A stretch of 64,000 nucleotides of DNA, taken from positions 6,696,001 through 6,760,000 of the forward strand of contig NZ_JBFOHP010000002.1 of NCBI RefSeq assembly GCF_040907265.1, given 5' to 3'. Origin of the DNA: Streptomyces sclerotialus (GTDB lineage Bacteria > Actinomycetota > Actinomycetes > Streptomycetales > Streptomycetaceae). This document shows, one piece after another, positions 1 to 64,000 of the stretch. The translations under genes and the position numbers were made by a program. Within the stretch, counting starts at the first letter, position 1. Each line of letters opens with the position of its first letter. The notes below the pieces were generated by a model. The model was not told the DNA's origin and made no database searches. It worked only from the letters and a program-made list of their open reading frames with translations.

Positions 1-135
1 GGGCTCACGGCCTTCTTCTTCGGCTGCCCCATTGCAGCCACCCCCTCGATGTGCCGCTCAACGTGCTTCAACAGTCGGTCAACGCTCGACGCGAAACCAC
101 TACCGAGCGTAGTGACTGCCACTGACAGTGGACCC

Positions 136-540
136 ATGAATGCGCAAAGTCATCCCGGTCACCCCTGGCGGCGAACGTTCACGTCCGTACCGCGGTCCGT
201 CGGTGCGGCCCGCCGGGCCGTCCGCGGGGCGCTGCTCGCGCACGGCGTCGCGCCGGACACGGCCGACACGGTCGTCCTCGTCGTCTCGGAGCTGGCGGCC
301 AACGCCGTCCGGCACGGCCGCGTTCCCGGCCGGCTCTTCGAGGTCCGGATCGGGCTGGACGGCGAGAAGGAGATCACCGTGGAGGTGTCGGACGCGGGGG
401 AGACGTACCCGGTCCTCGGGGAAGCCGACGCGGAGGCCGAGACCGGGCGCGGCCTCGTGCTCGTCGCGGCGCTGGCCGCCGCCTGGGGCGTGCGGGACCG
501 GCAGATCGGCAAGACGGTCTGGGCGCGGGTCGGCCGTTAG
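136..540 (+). CDS. RsbW-like ATP-binding protein (HATPase_c_2 anti-sigma type)
   Basis: A 134-residue single-domain GHKL ATPase of the kind that acts as serine kinase/anti-sigma factor or partner-switch regulator in Streptomyces. The N box SELAANAVRHG is at residues 51-61, VSDAG (G1) at 84-88 and TGRGLVLV (G2) at 103-110, so the nucleotide pocket looks complete. I chose the ATG at 136 rather than the upstream ATG at 49 because the family begins close to the conserved core and the first 29 codons of the longer frame look non-coding. It converges with the acetyltransferase gene on the other strand, overlapping it by four bases. No sigma factor or antagonist lies next to it, so the partner is unknown. 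Confidence 0.85.
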   Translation: MNAQSHPGHPWRRTFTSVPRSVGAARRAVRGALLAHGVAPDTADTVVLVVSELAANAVRHGRVPGRLFEVRIGLDGEKEITVEVSDAGETYPVLGEADAEAETGRGLVLVAALAAAWGVRDRQIGKTVWARVGR

Positions 541-1133
541 CTGTCAGCCGTGCCGGAGCCACCCGTACCGCTGACGTCGGCCGACCGCGGAGCCGGCCGG
601 CCGACGGCGGAGCCGGGCGCGTCGATGACGTACACCCGGACCGCCCGGCCGCACGTCGGGTCCACCGTCTCGCGGTACGGGCGCATGCCCAGCTTCCGCA
701 TGATCCGTTCGGACGCTTCGTTGCCGCGCTGCGCGATGCTGATGATCCGCTCCAGGCCGCGCTCGCGGAACCCGTAGTCCAGCGCGGCCCGTGCCGCCTC
801 CGTGGCGATGCCGCGTCCCCAGTACGGCCGCCCCAGCCGCCAGCCGATCTCCACGGCGGGCAGCACCTCCGGCAGGAAGTGCGGTACGGACAGGCCGGTG
901 AACCCCGCCAGCTCCCCCGAATCCCGCAGCTCAACGGCGAACAGCCCGAAGCCCTCGATGTCCCACTCCTGCTCCCAGGCGGAGATCCCGGACGCGGTCT
1001 GCGTCAGGCTGCGCGTCGCGCCGCTCCCGATCCAGCGCATCACTTCGGGATCGGCGTTCACGGCCGCCATCGGCTCAAGGTCCCCGGGGAGCCAGCGGCG
1101 CAGTGCAAGCCGCTGCGTATGCAAAGTGATCAC
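537..1133 (-). CDS. GNAT family N-acetyltransferase (RimJ/RimL-like)
   Basis: A 198-residue acetyl-CoA-dependent N-acyltransferase of the RimJ/RimL (Acetyltransf_3) type. It opens with the typical L-x-T-x-R-L-x-L-R-x-W segment (TQRLALRRWLPGD), has the EIGWRLGRPYWGRG acetyl-CoA loop at about residues 95-108, and ends its core with NEASERIMRKLGM, the usual N-x-x-S-x-R-x-M-x-K-x-G motif. The start is GTG at 1133. The last ~25 residues (Gly/Ala/Ser/Thr/Pro-rich) extend past the fold. The substrate could be a ribosomal protein N-terminus or a small molecule; the sequence does not decide. Confidence 0.85.
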   Translation of the reverse strand: MITLHTQRLALRRWLPGDLEPMAAVNADPEVMRWIGSGATRSLTQTASGISAWEQEWDIEGFGLFAVELRDSGELAGFTGLSVPHFLPEVLPAVEIGWRLGRPYWGRGIATEAARAALDYGFRERGLERIISIAQRGNEASERIMRKLGMRPYRETVDPTCGRAVRVYVIDAPGSAVGRPAPRSADVSGTGGSGTADS

Positions 1134-1359
1134 GCCTCATCCTGCCAAATCCACGCATCGGACCGCCGGGCGGAAACACTTCCCGAGGCTGCCCGCGAGG
1201 CCGCCCGCTCTGCCGTCACCGTCCTCATGCCCGATGCGCACCCGTGCCGTAACGCCGCGATCCGGTCTCTCCGGGCGGTGTGGCACGCTGAGGCGCGTAC
1301 CGGACACCGGTACCGGACATCGGCTGCGCCGGACATCGGCGAGGAAAGGTGAGTGCGGA

Positions 1360-3591
1360 GTGCGGCGACCCCGGTGGCGGAGCGCGGGCAGCGGCCTGCT
1401 GCGGATGATCGCGGTCTGGGCGGTCTCGACCGTCGCCATGCTCGTGCTCGCCGGTGCGCTGCCCGACTTCCGGCTGCAGTCCGCCGACGGTGACAGCGCC
1501 ACCCGCATCGCGATCACCGCGGCACTCGCCGCCGGCGCCTACGGCCTGCTCGGCGCCCTGGTGTGGCCGCTGCTCGTCCGGACCCTGCTGCTGGTGCCCG
1601 CGCTCGTGCTCGGCCTGCTGGTCTTCGCGCTCAACGGCTCCCTGCTGCTGGTCGCGCTCTGGCTGATCCCCGACGGACGCGGCGCCGCCTCCCCGGAGAC
1701 CGCGGTGGTGGTCGCCGCCGTGATGTCCGCCGTCTCCTCCGCGACCGGCGCGGCCCTCGCCGTCGGGGACGACGACGCCTACCGCCGGCGGCTGGCCCGG
1801 CTCGCCCTCCGGCGCCGCAGGCCGGTGGTGCAGGACCCGGCGGGCGCCCCGGCCGGCACCCTCTTCCTCCAGCTCGACGGCGTCGGGCACGACGTGCTCG
1901 CCGACGCGCTGGCGGGCCCCGACCCCGTCATGCCCACCGTCGCGGCCTGGGCCGGTACGACCCACACGCTCACCCCCTGGCGCACCGACTGGTCCAGCCA
2001 GACCGGCGCCAGCCAGCTCGGCATCCTGCACGGCACCAACCATGACCTGCCCGCCTTCCGCTGGTACGAGAAGGACACCGGCGAGGTGATCGTCAGCAAC
2101 CGCCCGACCAGCGCCGCCGAGCTCCAGCGCCGCGCCGTGGTCAGGACCGGCAGGGGCGGTCTGCTCACCGTGGACGGCGCCAGCCGCGGCAACCTCTTCA
2201 GCGGCGGCGCCGCGCAGCTCGCGCTGGTGCTCTCGGTCGCCGCCCGGCGCGGCCGGTACAACCGCTCCCGGGCCGGCTACTTCGCGTACTTCTCCGACCC
2301 GGCGAACGCCACCCGCACCGCCGCCTCCTTCTTCGTCGAGGTCTTCCGCGAGATCGGCCAGTCGCTGCGGGCCCGTTTCCGCGGCGACGGCCCCCGGGTC
2401 AAGCGCGGCGGCCTCTACCCCTTCGTACGGGCCTTCGCCACCGTCGTCGAACGGGACGTGGTCGTCGCCGCGGTGATCGGCGACATGCTCGTGGGCCGTA
2501 CCGCCATCTACGCCGACCTGGTCGCGTACGACGAGGTCGCGCATCACTCGGGACCGGAGAGCCGGGACGCCCGGCTGGTGCTGCGGCGCCTGGACCGCTC
2601 GCTCGCGCTGATCGCCAAGGTGGCCCGGCACGCCCCGCGTCCCTACCGCATCGTGCTCCTCTCCGACCACGGCCAGAGCCCGGGCGAGACCTTCGCCGGG
2701 CGGTACGGGCTGACGCTGGAGGACCTGGTGCGGGCAGGCTGCGGACTGCCGGTGTCCCGGCGGGCGCGCCGCAGCCCCACCGGCGCCGAGGCCAGGAACA
2801 CCGCGCGCGCCGCGCTGCGCCGCCCCGAGGAGGAGCCCGAGGAGACCACCCGGCGAGCGCGCCGGGCCGCCGAGCCGATCGTGCTCGCCTCCGGCAACCT
2901 CGGCCTGGTGTCCTTCCCGTCGACAGCGGGCCGGGCCACCCGCGAGCAGATCGACCGGCGCAATCCGGCGCTGCTGAGCACGCTCGCCGAGCACCCCGGC
3001 ATCGGCTTCCTGCTCGTCCGGTCCGAGGAGCACGGCGCGGTGGTGCTCGGACCGCGCGGCGGCGCCCACCACCTCGACAGCGGGCTGGTGATCGGCGAGG
3101 ACCCGCTGGCGCCGTTCGGGCCGGGCGCTGCGGACGCGGTACGCCGGACCGACGGCTTCCCGCACGTCGCCGACATCATGATCAACTCGTCCTGCGACCC
3201 GGAGACGGGCGAGGTGCACGCGTTCGAGGAGCAGATCGGTTCGCACGGCGGTCTCGGCGGTGAGCAGTCCCGGCCGTTCCTCCTGTGGCCCGAGGGCCTC
3301 ACCCCGCCCGTGGCGGAAGGTACGGAACTGGTCGGTGCCGAGCGCCTGCACCATGTCTTCCGCCGCTGGCTGACCGAGGGCGGCGGGCCGGCGGTACCGA
3401 TGGGGGAACCGCCCGCCACCGGGACGCGGCCGGACGCGGAGAGGCCGTCGGCCGCCGGGAAACCGCTGGTCACCGGAGAGCCTTCGGCCGCCGGGGGCGT
3501 TCGGCCCGTCGTGGACGAAATGCGGCGGCGGGACGCCGGGCCCGAAGCTTTTCCGCCTGCCGGTGGCGGCCCGCAGGACAAACAGCGCTGA
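1360..3591 (+). CDS. membrane-anchored type I phosphodiesterase/alkaline-phosphatase-like protein with holin-like TM domain
   Basis: A 743-residue two-part protein. Residues ~15-132 contain four hydrophobic helices like the mycobacterial 4-TMS phage-holin superfamily IV (PF04020). From ~165 onward it is an alkaline-phosphatase-superfamily phosphodiesterase: LDGVGHDVL supplies the first metal Asp, TDWSSQTGASQ the probable nucleophile region, YDEVAHHSG and LLSDHGQS the second-site Asp/His ligands, and SHGGLGGEQSRPF the final His. I chose GTG at 1360 because GAGGAAAGG lies about ten bases upstream and the open frame before it has no family similarity. The C-terminal ~60 residues are a low-complexity Ala/Gly/Pro/Glu tail. 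Substrate unknown; a cell-surface phosphodiester is likely. Confidence 0.85.
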   Translation: MRRPRWRSAGSGLLRMIAVWAVSTVAMLVLAGALPDFRLQSADGDSATRIAITAALAAGAYGLLGALVWPLLVRTLLLVPALVLGLLVFALNGSLLLVALWLIPDGRGAASPETAVVVAAVMSAVSSATGAALAVGDDDAYRRRLARLALRRRRPVVQDPAGAPAGTLFLQLDGVGHDVLADALAGPDPVMPTVAAWAGTTHTLTPWRTDWSSQTGASQLGILHGTNHDLPAFRWYEKDTGEVIVSNRPTSAAELQRRAVVRTGRGGLLTVDGASRGNLFSGGAAQLALVLSVAARRGRYNRSRAGYFAYFSDPANATRTAASFFVEVFREIGQSLRARFRGDGPRVKRGGLYPFVRAFATVVERDVVVAAVIGDMLVGRTAIYADLVAYDEVAHHSGPESRDARLVLRRLDRSLALIAKVARHAPRPYRIVLLSDHGQSPGETFAGRYGLTLEDLVRAGCGLPVSRRARRSPTGAEARNTARAALRRPEEEPEETTRRARRAAEPIVLASGNLGLVSFPSTAGRATREQIDRRNPALLSTLAEHPGIGFLLVRSEEHGAVVLGPRGGAHHLDSGLVIGEDPLAPFGPGAADAVRRTDGFPHVADIMINSSCDPETGEVHAFEEQIGSHGGLGGEQSRPFLLWPEGLTPPVAEGTELVGAERLHHVFRRWLTEGGGPAVPMGEPPATGTRPDAERPSAAGKPLVTGEPSAAGGVRPVVDEMRRRDAGPEAFPPAGGGPQDKQR

Positions 3592-3742
3592 TTTGGAGGC
3601 GGCCTCCGCGGTCCCGGACCATGGTGGGGCGCCCGCTGCCACCCGGCCGGGCGCGGCGCGCCCGGATGCCGGACCCCGGCCCCGGTGCGCAGGGCGCCCG
3701 GCGACCTCGGGCGCAGAGCACAAGAGAGAGCCACCACGCGCC

Positions 3743-5119
3743 ATGCACGACCGGCACACCCGCCGCTTCGGTCTGGGGACCGCCACCGCCCTGGTGATGG
3801 GCAACATCATCGGGGGCGGCATCTTCCTGCTGCCCGCCTCGGTCGCCCCCTTCGGCACCGTCAGCCTCGTCGCCTTCGGCGTCCTGACCCTGGGCGCCAT
3901 CGCGCTCGCCCTGGTCTTCGGGCGGCTGGCGCAGCGCCACCCCGACACCGGCGGCCCGTACGTCTACGCCCGCGAGGCGTTCGGCGACTTCGCCGGCTTC
4001 CTGTCCGCCTGGTCGTACTGGACCATGGCCTGGGTCAGCAACGCGGCGCTCGCCGTCGCGGCCGTCGGCTACGTCCACGTGCTCTTCCCCGGCCACGCCT
4101 CCACGGGCCTGGACCTGACCGTCGCGCTGGCCGCGCTCTGGCTCCCGGCGCTGTCCAACCTCGCGGGCACCCGCTACGTCGGTGCCGTCCAGCTGGTCGC
4201 CACGATCCTGAAGTTCATCCCGCTCCTCTTCATCGCGGTCGCGGGGCTGTTCTTCTTCGACGCGGACAACCTCGGCTCGTTCAACGCGGGCGGCGGCAGC
4301 GCACTGGGCGGGCTGTCCGCGGCGGCCGCCTTCCTGCTCTACAGCTACCTCGGCCTGGAGTCCGCCGCGATGAGCGCGGGCGAGGTGCGCAACCCGCAGC
4401 GGAACGTCGGCCGGGCCACCGTCCTCGGCGTCGTCGGCGCCGCGGTCGTCTACCTCCTCGGCACGGTCTCCGTCTTCGGCACCGTCCCGCACGACAAGCT
4501 GGTCGACTCCAAGGCGCCGTTCTCCGACGCCATCAACGTGATGTTCGGCGGCCACTGGGGCGGCATGCTGGTCGCCGCCGCCGCGGTGATCTCCATCGTC
4601 GGCGCGCTGAACGGCTGGACGCTGATGAGCGCCCAGTCCCCGTACGCCGCGGCGCAGGACGGCCTCTTCCCGGCCGCCTTCCAGAAGAAGCGGCGCGGCG
4701 TGCCGACCTTCGGCGTGCTCGCCTCGGCGGTCCTGGCCAGCGCGCTGACCGTGATCAACTACGTCTCCGGCGCCGGCGGCGTCTTCGAGATCCTCGTCCT
4801 GATCACCACCTTCTCGGCCACCGTCCCCTACCTCCTCGCCGCCGCCGCGCAGATCTACTACCTGCTCACCGGCCGCCGCGACGAGGTACGGCCAGGCCGC
4901 TTCGCCCGCGACCTGATCCTCGCGCTGGTCGCCTTCGGCTTCACCTTCTGGCTGGTGGCCGGCGCCGGGTACGCGGCGATCTACCAGGGCGTGCTGTTCC
5001 TCTTCGCCGGCATCCTGGTGTACGCGTGGATGCGGGCGCGGCGCACGGTGCGCGAGCGCGAGGCCGCCGAGGGCCCCGCGGCGGCCGAAGAGGCGCCGGA
5101 GGGGATACTGGCGCCCTGA
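3743..5119 (+). CDS. APC family amino-acid permease
   Basis: A 458-residue polytopic transporter of the amino acid-polyamine-organocation superfamily. The diagnostic TM1 motif GNIIGGGIFLLP is at about residues 19-30; about twelve hydrophobic segments follow. DTGGPYVYAREAFGDFAGF is the conserved TM2-TM3 segment. The ATG at 3743 follows an AGAGAGAG-type ribosome binding site; the frame is open further upstream but that part is Arg/Pro/Ala-rich and lacks transporter features. The C-terminus ends in a short Ala/Glu-rich cytoplasmic tail. It is followed 33 bases later by aroQ and may be cotranscribed. Substrate (amino acid or amine) cannot be told from sequence. Confidence 0.88.
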   Translation: MHDRHTRRFGLGTATALVMGNIIGGGIFLLPASVAPFGTVSLVAFGVLTLGAIALALVFGRLAQRHPDTGGPYVYAREAFGDFAGFLSAWSYWTMAWVSNAALAVAAVGYVHVLFPGHASTGLDLTVALAALWLPALSNLAGTRYVGAVQLVATILKFIPLLFIAVAGLFFFDADNLGSFNAGGGSALGGLSAAAAFLLYSYLGLESAAMSAGEVRNPQRNVGRATVLGVVGAAVVYLLGTVSVFGTVPHDKLVDSKAPFSDAINVMFGGHWGGMLVAAAAVISIVGALNGWTLMSAQSPYAAAQDGLFPAAFQKKRRGVPTFGVLASAVLASALTVINYVSGAGGVFEILVLITTFSATVPYLLAAAAQIYYLLTGRRDEVRPGRFARDLILALVAFGFTFWLVAGAGYAAIYQGVLFLFAGILVYAWMRARRTVREREAAEGPAAAEEAPEGILAP

Positions 5120-5152
5120 CAGCGCCGTACCGAACGGAGAGTTGAGAGCACG

Positions 5153-5623
5153 ATGCCCCGTACCCTCGCCACCGCGCCGATCCTGGTCCTCAACGGCCCC
5201 AATCTGAACCTCCTCGGGCAGCGACAGCCGGAGATCTACGGCTCCGACACCCTCGCCGACGTCGAGGCGCTGTGCGCCAGGACCGCCGAGGCGCACGGCG
5301 GCACCGTCGACTGCCGGCAGTCCAACCACGAGGGCGAGATCGTCGACTGGATCCACGAGGCCCGCACGGCGCACGCCGGCATCGTGATCAACCCGGCCGC
5401 GTACTCCCACACCTCGGTCGCGATCCTGGACGCCCTGAACACCTGCGACGGCCTGCCCGTCATCGAGGTGCACATCTCCAACATCCACCACCGCGAGGAG
5501 TTCCGGCACCACTCCTACGTCTCGCACCGCGCCGACGGCGTCATCGCGGGCTGCGGCGTCCAGGGCTACGCCTTCGCGGTCGAGCGGGTGGCCGCGCTGG
5601 TCGCCGCGCGCCAGGAGGGCTGA
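5153..5623 (+). CDS. aroQ: type II 3-dehydroquinate dehydratase
   Basis: Catalyses dehydration of 3-dehydroquinate to 3-dehydroshikimate, the third step of the shikimate pathway. The 156-residue length is normal for the type II (dodecameric) enzyme. [17 protein letters not shown] near the N-terminus holds the catalytic loop, with Arg and the Tyr nucleophile; [16 protein letters not shown] and [18 protein letters not shown] are the substrate-binding segments with the conserved Asn, His and Arg residues. ATG at 5153 follows a GGAGAG-like site. Streptomyces often carry more than one aroQ, so this may be either the housekeeping or a catabolic copy; proximity to a permease is compatible with either. 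Confidence 0.95.
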
Positions 5624-5742
5624 CTCCCCCCCGGTACCCCGCCGACCCGTGCGCACATTGGCGCGAAAGCGGGTTCGGCGTGCGAGGCTGGGGGAAAAGC
5701 TGGAACGCACGTACGCACGCGACGGCTGAGAGGCGGCACGGC

Positions 5743-6054
5743 ATGAACGGTCAGGTGGACCCGCTCACCGACAAGGAGATCGAGGACCGGCTGGCGGAGC
5801 TGCCCGGCTGGTCCGTGGCCGACAACCTGCTGACCAGGACGTACGGCTTCGACAGCCACCTCCCGGCGGCCGCGATGGTCATCCACGTGGCCCAGATCCA
5901 GGAGGAGCTGGACCACCACTCCGAACAGACGCTGGGCTACAACAAGCTGACCATCGCGGTGAACACCCACAGCGCGGGCGGCCGGGTCACCGAGCGGGAC
6001 TTCGTCCTCGCACAGCGGATCGAAGCCGTCGCAGCGGGCCACGGGGCCCGCTGA
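5743..6054 (+). CDS. 4a-hydroxytetrahydrobiopterin dehydratase (pterin-4a-carbinolamine dehydratase)
   Basis: A 103-residue protein of the PCD/DCoH family, which dehydrates 4a-hydroxytetrahydropterin to regenerate pterin cofactor after aromatic amino-acid hydroxylation. The core is visible: LPGWSVADNLLTRTYGF, then IQEELDHHSE (the catalytic His pair region) and YNKLTIAVNTHSAGG, followed by TERDFVLAQRIE. ATG at 5743 gives the usual family length; the frame upstream is antisense-like coding noise. The 3' end overlaps the convergent BrkB-type gene by 68 bases. No phenylalanine hydroxylase is in the window, so the partner enzyme is elsewhere or the role differs. Confidence 0.9.
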   Translation: MNGQVDPLTDKEIEDRLAELPGWSVADNLLTRTYGFDSHLPAAAMVIHVAQIQEELDHHSEQTLGYNKLTIAVNTHSAGGRVTERDFVLAQRIEAVAAGHGAR

Positions 6055-6985
6055 CCCGGCCCCGCGCGAGGTGCGGTGCAGCGCGCGTCAGCTCCGCGTT
6101 GAACTGCGCGCCGGTCAGCAGGGACAGGTGGGAGAACCACAGCCAGATGAGGAACACCACCGGCCCCGCGAGCGAACCGTACAGCCGGTTGAACGTGCCG
6201 ACTGCGGACGCGTAGAGCGCGAACCCCGCCGACGAGACCAGCCACAGCAGGACCGCGAGGACGCCGCCGGGCGCCCCGCGCCGCACCCCGCGCGAGGCCG
6301 GCGGCCCCGACCGGAAGAGCACCAGCACCAGCACGGTCACGATGCACAGCAGGAACGGCCACTTCACCACGTTCCAGGTCGCCTCGGCGGCATGGCCCAG
6401 GCCCACGGCCCGCCCCATCGCACGCGCCAGCGGCCCGCTGGCCAGCAGGGCCACCGCGCTGCCGATGAGCGAGGCGAGCAGCACCAGCGCCGTACCGAGG
6501 ATGCGCGGCGCCTTGCGCCACGGCGGCCGGTCGTCCTTGACCCGGTGCATGGCGTGCAGCGCCCGCCGGAACACCGCGAGGTAGCTGCACGAGGACCACA
6601 CGGCGCTGACCGTCGCGCCGCCCACCACCAGCCAGGCGGCGGTCCGCTGATGGGACATGGAGACCAGTGCGCGGTGCAGGGTGTCACCGGACTGGGCCGG
6701 TGCCAGCGCGCTGATGTGGGCGATCAGCTGCCCGGTCGCGGGCGGGTCGGCCAGCCCGATCAGCGACACCGTGACGATCATCGCGGGCAGCAGCGCCAGC
6801 ACCGAGTAGTACGTCAGGCTCGCGGCCCAGTCCGTCAGGTCGTCGTTCCACACGGACAGCGGCGTACGGCGCAGGGCGGTGCGCCACTGGCGCCAGCCCG
6901 GCAGCGAGCGCCCCGCCTTGGTGTCCGGTCCGGTCCGCTCCGGCGTCTGCTGCCCCGGTACCCGGCGCTCATCGCCGACCTCCAT
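5987..6985 (-). CDS. YihY/BrkB family inner-membrane protein
   Basis: A 332-residue integral membrane protein of the YihY/virulence factor BrkB family (often misnamed ribonuclease BN). The N-terminal ~45 residues are hydrophilic; SVWNDDLTDWAASLTYYSVLALLPAM is the conserved family entry segment, and SLAGPVVFLIWLWFSHLSLLTGAQFNAEL near the C-terminus is the family signature. Six membrane helices are expected. ATG at 6985 has AAGGAAG upstream at good spacing; the frame remains open for ~560 bases further but crosses the promoter of the divergent sigma-factor gene. Its C-terminal coding end overlaps the pterin dehydratase gene. Biochemical function is unknown. Confidence 0.85.
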   Translation of the reverse strand: MEVGDERRVPGQQTPERTGPDTKAGRSLPGWRQWRTALRRTPLSVWNDDLTDWAASLTYYSVLALLPAMIVTVSLIGLADPPATGQLIAHISALAPAQSGDTLHRALVSMSHQRTAAWLVVGGATVSAVWSSCSYLAVFRRALHAMHRVKDDRPPWRKAPRILGTALVLLASLIGSAVALLASGPLARAMGRAVGLGHAAEATWNVVKWPFLLCIVTVLVLVLFRSGPPASRGVRRGAPGGVLAVLLWLVSSAGFALYASAVGTFNRLYGSLAGPVVFLIWLWFSHLSLLTGAQFNAELTRAAPHLARGRVSGPRGPLRRLRSAVRGRSPAR

Positions 6986-7231
6986 CGTGCTGGTCTTCCT
7001 TTCCGTACGGACCGTTCCGCTTCCGGCCCAGGCCCCATCCTGCCCCGTCCGGCGACGTCTCCGTACCGCGCCAGGGCCTCCGTACCGGGCGAAGGATCGG
7101 ATAATGGGCGTAATCGGAGCCCTTTCTGCGTGCCGTACCGGGACATCGGGCGCGAGGCGTGCCCCAATGGGCCACGGGGCAGTGATGCCTGGCACGGATG
7201 TTCCGCGGTACCGACGGAGAGGAGCGGACGG

Positions 7232-7777
7232 GTGCCCGAACCCGGCGATGGCCTCCTGGCCGCGCGGGCCGCCGAGGGGGACGAAGGGGCGTTCGAGGTG
7301 CTCGTACGGCGGCACGGCCCGTCGCTGCTGCGCCTGGCGACCCGTCTCCTGGGCAGCAGGACCGACGCGGAGGACGCCGTGCAGGACGCGTTCGTCAACG
7401 CCTGGCGGCGGATTCCGGAGTTCCGCGGCGACGCCTCGTTCTCGACGTGGATGTACCGCATCGTCACCAACCGCTGCCTGAACGTCCTGCGTGCCCGCCG
7501 CCCCACCCAGGACCTCGGCTCGGTGCCCGAGCCGCCCGCGCCCGAGCACGCCTCGTCACCGGTACGCGCCGCCGAGTCGCACGCGGCCGTCCGGGCGCTG
7601 GGCGACGCCATGCGGGGACTCACCCCCGAACAGCGCGCCTGCTGGGTCCTGCGTGAACTGCAGGGGCTGTCCTACGACGAGATCGCCGAGATCGTCGGCA
7701 GCACGCACCAGGCGGTGCGCGGCAGGGTTTTCCGGGCACGCCGCTATCTGACGGAGGCGATGGGCGCATGGCGGTAG
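7232..7777 (+). CDS. ECF-type sigma-70 family RNA polymerase sigma factor
   Basis: A 181-residue sigma factor with only regions 2 and 4. Region 2 spans about residues 10-80: DAEDAVQDAFVNAWRRIPEF (2.2/2.3) and FSTWMYRIVTNRCLNVLRAR (2.4 promoter -10 recognition). Region 4 lies about 120-178, with LTPEQRACWVLRELQGLSYDEIAE and the helix-turn-helix STHQAVRGRVFRARRYL. The GTG at 7232 follows GAGAGGAG; no ATG is available near the correct N-terminus. Its last ten bases overlap the next gene, so it is translationally coupled to the Cys/His-containing Asp23 protein, which is a candidate anti-sigma partner. Confidence 0.92.
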   Translation: MPEPGDGLLAARAAEGDEGAFEVLVRRHGPSLLRLATRLLGSRTDAEDAVQDAFVNAWRRIPEFRGDASFSTWMYRIVTNRCLNVLRARRPTQDLGSVPEPPAPEHASSPVRAAESHAAVRALGDAMRGLTPEQRACWVLRELQGLSYDEIAEIVGSTHQAVRGRVFRARRYLTEAMGAWR

Positions 7778-8367
7778 GCGACGCGTACGAAGAGGACCCG
7801 GCGCTGCCGTGCGGCCGCACGCTCTCGGAGGTCTGGGAGACGGCGGAGGAGGCACCGGACGACCCGCACACGGCCGGCTGCCCGCACTGCCAGGAAGCCC
7901 TGGCGCAGCTCGGGGTGCTGGACGACTACGTACGCCAGGCCCGGAACGGCGCCGCCGGCGAGGCCGCCGAAGCGGCGGACGCCGAAGCCGCCGAGCGGCT
8001 CACGGCGCGGGTGATGGACCTGGTCAGAACCGAACTGCGGCCCGGCCGCACGCTGCCGCTGGGCGAGCCGGCGGACGACGCCTGGATCACCGAGGCGGCG
8101 GCCGCGAAGGCGTTCCGCGCGGCGGCCGAGACGCTGCCCGCCGTCTTCGCGGGCAGCTGCAAGGTCACACTGACGGCGCCCGGCGGCCCGATGGCGGTGA
8201 GCCTGGAGGTCGCGGTGGGGCCGGGCCGGGAACTGCCGGAGCTGGCGGAGCAGGTACGCCGGCGGGTGCGCGCTGCGGCGGACGAGGCGGTCGGCATGGC
8301 CGTCTCCACCGTGGACGTCGCCGTCGTCGACCTCATCGAAGCGGACGCGGGGGAGGAGTCGGCATGA
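7768..8367 (+). CDS. Asp23/Gls24 family envelope-stress protein with N-terminal HxxxCxxC motif
   Basis: A 199-residue protein. Residues ~37-43 carry H-T-A-G-C-P-H-C, the His-x3-Cys-x2-Cys signature of zinc-binding anti-sigma domains, and the C-terminal half (about 100-190) is Asp23/Gls24-like (CKVTLTAPGGPMAVSLEVAV, then VRRRVRAAADEAVGM). It overlaps the sigma-factor gene by ten bases and the following Asp23-like gene by four, so the three are one operon. The natural reading is a soluble sensor/anti-sigma factor fused to an envelope-stress domain; no transmembrane segment is present. Direct sigma binding is an inference from position and motif. Confidence 0.78.
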   Translation: MAVGDAYEEDPALPCGRTLSEVWETAEEAPDDPHTAGCPHCQEALAQLGVLDDYVRQARNGAAGEAAEAADAEAAERLTARVMDLVRTELRPGRTLPLGEPADDAWITEAAAAKAFRAAAETLPAVFAGSCKVTLTAPGGPMAVSLEVAVGPGRELPELAEQVRRRVRAAADEAVGMAVSTVDVAVVDLIEADAGEESA

Positions 8368-8759
8368 GCGGCGCACAGCAGGCGGAGGGGCGGGGCAGGA
8401 CCGACCGGGAGCTGCGGACGCTCCTCCAGCGGACCGCCGCCGAAGCCGCCCGGAACACGTCCGGGGTGGCGTTCCTCCGCCCCGGCCTGGGCGACCTCGT
8501 ACGGGGCGCGGTCCCGCTGCTCGCTCCCGCCGAGGGACCACGTGTCGCGGGCGTCCGCGCGGAGCCGGGCGACGCACCGGGCCTGTGGCGGCTGCGGGTC
8601 CACCTCGCGGTACGCCGCGGCCACCGGGCGCTGGACGTCACCCGCGCGGTACGCGCCGAGGTGACGGCCGCGGTCGAGCGCGCGTTCGCGCCGGAGGGTC
8701 CGGAACACCACGGCGTCGCGTCGTTCACGGTCACGGTGACGGTGACGGACCTGGCCTGA
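8364..8759 (+). CDS. small Asp23-like protein, third gene of the sigma operon
   Basis: A 131-residue soluble protein starting with an ATG that overlaps the preceding stop (ATGA). The middle part resembles the Asp23/alkaline-shock fold: WRLRVHLAVRRGHRALDVTRAVRAEV followed by a strand ending in a run of alternating Val/Thr (FTVTVTVTDLA). The first ~50 residues are charged and probably helical. It is likely a partner of the Asp23 protein encoded just before it. I see no enzymatic motif; homologous genes in Streptomyces are usually left as hypothetical or envelope-stress proteins. Confidence 0.7.
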   Translation: MSGAQQAEGRGRTDRELRTLLQRTAAEAARNTSGVAFLRPGLGDLVRGAVPLLAPAEGPRVAGVRAEPGDAPGLWRLRVHLAVRRGHRALDVTRAVRAEVTAAVERAFAPEGPEHHGVASFTVTVTVTDLA

Positions 8760-8842
8760 GCGCCCGGGGGCCGCCCGGCTCCGCCGCCTGCCGGGCCGCG
8801 GCGGTCGTTGCCCTCCGGCGGCCGGTGCCGGAGGCTCGTGCC

Positions 8843-9808
8843 ATGACCGACGCGCACCCGCACCCCCACTCGCACGGCCACGGCGACGGACACGGAAACG
8901 GACCCGCCCACGGCCACGGCCACGGCCACGGGCCCGACGCCACGCAGGTGGACTGGGACGAACTGGCCCCGGTCCTGGAGCGCCAGGCCGAGATCGCCAC
9001 GCCGATGTACGAACAGGCCGCCGACTGGCTGCGCACGCTCCTGGGCGGCGCGGAGGAGCACGCGACGGGAGAGGCGCCCGTACGCCGGATCTGGGACGTC
9101 GGCTCCGGCCCCGGCGTCCTCACCTGCCTGCTGGCGCGGGCCTTCCCCGGTGCCGAGGCGGTGGCGGTCGACCCCGCACCGGCGCTGCTGGCCCGGGTCC
9201 GCGACCGCGCCGCGCGGCTCGGCCTGGCCGACCGGGTCCGCACCCACGAGGCGGAGCTGCCCGGCGGCCTCGAAGGGCTGGGCGCGGCCGACCTCGTCTG
9301 GACCAGCAAGGTGCTGCACCACGTCGGCGACCAGCAGGCTGCGGTGGCGCTGCTGGCCGGGCGGCTGCGGCCCGGCGGTGTGCTCGCGGTGGCCGAGGGC
9401 GGGCTGCCGGACCGGATGCTGCCGCGGGACATCGGCATCGGGCGGCCGGGGCTGCAGGCCAGGATGGACGCGGCGCAGGAGGAGTGGTTCGCGGAGATGC
9501 GCGCGGCGCTGCCGGGGCACCGCGGGACCGTCGAGGACTGGCCGGCGATGCTGGCCGCCGCGGGACTGCGCGACACCGCAGCGCGCACCTTCCTGCTCGA
9601 CCTGCCGGCGCCGCTCACGGGCGCCGCGCGCGACCATGTCGCGGCCCGGCTCTCCCGCGCCGCCGACATGTACGGCGACCTGCTCGACGCATCGGACCGT
9701 GCGGTGCTGGCCCGCCTCACCGACCCCGAGGACGAGGCCGGCATCGCCCACCGCCCCGACGCGTTCCTGCTCTCGGCCCAGACGGTCCACGCGGGCCGGG
9801 CGGAGTGA
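8843..9808 (+). CDS. class I SAM-dependent methyltransferase with His-rich N-terminus
   Basis: A 321-residue methyltransferase. Residues ~4-31 are unusually rich in His-Gly-Asp (pattern HGHGDGHGNG, many His in 28 residues), which looks like a metal-binding tail. The Rossmann domain follows: motif I IWDVGSGPGVLTC at about 83-95, acidic VAVDPAP strand 2, and VWTSKVLHHVGDQ as motif IV/V; the C-terminal half is a small-molecule methyltransferase cap. ATG at 8843 is the natural start, directly before the His tail. Substrate unknown. The His tail may bind Zn, Ni or Co or may only be a storage or buffer segment. Confidence 0.85.
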   Translation: MTDAHPHPHSHGHGDGHGNGPAHGHGHGHGPDATQVDWDELAPVLERQAEIATPMYEQAADWLRTLLGGAEEHATGEAPVRRIWDVGSGPGVLTCLLARAFPGAEAVAVDPAPALLARVRDRAARLGLADRVRTHEAELPGGLEGLGAADLVWTSKVLHHVGDQQAAVALLAGRLRPGGVLAVAEGGLPDRMLPRDIGIGRPGLQARMDAAQEEWFAEMRAALPGHRGTVEDWPAMLAAAGLRDTAARTFLLDLPAPLTGAARDHVAARLSRAADMYGDLLDASDRAVLARLTDPEDEAGIAHRPDAFLLSAQTVHAGRAE

Positions 9809-9835
9809 CCGGCCGCCACTCCTTCTGATGCACCG

Positions 9836-10153
9836 TCAGTCGGCGGCCTCCGCGCAATCGACGGCGATGACCGTCAGGCGGGATTCGTCGTACTCACCGA
9901 ACCGTGTGTCCGTGTCATCCGTCGGCCCGACCTTGGGCTGCGGCGTGGGCGGCGGGGACGGCGTGCGGTGCGCCGGGCACGGCTCGGGCGAGGCCCCGAC
10001 CGGAGACGGCCCGGGAGACATCGGGAACCACCCGAAGTCCGGCTCCGGCGCGGGCGTGTCAGGGCCGCCGTTCAGCCACAACGTCATCCCGCCCCCGCCG
10101 ATCACCAGCGCTCCCCACGCCACGGCCAGCCATCGCTTTCCCCGCCCCGACAC
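9836..10153 (-). CDS. small single-pass membrane protein, hypothetical
   Basis: A 105-residue protein if the GTG at 10153 is used (GGGGGC upstream); the frame is open to 10288 but those residues lie in the promoter region of the next gene and look non-coding. A basic start (SGRGKRW) is followed by one hydrophobic helix (LAVAWGALVIGGGGMTLWL), then a Pro-rich extracytoplasmic stretch with two Cys and an acidic C-terminal part (FGEYDESRLTVIAVDCAEAAD). No family recognised. It is probably an anchored or secreted small protein; its start is the least certain part. Confidence 0.55.
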   Translation of the reverse strand: MSGRGKRWLAVAWGALVIGGGGMTLWLNGGPDTPAPEPDFGWFPMSPGPSPVGASPEPCPAHRTPSPPPTPQPKVGPTDDTDTRFGEYDESRLTVIAVDCAEAAD

Positions 10154-10320
10154 CTTTGCCCCCAAGCTCCGTCGACCGACGCAGATCGTATGACAGTTGG
10201 GCCGGAGGGTGCGCCGTGCCCCCTCTCCCCGCGGCTGTTCGGGTGGTCCCGGCGGCGTACCCGTTACCCCGTATCCGCACCGGGTCAAGGAAGTGACGTT
10301 CCGATCGAAGGAGAACGTTC

Positions 10321-10551
10321 ATGCGTGTGCGTACAGCGGTCGCCGCGACCGTGCTCTCGGCCCTCGTCGTACTGGGCGCTGCGGGCGCCGCCGCGGCGGC
10401 ACCTCCGCCGGCACCGGCCGACTCGTCCGACGCCGCTTCGTCCGACGCCGCGTCGTCCGCTGCGCCGGACGATTCCGCTGAGGACGGGAGGTCCCTCCTC
10501 GACATCGGCGAACTCCTCGTCCTCAGCAGGAACGGCGTCAACTACGCCTGA
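10321..10551 (+). CDS. small secreted protein, hypothetical
   Basis: A 76-residue protein with a clear Sec signal peptide: basic MRVRT, hydrophobic core to about residue 24, and an Ala-x-Ala cleavage site near residues 24-27. The mature part (~50 residues) begins Ala/Pro/Ser/Asp-rich with a twice-repeated SSDAAS segment and ends with a more ordered amphipathic stretch (RSLLDIGELLVLSRNGVNYA). The ribosome binding site GAAGGAGAA is at excellent spacing to the ATG. No Cys residues remain in the mature part, so it is not a chaplin-like disulfide protein. Function unknown. Confidence 0.75.
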   Translation: MRVRTAVAATVLSALVVLGAAGAAAAAPPPAPADSSDAASSDAASSAAPDDSAEDGRSLLDIGELLVLSRNGVNYA

Positions 10552-10569
10552 CCCGCCCGTGGCCGGGTC
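10550..10569 (+). terminator. short hairpin after the secreted-protein gene
   Basis: GACCCG and CGGGTC flank an 8-base loop right at the stop codon of the secreted protein gene. There is no T-run. It may be a weak terminator; low confidence. Confidence 0.3.
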
Positions 10570-10590
10570 CCGCCCGCGAAGCGTCCCCGT

Positions 10591-10809
10591 TCAGCCGAAT
10601 TCGCCGTCACGCACGCCGTCGCGGAACGCGGCCCACTCCTCGGGGGTGAAGCGCAGGTCACTGCGCTGGGGATTCTTGGAGTCCCGCACCGCCATGGCGC
10701 CACCGCCCAGCTCGGCTACCCCGACGCAGTACTGTTCGGGACCACTCCTGCTGCTCTTGCGCCACTCCACCGTGGACGTGTCCATGTCGTACAGCTGTTG
10801 CTTGTGCAT
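10591..10809 (-). CDS. DUF397 domain-containing protein
   Basis: A 72-residue protein of the DUF397 family, small proteins that are nearly always encoded beside an XRE-family regulator in Streptomyces and form part of abundant regulatory pairs linked to development. The signature is complete: VEWRKSSRSG, then CVGVAELGGGAMAVRDSKNP and the C-terminal FTPEEWAAFRDGVRDGEF. The ATG at 10809 is used; an inner Met nine residues later is an alternative. No XRE gene adjoins it here, which is unusual. Confidence 0.88.
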   Translation of the reverse strand: MHKQQLYDMDTSTVEWRKSSRSGPEQYCVGVAELGGGAMAVRDSKNPQRSDLRFTPEEWAAFRDGVRDGEFG

Positions 10810-10952
10810 GGCAAACACTCTTTGCGCTGGTCGTCCTGCTCCTGCTTCCAGAGCGCGCAGGCGACGCGGGGCGCTCCTTCGGTGTAGGCCATACGGATGA
10901 GGAGTCCGTGGCGGAGCCCGGCCCATGGGCAGCCGAGGCCCGGAGGACGACG

Positions 10953-10989
10953 ACGGCGCCGCCGCCCATCATGGGGGCGGCGGCGCCGT
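10953..10989 (-). terminator. strong GC hairpin downstream of the aldo/keto reductase gene
   Basis: Two perfect 15-base arms (ACGGCGCCGCCGCCC at 10953-10967 and its complement at 10975-10989) with a 7-base loop, placed 18 bases after the stop of the minus-strand reductase gene. It lacks a T-run, as is usual for Streptomyces terminators. Confidence 0.7.
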
Positions 10990-11006
10990 GCGCGGTGAGC
11001 CGGGGC

Positions 11007-11840
11007 TCAGGCCAGGTCGAAGGTGTCCGGGTCCGGGCCGAGGCGGTTGCCCGCGTCGAGGCCGGCGATGGTCTTCATGTCGTCGGCGTCCAGCTCGAAG
11101 CCGAAGACGTCGAAGTTCTCCTTGATCCGGGACGGGGTCGCGGACTTCGGGATGACGACGTTGCCGAGCTGGAGGTGCCAGCGGAGCACGATCTGCGCGG
11201 GGGTCTTGCCGTGCTTCTCGGCGAGCTTGCCGATCGTGGCGTTCTCCAGGAGGCCCTTGCCCTGGCCCAGCGGGGACCAGGCCTCGGTGGCGATGTCGTG
11301 CTCGGCGTGGAAGGCGCGGCTGTCGCTCTGCTGGAGCTCGGGGTGCAGCTCGATCTGGTTGACCGCGGGGACGACCGAGGTCTCGTTCAGCAGCCGCTGG
11401 AGGTGCGGCGGCTGGAAGTTGGAGACACCGATGGCCTTGGCGCGGCCGTCGGCCTGGATCTTCTCGAACGCCTTGTAGGTGTCGACGTAGGTGTCCCGGG
11501 CCGGCAGCGGCCAGTGGATGAGGTACAGGTCGACGTAGTCCAGGCCCAGCTTGGCCAGCGAGGCGTCGAACGCGCGCAGGGTGGAGTCGTAGCCCTGTTC
11601 CGTGTTCCACAGCTTGGTGGTGACGAACAGCTCGTCACGGGCGATGCCGGACGCGGCGAGGGCCTTCCCCGTGCCCTCCTCGTTGCCGTAGATCGCGGCG
11701 GTGTCGATGCTGCGGTACCCGGCCTCCAGGGCGTGGCCGACAGCCTTGAACGCCTCGTCGTCCGGGATCTGCCAGACGCCGAAGCCGAGCTGCGGCATGG
11801 TGACGCCGTTGTTGAGGGTGATGTGGGGGACCTTGCTCAC
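11007..11840 (-). CDS. aldo/keto reductase (2,5-diketo-D-gluconic acid reductase type)
   Basis: A 277-residue NADPH-dependent (β/α)8 oxidoreductase. The catalytic tetrad is present: Asp in GYRSIDTAAIYGNEEG, the Tyr of the same motif, Lys in FVTTKLWN, and His in YLIHWPLP. VGVSNF-type segment GVSNFQPPHLQRLL and the C-terminal nucleotide-binding IPKSATPSRIKENFDVF are typical. GTG at 11840 follows AAGGATC; the longer ATG frame adds 18 residues without family match. A stand-alone gene bounded by a strong terminator. Confidence 0.9.
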   Translation of the reverse strand: MSKVPHITLNNGVTMPQLGFGVWQIPDDEAFKAVGHALEAGYRSIDTAAIYGNEEGTGKALAASGIARDELFVTTKLWNTEQGYDSTLRAFDASLAKLGLDYVDLYLIHWPLPARDTYVDTYKAFEKIQADGRAKAIGVSNFQPPHLQRLLNETSVVPAVNQIELHPELQQSDSRAFHAEHDIATEAWSPLGQGKGLLENATIGKLAEKHGKTPAQIVLRWHLQLGNVVIPKSATPSRIKENFDVFGFELDADDMKTIAGLDAGNRLGPDPDTFDLA

Positions 11841-11947
11841 GAGCGATTCGATCCTTCTTGTCGGCGTACAGGTTCTACCGGACTCAACGATCATCTGGAG
11901 TCAGGCATTCCCGTGCACGCCAGGAGATCCGCCCGTGGGATCCGCCG

Positions 11948-13771
11948 TCACCCGTACAGCGCCGCCACCTCGGCCTCGTACGCCGTCTCGATCGCCTTCC
12001 GCTTCAGCTTCAGCGACGGCGTCAGCAGCCCGTGCTCCTCGCTGAACTGGCTGGCCAGTATCCGGAACGTACGGATCGACTCGGCCTGCGAGACGAGCGT
12101 GTTCGCGGCGACCACCGCGCGCCGGATCTCGGTCTCCAGATCCGGGTCGCGCACCAGGTCGGTCGGCGGCATGGACGGCTTGCCGCGCATCTGCAGCCAG
12201 TGCGTCACGGCCTCGGCGTCGAGCGTGACCAGCGCGGCGACGTACGGCCGGTCGTTGCCGACGACGATGCACTGGGCGACCAGCGGGTGCGCCCTGACCC
12301 GCTCCTCCAGGGGCACCGGTGAGATCGTCTTGCCGCCGGAGGTCACCAGGACCTCCTTCTTGCGGCCGATGATCGTGAGGTAGCCGTCCTCGTCGAGCTG
12401 GCCGAGGTCGCCGGTGGCGAGCCAGCCGTCGTGCAGCACGGCGTCGGTGGCCTTGGGGTCGTTGAGGTAGCCCTGGAAGACCTGGCCGCCGTGGATCCAC
12501 ACCTCGTTGTCGTCGGCGATGTGCACGGTCGTACCGGGGATGGGCAGGCCGACCGTGCCGAACCGGGTCCGCTCGGGCGGGTTCGCGGTGGCCGCCGCGG
12601 TGGACTCCGTCAGGCCGTACCCCTCGTAGATGGTGACGCCCGCGCCTTCCCAGAAGAGGCCGAGCCGGCGTTCCATCGCCGAGCCGCCCGACATCGCGTG
12701 CCGCACCCGGCCGCCCATCGCCTCCCGCACCTTGCTGTAGACCAGCTTGTCGAAGAGCTGGTGCTGCATGCGCAGGCCCGGGCCAGGCCCTGAGCCGGTG
12801 CCGAAGGCCTTGTGCTCCAACGCCTCGGCGTACCGCCGCGCCACGTCCACGGCCTTGTCGAACGGGCCGACCTTGCCCTCGCTCTCGGCCTTCCGGCGTG
12901 CCGCCGCGAACACCTTCTCGAAGATGTAGGGCACCGCGAGGATGAAGCTCGGCTTGAAGGACTGCAGGTCCGGGAGGAGTGCGGTGGCCGAGAGGTTCGG
13001 CTGGTGGCCGAGCTTGACCCGGCCGCGAATCGCGGCGACCTGCACCATCCGCCCGAAGACGTGCGCCAGCGGCAGGAAGAGCAGGGTGGACGCCTCGTCA
13101 CCCGGCTTGGAGTGGAAGACCTTCTCGTACCGTTCGACGACGTTGTCGGCCTCGGCCATGAAATTGGCGTGGCTGATCACGCAGCCCTTGGGGCGGCCGG
13201 TGGTGCCGGAGGTGTAGATGATGGTCGCGGGGGCGTCCGGGGTGACCGCCATGCGGTGCCGGTGCACCACGTCGTCCTCGATGTGCCGGCCGGCCTCGGT
13301 CAGCTCGGTGACCGGGTCCGCGTCCAGTTGCCAGAGCAGGCGCAGGTGCGGCAGCCGGTCGATGACGGACCCGATGGTCATCGCGTGGTCCTCGTGCTCG
13401 ACCAGGCAGGAGGAGACGGCCGAGTCGTGCAGCATCCAGAAGACCTGCTCGGCCGAGGAGGTCGGGTACAGCGGTACGGGCTGCGCGCCGATCGACCACA
13501 GGGCGAAGTCGAACAGGGTCCATTCGTACCGCGTCCGCGACATGATGCCGACGCGGTCGCCGAATCGTACGCCCTGTGCCAGCAGGCCCTTGGCGAGCGC
13601 CATCACCTCGTCGCGGAACCGCGCGGCGCTGACTTCCTCCCAGCGTCCCGCGGCGTCCTTACGGCAGAGCGCGACCCGGTCGGGGCCGGACTCGGCGTTC
13701 TCGAAGACGACGTCCGCCAGACCACCGACCCGGGGCGCCGTCGCCAGTGGGGGGACGGAGTACTCGCGCAA
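11948..13771 (-). CDS. long-chain fatty-acid--CoA ligase (AMP-binding, FadD15-like)
   Basis: A 607-residue adenylate-forming enzyme that activates fatty acids via acyl-AMP to acyl-CoA. The P-loop motif IYTSGTTGRPKGC is at about residues 185-197, YGLTES (A5) and TGDLG with the following Asp (A7) are present, and GRKKEVLVTSGGKTISP matches the FadD/long-chain signature with the catalytic hinge. The C-terminal Lys region SLKLKRKAI is intact. The start is TTG at 13771, supported by GAGGAGCG seven bases upstream; no ATG fits. The 13.8-14.0 kb stretch beyond contains no gene that I can support. Confidence 0.9.
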   Translation of the reverse strand: MREYSVPPLATAPRVGGLADVVFENAESGPDRVALCRKDAAGRWEEVSAARFRDEVMALAKGLLAQGVRFGDRVGIMSRTRYEWTLFDFALWSIGAQPVPLYPTSSAEQVFWMLHDSAVSSCLVEHEDHAMTIGSVIDRLPHLRLLWQLDADPVTELTEAGRHIEDDVVHRHRMAVTPDAPATIIYTSGTTGRPKGCVISHANFMAEADNVVERYEKVFHSKPGDEASTLLFLPLAHVFGRMVQVAAIRGRVKLGHQPNLSATALLPDLQSFKPSFILAVPYIFEKVFAAARRKAESEGKVGPFDKAVDVARRYAEALEHKAFGTGSGPGPGLRMQHQLFDKLVYSKVREAMGGRVRHAMSGGSAMERRLGLFWEGAGVTIYEGYGLTESTAAATANPPERTRFGTVGLPIPGTTVHIADDNEVWIHGGQVFQGYLNDPKATDAVLHDGWLATGDLGQLDEDGYLTIIGRKKEVLVTSGGKTISPVPLEERVRAHPLVAQCIVVGNDRPYVAALVTLDAEAVTHWLQMRGKPSMPPTDLVRDPDLETEIRRAVVAANTLVSQAESIRTFRILASQFSEEHGLLTPSLKLKRKAIETAYEAEVAALYG

Positions 13772-14026
13772 TGACCGCTCCTCGTGGTGCTCCTAGCAGC
13801 GCCGAGACCGTACCCCACGAGAACCACTAAACGGCAGTGGCTGCCAAACGCCCGAACCGTCGTCATAGGCCCAGGTCATCCGGCGAAAACGGGCTACTTC
13901 GGAGAACCCCGGACATGAACCCGTGAGTAACATGCGGAACGATCACGCCACAGGGACTGTTTCTGCACCAAATCTTTCCGATTGGATCCGGCCAGGACAA
14001 GCCCGAATGTGGCTGACTCGCTCCCG

Positions 14027-14668
14027 TCAGCCGCTCACCCAGGTGAAGACGGCGCCGGCCGCCGCGACGCCGACGAGGGCTCCGACGACGGTCTGGGCGA
14101 GTGTGTGGTCGCGGAGGGCGACCCGGGACCAGGCGATGACGGCGACGAGCGGCGCGGCGATCCAGGTGAGCGGCCCGTACGTGACGGCGAGCATGGCCAG
14201 GGCCCCGGCGGAGACCGCGGTGTGCACGCTGACCTTCCAGGCCGCGGTGATCGGCAGGATCACCGCGAGCGTGGCGAGCATGGCGGCGACCAGCGCGATC
14301 ATCTGGCGCGGTGCGTCGAACCAGAGCATGAGGGCGACGCCGGCGCCGACCGACGCCATGATGACGGGGATGAGCCGCATCCGGCGGGCGCGCTGGCCCA
14401 CGTGCCGGTCCTCCCAGTCGCCGGCCTTGATGCCGCGCTTGATGTAGGCCAGCGGGATGAGTGCCGAGAAGACGATGGCTTCGAGTGCCCAGCCCAGTCC
14501 GGTCAGGACGTTCTCCTGGGCGGCGCCGACGGCCAGGCAGACCAGCAGGATGACGTTCTTGGGGTCCATGCCGTCGGTGACGGCCCGGGCGACGCGCGTC
14601 CGGCGGGTGGGGGCGGCGGTCGCGTCGGCCGGCGCGGGAGTGGGGGCGGGGGCGGGGGTGGCGTTCAT
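14027..14668 (-). CDS. PAP2-like integral membrane protein
   Basis: A 213-residue protein with a Pro/Ala/Thr-rich N-terminal ~30 residues and about six membrane helices. The C-terminal half contains SVHTAVSAGAL and SRVALRDHTLAQTVVGALVG, which match the second and third PAP2 phosphatase motifs (PSGH-like and SR-x5-H-x3-D), but the final Asp is Gln and the first (K-x6-R-P) motif is not evident, so catalytic activity is doubtful. Its ATG overlaps the stop of the DUF6545 gene (ATGA), making it the last gene of the four-gene minus-strand operon. Confidence 0.75.
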   Translation of the reverse strand: MNATPAPAPTPAPADATAAPTRRTRVARAVTDGMDPKNVILLVCLAVGAAQENVLTGLGWALEAIVFSALIPLAYIKRGIKAGDWEDRHVGQRARRMRLIPVIMASVGAGVALMLWFDAPRQMIALVAAMLATLAVILPITAAWKVSVHTAVSAGALAMLAVTYGPLTWIAAPLVAVIAWSRVALRDHTLAQTVVGALVGVAAAGAVFTWVSG

Positions 14669-15921
14669 CGGTGCGTCGTCCTTGAGGCGGTCAGCGTCTC
14701 CTCGATCTCGTCGAGGAGGGGCGAGGTGTAGTGGCCGGCCACGCGGGCCAGCCACCGGGCGTTGGTCGCGAGGTCGGTGGACATCCGGATCGGAGAGTAC
14801 GGCGCGGCGGGACGGTCCTCGGCGGGGGGTGCGTCCTGGGCGGCAGCGCGGCGCGCGACGCGCAGGCACACCGCCTCGGCGGCCGCGCGGGCGTCCGCGC
14901 CGTGCAGCCCGCGTGCGCGCGCCGCCGCCAGGCCGCGGCGCGGCAGGTCGCCGTCGATCCACGGCAGGAGTTCGTAGGCGGCGTCGCTGATCTCCAGTAC
15001 GCGCTGGTCGAGGCGGTGCCACAGATTCCGGAACCGCCTGCGGTCGGCGGCCCGTGACGGCGCGGCGGTGAGCTTCGCGGCCATCACGTCCTCGGGGAGC
15101 ACCGCGATGAGGTCGAGCCACAGCGGGCGGATCGCGAGGAGCCAGCGGCGGTAGCGGATACGGTCGGCGGCCATGTCGACCACGCGCACACTGCTGCCGG
15201 CGATGACGGGCAGGATGGTGGCGACCTGGATGAGGCTGGCCACCTTGTCGACGGCGTCGGGGTCGAGGGGGAGCGAAGCGCCGGTCAGCCCGTACACGAG
15301 GAAGAAACCGCGGTACCAGGGGTAGACGGCGCCGAACCAGCAGCCGACGGCCATGAAGCGCATGCAGAGCTTGAACAGCCGGGTGCTGTCCGGGTGATGG
15401 CTCGCCACCCTGCACAACAGGGCGCACAGCAGCAGCGCGAACGCCATCGGCAGGAGGTAGAACGCCAGGTAGGCGGTGCCGGGGAGGTGCCCGGCCTGGG
15501 CGCCGATGAAGTTGACGTTCCCGTCGGGCGTGGCGTCGGCGGGCGCGGTGAACGGGAAGAGCGCGCACAGCCCGGTGGCGGCGAGGGCCATGACGATGAT
15601 GCGGGCCCGCGGGGAGGTGAGCTTGCGCCAGCGCGGTTCGGGGACCCGGGGCAGTACGCAGGAGTCGACCCAGCCGGTGAGCAGCACGCAGGAGACGCTG
15701 ACCGAGAGGTGCTTGGGCAGGACCGCGCTGTTCTGGATGCCGGTGAGGTCGTCGAGGAGGTCCGAGAGCAGGCTCAGGCGCAGCGTGGCGCCGATCGCCA
15801 GGGCGAGGAAGGTGTAGAGGAGGGCACGCTTGCCGGCCGTGTCACGGTGGCGCAGGCGGTACAGGCACACGCCCCACAGCGGAATGATCGTGAGCAGGGC
15901 TATCGCGTCGTCGTCGGTCAC
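14665..15921 (-). CDS. MAB_1171c-type putative transporter (DUF6545)
   Basis: A 418-residue protein with about seven hydrophobic helices in the first ~260 residues (ALLTIIPLWGVCLYRLRHRD at the start; conserved LYTFLALAIGATLRL; WFGAVYPWYRGFFLVY), then a soluble ~150-residue C-terminal domain with the conserved segment RRWLLAIRPLWLDLIAVLPE and a helical FRNLWHRLDQRVLEISDAA. This architecture is the MAB_1171c/DUF6545 family, whose transport role is only presumed. It is placed between the ImmA-type protease and the PAP2-like gene and is translationally coupled to the latter. Confidence 0.82.
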   Translation of the reverse strand: MTDDDAIALLTIIPLWGVCLYRLRHRDTAGKRALLYTFLALAIGATLRLSLLSDLLDDLTGIQNSAVLPKHLSVSVSCVLLTGWVDSCVLPRVPEPRWRKLTSPRARIIVMALAATGLCALFPFTAPADATPDGNVNFIGAQAGHLPGTAYLAFYLLPMAFALLLCALLCRVASHHPDSTRLFKLCMRFMAVGCWFGAVYPWYRGFFLVYGLTGASLPLDPDAVDKVASLIQVATILPVIAGSSVRVVDMAADRIRYRRWLLAIRPLWLDLIAVLPEDVMAAKLTAAPSRAADRRRFRNLWHRLDQRVLEISDAAYELLPWIDGDLPRRGLAAARARGLHGADARAAAEAVCLRVARRAAAQDAPPAEDRPAAPYSPIRMSTDLATNARWLARVAGHYTSPLLDEIEETLTASRTTHR

Positions 15922-15940
15922 AGGTGGGGCTGCCTAGTGG

Positions 15941-16495
15941 TCACAGGCTGTGTCTCAGCCGGTCGAGGAAGGGGTCGGTGGAGCCGGTCCGGGTGCCGGC
16001 GGCGGCCCGCCGGCGCAGGAGCGAGGCGAACGCCTCGGCCTCGTCCTCCCGGCGGACGTACTCGGGATCCTGCCGGGCGGCCTGGGCGCGGGCGCGGCCG
16101 AGGAGGGCGGGGCCCGCGTCGAGGTATTCGGGCGGGAGGTACTTGAAGGGCTGGGCCGCCTCCGGGGGCGGCTCGGGTATGTCGGGCGCCATGGTGGGCG
16201 GCAGCTCCATCGGCGGGTGGTCGAGCAGCATGTGCCCGATCTCGTGACCGAGGATGTGCAGTTCCTGGGCGCCGCGGGTCTCCGGTGCGACCCAGATGTG
16301 GTCGGTGCCGTCCGGGCCGCGCCACCACAGGCCGCAGGGGCGGCTGAGCATCATCGGGTGCGGATCGCGGTGCAGCTTCAGCGGCCGCACGTGCTGGTCC
16401 CGCACGGCTTCGAAGAGAGCGTCAAAAGTCAGCGGCTCAGGCAGATCGAGGGTGTCGAGCACGGTCTCGATGTGCCGCGTGCGGCGATGCTTCAC
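15941..16495 (-). CDS. ImmA/IrrE family zinc metallo-endopeptidase
   Basis: A 184-residue putative protease. ILGHEIGHMLLDH at about residues 81-93 is the HExxH zinc motif, and EDEAEAFASLLRRR further on supplies the probable third ligand in the E-x-x-A-x-x-F-A pattern of ImmA/IrrE proteins. Such proteases cleave or otherwise inactivate a cognate XRE-type repressor, here presumably the product of the gene 20 bases upstream. No membrane segment or signal peptide. The upstream ~55 residues resemble the conserved N-terminal part (LPEPLTFDALFEAVRDQH) of actinobacterial members. Confidence 0.88.
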   Translation of the reverse strand: MKHRRTRHIETVLDTLDLPEPLTFDALFEAVRDQHVRPLKLHRDPHPMMLSRPCGLWWRGPDGTDHIWVAPETRGAQELHILGHEIGHMLLDHPPMELPPTMAPDIPEPPPEAAQPFKYLPPEYLDAGPALLGRARAQAARQDPEYVRREDEAEAFASLLRRRAAAGTRTGSTDPFLDRLRHSL

Positions 16496-16514
16496 TGCTG
16501 TCGATCCTCATGCG

Positions 16515-16985
16515 TCAGGGCCGGTCGGGTGCCTTCTCCTCCAGATCCCCCAGTCTCTGGACGAACTCCAGGCTAAGGCGCAGGCTGTCGGGCGACAGCC
16601 GGCGGGCACTGCGCGCGAGGAGGCTGATCTGCTCGTCGTCGCCGGCCGGCGCGGGCGCGGACTCGGCGGCGCGGGAGGCGACCAGGCGGCGCAGCTCCTC
16701 CAGGACCGCGTCGGCCGTGGGCCCGTCGGTGAAGTAGTCGAGCGGGACCTTGAAGAACCGTGCGAGGAGCCCGGCCTTCTCCAGCGACGGGTTGGGGCCG
16801 TCCTCCCGCCGCAGCATGCCGATGTACGCCGCGGTGATCTTCCCCTTGCCCTCGTCCTCGGCGATCTTGTCCGCCACCTGCTTGTTCGTGTACTCGACAC
16901 GCTCACCCGGCCGGTCCGGGTGCAGATACGCACTGGCCTGGAACAGCAGGTTCAGTTTCGCTGCAAATGGCGTGGAATCTTTCAT
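16515..16985 (-). CDS. XRE family helix-turn-helix regulator
   Basis: A 156-residue DNA-binding protein from ATG 16985 (an upstream GTG/ATG would add 26 unsupported residues that cross the promoter). The Cro/CI-like HTH spans about residues 5-80, with TNKQVADKIAEDEGKGKITAAYIGMLRREDGPNPSLEKAGLLARFFKVPLDYF showing the recognition helices and the typical end of the domain; it is written here in pieces of one conserved block. The C-terminal half is helical and ends ERL-like (LVASRAAESA, FVQRLGDLEEK). It is the first gene of the ImmA operon and the expected substrate or partner of the protease. Confidence 0.85.
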   Translation of the reverse strand: MKDSTPFAAKLNLLFQASAYLHPDRPGERVEYTNKQVADKIAEDEGKGKITAAYIGMLRREDGPNPSLEKAGLLARFFKVPLDYFTDGPTADAVLEELRRLVASRAAESAPAPAGDDEQISLLARSARRLSPDSLRLSLEFVQRLGDLEEKAPDRP

Positions 16986-17063
16986 ACTGCGAGGTCTCTC
17001 TCCGAGGTGGGCATCGCCCCACTCTACCGAGTGCCAAAGGATCGTTAGGTGCCCCTCACTCAC

Positions 17064-17237
17064 TAAAGGATATTTGACTGACTGGGTGGGTGGCCTGTTT
17101 CATGTGTGACACCCCGCGCTGTGCAGGTGGGGCGGTCGGTGGTGCTGGACGGGGGTCTGCATCGCTGACCGGTTCGCGTCGGTGCCGCGGCCTTCCGGTC
17201 GCCGCACAGCGTGTCCGGCCGAAGGGCGGACACGAGA
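17064..17237. other. intergenic stretch upstream of the XRE-ImmA operon
   Basis: The ~310 bases between the XRE start (16985) and the CsbD stop (17298) contain no supported gene. The XRE operon promoter must lie here; a low-GC patch (CACTCACTAAAGGATATTTGAC at about 17056-17077, shown only in outline) immediately upstream is the likeliest promoter or operator region. Confidence 0.4.
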
Positions 17238-17278
17238 CGGCCCGGCGACCGCTCGTGAAGGAGCGGGGCGCCGGGCCG
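17238..17278 (-). terminator. two-tier hairpin downstream of the CsbD gene
   Basis: Outer arms CGGCCCGGCG (17238-17247) and CGCCGGGCCG (17269-17278), and inner arms CCGCTC and GAGCGG, form a long stem-loop 20 bases after the stop of the minus-strand CsbD gene. Confidence 0.65.
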
Positions 17279-17297
17279 CGTGGTGCGGAGCGGGACG

Positions 17298-17501
17298 TCA
17301 GGTCTCGTCGGTGCGGTCACGGTCCGTCAGGGAGTCCTTGACCCCCTTGGCCTGGTTCTTGGTCTCGTCCACCGCGTCCTTGGCCTTGCCCTTGGTCTGG
17401 TCGGCGCGGCCCTCACCCTTCATCCGGCGGTCGCCGGTGGCCTTGCCGGCCATCTCCTTGGCCTTGCCCTTGAGCTTGTCCATCGCGCCCTTGTCAGCCA
17501 T
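17298..17501 (-). CDS. CsbD family general-stress protein
   Basis: A 67-residue, highly charged, Lys/Asp/Ala-rich protein of the CsbD-like family, small stress proteins under alternative-sigma control in many Gram-positive bacteria. The family pattern is clear: DKLKGKAKEMAGKATGD, then GEGRADQTKGKAKDAVDETK. ATG at 17501 follows AAGGAG at good spacing. Probably monocistronic: a terminator follows and the next gene upstream is on the other strand. Molecular role is unknown. Confidence 0.88.
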   Translation of the reverse strand: MADKGAMDKLKGKAKEMAGKATGDRRMKGEGRADQTKGKAKDAVDETKNQAKGVKDSLTDRDRTDET

Positions 17502-17898
17502 GCCGGCACTCCTTCGTCTCGTTCGGCGGGACGGCAACCACGCTGCCCCACCCCTTGCCGGCCCGCACCCCGGGAAGGGCCGGGCCGGTACGGCCACCGG
17601 GCCGCCGGACTCCTCCTGACGACCCTCGTCCGGTCCTGTCACGCGGGACGCCGAGCAGGCAGCCTGCCGGGGGCTCCGCCCCGACAGCCGGCCCCCGGTC
17701 CGCGCCAGGTGGTGACCGCCCGGTGTCCGAGGTACCCCGTACCACCGATCCATGCACGGCGACCGGCGTCGCCCTGCGCAGGCCGTCCGGGGCCCGTCCC
17801 CGAGCCGGTGCCGGCGCTCCCCGGGTGACGGCCGGTCAGGTGTGAGCCGGGCGCGCGGCTCTGCGGCGTGGGGGGGGCAGCAGTGTTAAGAATTGGAT
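17502..17898. other. intergenic region, divergent promoters
   Basis: Nearly 400 bases between the CsbD gene and the SpoIIE phosphatase gene, which diverge. Open frames here show no family features and appear to be chance GC-rich frames. I see no RNA gene; the promoters of both flanking stress-type genes should be here. Confidence 0.5.
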
Positions 17899-20664
17899 AT
17901 GACGGGACTTCGTCGGATTCGGCAGCGGTCATGGGCGTGGCCGCGCTCCCTGCTGAATCCGCGCAGCCTCGCCGGGCAGGTCTTCATCCTCCAGGCCGTG
18001 ATCGTGGTGCTGCTGGTGGTCGCCGCGGTGACGGCCCTGGCCCTCCAGGCCAAGCGGGACAGCAAGCAGGCGGCCGAGCGGCGGTCCCTGTCCGTGGCCG
18101 AGACCTTCGCGTCCTCGCCCGCCGTGGCCCGGGCCATGGACAGCCGCGACCCCACGGCGGTGCTCCAGCCGCAGGCCGAGGCCGTGCGCAAACGGACGGG
18201 CCTGGACTACCTCGTCGTCTTCGATCTGGACGGCATCCGCATCACCCACCCCGACCGGAAACTGATCGGCAAGCACGTGGTCGGCGCCTTCGGCGCGGCC
18301 ATGGACGCCGCCCGCGACGGCCGTCCGTTCACCGAGGTCATCGACGACGGCCCGGTCGGGCCCGCCGTGGACACCACGGCCCCCGTCAACCGCCCCGACG
18401 GCTCCCTCGTCGGCGGGGTCTCGGCCGGCATCACCCTGGAGCGCGCGGAGAACACCGTGGACCGCCAGATGCCGGTGCTGCTCGGCGCCGCCGGACTGGG
18501 GCTGGTAGTGGCCGCCGGCAGCACGGCCCTGGTGACGCGGCGGCTCCGCCGCCAGACGCACGGCCTGGGCCAGGCCGAGATGACCCGGATGTACGAGCAC
18601 CACGACGCGGTCCTGCACGCCGTACGGGAAGGCGTGGTGATCCTCGGCCCGGAAGGCCGGCTGCAACTGGTCAACGACGAGGCGCGGCGCCTGCTGGACC
18701 TGCCCGACGCCGTCGAGGGGCGGACCGTCGACGAGATCGGGCTGCCGGACCGGCTGGTGGAGCTCATGCGGTCCGGCCGGTCGGCCACCGACGAGGTGCA
18801 CCACGCGGGCAACCGCCTGCTGGCCGTCAACGTACGGTCCACCGAACGCGCCGGCGGACCGCGCGGCAGCGTCACCACCCTGCGCGACACCACCGAACTG
18901 GCCGCGCTGACCGGCCGCGCCGAGCTCGCGAGGGAACGGCTGAAGCTGCTGTACGAGTCGGGTGTGCGCATCGGTACGACGCTGGACGTGGTGCGCACGG
19001 CGGAGGAGCTGGCGGAGGTGGCGGCGCCGCGGTTCGCCGACATCGTCACCGTCGACCTGCTGGAGGCGGTGACGGAGGGCGACGAGCCGTCGGTGCACTC
19101 CGGGTGGCGGATGCGGCGGACGGCGGCCAAGGGCGGACCGGGCGAGCCCGGCATCTATCCCGTCGGTGAGCTGATCGACTTCGTGTCGACCACCCCTCAG
19201 GTGCGGGCCCTGGAAGGCGGCCGGGCGGCGCTCGTGGCGGACCTGACCCGGGCGGTCGAGTGGTCCGACCAGGACCGGGTCCGGGGCGCCGCGCTGCTGG
19301 AGGCCGGCGTGCGCTCCCTGGTGACGGTTCCGCTGCGGGCCCGCGGCGTGGTCCTGGGCATGGTCAATTTCTGGCGGTCGGCGGACTCGCCGCCCTTCGA
19401 GGAGGAGGACCTGTCCTTCGCCGAGGAGGTCACCGCACGCGCCGCGGTCTGCATCGACAACGCCCGCCGCTACGCCCGCGAGCACGCCATGGCCGTAACC
19501 CTCCAGCGCAGCCTGCTGCCCCGCGGCCTCCCGGAGCAGGACGCGCTGGACGTGGCCTGGCGGTACCTGCCGGCCCAGGCCGGGGTGGGCGGCGACTGGT
19601 TCGACGTCATCCCGCTGCCGGGTGCCAGGGTGGCGCTGGTGGTCGGGGACGTGGTGGGGCACGGGCTGCACGCCGCGGCGACGATGGGACGGCTGCGGAC
19701 CGCCGTGCACAACTTCTCCTCGCTCGACCTGCCGGTGGACGAACTGCTCGGCCACCTGGACGAGCTGGTCACCCGTATCGACAGCGAGGAGGACACCGGC
19801 CAGGCGCGGCGCGGCTGGGAAGGCGTCACCGGAGCGACCTGCCTGTACGCCATCTACGACTCGGTCAGCGGGCTGTGCACGATGGCCAGGGCGGGCCACC
19901 CGGGCCCCGCCCTCGTGGGCCCGGACGGCACGGTCAGCCATCCGGATGTACCGCCCTCCCCGCCCCTCGGCCTGGGCGGCCACCCCTTCGAGACCACCGA
20001 GCTGCGCCTGCCCGAGGGCACCGACCTGGTGCTGTTCACCGACGGCCTGGTCGAGGACCGCGGCCAGGACATCGACACCGGCCTCGCCATGCTGCGCACG
20101 GCACTCGCGGGCGCCGCAGGGCGCAGCCCGGACGAGATGTGCCGGGCGGCCGTCGAGGCCATGGTGCCCGAGCACCCGTCCGACGACATCGCGCTGCTGA
20201 TCGCCCGCACCTGCCTGCTCGATCCGTCGCGGGTCGCGGACTGGGAGGTGGCGCAGGACCCGGCGGAGGTGGGCCGGCTGCGCGCGGAGTGCGGCGCGAA
20301 GCTGCGCGAGTGGGGGCTGTCCGACATCGGGTTCAGCACCGAGCTGATCCTCAGCGAGCTGATCACCAACGCGATCCGGTACGGCGCGCCGCCGATCAGC
20401 CTCCGGCTGCTCCGCGACCGCAGCCTGGTCTGCGAGGTGGCGGACGGCAACAGCACGGCGCCGCACCTGCGCCGGGCGACCAGCATGGACGAGGGCGGCC
20501 GCGGGCTGTTCCTGGTGGCGCACCTGGCGCAGCGGTGGGGCACCCGGTACGTCCCCGGCGGCAAGGTGATCTGGACGGAACAGCCGCTCAACGGCGCGAG
20601 CGCGGTACCGGACGAGACCCCCGCCGACGTTCTCCTGGACCAGTTCGACGACAGCGGCTTCTGA
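17899..20664 (+). CDS. SpoIIE-family PP2C phosphatase with sensor, PAS, GAF and HATPase domains
   Basis: A 921-residue multidomain partner-switch regulator. In order: TM1 (~28-50), an extracytoplasmic Cache-like sensor with LVVFDLDGIRITHPDRKLIG (~100-120), TM2 (~195-215), PAS (~235-330; VILGPEGRLQLVNDEARRLL), GAF (~350-510), PP2C/SpoIIE (~540-755; GGDWFDVIPLPG and VVGDVVGHGLHAAATMG carry the metal Asp residues; SDDIALLIA the last), and a C-terminal RsbW-like HATPase (~775-890; LILSELITNAIRYG, DEGGRGLFLV). Phosphatase and kinase in one chain suggest it controls an anti-sigma-antagonist. ATG 17899 is preferred over TTG 17893; no strong ribosome binding site. Confidence 0.9.
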   Translation: MTGLRRIRQRSWAWPRSLLNPRSLAGQVFILQAVIVVLLVVAAVTALALQAKRDSKQAAERRSLSVAETFASSPAVARAMDSRDPTAVLQPQAEAVRKRTGLDYLVVFDLDGIRITHPDRKLIGKHVVGAFGAAMDAARDGRPFTEVIDDGPVGPAVDTTAPVNRPDGSLVGGVSAGITLERAENTVDRQMPVLLGAAGLGLVVAAGSTALVTRRLRRQTHGLGQAEMTRMYEHHDAVLHAVREGVVILGPEGRLQLVNDEARRLLDLPDAVEGRTVDEIGLPDRLVELMRSGRSATDEVHHAGNRLLAVNVRSTERAGGPRGSVTTLRDTTELAALTGRAELARERLKLLYESGVRIGTTLDVVRTAEELAEVAAPRFADIVTVDLLEAVTEGDEPSVHSGWRMRRTAAKGGPGEPGIYPVGELIDFVSTTPQVRALEGGRAALVADLTRAVEWSDQDRVRGAALLEAGVRSLVTVPLRARGVVLGMVNFWRSADSPPFEEEDLSFAEEVTARAAVCIDNARRYAREHAMAVTLQRSLLPRGLPEQDALDVAWRYLPAQAGVGGDWFDVIPLPGARVALVVGDVVGHGLHAAATMGRLRTAVHNFSSLDLPVDELLGHLDELVTRIDSEEDTGQARRGWEGVTGATCLYAIYDSVSGLCTMARAGHPGPALVGPDGTVSHPDVPPSPPLGLGGHPFETTELRLPEGTDLVLFTDGLVEDRGQDIDTGLAMLRTALAGAAGRSPDEMCRAAVEAMVPEHPSDDIALLIARTCLLDPSRVADWEVAQDPAEVGRLRAECGAKLREWGLSDIGFSTELILSELITNAIRYGAPPISLRLLRDRSLVCEVADGNSTAPHLRRATSMDEGGRGLFLVAHLAQRWGTRYVPGGKVIWTEQPLNGASAVPDETPADVLLDQFDDSGF

Positions 20665-20687
20665 TCGCCGGTGCACCGTCGCGGCGG

Positions 20688-21548
20688 TCAGAGGTGCAGC
20701 CGGTCGCCGCCCGCCAGGATCGCGGCGGCCAGTGCCTCGGCCGGGCGGCTCGCCGGTCCGTCGGGACGGCCGTGCACCAGGACGAAGTCGACGCCGCCGA
20801 GGTCGGGCAGGCCCGCCCGGGACGGCACCCGGACCAGCCCGGGCGGGATCATGCCGAGCGAGTGCGCCATCACGCCGAGCCCGGCGCGGGTCGCCGCGAT
20901 CAGGCCGTTCAGGCTGCCGCTCGTACAGGCGATGCGCCACTCGCGGCCCTGTGCCTCCAGTGCCTGGAGCGCACGGCCCCGGGTCACCGCCGGCTGGGGG
21001 AACAGCACCAGCGGTACCGGCCGCTGCGGGTCCAGCCGCAGCCGCTCGCTGCCGATCCACACCAGCTTGTCCCGCCAGATCAGCCGTCCCCGTGGGTCCT
21101 CCGGCCGCCGCTTGGCCAGGATCAGGTCCAGCCGCCCGGCCGCCAGCCGCTCGTGCAGCGTCCCCGACAGCTCGACCGTCAGCTCCAGGTCGACCTCCGG
21201 ATGGTCCCGGCGGAAGCCCTCCAGCACCTCCGGCAGCCGGGTCAGCACGAAGTCCTCGGACGCGCCGAACCGCAGCCGGCCGCGCAGCCGCGTCCCCGCG
21301 AAGAAGCCCGCGGCCCGCTCGTTGGCCTCCAGGATCGTGCGCGCGAAGCCGAGCATCGCCTCGCCGTCCTCCGTCAGGTCCACCCCGTGGGTGTCCCGCG
21401 CGAACAGCCGGCGCCCGGCCGCCGCCTCCAGCTTCCGTACGTGCTGGCTGACGGTCGACTGCTGCACACCGAGGCGCTGCGCGGCCTGCGTGAAGCTCAG
21501 GGTCTGCGCCACGGCCAGGAAGGTCCGCAGCTGTACCGGATCGAACAC
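20688..21548 (-). CDS. LysR family transcriptional regulator
   Basis: A LysR-type regulator (286 residues from GTG 21548; an ATG at 21572 would add eight). The winged HTH is at the N-terminus: LRTFLAVAQTLSFTQAAQRLGVQQSTVSQHVRKLE. A periplasmic-binding-protein-like effector domain follows (LRFGASEDFVLTRLPEVLEGF; LDLILAKRR). It diverges from the SBF transporter gene with ~160 bases between, the standard arrangement for a LysR regulator of its neighbour; the regulated ligand may be the transported anion. Confidence 0.88.
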   Translation of the reverse strand: MFDPVQLRTFLAVAQTLSFTQAAQRLGVQQSTVSQHVRKLEAAAGRRLFARDTHGVDLTEDGEAMLGFARTILEANERAAGFFAGTRLRGRLRFGASEDFVLTRLPEVLEGFRRDHPEVDLELTVELSGTLHERLAAGRLDLILAKRRPEDPRGRLIWRDKLVWIGSERLRLDPQRPVPLVLFPQPAVTRGRALQALEAQGREWRIACTSGSLNGLIAATRAGLGVMAHSLGMIPPGLVRVPSRAGLPDLGGVDFVLVHGRPDGPASRPAEALAAAILAGGDRLHL

Positions 21549-21710
21549 ACCACGAGCGTACCCGCCCATCACGTTCCGACATGGCAGTGACTACGGTAAG
21601 AGGGCTTCCCGATGGCCGTGATCAGGCGCACCCTGGAGAGGGCACCGTCCATGCCCCGGGGCGCGACAGACACCACGCCCCGGCCCGAGCCGCCGACCGA
21701 TAGAGAGACC

Positions 21711-22784
21711 ATGCGCCGCCCTCAGCTGAAGATCCCCTCCTGGCTCCCCGTGGACGGATACATCCTCGCGCTCATCGGCACGGTCGTGCTGGCGGCGCTG
21801 CTGCCCGCCAGAGGCCCCGTGGCCACCGGCGCGGAGGGCGCCTCGACCGGCGCCGTCGCCCTGCTGTTCTTCCTGTACGGCGCCCGGCTGTCCACGAGTG
21901 AGGCGATGGACGGACTGCGCCACTGGCGCCTGCACCTCACGGTGCTGGCGTTCACCTTCGCCGTCTTCCCCCTGCTCGGCCTCGCGGCCCGCGGCCTCGT
22001 GCCGTACCTGCTGACGCCGCAGCTCTACACCGGGCTGCTCTTCCTGTGCCTGGTGCCCTCCACGATCCAGTCCTCGATCGCGTTCACCTCCATCGCGCGC
22101 GGCAACGTCGCGGCGGCGATCTGCGCGGGCTCCTTCTCCAGCCTGGTCGGCATCGTGATCACGCCGCTGCTCGCGGCGGTGCTGCTCGGCGGCGACGGCG
22201 GCGGCTTCTCCGCCGACTCGCTGCTCTCGATCGTCTTCCAGCTGCTGGTGCCGTTCCTCGCCGGACAGCTGCTCCGCCGCTGGATATCCGGCTTCCTGAC
22301 CCGGTACAAGAAGGTGCTCGGCTACGTCGACCGCGGCTCGATCCTGCTGGTCGTCTACACCGCGTTCAGCACCGGCATGGTCCAGGGCATCTGGAGCAAG
22401 GTCTCCTTCTGGCGGCTGGTGGAGCTGGTGGCCGTGGAGGCCGTCCTGCTGGCCGTGATGCTGACGCTCACCACGTACGGCTCGCGGAAGCTCGGCTTCC
22501 CGCGCGCCGACCGCATCGCGATCACGTTCGCGGGCTCCAAGAAGAGCCTGGCGGCCGGGCTGCCGATGGCCAGCGTGCTGTTCGGCGCGCAGGCCAGCCT
22601 CGCCGTGCTGCCGCTGATGCTCTTCCATCAGATGCAGCTGATGGTGTGCGCGGTGATCTCCAAGCGGTACGCCCGCCAGGCGGCGGCGGCCGAAGCGGCG
22701 GAGCAGGCGGCGGACGGCGGGCCCGGCCAGGACGGCGGGCCCGGCGCCGTGTCGGCCGACGACGCGGTGGGAGCGCGCCGCTAG
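21711..22784 (+). CDS. bile acid:sodium symporter family transporter (SBF-like, PF13593 type)
   Basis: A 357-residue polytopic protein, about ten membrane helices, of the SBF-like group (YfeH-related). Conserved features: FFLYGARLSTSEAMDGL after TM2, LVPSTIQSSIAFTSIARGN in the middle, and ITFAGSKKSLAAGLPMASVLF toward the end, all typical of this clade. The start ATG at 21711 follows GAGAGA; the upstream frame is an open, unsupported extension. A 30-residue Ala/Gly/Asp-rich tail follows the last helix. Probably under control of the divergent LysR regulator. Substrate unknown. Confidence 0.88.
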   Translation: MRRPQLKIPSWLPVDGYILALIGTVVLAALLPARGPVATGAEGASTGAVALLFFLYGARLSTSEAMDGLRHWRLHLTVLAFTFAVFPLLGLAARGLVPYLLTPQLYTGLLFLCLVPSTIQSSIAFTSIARGNVAAAICAGSFSSLVGIVITPLLAAVLLGGDGGGFSADSLLSIVFQLLVPFLAGQLLRRWISGFLTRYKKVLGYVDRGSILLVVYTAFSTGMVQGIWSKVSFWRLVELVAVEAVLLAVMLTLTTYGSRKLGFPRADRIAITFAGSKKSLAAGLPMASVLFGAQASLAVLPLMLFHQMQLMVCAVISKRYARQAAAAEAAEQAADGGPGQDGGPGAVSADDAVGARR

Positions 22785-22793
22785 GGTGCCTGC

Positions 22794-23363
22794 ATGACGG
22801 GCCATCACGTTCTCACCTGGGACGTCACCGCGAGCAAGGGCATCGAGACCGCGTGGGTCGACCTCGGCGAGCGGACGCTGTCCGCGCACGGCCGGGCGGT
22901 GGGCACCGTACCGGAGGCCTACTGGATCACGTACGAGCTGGAGACCGGCGAGGACTTCGTGACGCGGCGGCTGCGGGTACGTGCCGAGAGCGCGGCCGGC
23001 AGCCGCGAGCTGGACCTGCGGCGGGACGACGAGGGCCGGTGGACGGCGGGCGGTGAGCCGCTGGCGGGACTGGCCGCCGCGCTCGACTGCGACCTCGGAC
23101 TGTGCCCCCTCACCAACACGATGCCGCTGCTGCGCCACGGGCTGCACCGCTCCCCGGGTGAACACGACTTCGTGATGGCGTGGGTGTCGGTGCCGGAGCT
23201 GGCGGTCCAGCCCTCCCCGCAGCGGTACGAGCACCTCGCCCGTACGGAGGAAGGCGCCCGGGTGCGGTACACCTCGGGCGCCTTCCAGCGTGACCTGGAG
23301 TGCGACGGGGACGGCCTGATCGTCGGCTATCCGGACCTGGCGCAGCGCACCCAGACCCGCTGA
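22794..23363 (+). CDS. putative glycolipid-binding domain protein (PF06475)
   Basis: A 189-residue soluble protein matching the putative glycolipid-binding family (formerly DUF1089) over its full length: WDVTASKGIETAWVDL at the start, YWITYELETGEDFVTRRLRV, LGLCPLTNTMPLLRHGLHR and the C-terminal RYTSGAFQRDLECDGDGLIVGYP. It starts nine bases after the SBF transporter stop, so it is likely cotranscribed. The fold is known from Pseudomonas homologues; the ligand in actinobacteria is not established. Confidence 0.85.
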   Translation: MTGHHVLTWDVTASKGIETAWVDLGERTLSAHGRAVGTVPEAYWITYELETGEDFVTRRLRVRAESAAGSRELDLRRDDEGRWTAGGEPLAGLAAALDCDLGLCPLTNTMPLLRHGLHRSPGEHDFVMAWVSVPELAVQPSPQRYEHLARTEEGARVRYTSGAFQRDLECDGDGLIVGYPDLAQRTQTR

Positions 23364-23386
23364 CCGGCCGCCCCCTCCGCACCCCC

Positions 23387-25315
23387 TCAGTTCCCCCGCA
23401 CCCGGTCCAGCGGCAGCCGGAGCACGGCCGGCGCCGCGGCCGGCAGGTTGCGCTCGCGGACATCGGCCAGCTCACGGTCGCTCAGGGCCCGCCGGTAGAC
23501 GCGTACGTCGTCCAGCGCGCCGGTGAAGTGCGACCGGGAGTCCGGCTTCTGGCCGAGGTGCACCCCGAACGTGTCGTTCCGGCTGACCGACCCGGGAACG
23601 TCCGCCACCGACGTGGTCCTGGTCCCGTCCACCGTGAGCGTCAGCCGGCCGCCCGACCGGCGCAGCGCCAGGTGGTGCCAGCGTCCGTCGTTGGCCGCGC
23701 CGGCCGCGGTGACCTGCGCCGACTTCGCGGGCCCGGCGCCGGTCAGCGCCGTGAGGTCCGCCGTCAGCCGGTCCTTGGCGGGGTCGGCGCGCAGCGCCAC
23801 CTGCGGCGCCCTGCTGCCCACGCCGCCCATCCACAGCAGCGGCTGCTCGCCGCTCTTCGCCTCGTACCGGAACCAGAGGCTGCACGTGAAGTCGCGGTCG
23901 CCCAGCGGCAGCGAGGAGCGGAACGGCAGCCGGACGGCATCGTCCTTGCCGTCGAACGCCAGCGCCTGCCCGAAACGGCCCTCGGTGGCGCGGGCGCCGC
24001 CCAGGACGGCGGCCGGCCGGGCGCCGAACCCGTGGTCCGGCGTGGTCGGGTCCGGACCGCGGCGCGGCCCGAGCCACTCCTCGGTGAACCGCGCGAAGCG
24101 GATCTCGTCCCGCGCGTCCACCGCGCCGCCCTCGTAGAGCAGCCCGACCTCGCCAGGCCTGATGTTCGCCAGGTCCGAGTAGCCCGACCAGTCGGTGGTG
24201 ATCCGGGCGCCCCGGTCCACCCCCTCCCATGTACGGCCCTCGTCGTACGAGGAACGGATGGTCATGGTGCGCCGCCGGTCCGGGTCGGCCGGCGCGGCGA
24301 ACAGCAGCCGGCCCGGGCTGCCGGGCGACCGCGGCTGCAGCCGCAGCATCGAGCCCTGGACCATGGGCGAGTACAGGTCGGGAATGGCCTCGAACGGCCG
24401 GGCGAAGGACTTGCCGCCGTCCCGGCTGACGGCCGCCGTACGGTGGCCCAGGTCGGTGCCGTCCTGCTCGCGCCCGTTGACGTAGATCGTCCCGTCCGAG
24501 CGCTCCACGAGCGTCATCTCAGACGGCTTCTGACGGAACGTTCCGTCAGAAGCGGTGCGCCAGGTGTCGAGCGCACCGGTGCGCCAGGTCCTGCCGCCGT
24601 CGTCGCTGTACATGAGGGCGGCGTGGTTGGCCGTTATACGGCCGCCTCCGTAGCTTTCGGCGTTGACGGTGTAGACCAGCCGCCCGGCGTGCCGCCCGCG
24701 GGTCAGCTGGATGCCGTGCACGGGGCCGGTCGCGTACCAGGAGTTCCACGACGGCGGCCGGAGCGCGGGGGTCATGTCCTTCGGCTTCGACCAGGTGCGC
24801 CCGTCGTCGTCGCTGATCTGCATGTGCGGTCTGCGGTCGCAGGGCACGTCGCAGTTGGCGGCGTCGTCCCGGCCCTTGTTGTAGGTCTCGGCGAGGACGA
24901 CGCGCCCGGTGCGGCGGTCCACGACCGGTGCCGGGTTGCCGTGCGTGTCGCCGCCGCCCTCATTGACGACCTGGAGCGGACTCCAGGTGCGGCCGCCGTC
25001 GGTGGACCGTTTCATCACCAGGTCTATGTCGCCGGCGTCCCCACAGTTGTCCACCCGGCCCTCGGCGAAGGCCAGGAGCGTGCCGCGCGGGGTCGTCACG
25101 ATCGCGGGGATACGGAAGCAGGAGTAGCCCTTCTCCTGGGAGGCCTTGAAGAGCACCTGCTGGTCGAGACCGACGGGGGCGGCCTCGGTGGGGGGTTGGG
25201 CGTTCGCGGGAATCGGGGGGAGGAAGGCGATCGCCGCTGTGGCCAGCGTGGCCCACCAGCGGCGTCGCCCGGGTCTCGGGCCGGGACTGTTGAGTGCGCT
25301 CGGATCTGACGTCAT
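23387..25315 (-). CDS. secreted exo-alpha-sialidase with C-terminal LamG/concanavalin-like domain
   Basis: A 642-residue secreted glycoside hydrolase (GH33 type). Signal peptide: PGRRRWWATLATAAIAFL ending near ANA at ~38. The catalytic six-bladed propeller follows: SCFRIPAIV holds the FRIP arginine, EGRVDNCGD the catalytic Asp region, and several Asp boxes (STDGGRTWS, SDDDGRTWS, SDDGGRTWR) are present; NVNAES-type VNAESYGGG carries the nucleophile Tyr/Glu region. Residues ~460-635 form a LamG domain (ALAFDGKDDAVRLPF; FTCSLWFRYE; FTGALDDVRVYRRAL). ATG 25315 is chosen over a longer unsupported frame. An unusual 28-base palindrome lies inside the gene. Confidence 0.92.
   Translation of the reverse strand: MTSDPSALNSPGPRPGRRRWWATLATAAIAFLPPIPANAQPPTEAAPVGLDQQVLFKASQEKGYSCFRIPAIVTTPRGTLLAFAEGRVDNCGDAGDIDLVMKRSTDGGRTWSPLQVVNEGGGDTHGNPAPVVDRRTGRVVLAETYNKGRDDAANCDVPCDRRPHMQISDDDGRTWSKPKDMTPALRPPSWNSWYATGPVHGIQLTRGRHAGRLVYTVNAESYGGGRITANHAALMYSDDGGRTWRTGALDTWRTASDGTFRQKPSEMTLVERSDGTIYVNGREQDGTDLGHRTAAVSRDGGKSFARPFEAIPDLYSPMVQGSMLRLQPRSPGSPGRLLFAAPADPDRRRTMTIRSSYDEGRTWEGVDRGARITTDWSGYSDLANIRPGEVGLLYEGGAVDARDEIRFARFTEEWLGPRRGPDPTTPDHGFGARPAAVLGGARATEGRFGQALAFDGKDDAVRLPFRSSLPLGDRDFTCSLWFRYEAKSGEQPLLWMGGVGSRAPQVALRADPAKDRLTADLTALTGAGPAKSAQVTAAGAANDGRWHHLALRRSGGRLTLTVDGTRTTSVADVPGSVSRNDTFGVHLGQKPDSRSHFTGALDDVRVYRRALSDRELADVRERNLPAAAPAVLRLPLDRVRGN
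24526..24553. repeat. perfect 28-base palindrome inside the sialidase gene
   Basis: The half-site GCTTCTGACGGAAC is followed immediately by its exact reverse complement with no spacer. It lies in the catalytic-domain coding region, encoding the SDGTFRQKPS stretch. Outside bases are not complementary, so the limits are sharp. Confidence 0.9.
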
Positions 25316-25634
25316 GGTCCGACCTGCCCTTCGAGGCATCGGCGAGGCATCGGCGTCGGCCGCGCGACGGGTCCGGGAGGCTCCCGGTGGCCCGCCGGAC
25401 GGGTCATCTGGACATCCCACGTATGGACATCCCACGTCCCATGTTCGTGCGGAGGAAGGTACTTGTCCCGCAGGCGCCCCGGCAAGGAGTGTGCGTCACT
25501 CGGATTGGCCGGAAGCGGGCCTGCCCGCACGCCGCACGTGTACCTCTCGTACGCCGTGGGGAGGTGGCAGGCCCGCCGACGGCAGAAACGTTGGAGCCCC
25601 CAATGGCTTTGCGTCCGCTCGATACGCTGAAGGC
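25316..25634. promoter_or_regulatory. divergent promoter region sialidase/MarR with 14-base direct repeat
   Basis: About 320 bases separate the sialidase and MarR starts. TGGACATCCCACGT occurs twice at 25409-25422 and 25424-25437 with a 15-base period, that is, on nearly the same spacing as one and a half helical turns. This is a candidate binding site for the MarR protein or a sugar regulator. No gene is supported here. Confidence 0.5.
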
Positions 25635-26093
25635 ATGGCCGAAACCCCCTACACACCCGCGCGCATTCGTGCTCTGCCCAGCTGGCTCCTCGGCCGCGCC
25701 GCCGCCCGCGGTCACCGGCTCGTCGCCGAGGCGCTCGCCCGCGAGGGCATGCGGATGATGCACCACGCCGTGCTGTCGGCCGTCGCCGAACTGGGCCCGG
25801 TCTCCCAGGCGGACCTGGGCCGCAGCCTGAGCATCGACCCCAAGGACATGGTCACGATCGTCAACGACCTGGTCGCGGAGGAACTGGTCGTCCGCGCGCC
25901 CGACCCACGCGACCGCCGCAAGAACGCCGTCACCATCTCCCCGGCCGGCACCCGCACGCTGCGCCGTACTCAAAAACTCGGCGACACGGCCAACGCGGAA
26001 CTGACCGCGGCCCTCACCCCCGCCGAACGCGACCAGCTCGTCGACCTGCTCACCCGGATAGCCGCACCGGGCCTGGACGACCGCGGCACCTGA
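25635..26093 (+). CDS. MarR family transcriptional regulator
   Basis: A 152-residue winged-helix regulator. MHHAVLSAVAELGPVSQADLGRSLSIDPKDMVTIVNDL covers helices 2-4, and LVVRAPDPRDRRKNAVTISPAGTRTL is the characteristic D-x-R-D-x-R-x3-V-x-L/I-T wing, followed by the dimerisation helix. ATG at 25635 follows AAGG at seven bases. It diverges from the sialidase and ends just before a bidirectional terminator. Confidence 0.9.
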   Translation: MAETPYTPARIRALPSWLLGRAAARGHRLVAEALAREGMRMMHHAVLSAVAELGPVSQADLGRSLSIDPKDMVTIVNDLVAEELVVRAPDPRDRRKNAVTISPAGTRTLRRTQKLGDTANAELTAALTPAERDQLVDLLTRIAAPGLDDRGT

Positions 26094-26112
26094 GAGCGGC
26101 GGCTGTCGGACC

Positions 26113-26143
26113 GTCAGACCCGGGGGCCCCCGCCGGGTCTGAC
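26113..26143. terminator. bidirectional terminator between MarR and fdhD
   Basis: Perfect 11-base arms GTCAGACCCGG (26113-26123) and CCGGGTCTGAC (26133-26143) around a 9-base loop, located between two converging genes. Confidence 0.75.
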
Positions 26144-26149
26144 AGGCCC

Positions 26150-26989
26150 TCAGCCCAGCGGGTCCAGGGCTATGCGGTGCTCGCCCGCGTAGATGTTCAT
26201 CGAGCTGCCGCGCAGGAAGCCGACCAGGGTCAGGCCGGTCTCCGCCGCCAGATCGACCGCGAGTGAGGAGGGCGCGGAGACCGCGGCGAGTACGGGGATG
26301 CCCGCCATCACGGCCTTCTGGGCGAGTTCGAAGGAGGCACGCCCGGAGACCATCAGAACGGTGTCGGACAACGGCAGCCGGTCCTGTTGCAGTGCCCGCC
26401 CGACGACCTTGTCGACCGCGTTGTGCCGGCCCACGTCCTCCCGCAGGTCCAGCAGTTCCCCGTCGGCCGAGAACAGCCCCGCCGCATGCAGCCCGCCGGT
26501 GCGGTCGAACACCCGCTGGGCGGCGCGCAGCCGGTCGGGCAGTACGGAGAGCGTGGCCGGCTCGACGGTCATGCCGTCGTCGTCCTTCAGCGCGAAGCGC
26601 GCGGTGGTCCGCACGGCGTCCAGGCTGGCCTTGCCGCACAGCCCGCAGGAGGACGTCGTGTAGACGTTGCGTTCGAGGGAGATGTCCGGGACCGCGACGC
26701 CGGGCGCGAGCTGCACGTCGACCACGTTGTACGTGTTGCTGCCCTCCTCCGTGGCGCCCGCGCAGTACACGATGTTCGCCAGCTCCGCCGCGCTGCCGAG
26801 CACGCCCTCGCTGACCAGGAAGCCGGCCGCGAGCGCGAAGTCGTCGCCGGGGGTGCGCATCGTGATGGCCAGCGGCTTGCCGCCGAGCCGGATCTCCAGC
26901 GGCTCCTCGGCGACCAGGGTGTCCGGGCGGGTGCTCACGGCTCCGTCGCGGATGCGGATGACGCGCCGTCGCTCGGTGACCCTGCCCAT
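26150..26989 (-). CDS. fdhD: formate dehydrogenase accessory sulfurtransferase FdhD
   Basis: A 279-residue sulfurtransferase that moves sulfur from a cysteine desulfurase to the Mo-bisPGD cofactor of formate dehydrogenase. [15 protein letters not shown] near residues 112-126 holds the conserved CxxC pair; [20 protein letters not shown] and [16 protein letters not shown] are family signatures, and [34 protein letters not shown] (in blocks) the C-terminal GDP-like binding part. No formate dehydrogenase lies beside it. Start ATG at 26989. Confidence 0.93.
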
Positions 26990-27144
26990 ACTGATCAGTC
27001 CCGGTTCTGTAGGTGGTGGCAGCCGCCGGAACGGCCCTCGCCCCTCATTGTCCTGTACGCGAGATCGGCGGCCACAGCCCCCACCGCCCAGCCGTCCGCC
27101 CGGCCCCGCCGCCCGGTCGGCCGTCCGCTCGGTCGGCCGTCCGC

Positions 27145-27975
27145 TCAGTCGGCCAGGAACTCCGCGATGCGGTCGCCCCAGGTGCGGATGTCGGCGGCGT
27201 CCTCCGAGACGTGCAACCGTGCCCCGGGCAGCAGCCCGGCGAGCTGCTCAGCGGTGGAGACGGGATGGCCCGGGTCGTCGGCCCATGCGAGCACCAGGGC
27301 CGGCCGGGTCAGCCGGGCGATCTCCGCACGGGCCGGCAGGTCGGACAGCGCGGCACCGCGCAGCAGGGAAGGCAGCGCCTCGCGGTGCACGCCGAGCGAG
27401 CGCGCCGGGTAGCCGGGGGCGCCGGCGAGGGAGGACGGCACGGGCGCCGCTGCCGTGACCTTGGCGAGCAGTTCCGGGCCGCCCTTCTCCGTGGCGTCGG
27501 CGAGCTTGCGGTAGAGGCCGGCCTGCGCGGCGCGGGTCTCCCAGGCGGTCGGCGGGATCAGCAGGACGAGCCGGTCGAAGCGTGCGGGTTCCCGTACCGC
27601 GGCGGTCAGTACGGTCGCACTGCCGAGCGAGGACCCCATGCCGGTGACGGGCCGGCCGGGGGAGAGGCGGTCGAGCAGTGCGAGCAGGTCGTCGGCGAAG
27701 TGCCGGTAGGTGTAGCCGGACGCGTCCGCGCCGCCCGTCGACGCACCGTGTCCCCGCGCGTCGTAGCGGACCAGCCGCCGGCCGGGCAGCCGGCGCACCG
27801 CGTCCCAGCCGAACAGGTCCATCCCGGCCTCGACGTCGCGGCTGAGCGACATGCCGTGGGCGTACACGGCGAGCGGTGCCTCAGTGCCGGTACCGGTACC
27901 CGCACCGGTGCCCGGTGTGTCCGTCGCGTCGTGGGCGATCCGGGTGCCGTCCGGGAGTGTGAGTCGCGGTTCCAT
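27145..27975 (-). CDS. alpha/beta hydrolase
   Basis: A 276-residue α/β-hydrolase fold protein. The nucleophile elbow is GMGSSLGSA (G-x-S-x-x-G variant: Ser in MGSSLGS), an oxyanion segment [11 protein letters not shown] lies near residue 37, and [20 protein letters not shown] holds the probable acid Asp with its His partner toward the C-terminus. A Thr/Gly repeat (GTGAGTGTGT) near residue 25 is a low-complexity insertion. ATG at 27975; the frame upstream is open but lacks similarity. Substrate unknown. Confidence 0.82.
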
Positions 27976-28051
27976 GGTCGCCGCAACGCCCGTTCTCCAG
28001 GGGATGTTCCGGCGTACGCACGCGGAGACCCGACGGCGTCCGGGCACACGC

Positions 28052-28089
28052 CGGCGGCCCGGCCGGAGGTGAGTCCGGCCGGGCCGCCG
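28052..28089 (-). terminator. perfect 15-base-pair hairpin terminator downstream of the SRPBCC gene
   Basis: Arms CGGCGGCCCGGCCGG (28052-28066) and the exact complement (28075-28089) with an 8-base loop, 31 bases after the stop of the minus-strand SRPBCC gene. Confidence 0.75.
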
Positions 28090-28120
28090 TACCCAAGGTT
28101 CCGCGGCGGCGGTGTCCGGG

Positions 28121-28570
28121 TCAGACCTCGCCGCGCCAGGCGCCGGTCTCCGTGCCACGTGACTCGATGAACTTCTTGAAGTTCTTCAGGTCCGTGGTGG
28201 CCTTGCTGCGTATGAAGCCGAGCTTGTCGCCGACCGTGTCGGCGATGCCCTCGGGGTCGTGGTCGAGCTGGAGCATGACCTTGGTGTGCTGGTCGTCGAG
28301 GCGGTGGAAGGTCACCACACCGGCCTGGCGCGTCTCACCGGCCACCGTGGTCCAGGCGATCCGCTCGTCGGGAATCTGCTCGGTGATCTCCGCGTCGAAC
28401 TCGCGGGTCACTCCGCCGATCTTGGTGACCCAGTGCGTGAGCTTCGGTGTGCGCTGCTCGATGCGCTCGACCCCGTCCATGAAGCGGGGGAATTCCTCGA
28501 ACTGTGTCCACTGGTTGTAGGCCTTCGTCACCGGGACGGCAACCTCGACCGACTCTTCGATCTTCGACAT
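28121..28570 (-). CDS. SRPBCC family protein (polyketide cyclase/dehydrase-like)
   Basis: A 149-residue START-like ligand-binding fold. MSKIEESVEVAVPVTKAYNQWTQFEEFPRFMDGV is the conserved N-terminal helix-grip segment (in pieces), followed by RIAWTTVAGETRQAGVVTFH. These small proteins are abundant in Streptomyces and are usually stress-associated, with unknown ligand. GAGAGGAGGAG upstream of ATG 28570 is a strong ribosome binding site. Followed by a strong terminator, so the gene is probably transcribed alone. Confidence 0.87.
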   Translation of the reverse strand: MSKIEESVEVAVPVTKAYNQWTQFEEFPRFMDGVERIEQRTPKLTHWVTKIGGVTREFDAEITEQIPDERIAWTTVAGETRQAGVVTFHRLDDQHTKVMLQLDHDPEGIADTVGDKLGFIRSKATTDLKNFKKFIESRGTETGAWRGEV

Positions 28571-28734
28571 GGTCCGGGCTCCTCCTCTCTGGGAACGTGC
28601 AGGGCTCCCCGCGTACCCGTGCAGTCGGGGTCGACACAGGGAAGTCGCGGCGACACGGGGAAAACGGAGCCGTGCCCGGAGTGTCCGGGTGACGCAGATC
28701 ACCGGAGCGTGCGGTGGCGGGTCGGTGGCGCTCG

Positions 28735-28794
28735 GTAGACTGTAGACGATAACCAATCCGGTGAGTCCTGGATCATCCTGGATCACCTGGATCG
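28735..28794 (+). promoter_or_regulatory. repeat-rich promoter region of the GntR gene
   Basis: A direct repeat GTAGAC-T-GTAGAC (28735-28747) with the AT-rich GATAACC behind it, and then three copies of CCTGGATC at 28767, 28777 and 28786, lie between the stop-free upstream region and the GntR start at 28826. They look like an autoregulatory operator cluster. Confidence 0.45.
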
Positions 28795-28825
28795 TTTCGG
28801 ATCCGAGTCGTAGAGGGGGACCGCG

Positions 28826-29506
28826 ATGCTGTCCGCTGGACTGCCGCAGGGGACCGTGCCGAAGCTCGAACGCCCCGGCCCGCTGCGCGAACGGGTCTAC
28901 GAAGCGCTGCTCGAACTGATCACGACCCGCGCGCTCCAGCCGGGTCAGCACCTCGTCGAGAGCGAGCTCGCCGGGCATCTGGGCGTCTCCCGCCAGCCGG
29001 TGCGCGAGGCGCTGCAGCGGCTGAACACCGACGGCTGGGTCGATCTGCGCCCTGCCCAGGGCGCATTCGTGCACGAGCCGACCGAGGAGGAGGCCGACCA
29101 GCTGCTCGGCGTGCGCACGCTGCTGGAGGCCGAGGCGGCCCGGCTGGCCGCCGCCAACGCCTCGGAGGCGGGCGTCGAGGAGCTGGCGGCGCTGTGCGAC
29201 CGGGGTGAACAGGCGGTCCGTGACGACGACGTGGACCTCGCCGTCGCCACCAACGCGGCCTTCCACGCCAAGGTGATGGACCTGGCGGGCAACACCGTAC
29301 TGGCCGGGCTGGCCGAGCAGGTCGGCCGGCGGGTGCGCTGGTACTACACCCCGGTCGCCCGGCAGCGCGGCAAGCGGTCCTGGGCCGAGCACCGCGAGCT
29401 GATCGACGCCATCGCCAAGGGCGACGGACAGCGCGCCACCGAGATTATGCGTGCCCACACCGAGCACACCCGCCGCACGTACCACGAGCGCGAGGGGGCG
29501 AAGTAG
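28826..29506 (+). CDS. GntR family regulator (FadR/FCD subfamily)
   Basis: A 226-residue regulator. The winged HTH is near the N-terminus (LRERVYEALLELITTRAL; HLGVSRQPVREALQRLNTDGWV) and the all-helical FCD effector domain follows with its metal ligands in LAVATNAAFHAKVMDLAGN and WAEHRELIDAIAKGD (Asp/His residues). Effectors of this group are usually carboxylic acids or fatty acids. ATG at 28826 follows AGAGGGGG. Upstream repeats suggest autoregulation. The gene's stop codon is directly abutted by an IS remnant. Confidence 0.9.
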   Translation: MLSAGLPQGTVPKLERPGPLRERVYEALLELITTRALQPGQHLVESELAGHLGVSRQPVREALQRLNTDGWVDLRPAQGAFVHEPTEEEADQLLGVRTLLEAEAARLAAANASEAGVEELAALCDRGEQAVRDDDVDLAVATNAAFHAKVMDLAGNTVLAGLAEQVGRRVRWYYTPVARQRGKRSWAEHRELIDAIAKGDGQRATEIMRAHTEHTRRTYHEREGAK

Positions 29507-29685
29507 GGCCTGTCTCCAGCCGTGGCCATGTGGCGGGGCGGAGGGCGCCGTCGTCGTGATCGTTCCGTCGAGCGGTGCCTCGAGGGCGCCCGCGTCGCGA
29601 CACGGGACGAAGCGGTCGTAGACGCTCTGCCAGGCGGTGAGCGCCCCGGGACCGGTGCCCACAGCATCTCGGCCACGGCTGGGGG
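29507..29685 (-). mobile_element. remnant of an IS5-type transposase
   Basis: The minus strand encodes, in one frame, a fragment WQSVYDRFVPCRDAGALEA, which matches the W-x-S/T-V-Y-x-R-F region of IS5-family (IS4/IS5 superfamily) transposases near their N-terminus, followed by PLDGTITTTAPSAPP. The plus-strand edge starts GGCCTGTCTCC, a typical IS end, right after the GntR stop codon. Neither a complete transposase nor the other end is present; the fragment is about 180 bases. Confidence 0.55.
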
Positions 29686-29689
29686 CAGG

Positions 29690-30541
29690 TCAGCCGGGTA
29701 CGCCCATGCGCTGCGTGCCGACGACGGACAGCAGCCGCAGTGCCTCTTCCGACGGTGAGCCGGGGGCAGCGGTGTAGAGGACGACTCGCTGGTCCCGGTC
29801 AGCGATGTCCAGGACGTCGCAGTTGACGGCGACGGGGCCGACGAGGGGGTGCGCGAAAGTCTTGCAGAGGGTGGGCCGAGCGGTCACGTCGTGGGTGGCC
29901 CAGAGCCCGGCGAACTCCTCACTGCCGGCGAGGAGCTCCTTGACCAGGCCGGTCACTTCAGGGTCGTTGGGATAGCGAGCTGCCGCGGCGCGCAGGTGCT
30001 GGACCGAGGTCCGGGTGAACTCGTCCGCGTCCGAGACGCCGTACAGCCGTCGGCCGTGCCGGTACGGACCGAGGAAGGCGCGTCGGATGAGGTTCCGGTC
30101 CCGGCGCGACAGGACGGAGAAGTCCTCCAGCAAGGCAGCGGCCAGCTCGTTCCAGGCGATGACCTCATACGTCGCCGACAACACGACGGCCGCGGCCTCC
30201 GGCAGCCGGTGCAGCAGGTCGACGATGCTCTGCCGCACTTCCCGCGAAGGCCCGGCCGGGGGTGCGGGAGGCGCACCGGCGAGGTGATGGAGATGGTCGC
30301 GCTCCGCGTCCGACAGGCGCAGCGCACGGGCGAGTTGGCCCAGCACCTCACGGGAGGGATGCGGGGCGCGGCCCTGCTCCAGGCGCGTGTAGTACTCGGT
30401 CGAGATGAACGCCAGCTGCGCCACCTCCTCGCGGCGCAGTCCCGGGGTGCGGCGGCGCGGCCCGGCAGGCAGCCCCACGTCGCCAGGGGTGATGCGCTCG
30501 CGCCTGCTGCGCAGGAAGGCAGCCAGTTCTCGTCGATCCAT
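29690..30541 (-). CDS. XRE family regulator with MmyB-like ligand-binding domain
   Basis: A 283-residue regulator. The N-terminal Cro/CI HTH (LAAFLRSRRERITPGDVGL; GLRREEVAQLAFISTEYYTRLEQGR) is followed by the MmyB-like C-terminal domain (VLSATYEVIAWNELAAALLEDF; HPLVGPVAVNCDVLDI; VLYTAAPGSPSEEALRLL). Such proteins typically repress a divergent short-chain dehydrogenase gene, which is exactly the next gene here, 86 bases away. Start ATG at 30541. Confidence 0.92.
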   Translation of the reverse strand: MDRRELAAFLRSRRERITPGDVGLPAGPRRRTPGLRREEVAQLAFISTEYYTRLEQGRAPHPSREVLGQLARALRLSDAERDHLHHLAGAPPAPPAGPSREVRQSIVDLLHRLPEAAAVVLSATYEVIAWNELAAALLEDFSVLSRRDRNLIRRAFLGPYRHGRRLYGVSDADEFTRTSVQHLRAAAARYPNDPEVTGLVKELLAGSEEFAGLWATHDVTARPTLCKTFAHPLVGPVAVNCDVLDIADRDQRVVLYTAAPGSPSEEALRLLSVVGTQRMGVPG

Positions 30542-30627
30542 GCCCCCAGTGTGCGCGGGGTGACGGTGCCCAGCCAGGTACTGCCGGTGCCTGGATGATC
30601 GCGGTGGCCGGACACAGGCTCCTCAGC

Positions 30628-31428
30628 ATGACCCACACACCGAACACCTCCACCACCTCCACCACGGCCTCGGGCCTGCTCGCCGGCAAGGTCGCCTTCC
30701 TCACCGGCGCCGGTCGCGGTATCGGCGCGGCAGCGGCACGGCTGTTCGCCCGGGAGGGGGCCCGAGTGCTGCTCGCGGCCCGCACGCAGACCCAGCTCGA
30801 AGCGGTGACCGAGGAGATCCGGACGGCCGGCGGCACCGCGGACCACGTGGTGTGCGACCTGGCCGATCCGGCAAGCGTCCGGGCCGCCGTCGACCGCTGC
30901 GTGGAGCTGTACGGCCGGCTCGACGTGGCCTTCAACAACGGCGCGACGGGCCAGCCGCCCGGCCCGATGGACCAGCTCTCGGAGGCCGAGTTCGACCACG
31001 TCTGCGCCGTCAACCTCAAGGGCCCGTGGCTGGCCATGACCGCCGAGATCGCCGCCATCCGCGCCACCGCGAAGCGCGGGGCCATCGTCAACACCTCCAG
31101 CGTCGGCAGCCTGATGGGCAACCCCGCATTGCCCGCCTACGGCGCAGCGAAGCGGGCGGTCAACAGCCTCACCGCGTCGGCAGCCGTCACCTACGGCCCG
31201 GAAAACATCCGCGTCAACGCCATCGCGCCCGGCACCACACTCACCGAGATGCTGTACGAGTGGGACGAGAAATCCCCCGGCACCATCGAGCAGCTCAACG
31301 CCCGGACCCCGCTGGGCCGCGCCGCCGATCCGGACGAGATCGCCCAGGCTGCCGCCTGGCTCCTCAGCGACCGCTCCTCCTACGTCACCGGCACGGTCCT
31401 CCGCGTCGACGGCGGCATGCGAGCCTGA
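30628..31428 (+). CDS. SDR family NAD(P)-dependent oxidoreductase
   Basis: A 266-residue classical short-chain dehydrogenase. TGAGRGIGAAAARLFA is the nucleotide-binding glycine motif, NNGATG the NNAG-like motif, NTSSVGSLMGNPALPAYGAAKRA carries the catalytic Ser, Tyr and Lys in Y-x3-K, and APGTTLTEML follows. ATG at 30628 is used rather than TTG/ATG upstream because a short Thr/Ser-rich lead fits. Divergent from and probably repressed by the MmyB-type XRE regulator. Substrate unknown. Confidence 0.92.
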   Translation: MTHTPNTSTTSTTASGLLAGKVAFLTGAGRGIGAAAARLFAREGARVLLAARTQTQLEAVTEEIRTAGGTADHVVCDLADPASVRAAVDRCVELYGRLDVAFNNGATGQPPGPMDQLSEAEFDHVCAVNLKGPWLAMTAEIAAIRATAKRGAIVNTSSVGSLMGNPALPAYGAAKRAVNSLTASAAVTYGPENIRVNAIAPGTTLTEMLYEWDEKSPGTIEQLNARTPLGRAADPDEIAQAAAWLLSDRSSYVTGTVLRVDGGMRA

Positions 31429-31520
31429 GCCGTCACGGGCGTCCCGTCCAGGCGGGCAGGCGCCGGTCGTGGCGCGCCGGACCCTTCCTTGTCCTGAGTC
31501 GGGCCGGGTTCTGAGCCGGG

Positions 31521-31543
31521 CTTTGTCCTGAGTCAGGAGAAAG
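31521..31543 (+). promoter_or_regulatory. 23-base near-perfect palindrome, candidate operator of the ROK regulator
   Basis: CTTTGTCCTGA, a central G, and TCAGGAGAAAG form a palindrome with one mismatched pair out of eleven. It lies 150 bases before the ROK start. A second, partial copy (CTTGTCCTGAGTC) occurs at about 31488-31500, and part of the motif recurs at 39090 before the sugar dehydrogenase gene, suggesting a shared regulator. Confidence 0.55.
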
Positions 31544-31694
31544 TCCGTACGGATTCGGTCCGTAGTACTTCCTCGTGCGGACAAGCGCTGCTACGTTCCC
31601 CTCGAAAGCCCGGCGAGACGGTGTGCGGTTTCCCGCCAACTCCCGCCGGTGGCTCTCGATGACGGTCTATGCCGAGGACGGCTGGAGGGGCGGC

Positions 31695-32885
31695 GTGAGG
31701 CGCATGACAGCCAGGCCCGCGAACGCGCACCAGGCGCGGCTCCTTCACCTGCTGCGCGACCAGGGGCCCAACTCCCGTGCTCAGCTGGGTGACCAGGTCG
31801 ACCTGTCGCGTTCCAAGCTGGCGGTGGAGGTCGACCGGCTGCTGGAGACCGGCCTCGTCGTCGCCGACGGCCTGGCCGCCTCCCGCGGCGGCCGTCGCTC
31901 CCACAACATCCGGCTCGCGCCCTCGCTGCGCTTCCTCGGCGTGGACATCGGCGCGACCTCGGTCGACGTGGCGGTCACCAACGCCGAACTGGAGGTACTC
32001 GGTCACCTCACCCAGCCGATGGACGTCCGGGACGGGCCGGTCGCCGTCTTCGAGCAAGTCCTCGCGCTGGCGGACAAGTTGAAGGACAGCGGGCTCGCCG
32101 AGGGGTTCGACGGCGCGGGCATCGGCGTGCCGGGCCCGGTCCGCTTCCCCGAAGGCGTGCCCGTCGCACCGCCGATCATGCCGGGCTGGGACGGCTTCCC
32201 CGTACGGGAAGCGCTCAGCCAGGAGCTGGGCTGCCCGGTCATGGTCGACAACGACGTGAACCTGATGGCGCTGGGGGAGCAGCACGCGGGGGTGGCCCGC
32301 ACCTCGCAGGATTTCCTCTGCGTCAAGATCGGTACGGGCATCGGCTGCGGCATCGTCGTCGGCGGCGCGGTCTACCGCGGCACCACCGGCAGCGCCGGCG
32401 ACATCGGCCACATCCAGGTCGAGCCCGACGGCCGCCGCTGCGCCTGCGGCAATGCCGGCTGCCTGGAGGCCTACTTCGGCGGTGCCGCGCTCGCCCGGGA
32501 CGCGGAGGACGCGGCGCGCGAGGGCCGGTCGGCCACGCTCGCGGCCCGGCTCGAGGCGGCGGGCGCGCTCGCCGCCTCGGACGTGTCCGTGGCCGCCTCC
32601 GCCGGCGACGCCACCGCGCTGGAACTGATCAAGGCCGGTGGCACCCGCACCGGGCAGGTCATCGCCGGGCTCGTCAGCTTCTTCAATCCGGGCCTCGTGG
32701 TGATCGGCGGCGGGGTGACCGGCCTCGGCCACACACTGCTGGCCGCGATCCGCACGCAGGTGTACCACCAGTCGCTGCCCCTGGCGACCGGCAACCTCCC
32801 TATCGTCCTGGGCGAGCTGGGCCCGCTGGCCGGTGTGACCGGCGCGGCCCGGCTGATCAGCGACCACTTGTTCTCACCGGCCTGA
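31695..32885 (+). CDS. ROK family transcriptional regulator
   Basis: A 396-residue repressor/kinase-fold protein. N-terminal winged HTH (LLHLLRDQGPNSRAQLGDQVDLSRSKLAVEVDRLLE) precedes a ROK domain: FLGVDIGATSVDVAV phosphate 1 motif, GIGVPGPV, and the zinc-binding signature GHIQVEPDGRRCACGNAGCLEAY with Cys-x-Cys-x4-Cys and His. These features mean a sugar- or sugar-phosphate-responsive regulator with a structural zinc. GTG at 31695 follows GGAGGGG. It precedes, in the same direction, the ABC importer and catabolic genes it most likely controls. Confidence 0.93.
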   Translation: MRRMTARPANAHQARLLHLLRDQGPNSRAQLGDQVDLSRSKLAVEVDRLLETGLVVADGLAASRGGRRSHNIRLAPSLRFLGVDIGATSVDVAVTNAELEVLGHLTQPMDVRDGPVAVFEQVLALADKLKDSGLAEGFDGAGIGVPGPVRFPEGVPVAPPIMPGWDGFPVREALSQELGCPVMVDNDVNLMALGEQHAGVARTSQDFLCVKIGTGIGCGIVVGGAVYRGTTGSAGDIGHIQVEPDGRRCACGNAGCLEAYFGGAALARDAEDAAREGRSATLAARLEAAGALAASDVSVAASAGDATALELIKAGGTRTGQVIAGLVSFFNPGLVVIGGGVTGLGHTLLAAIRTQVYHQSLPLATGNLPIVLGELGPLAGVTGAARLISDHLFSPA

Positions 32886-32891
32886 GTCATG

Positions 32892-32916
32892 TCCCCGGCA
32901 CCGCAGGGACCGGGGA
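32892..32916 (+). terminator. hairpin after the ROK gene
   Basis: Perfect 7-base arms TCCCCGG (32892-32898) and CCGGGGA (32910-32916) seven bases after the ROK stop codon; probably separates the regulator transcript from the ABC operon. Confidence 0.45.
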
Positions 32917-32956
32917 AGCACCGCCGCACCACCGCCGTACCGCCTCCGCTCCACCT

Positions 32957-32968
32957 GTGCACGTGCAC
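32957..32968 (+). promoter_or_regulatory. 12-base palindrome in the ABC-operon promoter region
   Basis: GTGCACGTGCAC is a perfect palindrome 125 bases before the start of the ATPase gene, inside a ~200-base intergenic region that has no gene. Candidate operator. Confidence 0.4.
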
Positions 32969-33092
32969 CACCTCTGCGCCATCACTGCACTGTCTGAGTG
33001 ACGCATCGTCAGTTCGCGATGCCGCACGCCCGTACGCGCTCCGCCCTGATCCGCCCTGCCCGCTCGCCGGCGTACCGCCGAGGAGGCCCGCC

Positions 33093-34715
33093 ATGGCACC
33101 AGCGCACCGCCCCGCACCTCCGCCGTCCGCGGCGCACGAAGCCACCGGACCGCTGCTCACCATGACCGGCATCACCAAGTCCTTCCCCGGCGTCCGCGCG
33201 CTGGACGGCGTGGACCTGGACGTGGTGGCGGGGGAGGTGCACTGCCTGCTCGGCCAGAACGGTGCGGGCAAGTCCACCCTGATCAAGGTGCTGGCCGGAG
33301 CGCACCAGCCGGACGGCGGCGAGATCCGCTGGCGCGGCGAGACCGTCACCCTGAAGTCCCCGATCGCCGCGATGCGGCTCGGCATCGCCACCATCTACCA
33401 GGAACTGGACCTGGTCGAGCACATGTCCGTCGCCGAGAACGTCTTCCTCGGCCACGAACGCGCCACCGGCGGCTTCGTCCGCACCGGCGAGGCCCGCGAC
33501 CGGACCGCCGAGCTGCTCGCCCGGCTGGGCCACCCCGAGATCGATCCCGCCACCCCCGTCGGCGAGCTCTCCGCCGCCGGCCAGCAGATCGCGTCGATGG
33601 CCCGCGCCCTCTCGCACGACGTACGGCTGATCGTCATGGACGAGCCGTCCGCCGCGCTCGACCCCGACGAGGTCGACAACCTCTTCCGTATCGTCACGGC
33701 CCTCACCTCCGCCGGCGTCGCCGTCGTCTACATCTCCCACCGCCTGGAGGAGATCCGCCGGATCGGCGACCGGGTGACCGTACTGAAGGACGGCCGTACG
33801 GCTGCCCGCGGCCTAGACGCGCACGCCACCCCCACCCGCGACATCGTCGCCCTGATGACCGGCCGCGACGTCGAGTACGTCTTCCCCGAACGGCGCGCGG
33901 CCACCGACCGCCCGGCCCCCGTCCTCAGCGTCGAAGGCCTCGCCCGCGAGGGCGAGTTCGCGCCGGTCGACTTCCAGCTGCACCCCGGCGAGATCCTCGG
34001 CCTCGCCGGGCTCGTCGGCTCCGGCCGCTCGGAGATCCTGGAGACCGTCTTCGGCGCCCGGCGGCCCACCGCGGGCCGGGTACTGGTCGACGGCCGGCCG
34101 CTGCGCCCCGGCAGCGTCACCGCCGCCGTACGCGCCGGAATCGGCCTCGCCCCCGAAGAACGCAAGTCCCAGGCGCTGCTGCTCCTGGAGTCCGTCAGCC
34201 GTAACGTCTCCCTCTCCTCGCTGCCCCGCTTCGCACGCGCCGGCTGGCTGGACCGGCACGCCGAACGGGCCGGTGCCCGCGCCGCCACCCGTGACCTGTC
34301 GCTGCGCCCCGACGACCCCGACCGCCCGGTCCGCACCCTCTCCGGCGGCAACCAGCAGAAGGCCGTACTGGCCCGCTGGCTGCTCCGTGGCTGCCGGGTC
34401 CTGCTGCTGGACGAGCCGACCCGCGGCGTGGACGTCGGCGCGCGTGCCGAGCTGTACGCGGTGATCCGGCGGCTGGCCGACGAGGGCATGGCCGTGCTGC
34501 TGGTCTCCAGCGAGGTGCCCGAAGTGCTCGGGCTCGCCGACCGGGTGCTCGTCCTGCGCGAGGGCCGGGTCGTGCACGAGGGGGACGCGGCGGCACTGGA
34601 CGAGCACCGGGTGCTCGACCTGGTCATGAGCGAAGGACCGGGGCCCGTACCGGCCCCGGCAGGTACCGCGCCCGAGGAGACGCCGGCCCCGACACCGCGA
34701 GGAGACCGCCCGTGA
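33093..34715 (+). CDS. sugar ABC transporter, double ATP-binding subunit (RbsA/MglA-type)
   Basis: A 540-residue ATPase with two tandem nucleotide-binding domains, powering uptake of a monosaccharide-like ligand. Domain 1: Walker A GQNGAGKST at ~55-63, signature LSAAGQQIASMARAL, Walker B RLIVMDEPSAALD. Domain 2: degenerate Walker A GLVGSGRSE, signature LSGGNQQKAVLARWL, Walker B VLLLDEPTRGVD. The start ATG follows GAGGAGG. It overlaps the permease gene by four bases. The Pro/Thr/Ala-rich end is a low-complexity extension. Confidence 0.93.
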   Translation: MAPAHRPAPPPSAAHEATGPLLTMTGITKSFPGVRALDGVDLDVVAGEVHCLLGQNGAGKSTLIKVLAGAHQPDGGEIRWRGETVTLKSPIAAMRLGIATIYQELDLVEHMSVAENVFLGHERATGGFVRTGEARDRTAELLARLGHPEIDPATPVGELSAAGQQIASMARALSHDVRLIVMDEPSAALDPDEVDNLFRIVTALTSAGVAVVYISHRLEEIRRIGDRVTVLKDGRTAARGLDAHATPTRDIVALMTGRDVEYVFPERRAATDRPAPVLSVEGLAREGEFAPVDFQLHPGEILGLAGLVGSGRSEILETVFGARRPTAGRVLVDGRPLRPGSVTAAVRAGIGLAPEERKSQALLLLESVSRNVSLSSLPRFARAGWLDRHAERAGARAATRDLSLRPDDPDRPVRTLSGGNQQKAVLARWLLRGCRVLLLDEPTRGVDVGARAELYAVIRRLADEGMAVLLVSSEVPEVLGLADRVLVLREGRVVHEGDAAALDEHRVLDLVMSEGPGPVPAPAGTAPEETPAPTPRGDRP

Positions 34716-35743
34716 ACACCTCCGAAGGACACGCCCTCCCGGCCGAGGCGGGCTCCGCACCGCCGGGCCCGGCCGTGCCGCCCGCCAAGGAAGCACCGGG
34801 CACCCGCGCCCGGCGCCGTCCCGACATCCGCAACCTCTCGCTGCTCGGCGTGCTCGCCGCGCTCGTCCTGGTCGGCGCGCTCACCAAGCCCGAGCAGTTC
34901 CTGAGCGTGCAGAACCTCCAACTCGTGCTCACCCAGGCATCCGTGATCGGTGTCGTCACCGTCGGTGTCACCTTCGTCATCATCGGCGGCGGCATCGACC
35001 TGTCGGTCGGCGCGATGGTCGCGCTCGCCACCGTCTGGGCGACGACCGTGGCCACCCAGCAGTTCGGGCTCAGCGGCATCCTGCTGTGCGCGCTGTGCGT
35101 GGGCCTGGGCTGCGGGCTGGTCAACGGCCTGCTGGTGTCGCTCGGCGGGATCGTGCCCTTCATCGCCACCCTCGCCATGCTGGCCTCGGCCCGCGGCCTG
35201 GCACTCCAGATCAGCGACGGCCGCACCCAGGTCGTGTCCGTCGACCCGGTGCTCGCGCTGGGCCGCCGGGACGCGTACCTGCTCGGCATCCCGCCCATCG
35301 TGCTGGTCTTCGCCGTCGTCACCGTCATCGGCTGGCTGCTGCTGAACCGTACGACCTTCGGGCGGCGCACCGTCGCGGTCGGCGGCAACCCCGAGGCCGC
35401 CCGGCTGGCCGGCATCGACGTACGCCGCCAGCGGCTGCTGCTCTACCTGCTGTCCGGACTGTGCTGCGGCATCGCGGCGTTCCTGCTGATCGTGCTGACC
35501 GGCTCCGGACAGAACACCAACGGAAACCTCTACGAGCTCGACGCCATCGCCGCGGCCATCATCGGCGGCACCCTGCTCAGCGGCGGCCGCGGCACCATCA
35601 CCGGCTCCGTCCTGGGCGTCCTCGTCTTCACCACCATCACCAACCTCTTCGCCCTGAACAACCTGGAGACCGCCGTCCAGCAGATCGCCAAGGGCGCCAT
35701 CATCGTCGCCGCCGTACTGGTACAGAAGGGCCGCACGCCATGA
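34712..35743 (+). CDS. sugar ABC transporter permease (RbsC-type)
   Basis: A 343-residue membrane permease with eight to ten helices. Signature segments: VTFVIIGGGIDLSVGAMVAL and GLVNGLLVSLGGIVPFIATLAMLASARG (family EAA-like region), RRTVAVGGNPEAARLAGID, then ELDAIAAAIIGGTLLSGGRG near the end. Starts with GTG overlapping the ATPase stop, and its own stop is overlapped by the binding-protein start, so the three subunits are translationally coupled. The first ~45 residues are a cytoplasmic Pro/Ala-rich lead. Confidence 0.93.
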   Translation: MNTSEGHALPAEAGSAPPGPAVPPAKEAPGTRARRRPDIRNLSLLGVLAALVLVGALTKPEQFLSVQNLQLVLTQASVIGVVTVGVTFVIIGGGIDLSVGAMVALATVWATTVATQQFGLSGILLCALCVGLGCGLVNGLLVSLGGIVPFIATLAMLASARGLALQISDGRTQVVSVDPVLALGRRDAYLLGIPPIVLVFAVVTVIGWLLLNRTTFGRRTVAVGGNPEAARLAGIDVRRQRLLLYLLSGLCCGIAAFLLIVLTGSGQNTNGNLYELDAIAAAIIGGTLLSGGRGTITGSVLGVLVFTTITNLFALNNLETAVQQIAKGAIIVAAVLVQKGRTP

Positions 35744-36804
35744 CCGAGCACACCCCACGGATTCCCGGAACCAGCCGCAGGAACATGCTCTTCGGCGCCG
35801 CCGCCGTCTCCGCGGGCGCCTTCCTCACCGCCTGCACCAGCAACGAGAACAACGCCTCGGCCGGCACAGGCAAGCAGCAGCAGGCCGGCGGGGTCGACGA
35901 CAAGCCCGGCAAGAAGGTCACCATCGGCTTCGCCGGACCGCAGGCCGACCACGGCTGGCTGAACGCGATCAACCAGAACGCCAAGGACCGTGCGAAGCAG
36001 TACGAGGACGTCACCCTGGAGATCACCGAGGGGTCGAACGACACAGCGCAGCAGATCGGGCAGATCGAGACCCTGATCAACAAGAAGGTCGACGTGCTGG
36101 TCGTCCTGCCCGCCGACGGCAAGGCGCTCACCCAGGTAGGGCTGAAGGCCATGCGGGCCGGCATCCCCGTCGTCAACCTCGACCGGGTCTTCGCCTCCCA
36201 GCAGGCCTACCGCTGCTGGGTCGGCGGCGACAACTACGGCATGGGCCTCAATGCCGGGCACTACATCGGCGAGCAGCTCAAGGACAAGAAGAACGCCAAG
36301 GTCGTCGAGCTGGCCGGGATCGACAACCTGGAACTGACCCGGCAGCGCACCCAGGGCTTCGACGACGCGCTGAAGAACTACCCCAACATCAAGAAGGTGG
36401 GGCGGCAGGCCGCCGAGTTCACCGTCGAGTCCGGCCAGTCCAAGATGGCCGGGCTGCTCCAGGCGCACCCCGACTTCGACGCCCTGTGGAACCACGACGA
36501 CGACCAGGGCGTGGGCGCCGAGCGGGCCATCGAACAGGCGGGCCGCGACGGCTTCCTCATGGTCGGCGGCGCCGGCTCCCGCAAGGTCATGGACACCATC
36601 AAGGCGGACAACTCCGTCCTGAAGGCCACCGTGCTCTACCCGCCCACCATGTCCGCCTCCGCCATCGACCTGGCCCGCGCGCTCGGCCAGGGCAAGGGCA
36701 TCGGCGGCATGGCCGAGCTGGAGATCCCCGCCTCCATCACCCTGTACTCCGCCGTCGTCACCAAGGACAACGTCGACGACTACCTCCCGACCGGCTTCAA
36801 CTGA
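35740..36804 (+). CDS. sugar ABC transporter substrate-binding lipoprotein (ribose-type PBP)
   Basis: A 354-residue periplasmic-binding-protein type I fold, anchored as a lipoprotein. The signal combines a twin-arginine-like start (TSRRNMLFG) with a lipobox L-T-A-C near residue 31. The mature domain: KVTIGFAGPQADHGWLNAINQ, VDVLVVLPADGKALTQ, MRAGIPVVNLDRVF, and WNHDDDQGVGAERAIEQAGR are typical of sugar-binding proteins. The PBP resembles ribose/xylose/inositol-type receptors; the precise ligand is unclear. Second-largest neighbour context: dehydrogenase and isomerase genes follow. Confidence 0.92.
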   Translation: MTEHTPRIPGTSRRNMLFGAAAVSAGAFLTACTSNENNASAGTGKQQQAGGVDDKPGKKVTIGFAGPQADHGWLNAINQNAKDRAKQYEDVTLEITEGSNDTAQQIGQIETLINKKVDVLVVLPADGKALTQVGLKAMRAGIPVVNLDRVFASQQAYRCWVGGDNYGMGLNAGHYIGEQLKDKKNAKVVELAGIDNLELTRQRTQGFDDALKNYPNIKKVGRQAAEFTVESGQSKMAGLLQAHPDFDALWNHDDDQGVGAERAIEQAGRDGFLMVGGAGSRKVMDTIKADNSVLKATVLYPPTMSASAIDLARALGQGKGIGGMAELEIPASITLYSAVVTKDNVDDYLPTGFN

Positions 36805-36884
36805 CACGGAGCGCCCCGCCGGAGCCTCGTGAGCCCGGCCGCGCCCCGTACCCCCACACCTGACCACCACCGATGAGGTGATGC

Positions 36885-38057
36885 ATGGACGACAACGCGA
36901 AGGACCCCACCTCCGACGGCCGCCCCGCGCTGGGGATCGGCATGGTCGGCTACGCCTTCATGGGCGCGGCGCACTCCCAGGGCTGGCGCACCGTCGCCCG
37001 CGCCTTCGACCTGCCGCTCCGCCCGGCCATGAACGCCGTCTGCGGCCGGGACGCCGGTGCCGTACGCGCCGCCGCCGACCGCCTCGGCTGGGGCGCGGCG
37101 GAGACCGACTGGCGGGCCCTGATCGCCCGCGACGACGTCGACCTGGTCGACATCTGCACACCCGGCGACAGCCACGCCGAGATCGCCGTCGCGGCCCTCG
37201 AAGCCGGCAAGCACGTGCTGTGCGAGAAGCCGCTGGCCAACACGGTCGCGGAGGCGGAGGCCATGGTGGCGGCGGCCGAGACGGCGCGGGCCCGCGGCCG
37301 GATCGCCATGACCGGCTTCAACTACCGCCGTACGCCGGCCACCGCGCTCGCCCGCCGGTTCGTGGCGGAGGGCCGGATCGGCCGGCTGCGCCACCTGCGC
37401 GCGACGTACCTCCAGGACTGGCTGGTCGACGAGCAGGCACCGATGACCTGGCGGCTGCGCAAGGACAGCGCCGGTTCCGGCGCCCTGGGCGACCTCGGCG
37501 CCCACATCGTCGACCTCGCGCAGCATCTGGCGGGGGAGCCGCTGACGGGCGTCTCGGCCGTCACCGAGACGTTCGTACGGCACCGGCCGCTGCCCTCGGG
37601 CGGTACGGACGAGGTGACCGTGGACGACGCGGCGCTGTTCACCGGCCGCTTCGCCTCGGGTGCGCTGGGGTCCTTCGAGGCCAGCCGGGTCGCCGCCGGA
37701 CGAAAGAACTCGCTCCGCATCGAGATGAACGGCGACCGCGGCTCGCTCTCCTTCGACCTGGAACGCCTCAACGAGCTGTCCTTCCACGACCACACCGAAC
37801 CGTCCGTCGCGGCCGGCTTCCGCCGCATCCTGGTCACCGAGCCGGACCACCCGTACCTGGAGGGCTGGTGGCCGCCGGGCCACGGCCTCGGGTACGAGCA
37901 CACCTTCGTGCACCAGGCCCGCGACCTGGTGCATGCCATCGCCGCCGGTACCGACCCCGCGCCCACCTTCGCCGACGGGCTGCGTGTGCAGCGCGTACTG
38001 GCAGCGGTGGAGGAGAGCGCCGCGAAGAACTGCGTCTACACCCCCGTATCGGCCTGA
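36885..38057 (+). CDS. Gfo/Idh/MocA family oxidoreductase
   Basis: A 390-residue NAD(P)-dependent sugar/cyclitol dehydrogenase. Rossmann motif [17 protein letters not shown] at ~18-34, the catalytic-lysine motif CEKPLAN at about 110-116, and [13 protein letters not shown] in the C-terminal dimer/β-sheet domain. Family members oxidise inositol, glucose-type sugars, or glycosides, often at C-3. Ribosome binding GAGGTGATGC precedes ATG. Placed between the importer and a TIM-barrel isomerase, so it should act on the imported sugar. Confidence 0.92.
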
Positions 38058-38071
38058 GGAGGTCCCGTACC

Positions 38072-39079
38072 GTGCCACGCCAGTTCACTCTCTTCACCGG
38101 TCAGTGGGCAGACCTCCCTCTGGAGGAGGTCTGCCGCATGGCTCGCGACTTCGGCTACGACGGGCTGGAACTCGCCTGCTGGGGCGACCACTTCGAGGTC
38201 GACAAGGCGCTCGCCGACCCCGCCTATCTCGACTCGCGCCACGCGCTGCTCGACAAGTACGGCCTCAAGTGCTGGGCGATCTCCAACCACCTGGTCGGCC
38301 AGGCGGTCTGCGACGCCATCATCGACGAGCGCCACGAGGCGATCCTGCCCGCCCGCATCTGGGGCGACGGCGAGGCCGAGGGCGTACGGCAGCGCGCCGC
38401 CGCCGAGATCAAGGACACGGCGCGCGCGGCCGCCGCGTTCGGCGTCGACACCGTCATCGGCTTCACCGGCTCGTCGATCTGGCACCTGGTCGCCATGTTC
38501 CCGCCGGCCCCCGAGGCGATGATCGAGCGCGGCTACGAGGACTTCGCCACGCGCTGGAACCCCATCCTCGACGTCTTCGACGCCGAAGGCGTCCGCTTCG
38601 CCCACGAGGTCCACCCGAGCGAGATCGCGTACGACTACTGGACCACCCACCGGGCCCTGGAAGCCGTCGGCCACCGGCCCGCCTTCGGCCTCAACTTCGA
38701 CCCCTCCCACTTCGTGTGGCAGGACCTGGACCCGGTCGCCTTCCTCTGGGACTTCCGCGACCGGATCTACCACGTCGACTGCAAGGAGGCCAGGAAGCGC
38801 CTGGACGGCCGCAACGGCCGGCTCGGCTCCCATCTCCCCTGGGGCGACCCGCGGCGCGGCTGGGACTTCGTCTCGGCCGGGCACGGCGACGTCCCGTGGG
38901 AGGACTGCTTCCGGATGCTGCGCTCGATCGGCTACGACGGGCCGGTGTCGGTGGAGTGGGAGGACGCGGGCATGGACCGCCGGCAGGGCGCTCCCGAGGC
39001 GCTGACCAGGCTCAAGGCGTACGACTACGAGCCGCCGACGGCGTCGTTCGACGCGGCGTTCGGCAGCTCGGACAGCTGA
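38072..39079 (+). CDS. sugar phosphate isomerase/epimerase (xylose isomerase-like TIM barrel)
   Basis: A 335-residue AP-endonuclease-2/xylose-isomerase-like TIM barrel. GTG at 38072 follows GAGGAGG. Metal-binding residues of this family are visible: Glu in [13 protein letters not shown], Asp/His in [13 protein letters not shown], His/Asp in [11 protein letters not shown], and Glu in [11 protein letters not shown]. Begins [33 protein letters not shown]. It follows the dehydrogenase by 14 bases, a pairing common in inositol and keto-sugar pathways, where it isomerises or cleaves the keto product. Confidence 0.92.
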
Positions 39080-39090
39080 CAGCTCGCCCT

Positions 39091-39121
39091 TCTTTGTCCT
39101 TCTGCGGGCAGAAGTACGTAC
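39091..39121 (+). promoter_or_regulatory. operator-like element before the sugar dehydrogenase gene
   Basis: CTTTGTCCT at 39092 is shared with the palindrome before the ROK gene; it runs into a perfect 7-base inverted repeat CTTCTGC-GG-GCAGAAG (39099-39114) and the palindrome GTACGTAC (39114-39121). In both places the block ends in a CGTAC motif. Confidence 0.45.
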
Positions 39122-39177
39122 CAGCGACTGCAAAGGTCTATCCGTAGCGAGCCGATGCGACTACCTTCGCCTCTTGT

Positions 39178-39197
39178 GTCACGTACACGTACATGAC
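39178..39197 (+). promoter_or_regulatory. 20-base imperfect palindrome
   Basis: GTCAcGTACacGTACaTGAC, 16 of 20 positions symmetrical, about 70 bases upstream of the secreted dehydrogenase start. A candidate second operator or activator site. Confidence 0.4.
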
Positions 39198-39268
39198 GGC
39201 TCGCACAGCGCACTGAACTCCCCAGCACCGCCCACCGCACGGCAATCGACCCGCCCGGGAGGCACCGC

Positions 39269-41722
39269 GTGCACAGAAGACGTCTCAGAATCCGCTCCGC
39301 ACTCGCACTCTTCGCCGGCGGCCTGCTCGCAGCCGGCTCGCTCTCGCTCGGCAGCACCCCCTCGGTCGCCGCCCCGGCCGCCGACGCGGCCCCGCTCGCC
39401 GAGGACTTCCAGCAGGTCACCCTCGCCAAGGGTGCGGCGGAGGTGGGCGAGCCCATGTCGCTCGCCGTCCTCCCCGACCGCTCCGTCCTGCACACCTCCC
39501 GCGACGGCACGCTCCGGCTGACCAACGCCGCCGGTGACACCAAGGTCGCCGGCAAGCTGCCCGTCTACACCCACGACGAAGAGGGCCTCCAGGGCGTCGG
39601 CGTCGACCCCGGCTTCAAGGACAACCGCTTCATCTACCTCTTCTACGCGCCCCCGCTGGACACCCCCGCGGGCGACGCGCCGGACAACGGCACCGCCGCC
39701 GACTTCGCCAAGTTCGACGGCGTGAACCGTCTCTCCCGCTTCGTCCTGAAGGCCGACGGCACGCTGGACACCGCCAGCGAGAAGAAGATCCTGGAGGTCG
39801 CCACCTCCCGCGGCACCTGCTGCCACGTCGGCGGCGACATCGACTTCGACGCGCAGGGCAACCTCTACCTCTCCACCGGCGACGACTCCAACCCGTTCTC
39901 CTCCGACGGCTACACGCCCATCGACGAGCGCGCCGACCGCAACCCCGCGTACGACGCCCAGCGCAGCTCCGGCAACACCAACGACCTGCGCGGCAAGATC
40001 CTGCGCATCAAGGTCAACGCCGACGGCTCGTACGACATCCCCGAGGGCAACCTCTTCGCGCCCGGCACCGAGAAGACCCGGCCAGAGATCTACGCCATGG
40101 GCTTCCGCAACCCCTTCCGGATGAGCGTCGACAAGACCACCGGCATCGTCTACGTCGGCGACTACGGTCCCGACGCTGGCGCCGCCAGCCCCACCCGCGG
40201 CCCGGCCGGCCAGGTCGAGTTCGCCCGTGTCACCAAGGCCGGCAACTACGGCTGGCCGTACTGCACCGGCGACAACGACGCCTACGTCGACTACGACTTC
40301 GCCACCGGCACCTCCGGCGAGCCCTTCGACTGCGCCGCGCCCAAGAACACCTCGCCGCACAACACCGGCCTGACCGACCTGCCCCCGGCCCAGCCCGCCT
40401 GGATCCCGTACGACAACGACTCCGTACCGGAGTTCGGCAGCGGCTCGGAGTCCCCGATGGCCGGCCCGGTCTACCGCTACGACGCCGCGTCGGACTCCAA
40501 GGTGAAGTTCCCCGAGTCCTACGACGGTGACTTCTTCGCCGGGGAGTTCGGCCGGCAGTGGATCAAGCGGATCGAGCAGGACGCCGACGGCAAGGTCCAG
40601 TCGATCAACCCGGTCCCCTGGAGCGGCACCCAGATCATGGACATGTCCTTCGGCCCGGACGGCGCGCTGTACGTGCTGGACTACGGGCTGAGCTGGTTCG
40701 GCGGCGACGAGCACTCCGCGCTGTACCGCATCGAGAACGCCACCGACGGCCACTCGCCGGTCGCCGAGGCGAAGGTCGACCGCACCTCGGGCCAGGCGCC
40801 CCTGAAGGCGAAGTTCAGCGCGACCGCCACCGACCAGGACGGTGACGCGCTCACCTACGCCTGGGACTTCGGCGACGGCGCCACCTCCACGGCGCAGAAC
40901 CCCGCCCACACGTACAAGAAGAACGGCACCTACACGGCGACCGTCACCGCCAAGGACTCCTCCGGCCGCACCGGCTCGGCCAGCGTCCACCTGACCGTCG
41001 GCAACACCGCCCCCAAGGTCACGCTCGAACTCCCCGGTGACGGACAGCTCTTCACCTTCGGCGACAAGGTGCCCTTCAAGGTCAAGGTCACCGACCCCGA
41101 GGACGGGCAGATCGACTGCTCCAAGGTCACCGTCACCCACATCCTCGGCCACGACAACCACGGCCACGCCGTGACCTCGGCCAACGGCTGCGAGGGCACC
41201 ATCCAGACGCTGGCCGACGGCGAGCACGACCCCAACGCCAACATCTTCGGTGTCTTCGACGCCGAGTACACCGACAAGGGCGCGAACGGCCAGCCCGCGC
41301 TGACCACTCACGACCAGAACGTCACCCAGCCCAAGCACCGCCAGGCCGAGCACTTCAAGACGTCCAAGGGCGTCAAGGCGGTCGACCACACGCCGGCACA
41401 CGGCGGCAAGACCGTCGGTGACATCCACAACGGCGACTGGATCGGCTTCACCCCCTACATCGTCTCCAACGCCACCGAGCTGACCGCGCGGGTCGCCTCG
41501 GCCGGCGCCGGCGGCACGCTGGAGGTCCGCAGCGGCAAGCCCGACGGCAGGCTGCTCGGCACCGCCAAGGTGCCGGTGACCGGCGGCTGGGAGACGTACA
41601 CCGACGTCAGCACCGCCATCGCCAAGCCGCCCGCCGGGACGACGACGCTCTACCTCGTCTTCAAGGGCAGCAGCACGGGAGCGCTGTACGACGTGGACGA
41701 CTTCGAGATCACGACGAAGTAG
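39269..41722 (+). CDS. secreted glucose/sorbosone dehydrogenase-like protein with PKD and carbohydrate-binding domains
   Basis: An 817-residue secreted multidomain protein. Signal peptide to about residue 35 (RIRSALALFAGGLLAAGSLSL...AAPA). A GSDH-type quinoprotein β-propeller spans ~45-480 (SLAVLPDRSVLHTSRDG; GLQGVGVDPGFKDN; GGDIDFDAQGNLYLSTGDD; PEIYAMGFRNPFRMS; SFGPDGALYVLDYG). A PKD domain follows (~490-575; YAWDFGDGATSTAQNPAHTY), then a linker and a CBM6-like domain (~690-815; GDWIGFTPYIV; YLVFKGSSTGALYDVDDFEI). GTG start with GGGAGG. It probably oxidises sugar at the cell surface with PQQ or a haem acceptor. Confidence 0.9.
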   Translation: MHRRRLRIRSALALFAGGLLAAGSLSLGSTPSVAAPAADAAPLAEDFQQVTLAKGAAEVGEPMSLAVLPDRSVLHTSRDGTLRLTNAAGDTKVAGKLPVYTHDEEGLQGVGVDPGFKDNRFIYLFYAPPLDTPAGDAPDNGTAADFAKFDGVNRLSRFVLKADGTLDTASEKKILEVATSRGTCCHVGGDIDFDAQGNLYLSTGDDSNPFSSDGYTPIDERADRNPAYDAQRSSGNTNDLRGKILRIKVNADGSYDIPEGNLFAPGTEKTRPEIYAMGFRNPFRMSVDKTTGIVYVGDYGPDAGAASPTRGPAGQVEFARVTKAGNYGWPYCTGDNDAYVDYDFATGTSGEPFDCAAPKNTSPHNTGLTDLPPAQPAWIPYDNDSVPEFGSGSESPMAGPVYRYDAASDSKVKFPESYDGDFFAGEFGRQWIKRIEQDADGKVQSINPVPWSGTQIMDMSFGPDGALYVLDYGLSWFGGDEHSALYRIENATDGHSPVAEAKVDRTSGQAPLKAKFSATATDQDGDALTYAWDFGDGATSTAQNPAHTYKKNGTYTATVTAKDSSGRTGSASVHLTVGNTAPKVTLELPGDGQLFTFGDKVPFKVKVTDPEDGQIDCSKVTVTHILGHDNHGHAVTSANGCEGTIQTLADGEHDPNANIFGVFDAEYTDKGANGQPALTTHDQNVTQPKHRQAEHFKTSKGVKAVDHTPAHGGKTVGDIHNGDWIGFTPYIVSNATELTARVASAGAGGTLEVRSGKPDGRLLGTAKVPVTGGWETYTDVSTAIAKPPAGTTTLYLVFKGSSTGALYDVDDFEITTK

Positions 41723-41731
41723 CGCACGACC

Positions 41732-41789
41732 GGTGAGGGGCGGGCGGACCACCCGTAGGGCGGACCACCCGTAGCGTCCGCCCCTCACC
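41732..41789 (+). terminator. terminator after the dehydrogenase gene
   Basis: Perfect 12-base arms GGTGAGGGGCGG (41732-41743) and the complement (41778-41789), with a duplicated CGGACCACCCGTAG inside the 34-base loop, ten bases after the stop. Confidence 0.55.
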
Positions 41790-41793
41790 CGAT

Positions 41794-41840
41794 CACACCC
41801 GCTCAGCGGCCTTTCACCTGAACACACCCGCTCAGCGGCC
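41794..41840 (+). repeat. 18-base direct repeat in the intergenic region
   Basis: CACACCCGCTCAGCGGCC occurs at 41794-41811 and 41823-41840, 29 bases apart. It lies just before the ThuA-DUF1080 gene and may be regulatory or a duplicated piece of DNA. Confidence 0.7.
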
Positions 41841-41884
41841 CCTTGCCCAGCCACCCCCCCGCCGCTGGAGGAAGGACTCCGCAC

Positions 41885-43264
41885 ATGCACCCGCACCAGT
41901 CCACCGCGAGACGGCAGGCCGTACGGCGGCTCGGCGTCACCGCTGCCGCCGCCGCGGCCCTGCTCGCCACGACGGCGCTGCCCGGCGCCGCCGCACCGCA
42001 ACCGGGCGGGACGGCGGCCGACGGCGCCCGCGTCCTGGTCTTCTCCAAGACCGCCGGCTTCCGCCACGACTCGATCCCCGAGGGCATCGCCACGGTCAAG
42101 GACCTCGGCGCGCAGCACGGCTTCGCCGTCGACGCGACGGAGAACGCCGGCGCCTTCACGCCCGGCAACCTCGCCCGGTACGACGCGGTCGTGTGGCTGT
42201 CGACCACCGGAGACGTCCTCAACGCCACCCAACAGGCCGCGTTCGAGAAGTACATCGCAGCGGGCGGCGGCTACGTAGGCGTGCACGCGGCGGCCGACAC
42301 CGAGTACGACTGGCCCTTCTACGGCGGCCTGGCCGGCGCCTACTTCCAGTCGCACCCGGCGATCCAGCCCGCCACCGTACGCGTCGAGGACCGCGCCCAC
42401 CCCGCCACCGCACACCTCGCGGCGGCCTGGGACCGCACCGACGAGTGGTACAACTACCGCACCAACCCGCGCGAGCGGGCCCACGTCCTCGCCACCCTCG
42501 ACGAGACGACGTACACCGGCGGCACGATGGGCGACGACCACCCGCTCGCCTGGTGCCAGGAGTACCGCGGCGGCCGCGCCTTCTACACCGGCGCCGGCCA
42601 CACCAAGGAGTCCTACGCCGACCCAGCTTTCCGCACCCACCTCCTCGGCGGCATCCGCTACGCCGCGGGCCTCGCCCAGGCCGACTGCCGCCCGGAGCAG
42701 GGCTACACGCCGCTCTTCGACGGTACGCGGACGAGCCTGGAGGGCTGGAAGCAGGCGGGCCCCGGCTCCTTCACCCTGAACGAGGACGACGGGACGCTCA
42801 CCTCCGACGGTGGCATGGGCATGCTCTGGTACGCCGCCAAGGAGCAGCAGGCGTACTCGGTGAAGCTGGACTGGAAGATGGCGAGCGAGTCCGGGGACGA
42901 CAACTCCGGCGTCTACGTCGGCTTCCCGGCCTCCGACGACCCCTGGTCCGCGGTGAACAAGGGCTACGAGATCCAGATCGACGCCACCGACACCCCCGAC
43001 CACACCACCGGCTCCGTCTACGGCTTCAAGGCCGCGGACATCAAGGCCAGGGACGCGGCCCTGAACCCGCCGGGGGAGTGGAACACCTACGAGATCCGCG
43101 TCCAGGGCGAACGCCTGAAGGTGTTCCTCAACGGTCGCAAGATCAACGACTTCACCAACCGCGACCCGGCACGCTCCCTCCGCCAGGGCTACCTCGGCAT
43201 CCAGAACCACGGCCCCGAGGACAAGGTCGCGTTCCGGCACATCCGGATCAAGCCGCTGGGGTGA
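41885..43264 (+). CDS. secreted ThuA domain–DUF1080 (3-keto-glycoside hydrolase type) fusion
   Basis: A 459-residue secreted protein. Signal peptide with twin Arg and Ala-rich core (AVRRLGVTAAAAAALLATTALPGAAA). The N-terminal ThuA-like domain (~50-265): VLVFSKTAGFRHDSIPEG, GGYVGVHAAADTEYDWPFYGGLAGAYFQSHP, and RAFYTGAGHTKESY. The C-terminal DUF1080/3-keto-disaccharide hydrolase domain (~275-458): YTPLFDGTRTSLEGWK, SGDDNSGVYVGFP, GYEIQIDATDTPDHTTGSVYGF, NTYEIRVQGERLKVFLNGRKINDF. ATG 41885 follows GGAGGAAGGA. It likely acts on glycoside bonds made labile by C-3 oxidation, downstream of the dehydrogenases. Confidence 0.88.
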   Translation: MHPHQSTARRQAVRRLGVTAAAAAALLATTALPGAAAPQPGGTAADGARVLVFSKTAGFRHDSIPEGIATVKDLGAQHGFAVDATENAGAFTPGNLARYDAVVWLSTTGDVLNATQQAAFEKYIAAGGGYVGVHAAADTEYDWPFYGGLAGAYFQSHPAIQPATVRVEDRAHPATAHLAAAWDRTDEWYNYRTNPRERAHVLATLDETTYTGGTMGDDHPLAWCQEYRGGRAFYTGAGHTKESYADPAFRTHLLGGIRYAAGLAQADCRPEQGYTPLFDGTRTSLEGWKQAGPGSFTLNEDDGTLTSDGGMGMLWYAAKEQQAYSVKLDWKMASESGDDNSGVYVGFPASDDPWSAVNKGYEIQIDATDTPDHTTGSVYGFKAADIKARDAALNPPGEWNTYEIRVQGERLKVFLNGRKINDFTNRDPARSLRQGYLGIQNHGPEDKVAFRHIRIKPLG

Positions 43265-43319
43265 GGAGGCGGGCTGCTGCCTGACGGCTGAGCTTCGGCC
43301 AAGGGCGGGACTTCCGACA

Positions 43320-43385
43320 GGTACGGCGCAGGTACGGCGCAGGGACGGCGTAGGTACGCGCGCAGGGACGGCGCTTCGGGCACGG
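43320..43385 (+). repeat. tandem ~12-base minisatellite before the operon
   Basis: About five imperfect copies of a 12-base unit (GGTACGGCGCA, GGGACGGCGTA and variants) lie directly upstream of the inositol-phosphate synthase-like gene, and similar GGTACGA-type units continue into its first codons. Confidence 0.7.
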
Positions 43386-43399
43386 ATGTGGGAGGGTGC

Positions 43400-44719
43400 A
43401 TGGGTACGGATACGGGTGCGGCTGGTACGAGTGCGGCTGGTACGAATGCGGGAGATGGGACCGGCTCGGGTGGTGGCCGCACCGGGGTGTGGCTGATCGG
43501 CGCGCGGGGCTCGGTCGCCACGACCGTCGTCGCCGGCTGCGCGGCACTCGCCGCGGGCCTGCACGAGCCGACGGGCATGATCACCGAGACGGCGGCCTTC
43601 GCCGGCGTCCCGCTGCCACCGCTCGCCTCCCTGGTGTTCGGCGGCCACGACATCACCTCCTGCCCGCTGCCGAAACGCGCCGAACAGCTGGCCGCCGGTG
43701 GTGTCCTGCCGCACGGCCTGCCCCGCTCCGTACAGGCCGAACTCGCCGCCGCCGACGCCGAGATCCGCCCCGGCGGCCCGATGCCGGGCGACACCCGCGA
43801 CGACGACGCCCTGGTGGCCGCCTTCGCGACGGACCTGCGCACGTTCCGCCGCACCCACGCCCTGGACCGCGTGATCGTCATCAACGTCGCCTCCACGGAA
43901 GCCCTACCGGCACCGGTCTCCGGCCAGGCAGATGTGGGGCAGTCGGACGACGGTCAGCCGGGCTCCGGCGAGTCGGGCACCGGGCAGTGGGGCTCCGGTG
44001 AGTCGGGCACCGGCCGGCCGGACCCGGCGCCGTCGCGCGGGCAGCGGCCGCCCACTGACCACCTCCCCACCAGCTCCCTCTACGCGCTCGCCGCACTCCG
44101 TGCCGGCTGCCCGTACGTCAACTTCACCCCCTCCACCGGCCTGCACCACCCCCTCCTCCGGGACATGGCCCGCTGCAGCGGCCTCCCGTACGCGGGCCGC
44201 GACGGCAAGACCGGCCAGACCCTGCTGCGTTCCGTCCTCGCCCCGATGATGGCGCAGCGCGCGCTGACCGTACGGGCCTGGTCCGGCACGAACCTGCTCG
44301 GCGGCGGAGACGGCGCGGCACTCGCCGACCCGGCCGCGGCCGCCGCGAAGGAGGCGGGCAAGGCCGCCGTACTCCGCGACACCCTCGGCGAACTGCCGCC
44401 CGGCGACCTCCACATCGACAACGTCCCGGCACTGGGCGACTGGAAGACGGCCTGGGACCACATCGCCGTCGACGGCTTCCTCGGCAGCCGGGTGATCCTC
44501 CAGACCATCTGGCAGGGCTGCGACTCGGCCCTCGCCGCCCCGCTCGTCCTCGACCTGGCCCGCCTGGTGGCTGCCGCCCACGCGGCCGGCCTCAGCGGCC
44601 CGCTCCCCGGGCTCGGCTTCTACTTCAAGGACCCGGACGGTGGCCCGGCCGCCCTGGCCGACCAGTACACCGCCCTCACCACCACCTTCGCCGCCCGCCT
44701 GCGGGAGGCCCAAGCATGA
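43400..44719 (+). CDS. inositol-3-phosphate synthase-like protein (mIPS family), head of the ebo-type operon
   Basis: A 439-residue protein of the myo-inositol-1-phosphate synthase family, which cyclises glucose 6-phosphate with NAD+. The NAD motif VWLIGARGSVATTVV is at ~30-44; GRDGKTGQTLLRSVLAPMM near 267 carries the catalytic Lys; SGTNLLGGGDG and DNVPALGDWKTAWDHIA are family blocks. It is longer than needed because of a low-complexity start (Gly/Thr/Ala) and an insertion at ~170-216 made of two 30-base repeats (43960, 43990). GGGAGGG precedes ATG 43400. It takes the place where ebo operons usually carry the EboD cyclase. Confidence 0.85.
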   Translation: MGTDTGAAGTSAAGTNAGDGTGSGGGRTGVWLIGARGSVATTVVAGCAALAAGLHEPTGMITETAAFAGVPLPPLASLVFGGHDITSCPLPKRAEQLAAGGVLPHGLPRSVQAELAAADAEIRPGGPMPGDTRDDDALVAAFATDLRTFRRTHALDRVIVINVASTEALPAPVSGQADVGQSDDGQPGSGESGTGQWGSGESGTGRPDPAPSRGQRPPTDHLPTSSLYALAALRAGCPYVNFTPSTGLHHPLLRDMARCSGLPYAGRDGKTGQTLLRSVLAPMMAQRALTVRAWSGTNLLGGGDGAALADPAAAAAKEAGKAAVLRDTLGELPPGDLHIDNVPALGDWKTAWDHIAVDGFLGSRVILQTIWQGCDSALAAPLVLDLARLVAAAHAAGLSGPLPGLGFYFKDPDGGPAALADQYTALTTTFAARLREAQA

Positions 44720-46221
44720 TCCCCCTCCCGCCCCTCCCGAACTTCCTCCGCCCCTCCACCCCTCCCCGCCACCGCATGACCGACCTGAACACCCCCGGCG
44801 GCCTACCCCACGGCACCGGCCCCTTCCGGGGCCGCACACGCCGCCGGAACCGCTTGAGCCGTCGAAACCGCTCGAGCCATCGGGACCGCTTGAGCGGCTG
44901 GCTTCGAGGCACCCACGCCCATGCCGACCCGGCAGCCGAGGCGGACGGCGGCACTGGGACTAACGGCGGCACTGGGACTAACGGCGGCACCGGGACTGAC
45001 GGCGGCACCGGGTCGGACGCCACCCCGCACTCGACCTCGACCTCGGCATCGGTTCCGGCCTCGGTCCCGGTTTCGGGCCTGGCCCCGGTCTCGGCATCGG
45101 CCCGGACCCCGACCCGGCGAGCTGCCCGGCGAATTGCCCAGCGAACCGCCCGGCGAGCCGCCCGGCGAACCGTCCGGCGAGCCGCCCGACCCGGCAACGG
45201 GCCGACAGGACAAGCCGGCGAGGAGCCACGGCAGCCCTCCCACCCCCTCCGCGACTGGGCGGAGCTGCTCCGCGTCTCGGCGCCGGCCAGCGTCCCCGGC
45301 GACCTCCTCGCCGGTGCCGCGGCAGCCGGTCTGCGCCCCAACTCCCGTACCGCCCTTGCCACCCTCTCCTCCCTCTTCCTGTACGAAGCCGGCATGGCCC
45401 TGAACGACTGGGCCGACCGCGACATCGACGCCCTGGAACGCCCGCAGCGCCCCATCCCCTCAGGCCGCATCGCCCCCGGCGCGGCACTCGCCGCAGCCGG
45501 CGGCCTGACGGCTGCCGGTCTGGCGTGCGCGGCGGCTGCCGGCCGCCCGGCCCTGGCCACCGCCACCGCCCTGGCCGCCACCGTCTGGGCCTACGACCTG
45601 TACCTCAAGAACACCCCCGCCGGTCCCACAGCCATGGCCTGCGCCCGCACCCTCGACCTCCTCCAAGGCGCCATCGCCACCACCGACCCCGGCTCTCCCG
45701 CACGGCCTGCCGCTCTTCACGCCCTCCCCGCAGCCGCTCTGCTCGGCGCCCACACACTCACCATCACCACGGTCTCCCGCCGCGAGGCCCAAGGCTCTTC
45801 CTCCTCCCTGCCCCTTCTCTCCCTGGCCGCCGTCACCGCCCTCGCCCACACCACAGCGGCGCGTCCCCCCTTCCACCTCCGAACCCCGGGCTCACCCCCA
45901 GCCACCAAGCCCCCTGCCACCGCCCCCGCTCCCACACGGCCCACTCCCACACGGTTCACCTCCACACGGCCCACCTCCACCGCGCTGGTGACCCGGTTCC
46001 TCGCGGCCGGGTACGCCGCCACCGCCGCCCGCCCCCTCCTCGTCGCCACGCTCAACCCCTCGCCCCACTTCCTCCAGCGGGCCGTCGGCGGCGGCATCCG
46101 CGCGATGATCCCGCTACAGGCGGCCCTCGCCGCGCGAGCCGGTGCCCCGGCCACCGGAGCCGCGGTGCTCGCGCTCATCCCCGTCGCCCGTCGCCTGTCC
46201 CGGAAGGTCAGTCCGACATGA
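44716..46221 (+). CDS. eboC: UbiA-family prenyltransferase (EboC-like, SCO444-type)
   Basis: A 501-residue membrane prenyltransferase; only about residues 155-495 are the UbiA fold. The first Asp-rich motif NDWADRDID at ~235-243 is complete; the second is YDLYLKN at ~295-301 with the equivalent Asp. Six or more hydrophobic helices follow. The first 150 residues are species-specific low complexity: four exact-length 18-base repeats (44947-45018; GGTGTN units) and a run of 12-base repeats (about 45112-45190; TARR/AARR units). A Pro/Thr insertion interrupts the loop near 410-430. ATGA overlap with the preceding gene. Transfers an isoprenyl chain; the acceptor is unknown. Confidence 0.87.
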   Translation: MIPLPPLPNFLRPSTPPRHRMTDLNTPGGLPHGTGPFRGRTRRRNRLSRRNRSSHRDRLSGWLRGTHAHADPAAEADGGTGTNGGTGTNGGTGTDGGTGSDATPHSTSTSASVPASVPVSGLAPVSASARTPTRRAARRIAQRTARRAARRTVRRAARPGNGPTGQAGEEPRQPSHPLRDWAELLRVSAPASVPGDLLAGAAAAGLRPNSRTALATLSSLFLYEAGMALNDWADRDIDALERPQRPIPSGRIAPGAALAAAGGLTAAGLACAAAAGRPALATATALAATVWAYDLYLKNTPAGPTAMACARTLDLLQGAIATTDPGSPARPAALHALPAAALLGAHTLTITTVSRREAQGSSSSLPLLSLAAVTALAHTTAARPPFHLRTPGSPPATKPPATAPAPTRPTPTRFTSTRPTSTALVTRFLAAGYAATAARPLLVATLNPSPHFLQRAVGGGIRAMIPLQAALAARAGAPATGAAVLALIPVARRLSRKVSPT

Positions 46222-47534
46222 CCCCCACACCCCCGCGGCCCCCTGCCGAGGCCACCCGCCCCCTACGACCCCCGGCCCAGTCCACACCTCCGGACGCGTC
46301 GCCCTCGCCCCTCCCCACCCCCTCGGCGTCCGTCACCCCTTCGGCGTCCATCGCCCCTTCGGTGTCCGCCGTCCCTTCGGTGTCCGCCGTCCCCTCGACG
46401 TTCGCCGCCCCCTCGGCATCCGCCACTCCCGCCCCGCGACGACCCCTACGCCTCGCTTACGGGACCAACGGCCTCACCGACCTCCGCCTGACCGACGCCC
46501 TCTCCCTCCTCTCCGATCTCGGCTACGACGGCGTCGCGCTCACCCTCGACCACATGCACCTCGACCCCCTCGCCCCGGGCCTGGCCGCCCGCACCGCGCG
46601 AGTGGCCGAAGCGCTACGGGCCACGAACCTCGCCGTCGCCATCGAGACCGGCGCCCGCTATGTACTCGACCCGCGCCGCAAACACCACCCCACTCTCATC
46701 GACCCCGACCCGGAAGCCCGCGCGGCCCGCGCCGCCCTCCTACGCACCGCCGTCCGCATCGGCGCGGACCTCGGCGCCACCGCCGTCCACTGCTTCAGCG
46801 GCGTACGCGACCCCGGCAGCCCGGACCCCGACTCCTGGCAGCGCCTGGCCGCCGCCCTGGCCCCGGTAGCCGAGGCAGCCTCCGACGCCGGCCTGCCGCT
46901 CGCCGTCGAACCAGAACCCGGCCACCTCCTCTCCGACCTCGCCGGCTTCCACCGCCTCCGTACGCTCATGGGCGCGCCCGACCCGGACGTACTCGGGCTG
47001 ACCCTGGACATCGGCCACTGCCAGTGCCTGGAACCGCTGCCGCCCGCCGACTGCGTACGTGCCGCCGCCCCCTGGACCCGGCACGTCCAGCTGGAGGACA
47101 TGCGCCGTGGGGTCCACGAGCACCTCCCCTTCGGGGACGGCGAGATCGACTTCCCGCCCGTGCTCGCCGCCCTCCGCGATACCGCCTACCAGGGCCTGGT
47201 GAGCGTCGAGCTCCCCCGCCACTCCCACGCCGGCCCCACCCAGGCCCGCACCTCCCTCCACTACCTCCGCTCCCACCTCCCCAACTCCGCCGCCCCACCC
47301 CCAAATTCGACCCCACCCCCGCCCCCAGCCGCGGGCCCGGACCCGGCGACGGAGCCAGCCCCGCCCTCGAAAACGGCCCCGGCCTCGGAATCGGCCCCGC
47401 CCTCGGAATCGGCCCCGAGCCCAGCCCTGGGGTCGGCCCCAGCCCCGGGGTCGGCCCCGGCCGCGGGAGCCCCAGTGCGACCGCCAGGGCACCCGGCCGC
47501 CCCCGCCGGCCGCAACGGAGGTGTCCCGTGCTGA
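46218..47534 (+). CDS. sugar phosphate isomerase/epimerase, TIM barrel with low-complexity ends
   Basis: A 438-residue protein whose central ~75-350 is a xylose-isomerase-like TIM barrel: RLAYGTNGLTDLRLTDALSLLSDLGYDGVALTLDHMHLDP (in blocks), VAIETGARYVLDPRRKHHPTLID, LAVEPEPGHLLSDLAGF, LTLDIGHCQCLEP, HVQLEDMRRGVHEHLPFG and SVELPRHSHAG provide Glu/Asp/His metal ligands. The N-terminal ~70 residues are 18-base repeat-derived (PSASVTPSASIAPSVSAVPS type) and the C-terminal ~75 are Ala/Pro/Ser repeats. Starts ATGA-overlapping the UbiA gene; the EboA gene overlaps its end. It belongs to the operon but is not one of the six canonical Ebo proteins. Confidence 0.85.
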   Translation: MTPTPPRPPAEATRPLRPPAQSTPPDASPSPLPTPSASVTPSASIAPSVSAVPSVSAVPSTFAAPSASATPAPRRPLRLAYGTNGLTDLRLTDALSLLSDLGYDGVALTLDHMHLDPLAPGLAARTARVAEALRATNLAVAIETGARYVLDPRRKHHPTLIDPDPEARAARAALLRTAVRIGADLGATAVHCFSGVRDPGSPDPDSWQRLAAALAPVAEAASDAGLPLAVEPEPGHLLSDLAGFHRLRTLMGAPDPDVLGLTLDIGHCQCLEPLPPADCVRAAAPWTRHVQLEDMRRGVHEHLPFGDGEIDFPPVLAALRDTAYQGLVSVELPRHSHAGPTQARTSLHYLRSHLPNSAAPPPNSTPPPPPAAGPDPATEPAPPSKTAPASESAPPSESAPSPALGSAPAPGSAPAAGAPVRPPGHPAAPAGRNGGVPC

Positions 47535-48352
47535 CCCCCGACGACGCCTGGGTCGCTCGTCTCGACAAGGCGCTCCGAGACCGCCTCGGTGGCAGTGCCC
47601 GCGCCTGGCTGGACGAGGCCCTCGCCGAAGCCACCGCCCACGCCACCGGAGCCGCATCCCCCGTGGGAACCGCCCCCACCGCCGGAGTCACCCCCGCGGG
47701 CGCCGACACCGAAGTCACCCCGGCCCGCCCCGCCCCGAGGCCATCCACCCCTCCCGTATGGGAGATGCGGTTCGCGTCCGCCGGGCGGCACTGCGTGCGG
47801 AGGGAACCGCCGCATCATGCCGACCCGGAGGCCGCCGAGGTCGCGCGGGTGCTGATCCTGTGCGCCGCCCGAGCCGACGGCGCCACCGTCACCCGGCTGT
47901 ACGAGCACGGCACGGCCGCCGAACGCCGGGCCGTGCTCCTCGCACTGCCGCAGCTGCCGTTGGGTACGGAGGGCCGGGACGGCCTGCCGCTCGTCGAGGA
48001 CGCCTTGCGGACGAACGACACGCGGCTGGTCGCCGCGGCCGTGGGCCCGTACGCCGCACAGCACCTCGATGCGCACGCCTGGCGGCACGCCGTACTCAAG
48101 TGCCTGTTCACCGGCGTGTCGGTGGACGCCGTCACCGGTCTCGCCGAACGTTCCCGCGGTGACGCCGAACTCGCCCGCATGCTCGGCGACTACGCCCGTG
48201 AACGCACCTCGGCCGGTCGTCCCGTACCCGACGATCTCCCGCGCGTTCTCGCTCTCACCCAGCTGTCCCCCCTCTCTGCCGGCGCACCCGCCGGCCCGTC
48301 CGCCGGTCCCTCCACCGGCCCGTCCGCCATCCCGTCTTCCGAGGAGGCGTAA
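47528..48352 (+). CDS. eboA: EboA domain-containing protein
   Basis: A 274-residue protein of the EboA family. The diagnostic stretch is WRHAVLKCLFTGVSVDAVTGLAERSRGDAELARMLGDYARERTSAGRPVP at ~195-245 (in blocks), the KCLFTGVxxxxVxGLxER/…LARML.DYA.ER motif. Upstream conserved parts include MRFASAGRHCVRREPP and ARVLILCAARADG. Two low-complexity insertions (about 45-75 and the last 25 residues) are absent from the core. GTG at 47528 with GGAGG upstream. The function of EboA is not known; in cyanobacteria the ebo cluster is needed for periplasmic export of a scytonemin precursor. Confidence 0.88.
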   Translation: MLTPDDAWVARLDKALRDRLGGSARAWLDEALAEATAHATGAASPVGTAPTAGVTPAGADTEVTPARPAPRPSTPPVWEMRFASAGRHCVRREPPHHADPEAAEVARVLILCAARADGATVTRLYEHGTAAERRAVLLALPQLPLGTEGRDGLPLVEDALRTNDTRLVAAAVGPYAAQHLDAHAWRHAVLKCLFTGVSVDAVTGLAERSRGDAELARMLGDYARERTSAGRPVPDDLPRVLALTQLSPLSAGAPAGPSAGPSTGPSAIPSSEEA

Positions 48353-48357
48353 CCCCG

Positions 48358-49206
48358 ATGCGTATCTTCGATCCGCACATCCACATGACCTCCCGTACCA
48401 CCGACGACTACGAGGCCATGTACGCGGCGGGCGTGCGCGCCCTCGTCGAGCCGGCCTTCTGGCTGGGACAGCCACGGACCTCACCGGCGAGCTTCTTCGA
48501 CTACTTCGACTCCCTTCTCGGCTGGGAGCCCTTCCGGGCCGCCCAGCACGGCATCGCCCATCACTGCACCATCGCGCTCAACCCCAAAGAGGCGAACGAC
48601 CCCCGCTGTACCCCCGTCCTCGACGCCTTGCCCCGCTACCTCGTAAAAGACTCGGTCGTCGCCGTCGGCGAGATCGGCTACGACTCGATGACCCCGGCCG
48701 AGGACAATGCCCTGGCCGCTCAGCTCCAACTCGCCGTGGACCACGGCCTCCCGGCCCTCGTCCACACCCCCCACCGCGACAAGGCCGCCGGGCTCAAACG
48801 CACCCTCGACGTCCTGCGCGAATCCGACCTGCCCCCCGATCGCGTCGTCCTGGACCATCTCAATGAGACAACCGTAGGGGACGCCACTGACAGTGGCTGC
48901 TGGCTGGGCTTTTCCATCTATCCGGACACCAAGATGGACCCGGAGCGGATGGTGCGGATCCTCCGCGTGCACGGCACGGAGCGGGTGCTCGTGAACTCCG
49001 CGGCGGACTGGGGACGGAGCGACCCGCTCAAGACCCGTCACGTCGGCGAGGCCATGCTCGCCGCCGGCTTCTCCGACGACGACGTGGACCAGGTGCTGTG
49101 GCGCAACCCCGTCGCGTTCTACGGCCAGAGCGGCCGGCTGAACCTCGACATCGCCGACCCCGGCGCCCTGCACGAGGGCAACTCCATCCTCCGCGGCGGG
49201 GAATGA
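48358..49206 (+). CDS. eboB: TatD-family metal-dependent hydrolase (EboB-like)
   Basis: A 282-residue amidohydrolase-superfamily protein. FDPHIHMTSRTTDDYEAM opens with the D-x-H-x-H metal motif at residues 5-9; VGEIGYDSMTPAEDN has the Glu, LVHTPHRDK and VLDHLNE the further His ligands, and NSAADWGRSDPLK the final Asp. Residues HALNPKEANDPR show the long loop characteristic of EboB. ATG follows GAGGAGG. It is placed six bases after eboA, in the canonical neighbourhood. Substrate unknown; not a DNase by evidence here. Confidence 0.9.
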   Translation: MRIFDPHIHMTSRTTDDYEAMYAAGVRALVEPAFWLGQPRTSPASFFDYFDSLLGWEPFRAAQHGIAHHCTIALNPKEANDPRCTPVLDALPRYLVKDSVVAVGEIGYDSMTPAEDNALAAQLQLAVDHGLPALVHTPHRDKAAGLKRTLDVLRESDLPPDRVVLDHLNETTVGDATDSGCWLGFSIYPDTKMDPERMVRILRVHGTERVLVNSAADWGRSDPLKTRHVGEAMLAAGFSDDDVDQVLWRNPVAFYGQSGRLNLDIADPGALHEGNSILRGGE

Positions 49207-49221
49207 GGAGGCGGCGGACCG

Positions 49222-50478
49222 ATGCGCTTCCGGCACCCCGACGGCTCCACCGTCCACCTCGCGTACTGCACCAACGTCCATCCAGCCGAAACCCTGGACG
49301 GTGTACTCGCCCAACTCCGCGATCACTGCGAGCCCGTACGCAAACGGCTCGGCCGGGACCGGCTCGGCATCGGCCTGTGGCTGGCCCGCGCCGCGGCCCG
49401 CGTGCTGACCGTCGACCCCTCGGCGCTCCGGCTCCTGCGCAAGGAGCTGGACTCGCGCGGCCTGGAGGTCGTCACGCTCAACGGATTCCCGTACGAAGGG
49501 TTCGGCGACAGCGACGTCAAGTACCGGGTGTACCGCCCGGACTGGACCGAACCGGCCCGCCTGGAATACACCGCCGATCTCGCCCGGTTGCTCACCGCGC
49601 TGCTGCCCGACGACGTCGCTGAGGGCACCATCTCCACCCTTCCGCTCGCCTGGCGTACGAACTTCGACGACCACCGGCGCACGACCGCACTGGACGCGCT
49701 GCGCACGCTCGCCGCGCGCCTGGACGCGCTTCAGGACACCACTGGCCGCAGCGTCCGCGTGGGCCTGGAGCCGGAGCCGGGCTGCACGGTCGAGACCCTG
49801 GCCGATGCCCTCGACGCCCTGACCGGTGAGCCAGGCGTCCCCGCCCACCGCATCGGTGTCTGCGTCGACACCTGTCATCTGGCCACCTCCTTCGAAGAAC
49901 CGGGGCCGGCGCTGGACGCGCTGGACCGTGCGGGCATCCCCGTCGTCAAGAGCCAGCTGTCCGCCGCCCTGCACGCCGAGCACCCCGAACGTGCCGACGT
50001 ACGGGCCGCGCTCGCCGCCTTCGCCGAACCACGCTTCCTGCACCAGGCCCGCACCCGGACCGCCGACGGCGTGCTCCTCGCCACGGACGACCTCGACGAA
50101 GCCCTCGGCCGGCGAGAGGAAGCCCCCGGCCAGGAAGGCGGAGCCCTCGGCCAGGAAGGGGACGACGGGGCGCTAGGCCTGCCCACCGGATTGCCCACCG
50201 GGACGCCTTGGCGTGCCCACTTCCACGTGCCGCTCCACGCGCCGCCGCAGCCCCCGCTCACCTCCACCCTGCCGGTACTCCAGGACACCCTCGCCCGCCT
50301 CGTCGGCCCGGCCGCACCGCCACGCACCCATCACCTGGAGGTCGAGACCTACACCTGGCAGGCCCTGCCGCCCGAGCTGCGACCGCGCACCCGCGCCCGG
50401 CTCGCCGACGGCATCGCCGCCGAACTCGCCCTCGCCCGCGACCTGCTCACCGACCTCGGCCTCAAGGAACTGCCATGA
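49222..50478 (+). CDS. eboE: metabolite traffic protein EboE (xylose isomerase-like TIM barrel)
   Basis: A 418-residue TIM barrel matching EboE. VHLAYCTNVHPAETLDGVL is the hallmark start; VVTLNGFPYEGFGDSDVKYRVYRPDW, ISTLPLAWRTNF, VGLEPEPGCTVET, CVDTCHLATSFEEP and HFHVPLHAPPQP, LEVETYTW provide the metal-binding Glu/Asp/His set. An inserted low-complexity repeat (about residues 293-325, Gly/Glu/Gln/Ala units) breaks the loop before the HFHVPLH segment. It starts 15 bases after eboB (GAGGAGG) and overlaps the next gene by four bases. Confidence 0.9.
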   Translation: MRFRHPDGSTVHLAYCTNVHPAETLDGVLAQLRDHCEPVRKRLGRDRLGIGLWLARAAARVLTVDPSALRLLRKELDSRGLEVVTLNGFPYEGFGDSDVKYRVYRPDWTEPARLEYTADLARLLTALLPDDVAEGTISTLPLAWRTNFDDHRRTTALDALRTLAARLDALQDTTGRSVRVGLEPEPGCTVETLADALDALTGEPGVPAHRIGVCVDTCHLATSFEEPGPALDALDRAGIPVVKSQLSAALHAEHPERADVRAALAAFAEPRFLHQARTRTADGVLLATDDLDEALGRREEAPGQEGGALGQEGDDGALGLPTGLPTGTPWRAHFHVPLHAPPQPPLTSTLPVLQDTLARLVGPAAPPRTHHLEVETYTWQALPPELRPRTRARLADGIAAELALARDLLTDLGLKELP

Positions 50479-51905
50479 CCGCGCACGAGAGCAGCACCGG
50501 CGCCACCGCGGAGCCCCCGGCCGACGCGTCACCGCCGCAGCCCCTCCTGGTCCTCGACGTCGTCGGCCTCACCCCCCGGCTCCTCGACCACATGCCGCAC
50601 CTCAAGGCGCTGGCGACAGGCGGCTCGTACGTACCGCTGCGTACCGTCCTGCCGGCCGTCACCTGCACCGTCCAGTCGACGTTCCTCACCGGCGCACTGC
50701 CCTCCCAGCACGGCATCGTCGGCAACGGCTGGTACTTCCGTGACGTGGGTGAGGTGCACCTCTGGCGGCAGCACAACGCCCTCGTCGGCGGCGACAAACT
50801 CTGGGACGCGGCCCGCCGCGCCCACCCCGGCTACACCGTCGCCAACGTCTGCTGGTGGTACGCCATGGGCGCGGACGTCGACTGGACCGTCACTCCTCGG
50901 CCCATCTACTACGCCGACGGCCGCAAGGAACCCGACTGCTACACCCGGCCGCCCGCCCTCCACGACGAACTCACCGAACTGCTCGGTCCCTTCCCGCTCT
51001 TCACCTACTGGGGGCCCACGGCCTCCATCACCTCCTCCCGGTGGATCACCGAAGCCACCCGTCATCTCCTGCGTACTCGCCACCCCGACCTCACCCTCAG
51101 CTACCTTCCGCATCTCGACTACGACCTGCAGCGGTACGGACCCGACGACCCCCGCTCGCACGCGGCCGCCGCCGAACTCGACACCGTCATAGCCCCCCTC
51201 CTCGACGACGCCCGCTCGGCCGGCGTCACCGTCGTCGCCCTCTCCGAGTACGGCATCACCCGCGCCCGCCGCCCCGTCGACATCAACCGCGCACTGCGCC
51301 GCGCCGGTCTGCTGGAGGTACACACCCAGGACGGGATGGAGTACCTCGACCCGACCGCGTCCCGTGCGTTCGCCGTCGCCGACCACCAGATCGCGCACGT
51401 CTACGTCCGCCGTCCCGAAGACCTCGACGCGACCCGGGAGGCCCTGGCGGACCTGCCGGGAATCGCCGAACTCCTCGACGACGCGGGGAAGAAGCAGCAC
51501 GGACTGGACCACCCGCGCGCCGGCGAACTCGTCGCCGTCGCCGATCCCGACGCGTGGTTCACGTACTACTACTGGCTCGACGACGAGCGCGCACCGGACT
51601 TCGCGCGCCTGGTCGAGATCCACCGCAAGCCCGGCTACGACCCCGCCGAGCTCTTCATGGACCCGCGCGACCCCTACGTACGGCTACGCGCCGCCACCGC
51701 GCTGGCCCGCAAGAAGACCGGCATGCGTTACCGCATGGCCGTCGTCCCCCTCGACCCCGAGCCCGTGCGCGGCAGTCACGGACGTATCCCGGACCACGAG
51801 GACGACGGGCCCGTCCTGATCTGCTCCACCGCAGGCACGCTCACCACCCCCTTCGCCGCGACCGACGTGAAGTCCTTGCTCCTCAAGCTTGCCGCACGGC
51901 ACTGA
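50475..51905 (+). CDS. eboF: EboF-like nucleotide pyrophosphatase/phosphodiesterase
   Basis: A 476-residue alkaline-phosphatase-superfamily protein. VLDVVGLTPRLLDHMPHL carries the first metal Asp, VLPAVTCTVQSTFLTGALPSQHGI the Thr nucleophile block, YLPHLDYDLQRYGPDD a second metal Asp/His pair, and GSHGRIPDHEDDGP the late His. The usual S-D-H-G block appears as LSEYGIT, in line with EboF-type members, so activity may differ from NPP enzymes. No signal peptide. ATGA overlap with eboE; last gene of the coupled series. Confidence 0.87.
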   Translation: MTAHESSTGATAEPPADASPPQPLLVLDVVGLTPRLLDHMPHLKALATGGSYVPLRTVLPAVTCTVQSTFLTGALPSQHGIVGNGWYFRDVGEVHLWRQHNALVGGDKLWDAARRAHPGYTVANVCWWYAMGADVDWTVTPRPIYYADGRKEPDCYTRPPALHDELTELLGPFPLFTYWGPTASITSSRWITEATRHLLRTRHPDLTLSYLPHLDYDLQRYGPDDPRSHAAAAELDTVIAPLLDDARSAGVTVVALSEYGITRARRPVDINRALRRAGLLEVHTQDGMEYLDPTASRAFAVADHQIAHVYVRRPEDLDATREALADLPGIAELLDDAGKKQHGLDHPRAGELVAVADPDAWFTYYYWLDDERAPDFARLVEIHRKPGYDPAELFMDPRDPYVRLRAATALARKKTGMRYRMAVVPLDPEPVRGSHGRIPDHEDDGPVLICSTAGTLTTPFAATDVKSLLLKLAARH

Positions 51906-51925
51906 CAATCCACTCTGGAGCCGCA

Positions 51926-52996
51926 ATGACCAGCGACGTTCCCAACCCGCGCACCTCCCGCCACCCCGAGCTCGCCCGCACCCTCGCCCGCCGCGGGTTC
52001 CTCGGCGTGGCCGCCGGCGCCACCGCGGCAGCCGTCCTCGGCGCCTCGCAGGCACAGGCCGCACAGTCCGGCGGACGGCCCGGGCCCGCCACCGCGCACG
52101 GCCACCGCCCCGTCGTCCCGCCCGGCCGCCTCGGCATCCAGCTCTACACACTCCGCGACAAGACCTCGACCCTCGGCTTCGCCAGAGTCTTCGAAGAGCT
52201 GGCCCGCTACGGGTACGACGAGGTGGAGTTCGCCGGGTACACGCAGGGCTCGGCCGGGCCCATCAGCCTGGCCCAGCTGAAGCGCCTGATGAGGAACAAC
52301 GGGCTGCGCGGCATCGGCAGCCATGTGGGCTACTACTCGTCCGATCCGAACGCCTACACCTTCGCCACCAACCTCACGAAGGTGCTCGACGACGCCCAGG
52401 CCCTGGGCCTGCCGTACGTCGGCACGGCGTCCGGGCCCAACCGCTACGGGAACACCGTCGACGGCTGGAAGCGCGCCGCCGAGGACTTCAACACCTACGG
52501 AGCGGCGGCGAAGGCCCGCGGCATGCACTTCTACCAGCACAATCACGCGGAGGAGTTCGCCTTCGCCACGGACAACCCGAAGGTGCGGCTCTACGACGTA
52601 CTCCTGGCGGAGACCGACCCCGACCTCGTACGGCTGGAGATGGACATCTACTGGGCCTACGTCGCCCAGTACCGTTTCTCCAGGCGTCCGGACGGCACTC
52701 CCGCGCCCTTCGAGCCGCTCGACTACGTGCTCGCCGACCCGGCCCGCTACCCGCTCTTCCATGTGAAGGACGGCGAGCACGACGACGCGGAGCGCGACGG
52801 CTACCGGATGGTCGACGTGGGCGACGGCGACATCGACTACCGGCGCTTCATCAGCCGCGTGGGTCGCCTCCCCGGCCGGAAGTACCACAACTGGCTCGTC
52901 GAACGTGACGACGCCGTGGACCCCGCGGTCAACCCCGCAGGCTCCCTCACCACCGCCCGCCGCTCCGCTTCCCACCTCCGCCGCCTGCGGGGATAG
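51926..52996 (+). CDS. Tat-exported sugar phosphate isomerase/epimerase-like protein
   Basis: A 356-residue TIM barrel with a Tat signal: LARRGFLGVAAGATAAAVLGAS, ending at A-Q-A near residue 48. Core: LGIQLYTLRDKTSTLGFARVFEELARYGYDEVEFAGYTQ, GSHVGYYSS, HFYQHNHAEEF, VRLEMDIYWAYVAQ, LFHVKDGEHDDAER, and VGDGDIDYRRF contain the expected Glu/Asp/His ligands. An extracytoplasmic member of this family typically belongs to keto-sugar/glycoside breakdown systems. Starts 20 bases after eboF, so it is probably the operon's last gene and links the ebo and glycoside parts. Confidence 0.9.
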   Translation: MTSDVPNPRTSRHPELARTLARRGFLGVAAGATAAAVLGASQAQAAQSGGRPGPATAHGHRPVVPPGRLGIQLYTLRDKTSTLGFARVFEELARYGYDEVEFAGYTQGSAGPISLAQLKRLMRNNGLRGIGSHVGYYSSDPNAYTFATNLTKVLDDAQALGLPYVGTASGPNRYGNTVDGWKRAAEDFNTYGAAAKARGMHFYQHNHAEEFAFATDNPKVRLYDVLLAETDPDLVRLEMDIYWAYVAQYRFSRRPDGTPAPFEPLDYVLADPARYPLFHVKDGEHDDAERDGYRMVDVGDGDIDYRRFISRVGRLPGRKYHNWLVERDDAVDPAVNPAGSLTTARRSASHLRRLRG

Positions 52997-53140
52997 CCGG
53001 GCCCGCGCGTCACACGGCCGACCGCCGCTCCGGACGAACCACTCCGTGAGACCGCGGTTCCGTCCCTTACGTACTCCTCGTCCGGGCCGGGTAGTGTGCC
53101 CCACGATCACGCACTACCCGACCCAGATTGGCGACACGAC

Positions 53141-53530
53141 ATGAGCGAGTGGACGCCCGCGGTGCCGACCACGGCCGGCGGAGACCCGCGCTCCCACGCG
53201 GCCTCCGTATCGGACGAGGCGGCGCGGGAGCGGCTGCTGTACCTGCGCGGCAGCATCGACAACCTCGACGCCGCGCTGGTGCACCTGCTCGCCGAGCGCT
53301 TCAAGTGCACGCAGCAGGTCGGCGAGCTCAAGGCCCGGCACAGCCTGCCGCCCGCCGACCCGGCCCGCGAGGCCACTCAGATCGCCCGGCTGCGCCGGCT
53401 CGCCGAGGACGCCAGACTCGATCCGGCCTTCGCCGAGAAGTTCCTCAACTTCATCATCGAAGAGGTCGTCCGGCACCACAAAGCGATCGCACAGAACGCG
53501 GAAGCGGAAGCGGAAGAAAAGAACGTCTGA
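53141..53530 (+). CDS. chorismate mutase (AroQ fold)
   Basis: A 129-residue helical chorismate mutase, converting chorismate to prephenate. LRGSIDNLDAALVHLLAERFKCTQQVGELKARHSLPPADPARE (in blocks) shows the I-D-x-D/L-D-x-x-L core with Arg/Lys binding residues, and FAEKFLNFIIEEVVRHHKAI is the final helix. The N-terminal ~25 residues are Pro/Thr/Ser-rich. Start ATG 53141; no strong ribosome binding site (GCGACACGAC). It stands alone on this strand; typical of the Streptomyces stand-alone CM. Confidence 0.9.
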   Translation: MSEWTPAVPTTAGGDPRSHAASVSDEAARERLLYLRGSIDNLDAALVHLLAERFKCTQQVGELKARHSLPPADPAREATQIARLRRLAEDARLDPAFAEKFLNFIIEEVVRHHKAIAQNAEAEAEEKNV

Positions 53531-53551
53531 CGCCGTCACCGGGCACGGCCG

Positions 53552-54139
53552 TCACAGGTCCCGCACGAAGGAGACCCGGTCCAGCCCCGGGCCGTCGTAG
53601 TCCGAGTGCACCGCCACACCGTCCTCCGTACGGTCGCCCGGCTCGATCCGGAAGCCCATCCGGGCGTGGTACGCGATGGAGTTCCGGTTCACGGGGCTGG
53701 TGACGGAGCGTACGCGGGACCGGCCGTGGCCGCGGGCGATGTCGAAGAAGCGCTGGTAAAGGGCGCTGCCCAGGCCGCCGCGCTGCGCCTCCGGGTGCAC
53801 ACCCACGAAGTGGATGTACGCCGTCCCCGGGTCGGTCTGGGACAGGAAGCCGATGAGGAACGCCCGTAGCACGGCCCCATCGGCTCCGCCGGGCGTCTCG
53901 CCCTCCGAGCCCGCCGGGCCGGGCTCCTCCACGAGGAGACTCGTCTCCGAGAAGTGCTGGAGGAACAGCCGGGGCACCAGAAGACGGCGCTGCTGGGCGC
54001 CTGCCTCGCCGCCCTGACCGCCCCACCAGTCGGTCAGCGCCCCTTGGAGCACCGAGTGGTCCGAGGGGCGCGGATGCCGCACTGTGAGACCGGGCGGGAA
54101 CGGTCCGGTCGGTTCCAGGTCACTGGCTCGTACACTCAT
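53552..54139 (-). CDS. GNAT family N-acetyltransferase
   Basis: A 195-residue acetyltransferase. The acetyl-CoA motif A is IHFVGVHPEAQRGGLGSALYQRFFDIARGHGRS at about 110-140 (R/Q-x-x-G-x-G/A pattern RGGLGS), followed by VRSVTSPVNRNSIAYHARMGFRIEPGD, the usual motif B with a conserved Asn-x-x-S-x-x-x-Y-x-x-x-G-F. Start ATG 54139. Convergent with chorismate mutase; 9 bases past the MFS gene end. Substrate unknown. Confidence 0.9.
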   Translation of the reverse strand: MSVRASDLEPTGPFPPGLTVRHPRPSDHSVLQGALTDWWGGQGGEAGAQQRRLLVPRLFLQHFSETSLLVEEPGPAGSEGETPGGADGAVLRAFLIGFLSQTDPGTAYIHFVGVHPEAQRGGLGSALYQRFFDIARGHGRSRVRSVTSPVNRNSIAYHARMGFRIEPGDRTEDGVAVHSDYDGPGLDRVSFVRDL

Positions 54140-54148
54140 ACGGAGAGC

Positions 54149-55516
54149 CTAGGGGGCGCGGACCGTCACCCCGGGCCGGTTCGCAGGCCTCTTCAGGAAC
54201 AGCGACAGCCCGGCCGCCAGCAGCCCCACACAGCCGGCCGTCGCGTACGCGCCCTCGTAGCCCCACGACGCCACCACCGCAGCGCCCAGGCCGCCGCCGA
54301 TCAGCCCGGAGACCAGCTTCGAGCTGTAGACCAGGCCGTAGTTGGAGGCGTTGTTGTTCTCCCCGAAGTAGTCCGGCACAAGGGCGGCGAAGAGCGGGAA
54401 GAACGCGCCGCCGCCGAAGCCGGACACGAAGGCGAAGACCAGGAACAGCGGCTCGTCGGCGGTCTCACCGGCCCACAGGACGCCGAACTGGGCGAGCCCC
54501 AGGACGAGGCACACGTACGTGAGCGTCACCCGGCGCCCGAGGCGGTCCGAGAGCCAGCCCACGACACCGCGCCCGGTGCCGTTGACGACGGACATGATGC
54601 CCATGGAGGACGCCGCGACAAGGGGACCGAATCCGACGTCCTTGGCGAACGGCACCTGGAAGGAGATGCCGAAGATGGAGACGCCCGCAGTACAGAGCAG
54701 GCAGGCCCACATGAGGGGCAGCATGCCCGTACGTATCGCCTCGCGGGGCGTGAACTGGCCCGCGGCGGGCGGATTCTTGCGCAGTGCCTGCGCGGTACGC
54801 CCCTGAGTGGGGCGTGCGAGCGGGTCGACGTGCGCCGGCCACCAGTTCTTCGGCGGGTCCTTGAAGAACATCCCCGCCACCGCCGTCACCAGCAGGACGT
54901 ACAGGCCCACCAGGTCGAGCACCTGCCGGTAGTTCCCGGCGTCGAAGCCGTACGAGAAGAGGAAGATGAAGGGCACGGCCCCGTAGGCGAAGCCGCCGTT
55001 GACGAACCCCGTCTTGCCGCCCCGGCGCTCCGGATACCACTTGCCGACCGTGTTGATGCACGTGGCGTACACGAGGCCGGAGCCGGTGCCACCGAGCACA
55101 CCGAAGCCGGCGATCGCCCACCAGATGGACGGGGCGTGCGCGAGGCTGACGAAGCCCAGCAGCGCCAGGCCCGAGCCGGTCAGCATGGCCGCCCGGCTGG
55201 AAAGTAAGCCCTTCTCCCGCAGCCGGCCGGCGGGGAAGGCCACCGCCGCCTGGAAGAAGACCCATACGCTCAGCACCCAGAACGTGCCGGTGTGGCTCCA
55301 GTGATGTGCTTCGGAGAGCGTCGCTTCGGCGGCACCGTAGGCGTACTCGAACACGCTGATCCCCATCATGGCCACCCACGGGAGCAGCACCATGGTCCAG
55401 CGCGGATAGCCGAGGATCTCCCGGTCCGTGGCACCGACCCGGTAGACCCTTCCCTGTTCGTCGGTGATGTCACGTACCCGTCCTGGTCGCGGGGCCGTGA
55501 TCTCCTCGGCGGTCAT
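54149..55516 (-). CDS. OFA-type MFS transporter (oxalate/formate antiporter-like)
   Basis: A 455-residue 12-helix major-facilitator protein of the oxalate/formate antiporter family. DIGYP-like start REILGYPRWTMVLLPWVAMMGISVFEYAYGAAE, conserved FGVLGGTGSGLVYATCINTVGKWYPERRGGKTGFVNGGFAYGA (long loop after TM4, in blocks) and SVVNGTGRGVVGWLSDRLGRR between TM8 and 9. The cytoplasmic N-terminal lead is 40 residues. GGGAGGCGAAG precedes ATG. Last gene of the minus-strand operon, consistent with importing oxalate or a related carboxylate and exporting formate. Confidence 0.9.
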   Translation of the reverse strand: MTAEEITAPRPGRVRDITDEQGRVYRVGATDREILGYPRWTMVLLPWVAMMGISVFEYAYGAAEATLSEAHHWSHTGTFWVLSVWVFFQAAVAFPAGRLREKGLLSSRAAMLTGSGLALLGFVSLAHAPSIWWAIAGFGVLGGTGSGLVYATCINTVGKWYPERRGGKTGFVNGGFAYGAVPFIFLFSYGFDAGNYRQVLDLVGLYVLLVTAVAGMFFKDPPKNWWPAHVDPLARPTQGRTAQALRKNPPAAGQFTPREAIRTGMLPLMWACLLCTAGVSIFGISFQVPFAKDVGFGPLVAASSMGIMSVVNGTGRGVVGWLSDRLGRRVTLTYVCLVLGLAQFGVLWAGETADEPLFLVFAFVSGFGGGAFFPLFAALVPDYFGENNNASNYGLVYSSKLVSGLIGGGLGAAVVASWGYEGAYATAGCVGLLAAGLSLFLKRPANRPGVTVRAP

Positions 55517-55549
55517 CTCACTTCGCCTCCCTGTCGGTCACATACGGAC

Positions 55550-55606
55550 GAGCTGGATGGATGCAGATGAGCTGGACGGATGCAGACGAGCTGGATGGAT
55601 GCACAG
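55550..55606 (+). repeat. three tandem 19-base repeats between transporter and synthetase genes
   Basis: GAGCTGGATGGATGCAGAT with one or two changes per copy at 55550, 55569 and 55588. It fills the gap between the acyl-CoA synthetase stop and the transporter start and could affect expression of the latter. Confidence 0.85.
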
Positions 55607-55628
55607 GACTCGGGATGTAGAGGGCGCC

Positions 55629-57968
55629 TCACAGCAGCCCCGCGGCCCGGGCCCAGCGGTATTTCGCGCCGAGCACCGCGACCGGGCGCTCGGTGGTGTA
55701 GGGGTACGCGACCACGCCGCGCGCGAAGAGGTACGCGCAGGCTTCCTCGACCTCGGTGTCCCCGGCGAGCGACGCCACCACCGGCTTCTCGATTCCCTGG
55801 GCGCGGAACTCCGCGACGACGCGGGCCGTTAGCTCGGCGAAGACCATGGGAGGGGTGACGATCGTATGCCAGTAACCCAGCACCAGCGCGTGGATGCGCG
55901 GGTCCCGCATGCCCAGCCGGATCGTCGCCTCATAGGTCGAAGGCGGCTCGCCGCCGGTGATGTCGACCGGGTTGCCCGCCGCGCCGAACGGCGGGATGAA
56001 GCGCCGGAAAGCCGCGTCCAGGTCGTCCGGGATCGCCATCAGCGACAGCCCGTTGTCCACGATCGCGTCGGAGAGCAGCACCCCCGAGCCGCCGGCGCCG
56101 GTGATGATGACGACGTTGTCCCCGCGCGGTGTGGGCAGCACCGGCAGCGCCCGCGCGTACTCGAGCATGTCGTTCAGGCCCGGCGCCCGGATGACGCCCG
56201 CCTGCCGCAGGATGTCGTCGTACACCGCGTCATCGCCCGCGAGCGCGCCGGTGTGCGAGCCGGCGGCCCGTGCCCCCGCGCCGGTGCGCCCCGCCTTGAG
56301 CACCACGATCGGCTTCTTGCGTACGGTCTCCCGCGCCGCCTCGACGAAGGCCCGGCCGTCCTTGAGGTCCTCCAGGTGCATCGCGATGCACCTGGTGTTC
56401 TCGTCCTCGCCGAAGTAGGTGAGCAGGTCGTCCTCGTCCACGTCCGACTTGTTGCCGAGCCCGACGATCGCCGAGACGCCGGTCTTCGTGGACCTGGCGA
56501 AGCCCAGGATCGCCATGCCGATGCCTCCGGACTGCGAGGTCAGCGCGACGGGCCCCTTCACGTCGTAGGGCGTGCAGAAGGTGGCGCACAGGTCCTGCCA
56601 GGTCGAGTAGTAGCCGTAGATGTTCGGCCCGAGCAGACGTACGCCGTGCTCCTCGGCGATCGACACGATGCGATCCTGCAGCGCGTGCTCGCCGGTCTCC
56701 GCGAAGCCCGACGGGATCAGCACGGCGTTCGGAATCCCCTTCCTGCCGACCTCCTCCAGAGCCGCGGGCACGAACTTCGCGGGGATCGCGAAGACCGCCA
56801 CGTCCACCTCACCCGGTACGTCCAGCACCGTCCGGTACGCCTTCCGGCCGAGGATGTCGTCGGCCCTGGGGTTCACCGGATGGATGGCCCCGGGGAAGCC
56901 GCCGTCGATGAGGTTGCGCATCACCGAGTTGCCGATCTTCCCCGGCTCGCCGGAGGCCCCGACGACCGCCACGGACCGCGGCCGCATCAGCCGCCGCATC
57001 GCACCGAGGATCTCCGCACGCGAGTACCGCCGGCGCGCCGTGCCCGGACCGGCACCGAGCAGTACGCGCACGTCAGCGGCGAGCACGCCGTCCGCCGAGG
57101 CGAACACCGGATTGAGGTCGACCTCCGCGATCTCCGGGAAGTCGGCGGCCAGGTGGGAGGCCCGGACGAGCAGTCCGGCCAGCGCGTCGCGGTTCACGGG
57201 CGGCCCGCCCCGTACGCCGCGCAGCACCTCCGCCGCCCGGATACCGTCCAGCATCGACTCGGCGTCCGCCCGCGAGACAGGCGCCAGCCGGAAGGTGACG
57301 TCCTTCAGCACCTCCACGAGCACGCCACCGAGCCCGAAGGCCACGACCTTCCCGAACGTCGGATCGGTGACCGCCCCGACGATCACTTCCTGGCCGCCCG
57401 CGGGCACCATCTGCTGCACCTGCACGCCGGTGATCCGCGCCGCCGGGTCGTACGCCCTGGCATTGCTCACGATCGCACTGAAGGCGTCCCGCACCTCCGC
57501 CGCCGAACCCAGGCCCACCCGTACCCCGCCCGCATCCGTCTTGTGCAGGATGTCCGGCGAGACGATCTTGAGTACCACGGGGAACCCGATCCGGTCCGCC
57601 AGCGCGACGGCCTCGTCCGCGCACTCCGCCAGCCCCTCGGCCGGCGTCGGAATCCCGTACGCGTCCGCGATCCGCTTGCCTTCGGGAGCGGTGAGCGCGC
57701 TCCGCCCCTCGGCGCGCGCGGCCCGTAGCACGGCCCGCACGGCCTCCTTGTCCACGTCCGCCACGGCGTTCCTGTCCGCGTTCGTCACGGTGTCCTGGTC
57801 CGCGTCCGTCACGGCGTCCTGGGCCACGTCCGCCACGGCGGCCGTGCCCGCTGCCCTGGCTCCGGCGCTCGCTGCCACGGTTCCTGCGCCTGCTGCCACG
57901 GTTCCTGCGCCCTCTGACATGGTTCCAGTACCCTGCTGCGCCGTGGTTCCTGTGCTCTGCTGCGCCAT
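55629..57968 (-). CDS. acetate--CoA ligase family protein (NDP-forming acyl-CoA synthetase)
   Basis: A 779-residue enzyme of the acyl-CoA synthetase (NDP-forming)/Pat superfamily. After ~80 low-complexity residues (Gly/Thr/Ala, then Asp/Ala units), an ATP-grasp domain comes first (~85-295; ALADRIGFPVVLKIVSPDILHKTDAGGVRVGL), then a CoA-binding Rossmann domain (~330-430; MRPRSVAVVGASGEPGKIGNSV) and the ligase domains (GPVALTSQSGGIGMAILGFA; AGSHTGALAGDDAVYDDILRQAG; VIITGAGGSGVLLSDAIVDNG). Starts three bases after the frc stop. Likely activates the acid (oxalate, formate or a hydroxy acid) or recycles acyl-CoA in this operon. Confidence 0.88.
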   Translation of the reverse strand: MAQQSTGTTAQQGTGTMSEGAGTVAAGAGTVAASAGARAAGTAAVADVAQDAVTDADQDTVTNADRNAVADVDKEAVRAVLRAARAEGRSALTAPEGKRIADAYGIPTPAEGLAECADEAVALADRIGFPVVLKIVSPDILHKTDAGGVRVGLGSAAEVRDAFSAIVSNARAYDPAARITGVQVQQMVPAGGQEVIVGAVTDPTFGKVVAFGLGGVLVEVLKDVTFRLAPVSRADAESMLDGIRAAEVLRGVRGGPPVNRDALAGLLVRASHLAADFPEIAEVDLNPVFASADGVLAADVRVLLGAGPGTARRRYSRAEILGAMRRLMRPRSVAVVGASGEPGKIGNSVMRNLIDGGFPGAIHPVNPRADDILGRKAYRTVLDVPGEVDVAVFAIPAKFVPAALEEVGRKGIPNAVLIPSGFAETGEHALQDRIVSIAEEHGVRLLGPNIYGYYSTWQDLCATFCTPYDVKGPVALTSQSGGIGMAILGFARSTKTGVSAIVGLGNKSDVDEDDLLTYFGEDENTRCIAMHLEDLKDGRAFVEAARETVRKKPIVVLKAGRTGAGARAAGSHTGALAGDDAVYDDILRQAGVIRAPGLNDMLEYARALPVLPTPRGDNVVIITGAGGSGVLLSDAIVDNGLSLMAIPDDLDAAFRRFIPPFGAAGNPVDITGGEPPSTYEATIRLGMRDPRIHALVLGYWHTIVTPPMVFAELTARVVAEFRAQGIEKPVVASLAGDTEVEEACAYLFARGVVAYPYTTERPVAVLGAKYRWARAAGLL

Positions 57969-57971
57969 CGG

Positions 57972-59432
57972 TCAGATCACCCCGTCCGCCCTGAGCAGTG
58001 CCACTTCCTCGTCACCCAGCCCGAGCTCGCCGACGTACACCGCCTCGTTGTGTTCACCGAGCAGCGGCGAGCGCTCGATGTCGACGGGGGAGTCGGACAG
58101 CTTCAAGGGGGAGCCGACCGTGGTGAAACGACCGCGTTCGGGGTGCTCGACCTCGACGACCATGCCGTTCTCGGCCAGCGACGCGTCCTCGACGATCTCC
58201 CTCGTCGACAGGATCGGTCCGCACGGGACGTCGTGGGCGTTGAGCCGCTCCAGCACCTCCCACTTGGGCAGGGTGCTGCTCCACTCCTCGATGAGCTGGA
58301 ACATCTTGCCGAGTTTGGGCAGCCGGGCCTCCGGTGTCGCCCATTCCGGATCGTCGGCCAGTTCGGGCCGGCCTATGAGGGAGGTGATCGGCCGCCAGCC
58401 GACGGGCTGGACAATCACATACACGTAGTCGTTCGGCCCGCCGGGTGCGCACTTCACGGCCCACCCCGGCTGCCCGCCACCGCTGGCATTGCCCGAGCGA
58501 GGTACCTCGTCGCCGAAGTCCTTGTTCGGATACTCCGCCAACGGCCCGTGCGCCAGCCGCTGCTGATCGCGCAGCTTGACCCGGCAGAGGTTCAGCACGG
58601 CGTGCTGCATGGCCACGTTGACCCGCTGGCCCCGCCCGGTGTGCTCGCGCTGGTACAGCGCGGCGAGGATGCCGGCCACCGCGTGCACCCCGGTCCCCGA
58701 GTCGCCGATCTGCGCCCCGGTGGCCAGCGGCGGCCCGTCCTCGAAGCCGGTCGTGGCCATGGATCCGCCCATGGCCTGTGCCACCACCTCGTACGCCTTG
58801 AATTTGGTGTACGGCCCCTCGCCGAACCCCTTGATGGAGGCATAGACGATCCTCGGATTGATCTCCTGGATCCGCTCCCAGGAGAACCCCATCCGGTCCA
58901 CGGCGCCCGGCCCGAAGTTCTCCACCATCACATCACTGCGCCCGATCAGCTCCGTCAGGATCTCCTTCCCGCGCTCGGTCTTGGTGTTGAGCGTGATGCT
59001 CCGCTTGTTGCAGTTGAGCATCGTGAAGTAGAGGGAGTCGACGTCGGGCAGGTCGCGCAGCTGCCGGCGGGTGATGTCACCGCTCGGCGCCTCCAGCTTG
59101 ACCACGTCAGCGCCCAGCCAGGCGAGCAGCTGAGTGGCGGACGGGCCGGACTGCACGTGCGTCATGTCGAGGACGCGCACGCCGGCGAGAGCCTTCCCCG
59201 GGCGCTCCTCGGCCGACCGGCGGCTCCGGTTCTGGGCCGGTCGGTCGCTCCGGTCCCCAGCCGGTCGGCCGCTCCGGTCCCCGGCCGGTTGGTCGTTCCG
59301 GCCCCCGGCTGTTCGGTCACGTCGGACCCCGGCCGGTTGGTCGTTCCGCTCCCCGGCCGTTCGGTCACGTCGGACCCCGGCCGGTCGATCGTTCCGGTCC
59401 CCGGCCGTTCGGTCGCTTCGATCCTTGGCCAT
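57972..59432 (-). CDS. frc: formyl-CoA:oxalate CoA-transferase-type CoA-transferase (class III)
   Basis: A 486-residue family III CoA-transferase. From ~75 on it closely follows the E. coli YfdW/Frc layout: [46 protein letters not shown], the catalytic Asp in [14 protein letters not shown] (G-D-S-x-T-G), and the glycine loop SGGGQPGW. The first ~75 residues are Arg/Asp/Ala/Gly/Pro units derived from tandem repeats (about 59215-59420) with no counterpart in Frc. GAGGAG precedes ATG 59432. Together with the ThDP enzyme upstream it forms the core of an oxalate or 2-hydroxyacyl-CoA pathway. Confidence 0.9.
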
Positions 59433-59455
59433 GACAGGGCTCCTCACCTGCATGT

Positions 59456-61264
59456 TCACTTGTACATGGTCTGGTTCATCGTTCCGGGGGCGTACGCGTC
59501 GGGATCGACCCAGACGTTGATCAGCGACGGCTTCCCGGACTCGCGCGCCCGCCGCAGCGCCGGCCCGATATCGGCGGGATCGCGGACCTCCTCGCCATAA
59601 CCGCCGAGCATCCGCGCGAACTGGTCGTACGGCACGTCCCCGAGCGTGTTGCCGACCCGCTCCCGCGCGTCCCCGTACTTGGCGCGCTGCCCGTAACGGA
59701 TCTGATTCATCGAGGAGTTGTTGCCGACGATCCCGACGAACGGCAGGTCGAAGCGCACCAGCGTGTCAAAATCCCACCCCGTCAGCGAGAACGCACCGTC
59801 CCCGAAGAGCGCCACGACCTCCTTGTCCGGCCGCGCCTTCTTCGCCGCCATCACGAACGGCACGCCGACGCCGAGCGTCCCCAGCGGCCCCGGATCCATC
59901 CAGTGCCCCGGCGACTTGGGCTGCACGACCTGCCCGGAGAACGTGACGATGTCCCCACCGTCCCCGATGAAGATCGAGTCCTCCGTCAGGAAGTCGTTGA
60001 TCTCGCTGACCAGCCGGTACGGATGGATCGGCACAGCATCGGACCGCAGCTGCGGCAGCCGCTTCCCGATCGCCGTCTGCTCGGCGGCGCGCAGCTCATC
60101 CAGCCACGCCTTCCGCTTGACCGCACCCCCGTTGACGCGACCGCTCGTCGCCTCGGTCACCTGCTTCAGGACCAGGCCGGCATCCCCCACGATCCCCAGA
60201 TCGACGTCCCGGTTCTTCCCCACCGTCCGGTAGTCCAGATCGATCTGCACGACCGTCGCGTCGGGCGAGAGCCGCTTCCCGTACCCCATACGGAAGTCGA
60301 ACGGCGTCCCGACGATCACGATCAGGTCGGCGTTGGCGAACGCGTACCGCCGCGACAGCTGGAAGTGGTGCGGATCGCCGGGCGGCAGCGTCCCACGCCC
60401 CGCACCGTTCATGTAGGCGGGAACGTTCAGCGTCCGTACGAGCTTCACCGCGGCGTCCGTCCCGCGCGTCGTCCACACCTGACTCCCGAGCAGGATCGCC
60501 GGCTTCTCCGCGTGCATCAGCAGATCGGCCAGCTTCTCGACGGCGTCCGGATCGCCGCCCGACCGCGTCGAGGCGCGGTACTGCCCCGCCTTCGGCACCC
60601 GCGCCTTCTCCCGCGGCACCTTCGCGTCCAGCACATCGCGCGGTATCTCCAGGAACGACGGCCCGGGCGCCCCGTGGAAGCACTCGCGGAACGCCATCGA
60701 CACCATGTCGGCGGCGCGCGCGGTGTCCGGCACGGTGGCGGCGAACTTGGTGATCGGCGCCATCATGTCCACGTGCGGCAGATCCTGCAGCGACCCCATC
60801 TTGTGCTGCGTGTGAGCCCCCTGCCCGCCGATCAGCAGCATCGGCGACTCGGCCCGGAACGCATTCGCGACCCCGGTGACCGCATCGGTGGTACCGGGCC
60901 CGGCGGTCACCACGGCACACCCCGGCTTACCGGTGATCCGCGCATACGCGTCAGCAGCATGCGCCGCCACCTGCTCATGCCGTACGTCGATGACGTCGAT
61001 GCCCTCGTCCACACACCCGTCGTAGATGTCGATGATGTGCCCCCCGCAGAGCGTGTAGATCACCTCGACTCCCTCCGCCTTGAGCGCCTTGGCGACGAGA
61101 TGACCTCCGGAAATGAGGTCTTGGGTGGACGGGGAGGGAGGGGCGGACCCATCGGATCGGGGGGCGGACTGGGAGGTGGGCCGGGAGGTAGGCCGGGAGA
61201 TGGGCTCAGAAGCAGGCTGAGAGGACTCGGCGGACTGAACACCTTGATCATTGACCTTGGCCAT
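59456..61264 (-). CDS. ThDP-dependent acyl-CoA lyase/decarboxylase (oxalyl-CoA decarboxylase or 2-hydroxyacyl-CoA lyase type)
   Basis: A 602-residue thiamine-diphosphate enzyme. Domain Pyr: [25 protein letters not shown] has the catalytic Glu of ThDP enzymes; a central FAD/ADP-like domain; and PP domain [36 protein letters not shown] with the GDG...NN Mg-ThDP motif. After a Ser/Pro low-complexity start (~50 residues) the core begins [26 protein letters not shown]. General similarity is to acetolactate synthase, but the operon with frc points to oxalyl-CoA decarboxylase or 2-hydroxyacyl-CoA lyase. First gene of the operon; ATG 61264 after GAAGGGA. Confidence 0.78.
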
Positions 61265-61376
61265 GACGAAACGCGTCCCTTCGTGGGGGGGGGCGATGGG
61301 CGACGGGGGAGAGGGGAGGCGAAGCTGTGAAGCAGGGAACAGAACAGACATCTCCGCCGCACGCGACTGCCGACTG

Positions 61377-61400
61377 CATACAGTCGACGAATACTGTATG
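61377..61400 (-). promoter_or_regulatory. 8-8-8 inverted repeat, candidate GntR-type operator of the oxalate operon
   Basis: CATACAGT and ACTGTATG are exact reverse complements around an 8-base spacer, about 113 bases upstream of the ThDP enzyme start. A TGTATG-type palindrome is typical of FadR/VanR-type GntR regulators. Confidence 0.6.
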
Positions 61401-61764
61401 AACCTTGTTATCCCGCACCGGCTGATCGATGTCCAGAGGGTGCGCAACGATCGACCGATTCTTGGGACGCCCTTGGAAAACGGGCCGCTGCGGCGCTTCG
61501 GGCCGGCTGGTCGCCAGGTGGCCCCCGGCCCACCCGCCCGCCCCCCCCGCTCACCTGCCGACTCGCGCCACGATCACAGTACGTACTGCCGCGCATTACA
61601 CGTCGTGACCAGCGCAAATGGGGCGCCGCCCCCTCGTGTCCCGCTCCCCGGGCGTACTCATAAGCCCCACTTATGCCCTCCGGATACGGGTGTGAAACCC
61701 ACTCCGAAACCTTGGTATTGTTGTCCATGTCGCCGCGGGCAAGGCCCCGCGCCGACGACACCTA
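61401..61764. other. intergenic region before tRNA-Leu
   Basis: About 360 bases without a protein gene. CATAAG-CCCCA-CTTATG (61659-61675) is a perfect 6-base inverted repeat and may be a promoter-side element of the tRNA gene. The short open frame on the opposite strand is not convincing. Confidence 0.5.
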
Positions 61765-61849
61765 GTCCGGGTGGCGGAATGGCAGACGCGCTAGCTTGAG
61801 GTGCTAGTGCCCTTTATCGGGCGTGGGGGTTCAAGTCCCCCCTCGGACA
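61765..61849 (+). tRNA. tRNA-Leu (anticodon GAG)
   Basis: An 85-base class II tRNA. Acceptor stem GTCCGGG (61765-61771) pairs with CTCGGAC ahead of the A discriminator. The anticodon arm is CTAGC-TTGAGGT-GCTAG, giving anticodon GAG, a leucine codon reader. A long variable arm (CCCTTTATCGGG region) confirms leucine type; the T arm has GTTCAAGTC. The CCA end is not encoded. It lies next to a recombinase remnant, so it may be an integration site. Confidence 0.93.
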
Positions 61850-61859
61850 CAGATCATTT

Positions 61860-61886
61860 CCCCACGGTTTCTTCGAGACCGTGGGG
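61860..61886 (+). terminator. hairpin downstream of tRNA-Leu
   Basis: CCCCACGGTTTC and GAGACCGTGGGG around loop TTC, with one G-T wobble, followed by ATTT. It is 11 bases after the tRNA gene and would end its transcript. Confidence 0.75.
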
Positions 61887-61919
61887 ATTTGCCGTTGCTG
61901 GGGCTCTGTGGCCTGTGCG

Positions 61920-63540
61920 GAACGGGAGTGATCTCAGCCCGCACGGTCTTCGTGCGGAATCGTAGGTGAGCCGGAGCCCCAGCTGACGGTAGATCTCGGC
62001 CTTGTCCTCGGGGCGGGCCGGCGCACGACGGCAACGAGATCGCTGATCCCGTGCACCAGCCGGGCGATCTCGTCCCGGCTCATCGGCGTGTCCGGCCCGC
62101 CGGTGGCGGCGCGCAGGGTGGCTTCGGCGGCGGCGCGTTTCGCCTGGGTTTCGGCGATCCAGCGGGTGACGAGGAGGGGGTCTGCGCCCGCTTCGAGGGT
62201 CGCACGGTGCGTGGCGAGCTTGGCATCGCAGTCGGTGATCGTCGCCCGAGCCGCAACGAGTGCCGCGTCTTCCCGGCTGGGGGCGTCCGCGGCGGTGGTC
62301 ATCAGGTCGATGGTGCCGTGCAGCCGGTGCGGGGCGAAGACTTTGCGCAGCCAGTCGTCCAGCGGCGGGACGAGCCAGCTCTCCCGCAGATGGACGTTGC
62401 GGGGGTGCTCGACGCGGTTGGCCAGGGCGTACTCCTCGGGGAACCGACAGCGGTAGTAGGCGTCGCCGTGCGACCACTGGTCCTGCATCCGGCGATCGCA
62501 CAGCCCGTGGGTGATCAGACCGCGGAAGAGGTAGGGGTGGGCAGTGCGGTGCGCCGTGTGCGAAGTACCGCTGGTGGCGCGGACGCTCAGGAGGGCCTGT
62601 GCCCGGGCGAAGGTGTCGTCGTCGATCAGTGGGGTGTGCACGAGCTGCTTGGAGACGACCCAGCCATGCTGGTTGTTCCAGCGCATTACGGTCGTATAGC
62701 CCAGGGTGACGTCCTCGATGTCCAGCAGGCTCTCGTGCTTGCGCTGCCGGTTCCAGACCTGGCGGCCGGTGTAGCGGGGGCTGCCGAGAATGGCGCGGAC
62801 CGCGCTCTTGGCCCAGGCCCGGGTGTCCCGTTGGCGGTGGCGGTGGCGGTGGCGGTTGCGGGCCGGGTCGTGGGCGGACGGGCTGGGGATGCCGTCCCCG
62901 GGTCAGCCTCTCGGCGATGGCGAAGATCCCCAGTCCACGTAGGGACTCGGCGAAGATCCGCACCATGATGGCGGCAGCGTCCGCGTTGGGCGCCAGACCG
63001 TACAGACGCTTGCCGGTGGCGGCCTTGCCGGGGTTGGGATGAGGGCCCAGGTCCACGAGCCGGTAGCCGTAGGGCGGGCGGCCGCCCAAGGAACCGGCCC
63101 TCCATGGGGGCCGGGGCGGCCATCGCCGAATGCACGCGAATCTTGGTGCGGTTGCGCTCGTCCTTGGACATGCCGCAGAACACGGACGTGATCAGGTCGT
63201 GCGCCTCGTTGTCCGGATCGATGGCCCCACCGACCTCCGGCACCCCTAGCGGAACGCCGTAGTGGGTGAAGTGCGGAAAGGTGTTGCCGAACCGGCTGCC
63301 GTAGAAGGCGCGCTGGGGTTCACCGATGACGACGGCATTGAAGCCGCGCCGTGGGTCGGTGAGTGCGGCCATCAGCCCGAGGGCGCGGGGGCGACGCTTC
63401 CACGGCAGTGCGCGGGACTGGCCGATGTCGAAGAACGGGCCATGGGCGTGGACCGGGTACTGATGGTGCTGCTCGGCCTGGACTCGATTCGCGAGGCCAG
63501 CTTCCCCTTCCGCGGCCCGAACCATCTGACGCGGTAAGCC
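61920..63540 (-). pseudogene. decayed large serine recombinase (site-specific integrase)
   Basis: Blocks of one Streptomyces-type large serine recombinase are spread over several frames on the minus strand. In order: VIGEPQRAFYGSRFGNTFPHF and EAHDLITSVFCGMSKDERNR (catalytic domain end, 63.1-63.4 kb); GRPPYGYRLVDLGPHPNPGK (recombinase domain); RNNQ-type MRWNNQHGWVVSKQLVHTPL and a zinc-ribbon (HPYLFRGLITHGLCDRRMQ); DKAEIYRQLGLRLTY and KTVRAEITPVPHR at the C-terminus. Frameshifts: an extra G at 63085-63087, an extra G at 62896-62899, and changes near 62015 and 61958. The catalytic N-terminal part with the Ser is missing or unrecognisable. Integration remnant beside tRNA-Leu. Confidence 0.85.
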
Positions 63541-63838
63541 GTGACCGTCGCCGTCCTGCGCCGACCGAGGCGCAGGACGGCGACGGCCACGGCTGCACCA
63601 CGGAAGCAGGGTCGGTGTCAAAAGGCATAGGGCTGGCATGTTGGAGAGTCCGGGAATTCTTCGGGGAAGAGATCCACACGCGCACCCTCCTGGAGAGGGC
63701 CTCGACGGAATCCTGGAGTCCACACTCCTCAGAGGCTCACCAGAGTTGTATTACCTTCCTCGCCGCACAGAGGATGCCTCTCGGATGCGCGATGTGAACA
63801 CCGAGTATCCACGGAGAACGTTCTTGTGCGGTGATCCG
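63541..63838. other. low-GC stretch with no supported gene
   Basis: About 300 bases between the recombinase remnant and the partial gene. Its base composition is clearly lower in GC than the rest of the window, especially from 63750. Both-strand frames here are short and unconvincing. Confidence 0.5.
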
Positions 63839-64000
63839 TCACTTGACCCCTCGAAGAGGACCGAAATGCGATGGCGCATCGAGCCATTCATAATCTTCAT
63901 GCCATTTGCAGCCTCCGGCGTAAATTTTCCCAATTCCGCCGTTGATCAGGAAAAGCTTGCATGGGACGCCGTATTCGATGGAAGCGCCTGCAGGTAGGTC
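63839..64000 (-). CDS. C-terminal end of an unidentified gene, cut by the window edge
   Basis: Reading the minus strand from the window edge gives an uninterrupted 53-residue frame ending in a TGA at 63839-63841: it includes YGVPCKLFLINGGIGKIYAG, then a Trp-, His- and acidic-rich segment and ends LRGVK. The composition (Tyr, Ile, Lys, Cys, Trp) is like real protein, and the local base composition is lower in GC than elsewhere in the window. No family recognised. The start lies outside the window. Probably cargo of the same integrated element as the recombinase. Confidence 0.45.
   Translation of the reverse strand, partial: DLPAGASIEYGVPCKLFLINGGIGKIYAGGCKWHEDYEWLDAPSHFGPLRGVK

Follow-up and report, generated by a model that had tools for sequence, protein, structure and literature searches.

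The ebo operon (eboA-F) is described from Bacteroidota, Cyanobacteriota and the plastids of eustigmatophytes in the accessible parts of two reports (PMC5133447; PMC6282210), which propose a prenylated cyclitol carrier, and in Nostoc punctiforme it is reported to be needed for scytonemin export (PMC6282210). The accessible ebo literature (PMC5133447; PMC6282210; PMC9235831) names no product of any ebo operon; the UbiA enzymes encoded in flavobacterial ebo clusters transferred farnesyl groups to quinoline acids (PMC9235831), which, as far as that account goes, gives no pointer to a cyclitol acceptor. In Streptomyces coelicolor, SCO3242 ('putative transferase') and SCO3243 ('myo-inositol phosphate synthase') are listed, in the accessible portion of the source, in the calcium-dependent-antibiotic cluster, SCO3210-SCO3249 (PMC3610822). 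Lys274, Lys306 and Lys367 of the Archaeoglobus fulgidus myo-inositol-phosphate synthase (AfMIPS) are reported as important in the part of PMC5614600 that was available. We found no description of an ebo operon of the mIPS type in the literature.

An ebo-type locus led by mIPS

The window, a stretch of 64,000 nucleotides from Streptomyces sclerotialus, holds seven ebo-type genes at positions 43400-51905, all on one strand and overlapping or nearly touching. The series proposed in the initial annotation, from mIPS through UbiA, a TIM barrel, EboA, EboB-like, EboE and EboF to a Tat-type TIM barrel, is found as follows, together with one upstream neighbour:

41843..43264, + strand: ThuA / 3-keto-disaccharide hydrolase fusion with a signal-like start (by eye), upstream neighbour (PF06283, PF06439)
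43400..44719, + strand: mIPS-family cyclase, lead gene, 439 aa (PF07994, PF01658)
44716..46221, + strand: UbiA prenyltransferase of the SCO3242 family, in the EboC position (NF045897)
46218..47534, + strand: TIM3, xylose-isomerase-like TIM barrel of sugar isomerase/epimerase type (PF01261)
47528..48352, + strand: EboA-domain protein (NF035938)
48358..49206, + strand: EboB-like TatD hydrolase (PF01026)
49222..50478, + strand: EboE, a TIM barrel (NF035939)
50475..51905, + strand: EboF-like phosphodiesterase/pyrophosphatase (PF01663)
51926..52996, + strand: TIM barrel with a Tat-like signal (by eye), neighbour (PF01261)

ATGA overlaps join mIPS to UbiA, UbiA to TIM3 and EboE to EboF, TIM3 and EboA share 7 nt (GTGCTGA), and the remaining junctions through the Tat TIM barrel are gaps of 5, 15 and 20 nt; judged from this layout, the ebo genes cluster as one unit. 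The profile search that the annotation had called for places EboA (NF035938 domain, 164 bits, cut-off 50) and EboE (NF035939, 414 bits, cut-off 250) above their curated cut-offs, with EboA at 60 on the stricter family model NF035937, under its 320. EboF scores 235 bits with PF01663 (cut-off 23). The EboB-like protein scores 47 bits with the TatD model PF01026 (cut-off 27) and matches no Ebo-specific EboB model in Pfam or NCBIfam; in synteny it is kept at 19/19 actinobacterial loci read.

The UbiA protein stands in the EboC position but is fitted by the sister model NF045897, 'SCO3242 family prenyltransferase' (370 bits, cut-off 260), and not by the EboC model NF035940 (117 bits, under 250). 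Two EboC proteins that do adjoin EboD also stay under this cut-off, that of Azospirillum at 89 and that of Deinococcus at 96. The family domain of the window's UbiA protein comprises residues 180-501, preceded by a low-complexity extension of about 170 residues. The motif ND..D...D, which we take to bind the prenyl diphosphate, occurs in 44/44 UbiA proteins from both operon types. TIM3 (PF01261, 143 bits) has low-complexity tails at both ends; a Foldseek search with its model, which at pLDDT 70.7 was used for the fold alone, returned mostly ketose-3-epimerases in the first rows and, further down, a 3-keto-glucoside 4-epimerase and IolE among others.

Profile searches of the genome with PF01761 and the EboD-type model found no EboD. 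The sole DHQ-synthase (PF01761) match, 5 Mb from the operon, is AroB (TIGR01357 344 bits, cut-off 305; EboD-type NF004852 178, under 333), and an EboD hidden elsewhere was thus rejected; the absence of an EboD-like cyclase, first noted for the window, extends to the genome. We therefore file the operon as a variant rather than as a canonical ebo member.

Upstream lie a ROK regulator, a sugar ABC transporter, a Gfo/Idh/MocA enzyme, a glucose/sorbosone dehydrogenase and the ThuA gene. The latter adjoins mIPS at four loci (L067, L069, L070, L071), while the Tat TIM barrel (PF01261, 63 bits) adjoins EboF at 5/19 actinobacterial loci (L067-L071), with one copy only 37-38% identical. At L065, L074, L076, L079, L080, L081 and L088 the stretch read holds the seven-gene core without relatives of ThuA, the dehydrogenase or the Tat TIM barrel. 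Both flanking genes were accordingly rejected as core members and are regarded as lineage-specific neighbours; the Tat TIM barrel, listed in the series of the initial annotation, falls outside the conserved core.

The mIPS cyclase

The lead protein (PF07994 130 bits, cut-off 25; PF01658 97 bits, cut-off 27) is nearest to archaeal mIPS and falls far below the mycothiol-type INO1 model (TIGR03450 20 bits, cut-off 638). Its best solved relative is AfMIPS (1u1i; E 1.4e-52, 183 bits), Ari2 being more distant (38 bits), and the best 30 Foldseek rows with its model are all mIPS-family structures; with a pLDDT of 74.6 and TM-scores of 0.56-0.64 to AfMIPS, this model too served for the fold alone. A low-complexity insert occupies about residues 176-217. 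Lysines K317, K321, K349 and K410 correspond to AfMIPS K274, K278, K306 and K367, the relevance of K278 being drawn from the mutant structure 3qvw, and the equivalent of AfMIPS Asn255 is kept. A check of the predicted catalytic lysines, proposed at the outset, found the four mapped positions intact in 19/19 operon copies, and a decayed paralogue was rejected on these grounds. As the genome's second mIPS, a mycothiol-type INO1 (TIGR03450 725 bits, cut-off 638), keeps the same four lysines, they mark intactness and not specificity; the operon enzyme could have a specificity other than inositol phosphate. Two mIPS matches are present in 13/14 actinobacterial genomes with EboE matches.

Distribution of the two operon types

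Across a phylum-wide sample of Actinomycetota, EboE exceeds its cut-off in 13/296 genomes. In every one of these genomes (13/13) an mIPS gene is found no more than 5 kb from an EboE, which argues against a chance association; by locus, this applies to 13/14 over-cut-off EboE loci. The EboD model stayed below cut-off in all 14 actinobacterial genomes with EboE matches (0/14). The 19 actinobacterial loci read comprise 14 stretches with EboE matches and five chosen from 48 plasmid records; mIPS, UbiA, TIM3, EboA, EboB, EboE and EboF occur together at 17 of them, so that the mIPS-free order sought among relatives is not the rule. A second ebo locus in one genome (G128) carries the other six genes without mIPS. 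EboE exceeds its cut-off in 135/199 genomes sampled from Streptomyces, which makes it a common, unexplained part of the biology of the genus, against just the 13/296 phylum-wide.

For comparison, the best 80 of at least 572 confirmed EboE loci were taken by similarity to the EboE of Gemmatirosa, with phyla unevenly sampled. Among these best 80, 66 hold at least two further ebo genes, and of these 62 have EboD and none has mIPS; the 14 left out, with fewer than two other ebo genes, consist of five with EboD and EboE and nine that show no ebo gene but EboE, one of which sits where its contig ends. Four of the 66 loci lack EboD: for L092 (on a 5-kb contig) and L148 it is found elsewhere in the genome, while no EboD exceeds the cut-off in the genomes of L099 and L120, two loci that hold no mIPS either. 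Loss of EboD need therefore not mean replacement.

Two Gemmatimonadota loci hold mIPS and TIM3 without EboD, nested in an EboD clade, and the EboD model stayed below cut-off in both genomes (0/2). In the Gemmatimonadota MAG G486, EboD and mIPS plus TIM3 are both present on separate contigs, so the two modules are exclusive per locus at most, and the MAG may be a mixed bin. On either side a UbiA gene breaks off where the contig ends, which made an operon combining EboD with mIPS look possible. The two UbiA pieces overlap in residues 201-251 but differ in sequence, and the contig ends lack an exact overlap; the pieces are thus two genes or a mixed bin, and the hybrid was rejected.

Four of six haloarchaeal records among the matches listed were read. 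Three haloarchaeal plasmids carry mIPS and UbiA together with relatives of TIM3, EboB and EboF; queries with EboA and EboD gave no match at these loci, which thus lack both, and no separate EboE is present. Their TIM3-like genes respond weakly to EboE queries (best 43-57 bits) and score 110-121 bits with TIM3 queries. TIM3 thus accompanies mIPS in Actinomycetota, Gemmatimonadota and haloarchaea.

Discussion

What can be said about the function of this locus? In the cyclase slot, mIPS stands where EboD stands elsewhere, and two unrelated ring-forming enzymes in one slot argue that the slot is really one of cyclitol formation. The reading we favour, with some reserve, is an ebo-type operon variant in which the cyclitol is formed by an archaeal-type mIPS with TIM3 as partner isomerase instead of the DHQ-synthase-like EboD. 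In this scheme, mIPS would convert glucose 6-phosphate to inositol phosphate by NAD-dependent oxidation, enolisation, aldol closure and reduction, TIM3 and EboE would adjust the ring or its keto form, and the membrane UbiA would join a prenyl chain to the cyclitol or its phosphate. EboF may remove or hydrolyse phosphate, and EboA may serve as scaffold for the complex at the membrane. The outcome would be an isoprenyl-cyclitol lipid, a carrier or helper in the export of a metabolite from the cytoplasm, in line with the role suggested for ebo in scytonemin export.

The initial annotation had mIPS replacing EboD. The position bears this out; the swapped unit, however, is two genes, mIPS plus TIM3, and replacement is well supported for Gemmatimonadota only, the direction in Actinomycetota depending on the root of the tree. 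That the mIPS form, found in haloarchaea and Actinomycetota, is the older one, and that EboD took its place in the ancestor of the remaining bacteria before some Gemmatimonadota reverted, is a serious contender, if somewhat short of an even prospect. It is favoured by the haloarchaeal clusters and by a tree of EboB, EboF and UbiA rooted on them, in which an Actinomycetota clade (99) is placed next to a group that unites all EboD types (97). The EboE tree disagrees, nesting Actinomycetota inside the EboD types (96/95), on a long stem of 1.4; it is rooted on five lone EboE-like genes that form one clade (100/100), the other four of the nine lone genes lying elsewhere in it. Moreover, the haloarchaeal clusters have neither EboA nor an EboE distinct from the TIM3-like gene, and may have been assembled independently. 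The UbiA tree is unrooted, as the motif filter removed all four outgroup UbiA proteins of the own genome.

Should the mIPS relative instead use sedoheptulose 7-phosphate or fructose 6-phosphate to make another cyclitol, perhaps the product of EboD, this would agree with the UbiA motif common to the two kinds of operon, which would suit a similar acceptor, and with solved relatives that include Ari2, named five-membered-cyclitol-phosphate synthase. We consider it unlikely, given the much closer match to AfMIPS than to Ari2 and the kept lysines and Asn255 equivalent. It is rather improbable, too, that mIPS is a mere supply gene for general inositol needs in ebo operons from which the cyclase step has just disappeared. 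Inositol phosphate is required in Streptomyces for mycothiol and phosphatidylinositol, and both the mIPS-free ebo copy of G128 and, among the best 80 of at least 572, L099 and L120 would fit such a role; yet a mycothiol-type INO1 is already at hand, with two mIPS matches the rule in these genomes, and the mIPS of ebo loci keeps UbiA and TIM3 as companions although the gene order differs among haloarchaea, Gemmatimonadota and Actinomycetota. Finally, a sugar-catabolism cluster with an incidental ebo likeness, as the upstream genes named above, from the ROK regulator to ThuA, might suggest, is highly improbable in view of the EboA and EboE scores, and is contradicted by the conserved core, which at seven loci occurs, in the stretch read, without relatives of ThuA, the dehydrogenase or the Tat TIM barrel.

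For the variant with mIPS and TIM3, the cyclase hints at an inositol-like ring in the ebo product. More tentatively, and as something possible rather than probable, ebo could be one isoprenyl-cyclitol lipid pathway with EboD or mIPS plus TIM3 interchangeable, its mIPS form reaching from haloarchaea to Actinomycetota, perhaps the older one, and making a prenylated inositol. If so, the pathway would have its roots in lipid chemistry of the archaeal type, and this would settle which head group a hitherto unknown lipid carrier of bacteria bears. The ebo genes span several bacterial phyla and algal plastids and are needed for the export of a sunscreen precursor. As the reaction of the mIPS family, unlike that of EboD, is well understood, the question of the product becomes testable in tractable Streptomyces.

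Among known systems, Ubi-297 / EboC of Maribacter, Zobellia and Algoriphagus share with the present UbiA their superfamily and their place in ebo clusters, and preferred the farnesylation of quinolines in the accessible account (PMC9235831). SCO3242 lends its tag to the NCBIfam model matched here and is numbered next to an mIPS; compared by description, the pair is listed as antibiotic-cluster genes, without mention of ebo in the available part of PMC3610822. AfMIPS is alike in the equivalents of its four catalytic lysines and Asn255, whereas the ebo-type setting and the low-complexity insert set our protein apart. With the ebo operon itself the locus shares the EboA domain, an EboB-type TatD, a UbiA with ND..D...D, EboE, EboF and clustering on one strand; it differs in having mIPS and TIM3 in place of EboD, a UbiA that fits the sister SCO3242 model, and the order mIPS-UbiA-TIM3-A-B-E-F instead of A-B-C-D-E-F.

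Organization and family assignment of the operon

What does the operon encode, and how does it sit among its neighbors? All eight genes that the initial annotation had listed were found where it placed them, on the plus strand, and their surroundings read as follows:

31575-43264: upstream cluster of sugar-uptake/3-keto-sugar type adjoining the operon, with a ROK regulator, a sugar ABC transporter, a Gfo/Idh/MocA enzyme, a TIM-barrel-like frame (by eye), a glucose/sorbosone dehydrogenase and a ThuA/3-keto-disaccharide hydrolase
43400-51905, plus strand: ebo-type operon core, in the order mIPS (myo-inositol-phosphate synthase), UbiA prenyltransferase, TIM3 (xylose-isomerase-like TIM barrel), EboA, EboB-like TatD, EboE, EboF
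51926-52996, plus strand: Tat TIM barrel, downstream of the operon core

ATGA overlaps couple mIPS/UbiA, UbiA/TIM3 and EboE/EboF, TIM3 and EboA overlap by 7 nt, and the other operon junctions are gaps of 5, 15 and 20 nt. The 4-nt mIPS/UbiA overlap recurs in three annotated Streptomyces plasmid relatives, which supports the UbiA start at 44716; its first 170 or so residues (44716-45225) form a low-complexity extension, and UbiA is shorter in the annotated relatives. The mIPS gene contains a repeat-like low-complexity insert at 43925-44050.

Curated models score over cut-off for EboA (at the domain level), EboE and the 'SCO3242 family prenyltransferase' (NF045897), while Pfam assigns mIPS, TatD, a phosphodiesterase and two xylose-isomerase-like TIM barrels. 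With the EboC model (NF035940), UbiA reaches 117 bits, below the cut-off of 250. However, this failure is weak evidence, since the EboC proteins of Azospirillum (89) and Deinococcus (96), both encoded beside EboD, also fall below it, arguing that the model is narrow. EboC and SCO3242 are the top two models for each of the five bacterial ebo UbiA proteins scanned, and the ND..D...D motif is kept in 44 of 44 UbiA prenyltransferases from both operon types.

At least one relative of the ThuA, dehydrogenase or Tat TIM-barrel neighbors accompanies 13 of 22 mIPS-type loci (mIPS and TIM3, without EboD), as against nine of 54 EboD-type loci, counting loci of at least 14 kb; in these nine, all are dehydrogenases with 25-29% identity. 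This uneven spread may reflect lineage or function. In Streptomyces sp. NBC_00019 (locus L079), a ScyD/ScyE family gene (2207-3406) immediately precedes the mIPS-type operon and a multicopper oxidase (12188-13666) lies downstream, reminiscent of the link between ebo genes and scytonemin.

An apparently intact mIPS in a genome with no EboD found

EboD, the DHQ-synthase-like sugar phosphate cyclase of canonical ebo operons, had been reported absent from the window, and none was found in the host genome either (8.28 Mb in 2 contigs, completeness 100). Its single PF01761 match, 5 Mb from the operon, is ruled out as EboD: it is AroB (TIGR01357, 344 over 305), scoring 178 with the EboD-type model NF004852, under the cut-off of 333, compared with 571 for Azospirillum EboD. 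The genome's other mIPS is a mycothiol-type INO1 (TIGR03450, 725 over 638); the operon mIPS is therefore an extra, different enzyme.

The closest solved relative of the operon mIPS is that of A. fulgidus (AfMIPS, 183 bits); Ari2, a five-membered-cyclitol synthase, is more distant (38 bits). K317, K321, K349 and K410 align with AfMIPS K274, K278, K306 and K367, and PMC5614600 describes Lys274, Lys306, Lys367, Asn255 and Asp332 as important. The four mapped lysines, whose loss would have counted against the initial annotation, are identical in 19 of 19 operon copies (18 from Actinomycetota, one from Gemmatirosa). They are also kept by the host INO1 and, together with N298, are invariant in a 24-sequence alignment. 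An AlphaFold model of moderate quality has mIPS structures as its top matches, and the mutants K278A, K367A and N255A are among the structures retrieved. Judged by this residue conservation, the operon mIPS looks intact, although its substrate is not proved thereby.

Distribution of the two operon types

Among 296 genomes of the phylum Actinomycetota, the EboE model matches in 14, in 13 of them over cut-off, and each of the 13 has a mIPS at most 5 kb away from an EboE. DHQ-synthase matches are absent from the vicinity of every EboE in the matching genomes, and the EboD model exceeds its cut-off in none of the 14. In one genome (G279), the sole EboE is broken and mIPS lies elsewhere. The genes for mIPS, UbiA, TIM3, EboA, EboB, EboE and EboF stand together at 17 of the 19 actinobacterial loci read. 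Within the window's genus, EboE was matched in 138 of 199 genomes, in 135 over cut-off. A second ebo locus in a genome of this genus (G128; L066, 6664-12774) has UbiA, TIM3 and EboA, B, E and F without mIPS; in its vicinity are a Gfo/Idh/MocA relative and a frame that by eye resembles an inositol monophosphatase.

Elsewhere, five plasmid loci from Alphaproteobacteria, Betaproteobacteria and Deinococcus have EboD and neither mIPS nor TIM3. An EboE scan with a mixed alignment led by Gemmatirosa gave at least 572 confirmed loci. The best 80 by similarity to the Gemmatirosa EboE, which represent the phyla unevenly, include 66 with two or more ebo genes besides EboE; EboD is present in 62 of the 66, and none of the 66 has mIPS or TIM3. 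Two loci in MAGs titled Acetobacteraceae and Rhodospirillales (L099, L120) have consecutive genes for EboE, C, A, B and F, and neither assembly contains an EboD above cut-off, a possible further loss or replacement of EboD. The members of an EboE-like clade from Actinomycetota and Pseudomonadota (L132, L135, L117, L153, L163) are unaccompanied by further ebo genes in the DNA read around them.

Ebo-like clusters also occur on haloarchaeal plasmids:

L186, 1103-7653: haloarchaeal ebo-like cluster
L187, 933-7606: haloarchaeal ebo-like cluster
L192, 2229-8530: haloarchaeal ebo-like cluster

Four haloarchaeal plasmid loci were read. Those of Halobaculum, Natronococcus and Halocatena encode mIPS and UbiA together with two or more TIM3-like isomerases, an EboB-like TatD and an EboF-like phosphodiesterase, whereas in Halomarina none of these partners lies within 6 kb of mIPS. 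Best identities to bacterial ebo proteins are 42-46% for EboB, 38-43% for EboF and 31-33% for TIM3. EboA and EboD queries found no match in the haloarchaeal loci, and the three clusters contain no separate EboE; EboE queries weakly match their TIM3-like genes (43-57 bits, versus 110-121 for TIM3 queries). For Halobaculum UbiA, the EboC (178 bits) and SCO3242 (170 bits) models lead, both below cut-off. The plasmid mIPS genes of Hymenobacter and Roseomonas lie in small, similar clusters with Gfo/Idh/MocA and YcaO-like genes (L188, 4797-11041; L190, 4638-10825), possibly another mIPS pathway.

Direction of the proposed replacement

The mIPS tree separates Actinomycetota (support 89/78), Gemmatimonadota (91/99) and haloarchaea (100/100). 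That mIPS replaced EboD, as initially proposed, is well supported only in Gemmatimonadota; for Actinomycetota, the direction depends on the root, and two trees conflict. In an EboE tree whose root is a group of five lone EboE-like genes, the actinobacterial clade falls, on a long stem, within the EboD types (96/95), whereas in a tree of EboB, EboF and UbiA rooted on haloarchaea it falls outside them (99, 97).

EboE matches occur in three of 249 Gemmatimonadota genomes (G570, G561 and G486). Gemmatirosa kalamazoonensis has mIPS, TIM3, UbiA, EboF, EboB and EboE, with no EboD in the stretch read or the plasmid; G561 has the same gene set with EboE split over two frames, and neither G570 nor G561, assemblies of unstated completeness, has an EboD over cut-off. 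The EboE locus of G486, a Gemmatimonadetes bacterium MAG, includes EboD. In a tree of EboB, EboE and EboF, G570 and G561, both with mIPS and TIM3, are nested in the EboD types (100, 96), adjoining G486 (92), and the UbiA tree likewise unites the three (97). Thus, mIPS and TIM3 most likely took over from EboD in these two Gemmatimonadota. G486 has a second UbiA-mIPS-TIM3 set on a different contig from EboD, and this MAG may be a mixed bin.

Implications for the ebo pathway

As NCBI annotation already names the operon parts individually, the novelty lies in recognizing the variant, not the genes. Our literature search, with subscription papers mostly beyond reach, found no account of a mIPS-type ebo operon, and neither of the two principal ebo papers (PMC5133447, PMC6282210) uses the word 'inositol' in its main text. 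By the boundaries given in PMC3610822, Streptomyces coelicolor SCO3242/3243 fall within the CDA cluster.

In the putative mIPS-type pathway, the ring would be an inositol phosphate and TIM3 could add an isomerase or epimerase step; the structures most similar to its fold are for the most part ketose-3-epimerases, and a 3-keto-glucoside 4-epimerase and IolE rank lower. UbiA would carry out the joining step and EboF might remove a phosphate. For canonical ebo systems, PMC5133447 and PMC6282210 propose that EboD makes a cyclitol, that EboC prenylates a substrate and that the resulting lipid aids metabolite transfer across the membrane. An EboD slot held by an unrelated cyclitol-making family, with the prenyltransferase motif kept, adds an argument from substitution to this published reasoning.
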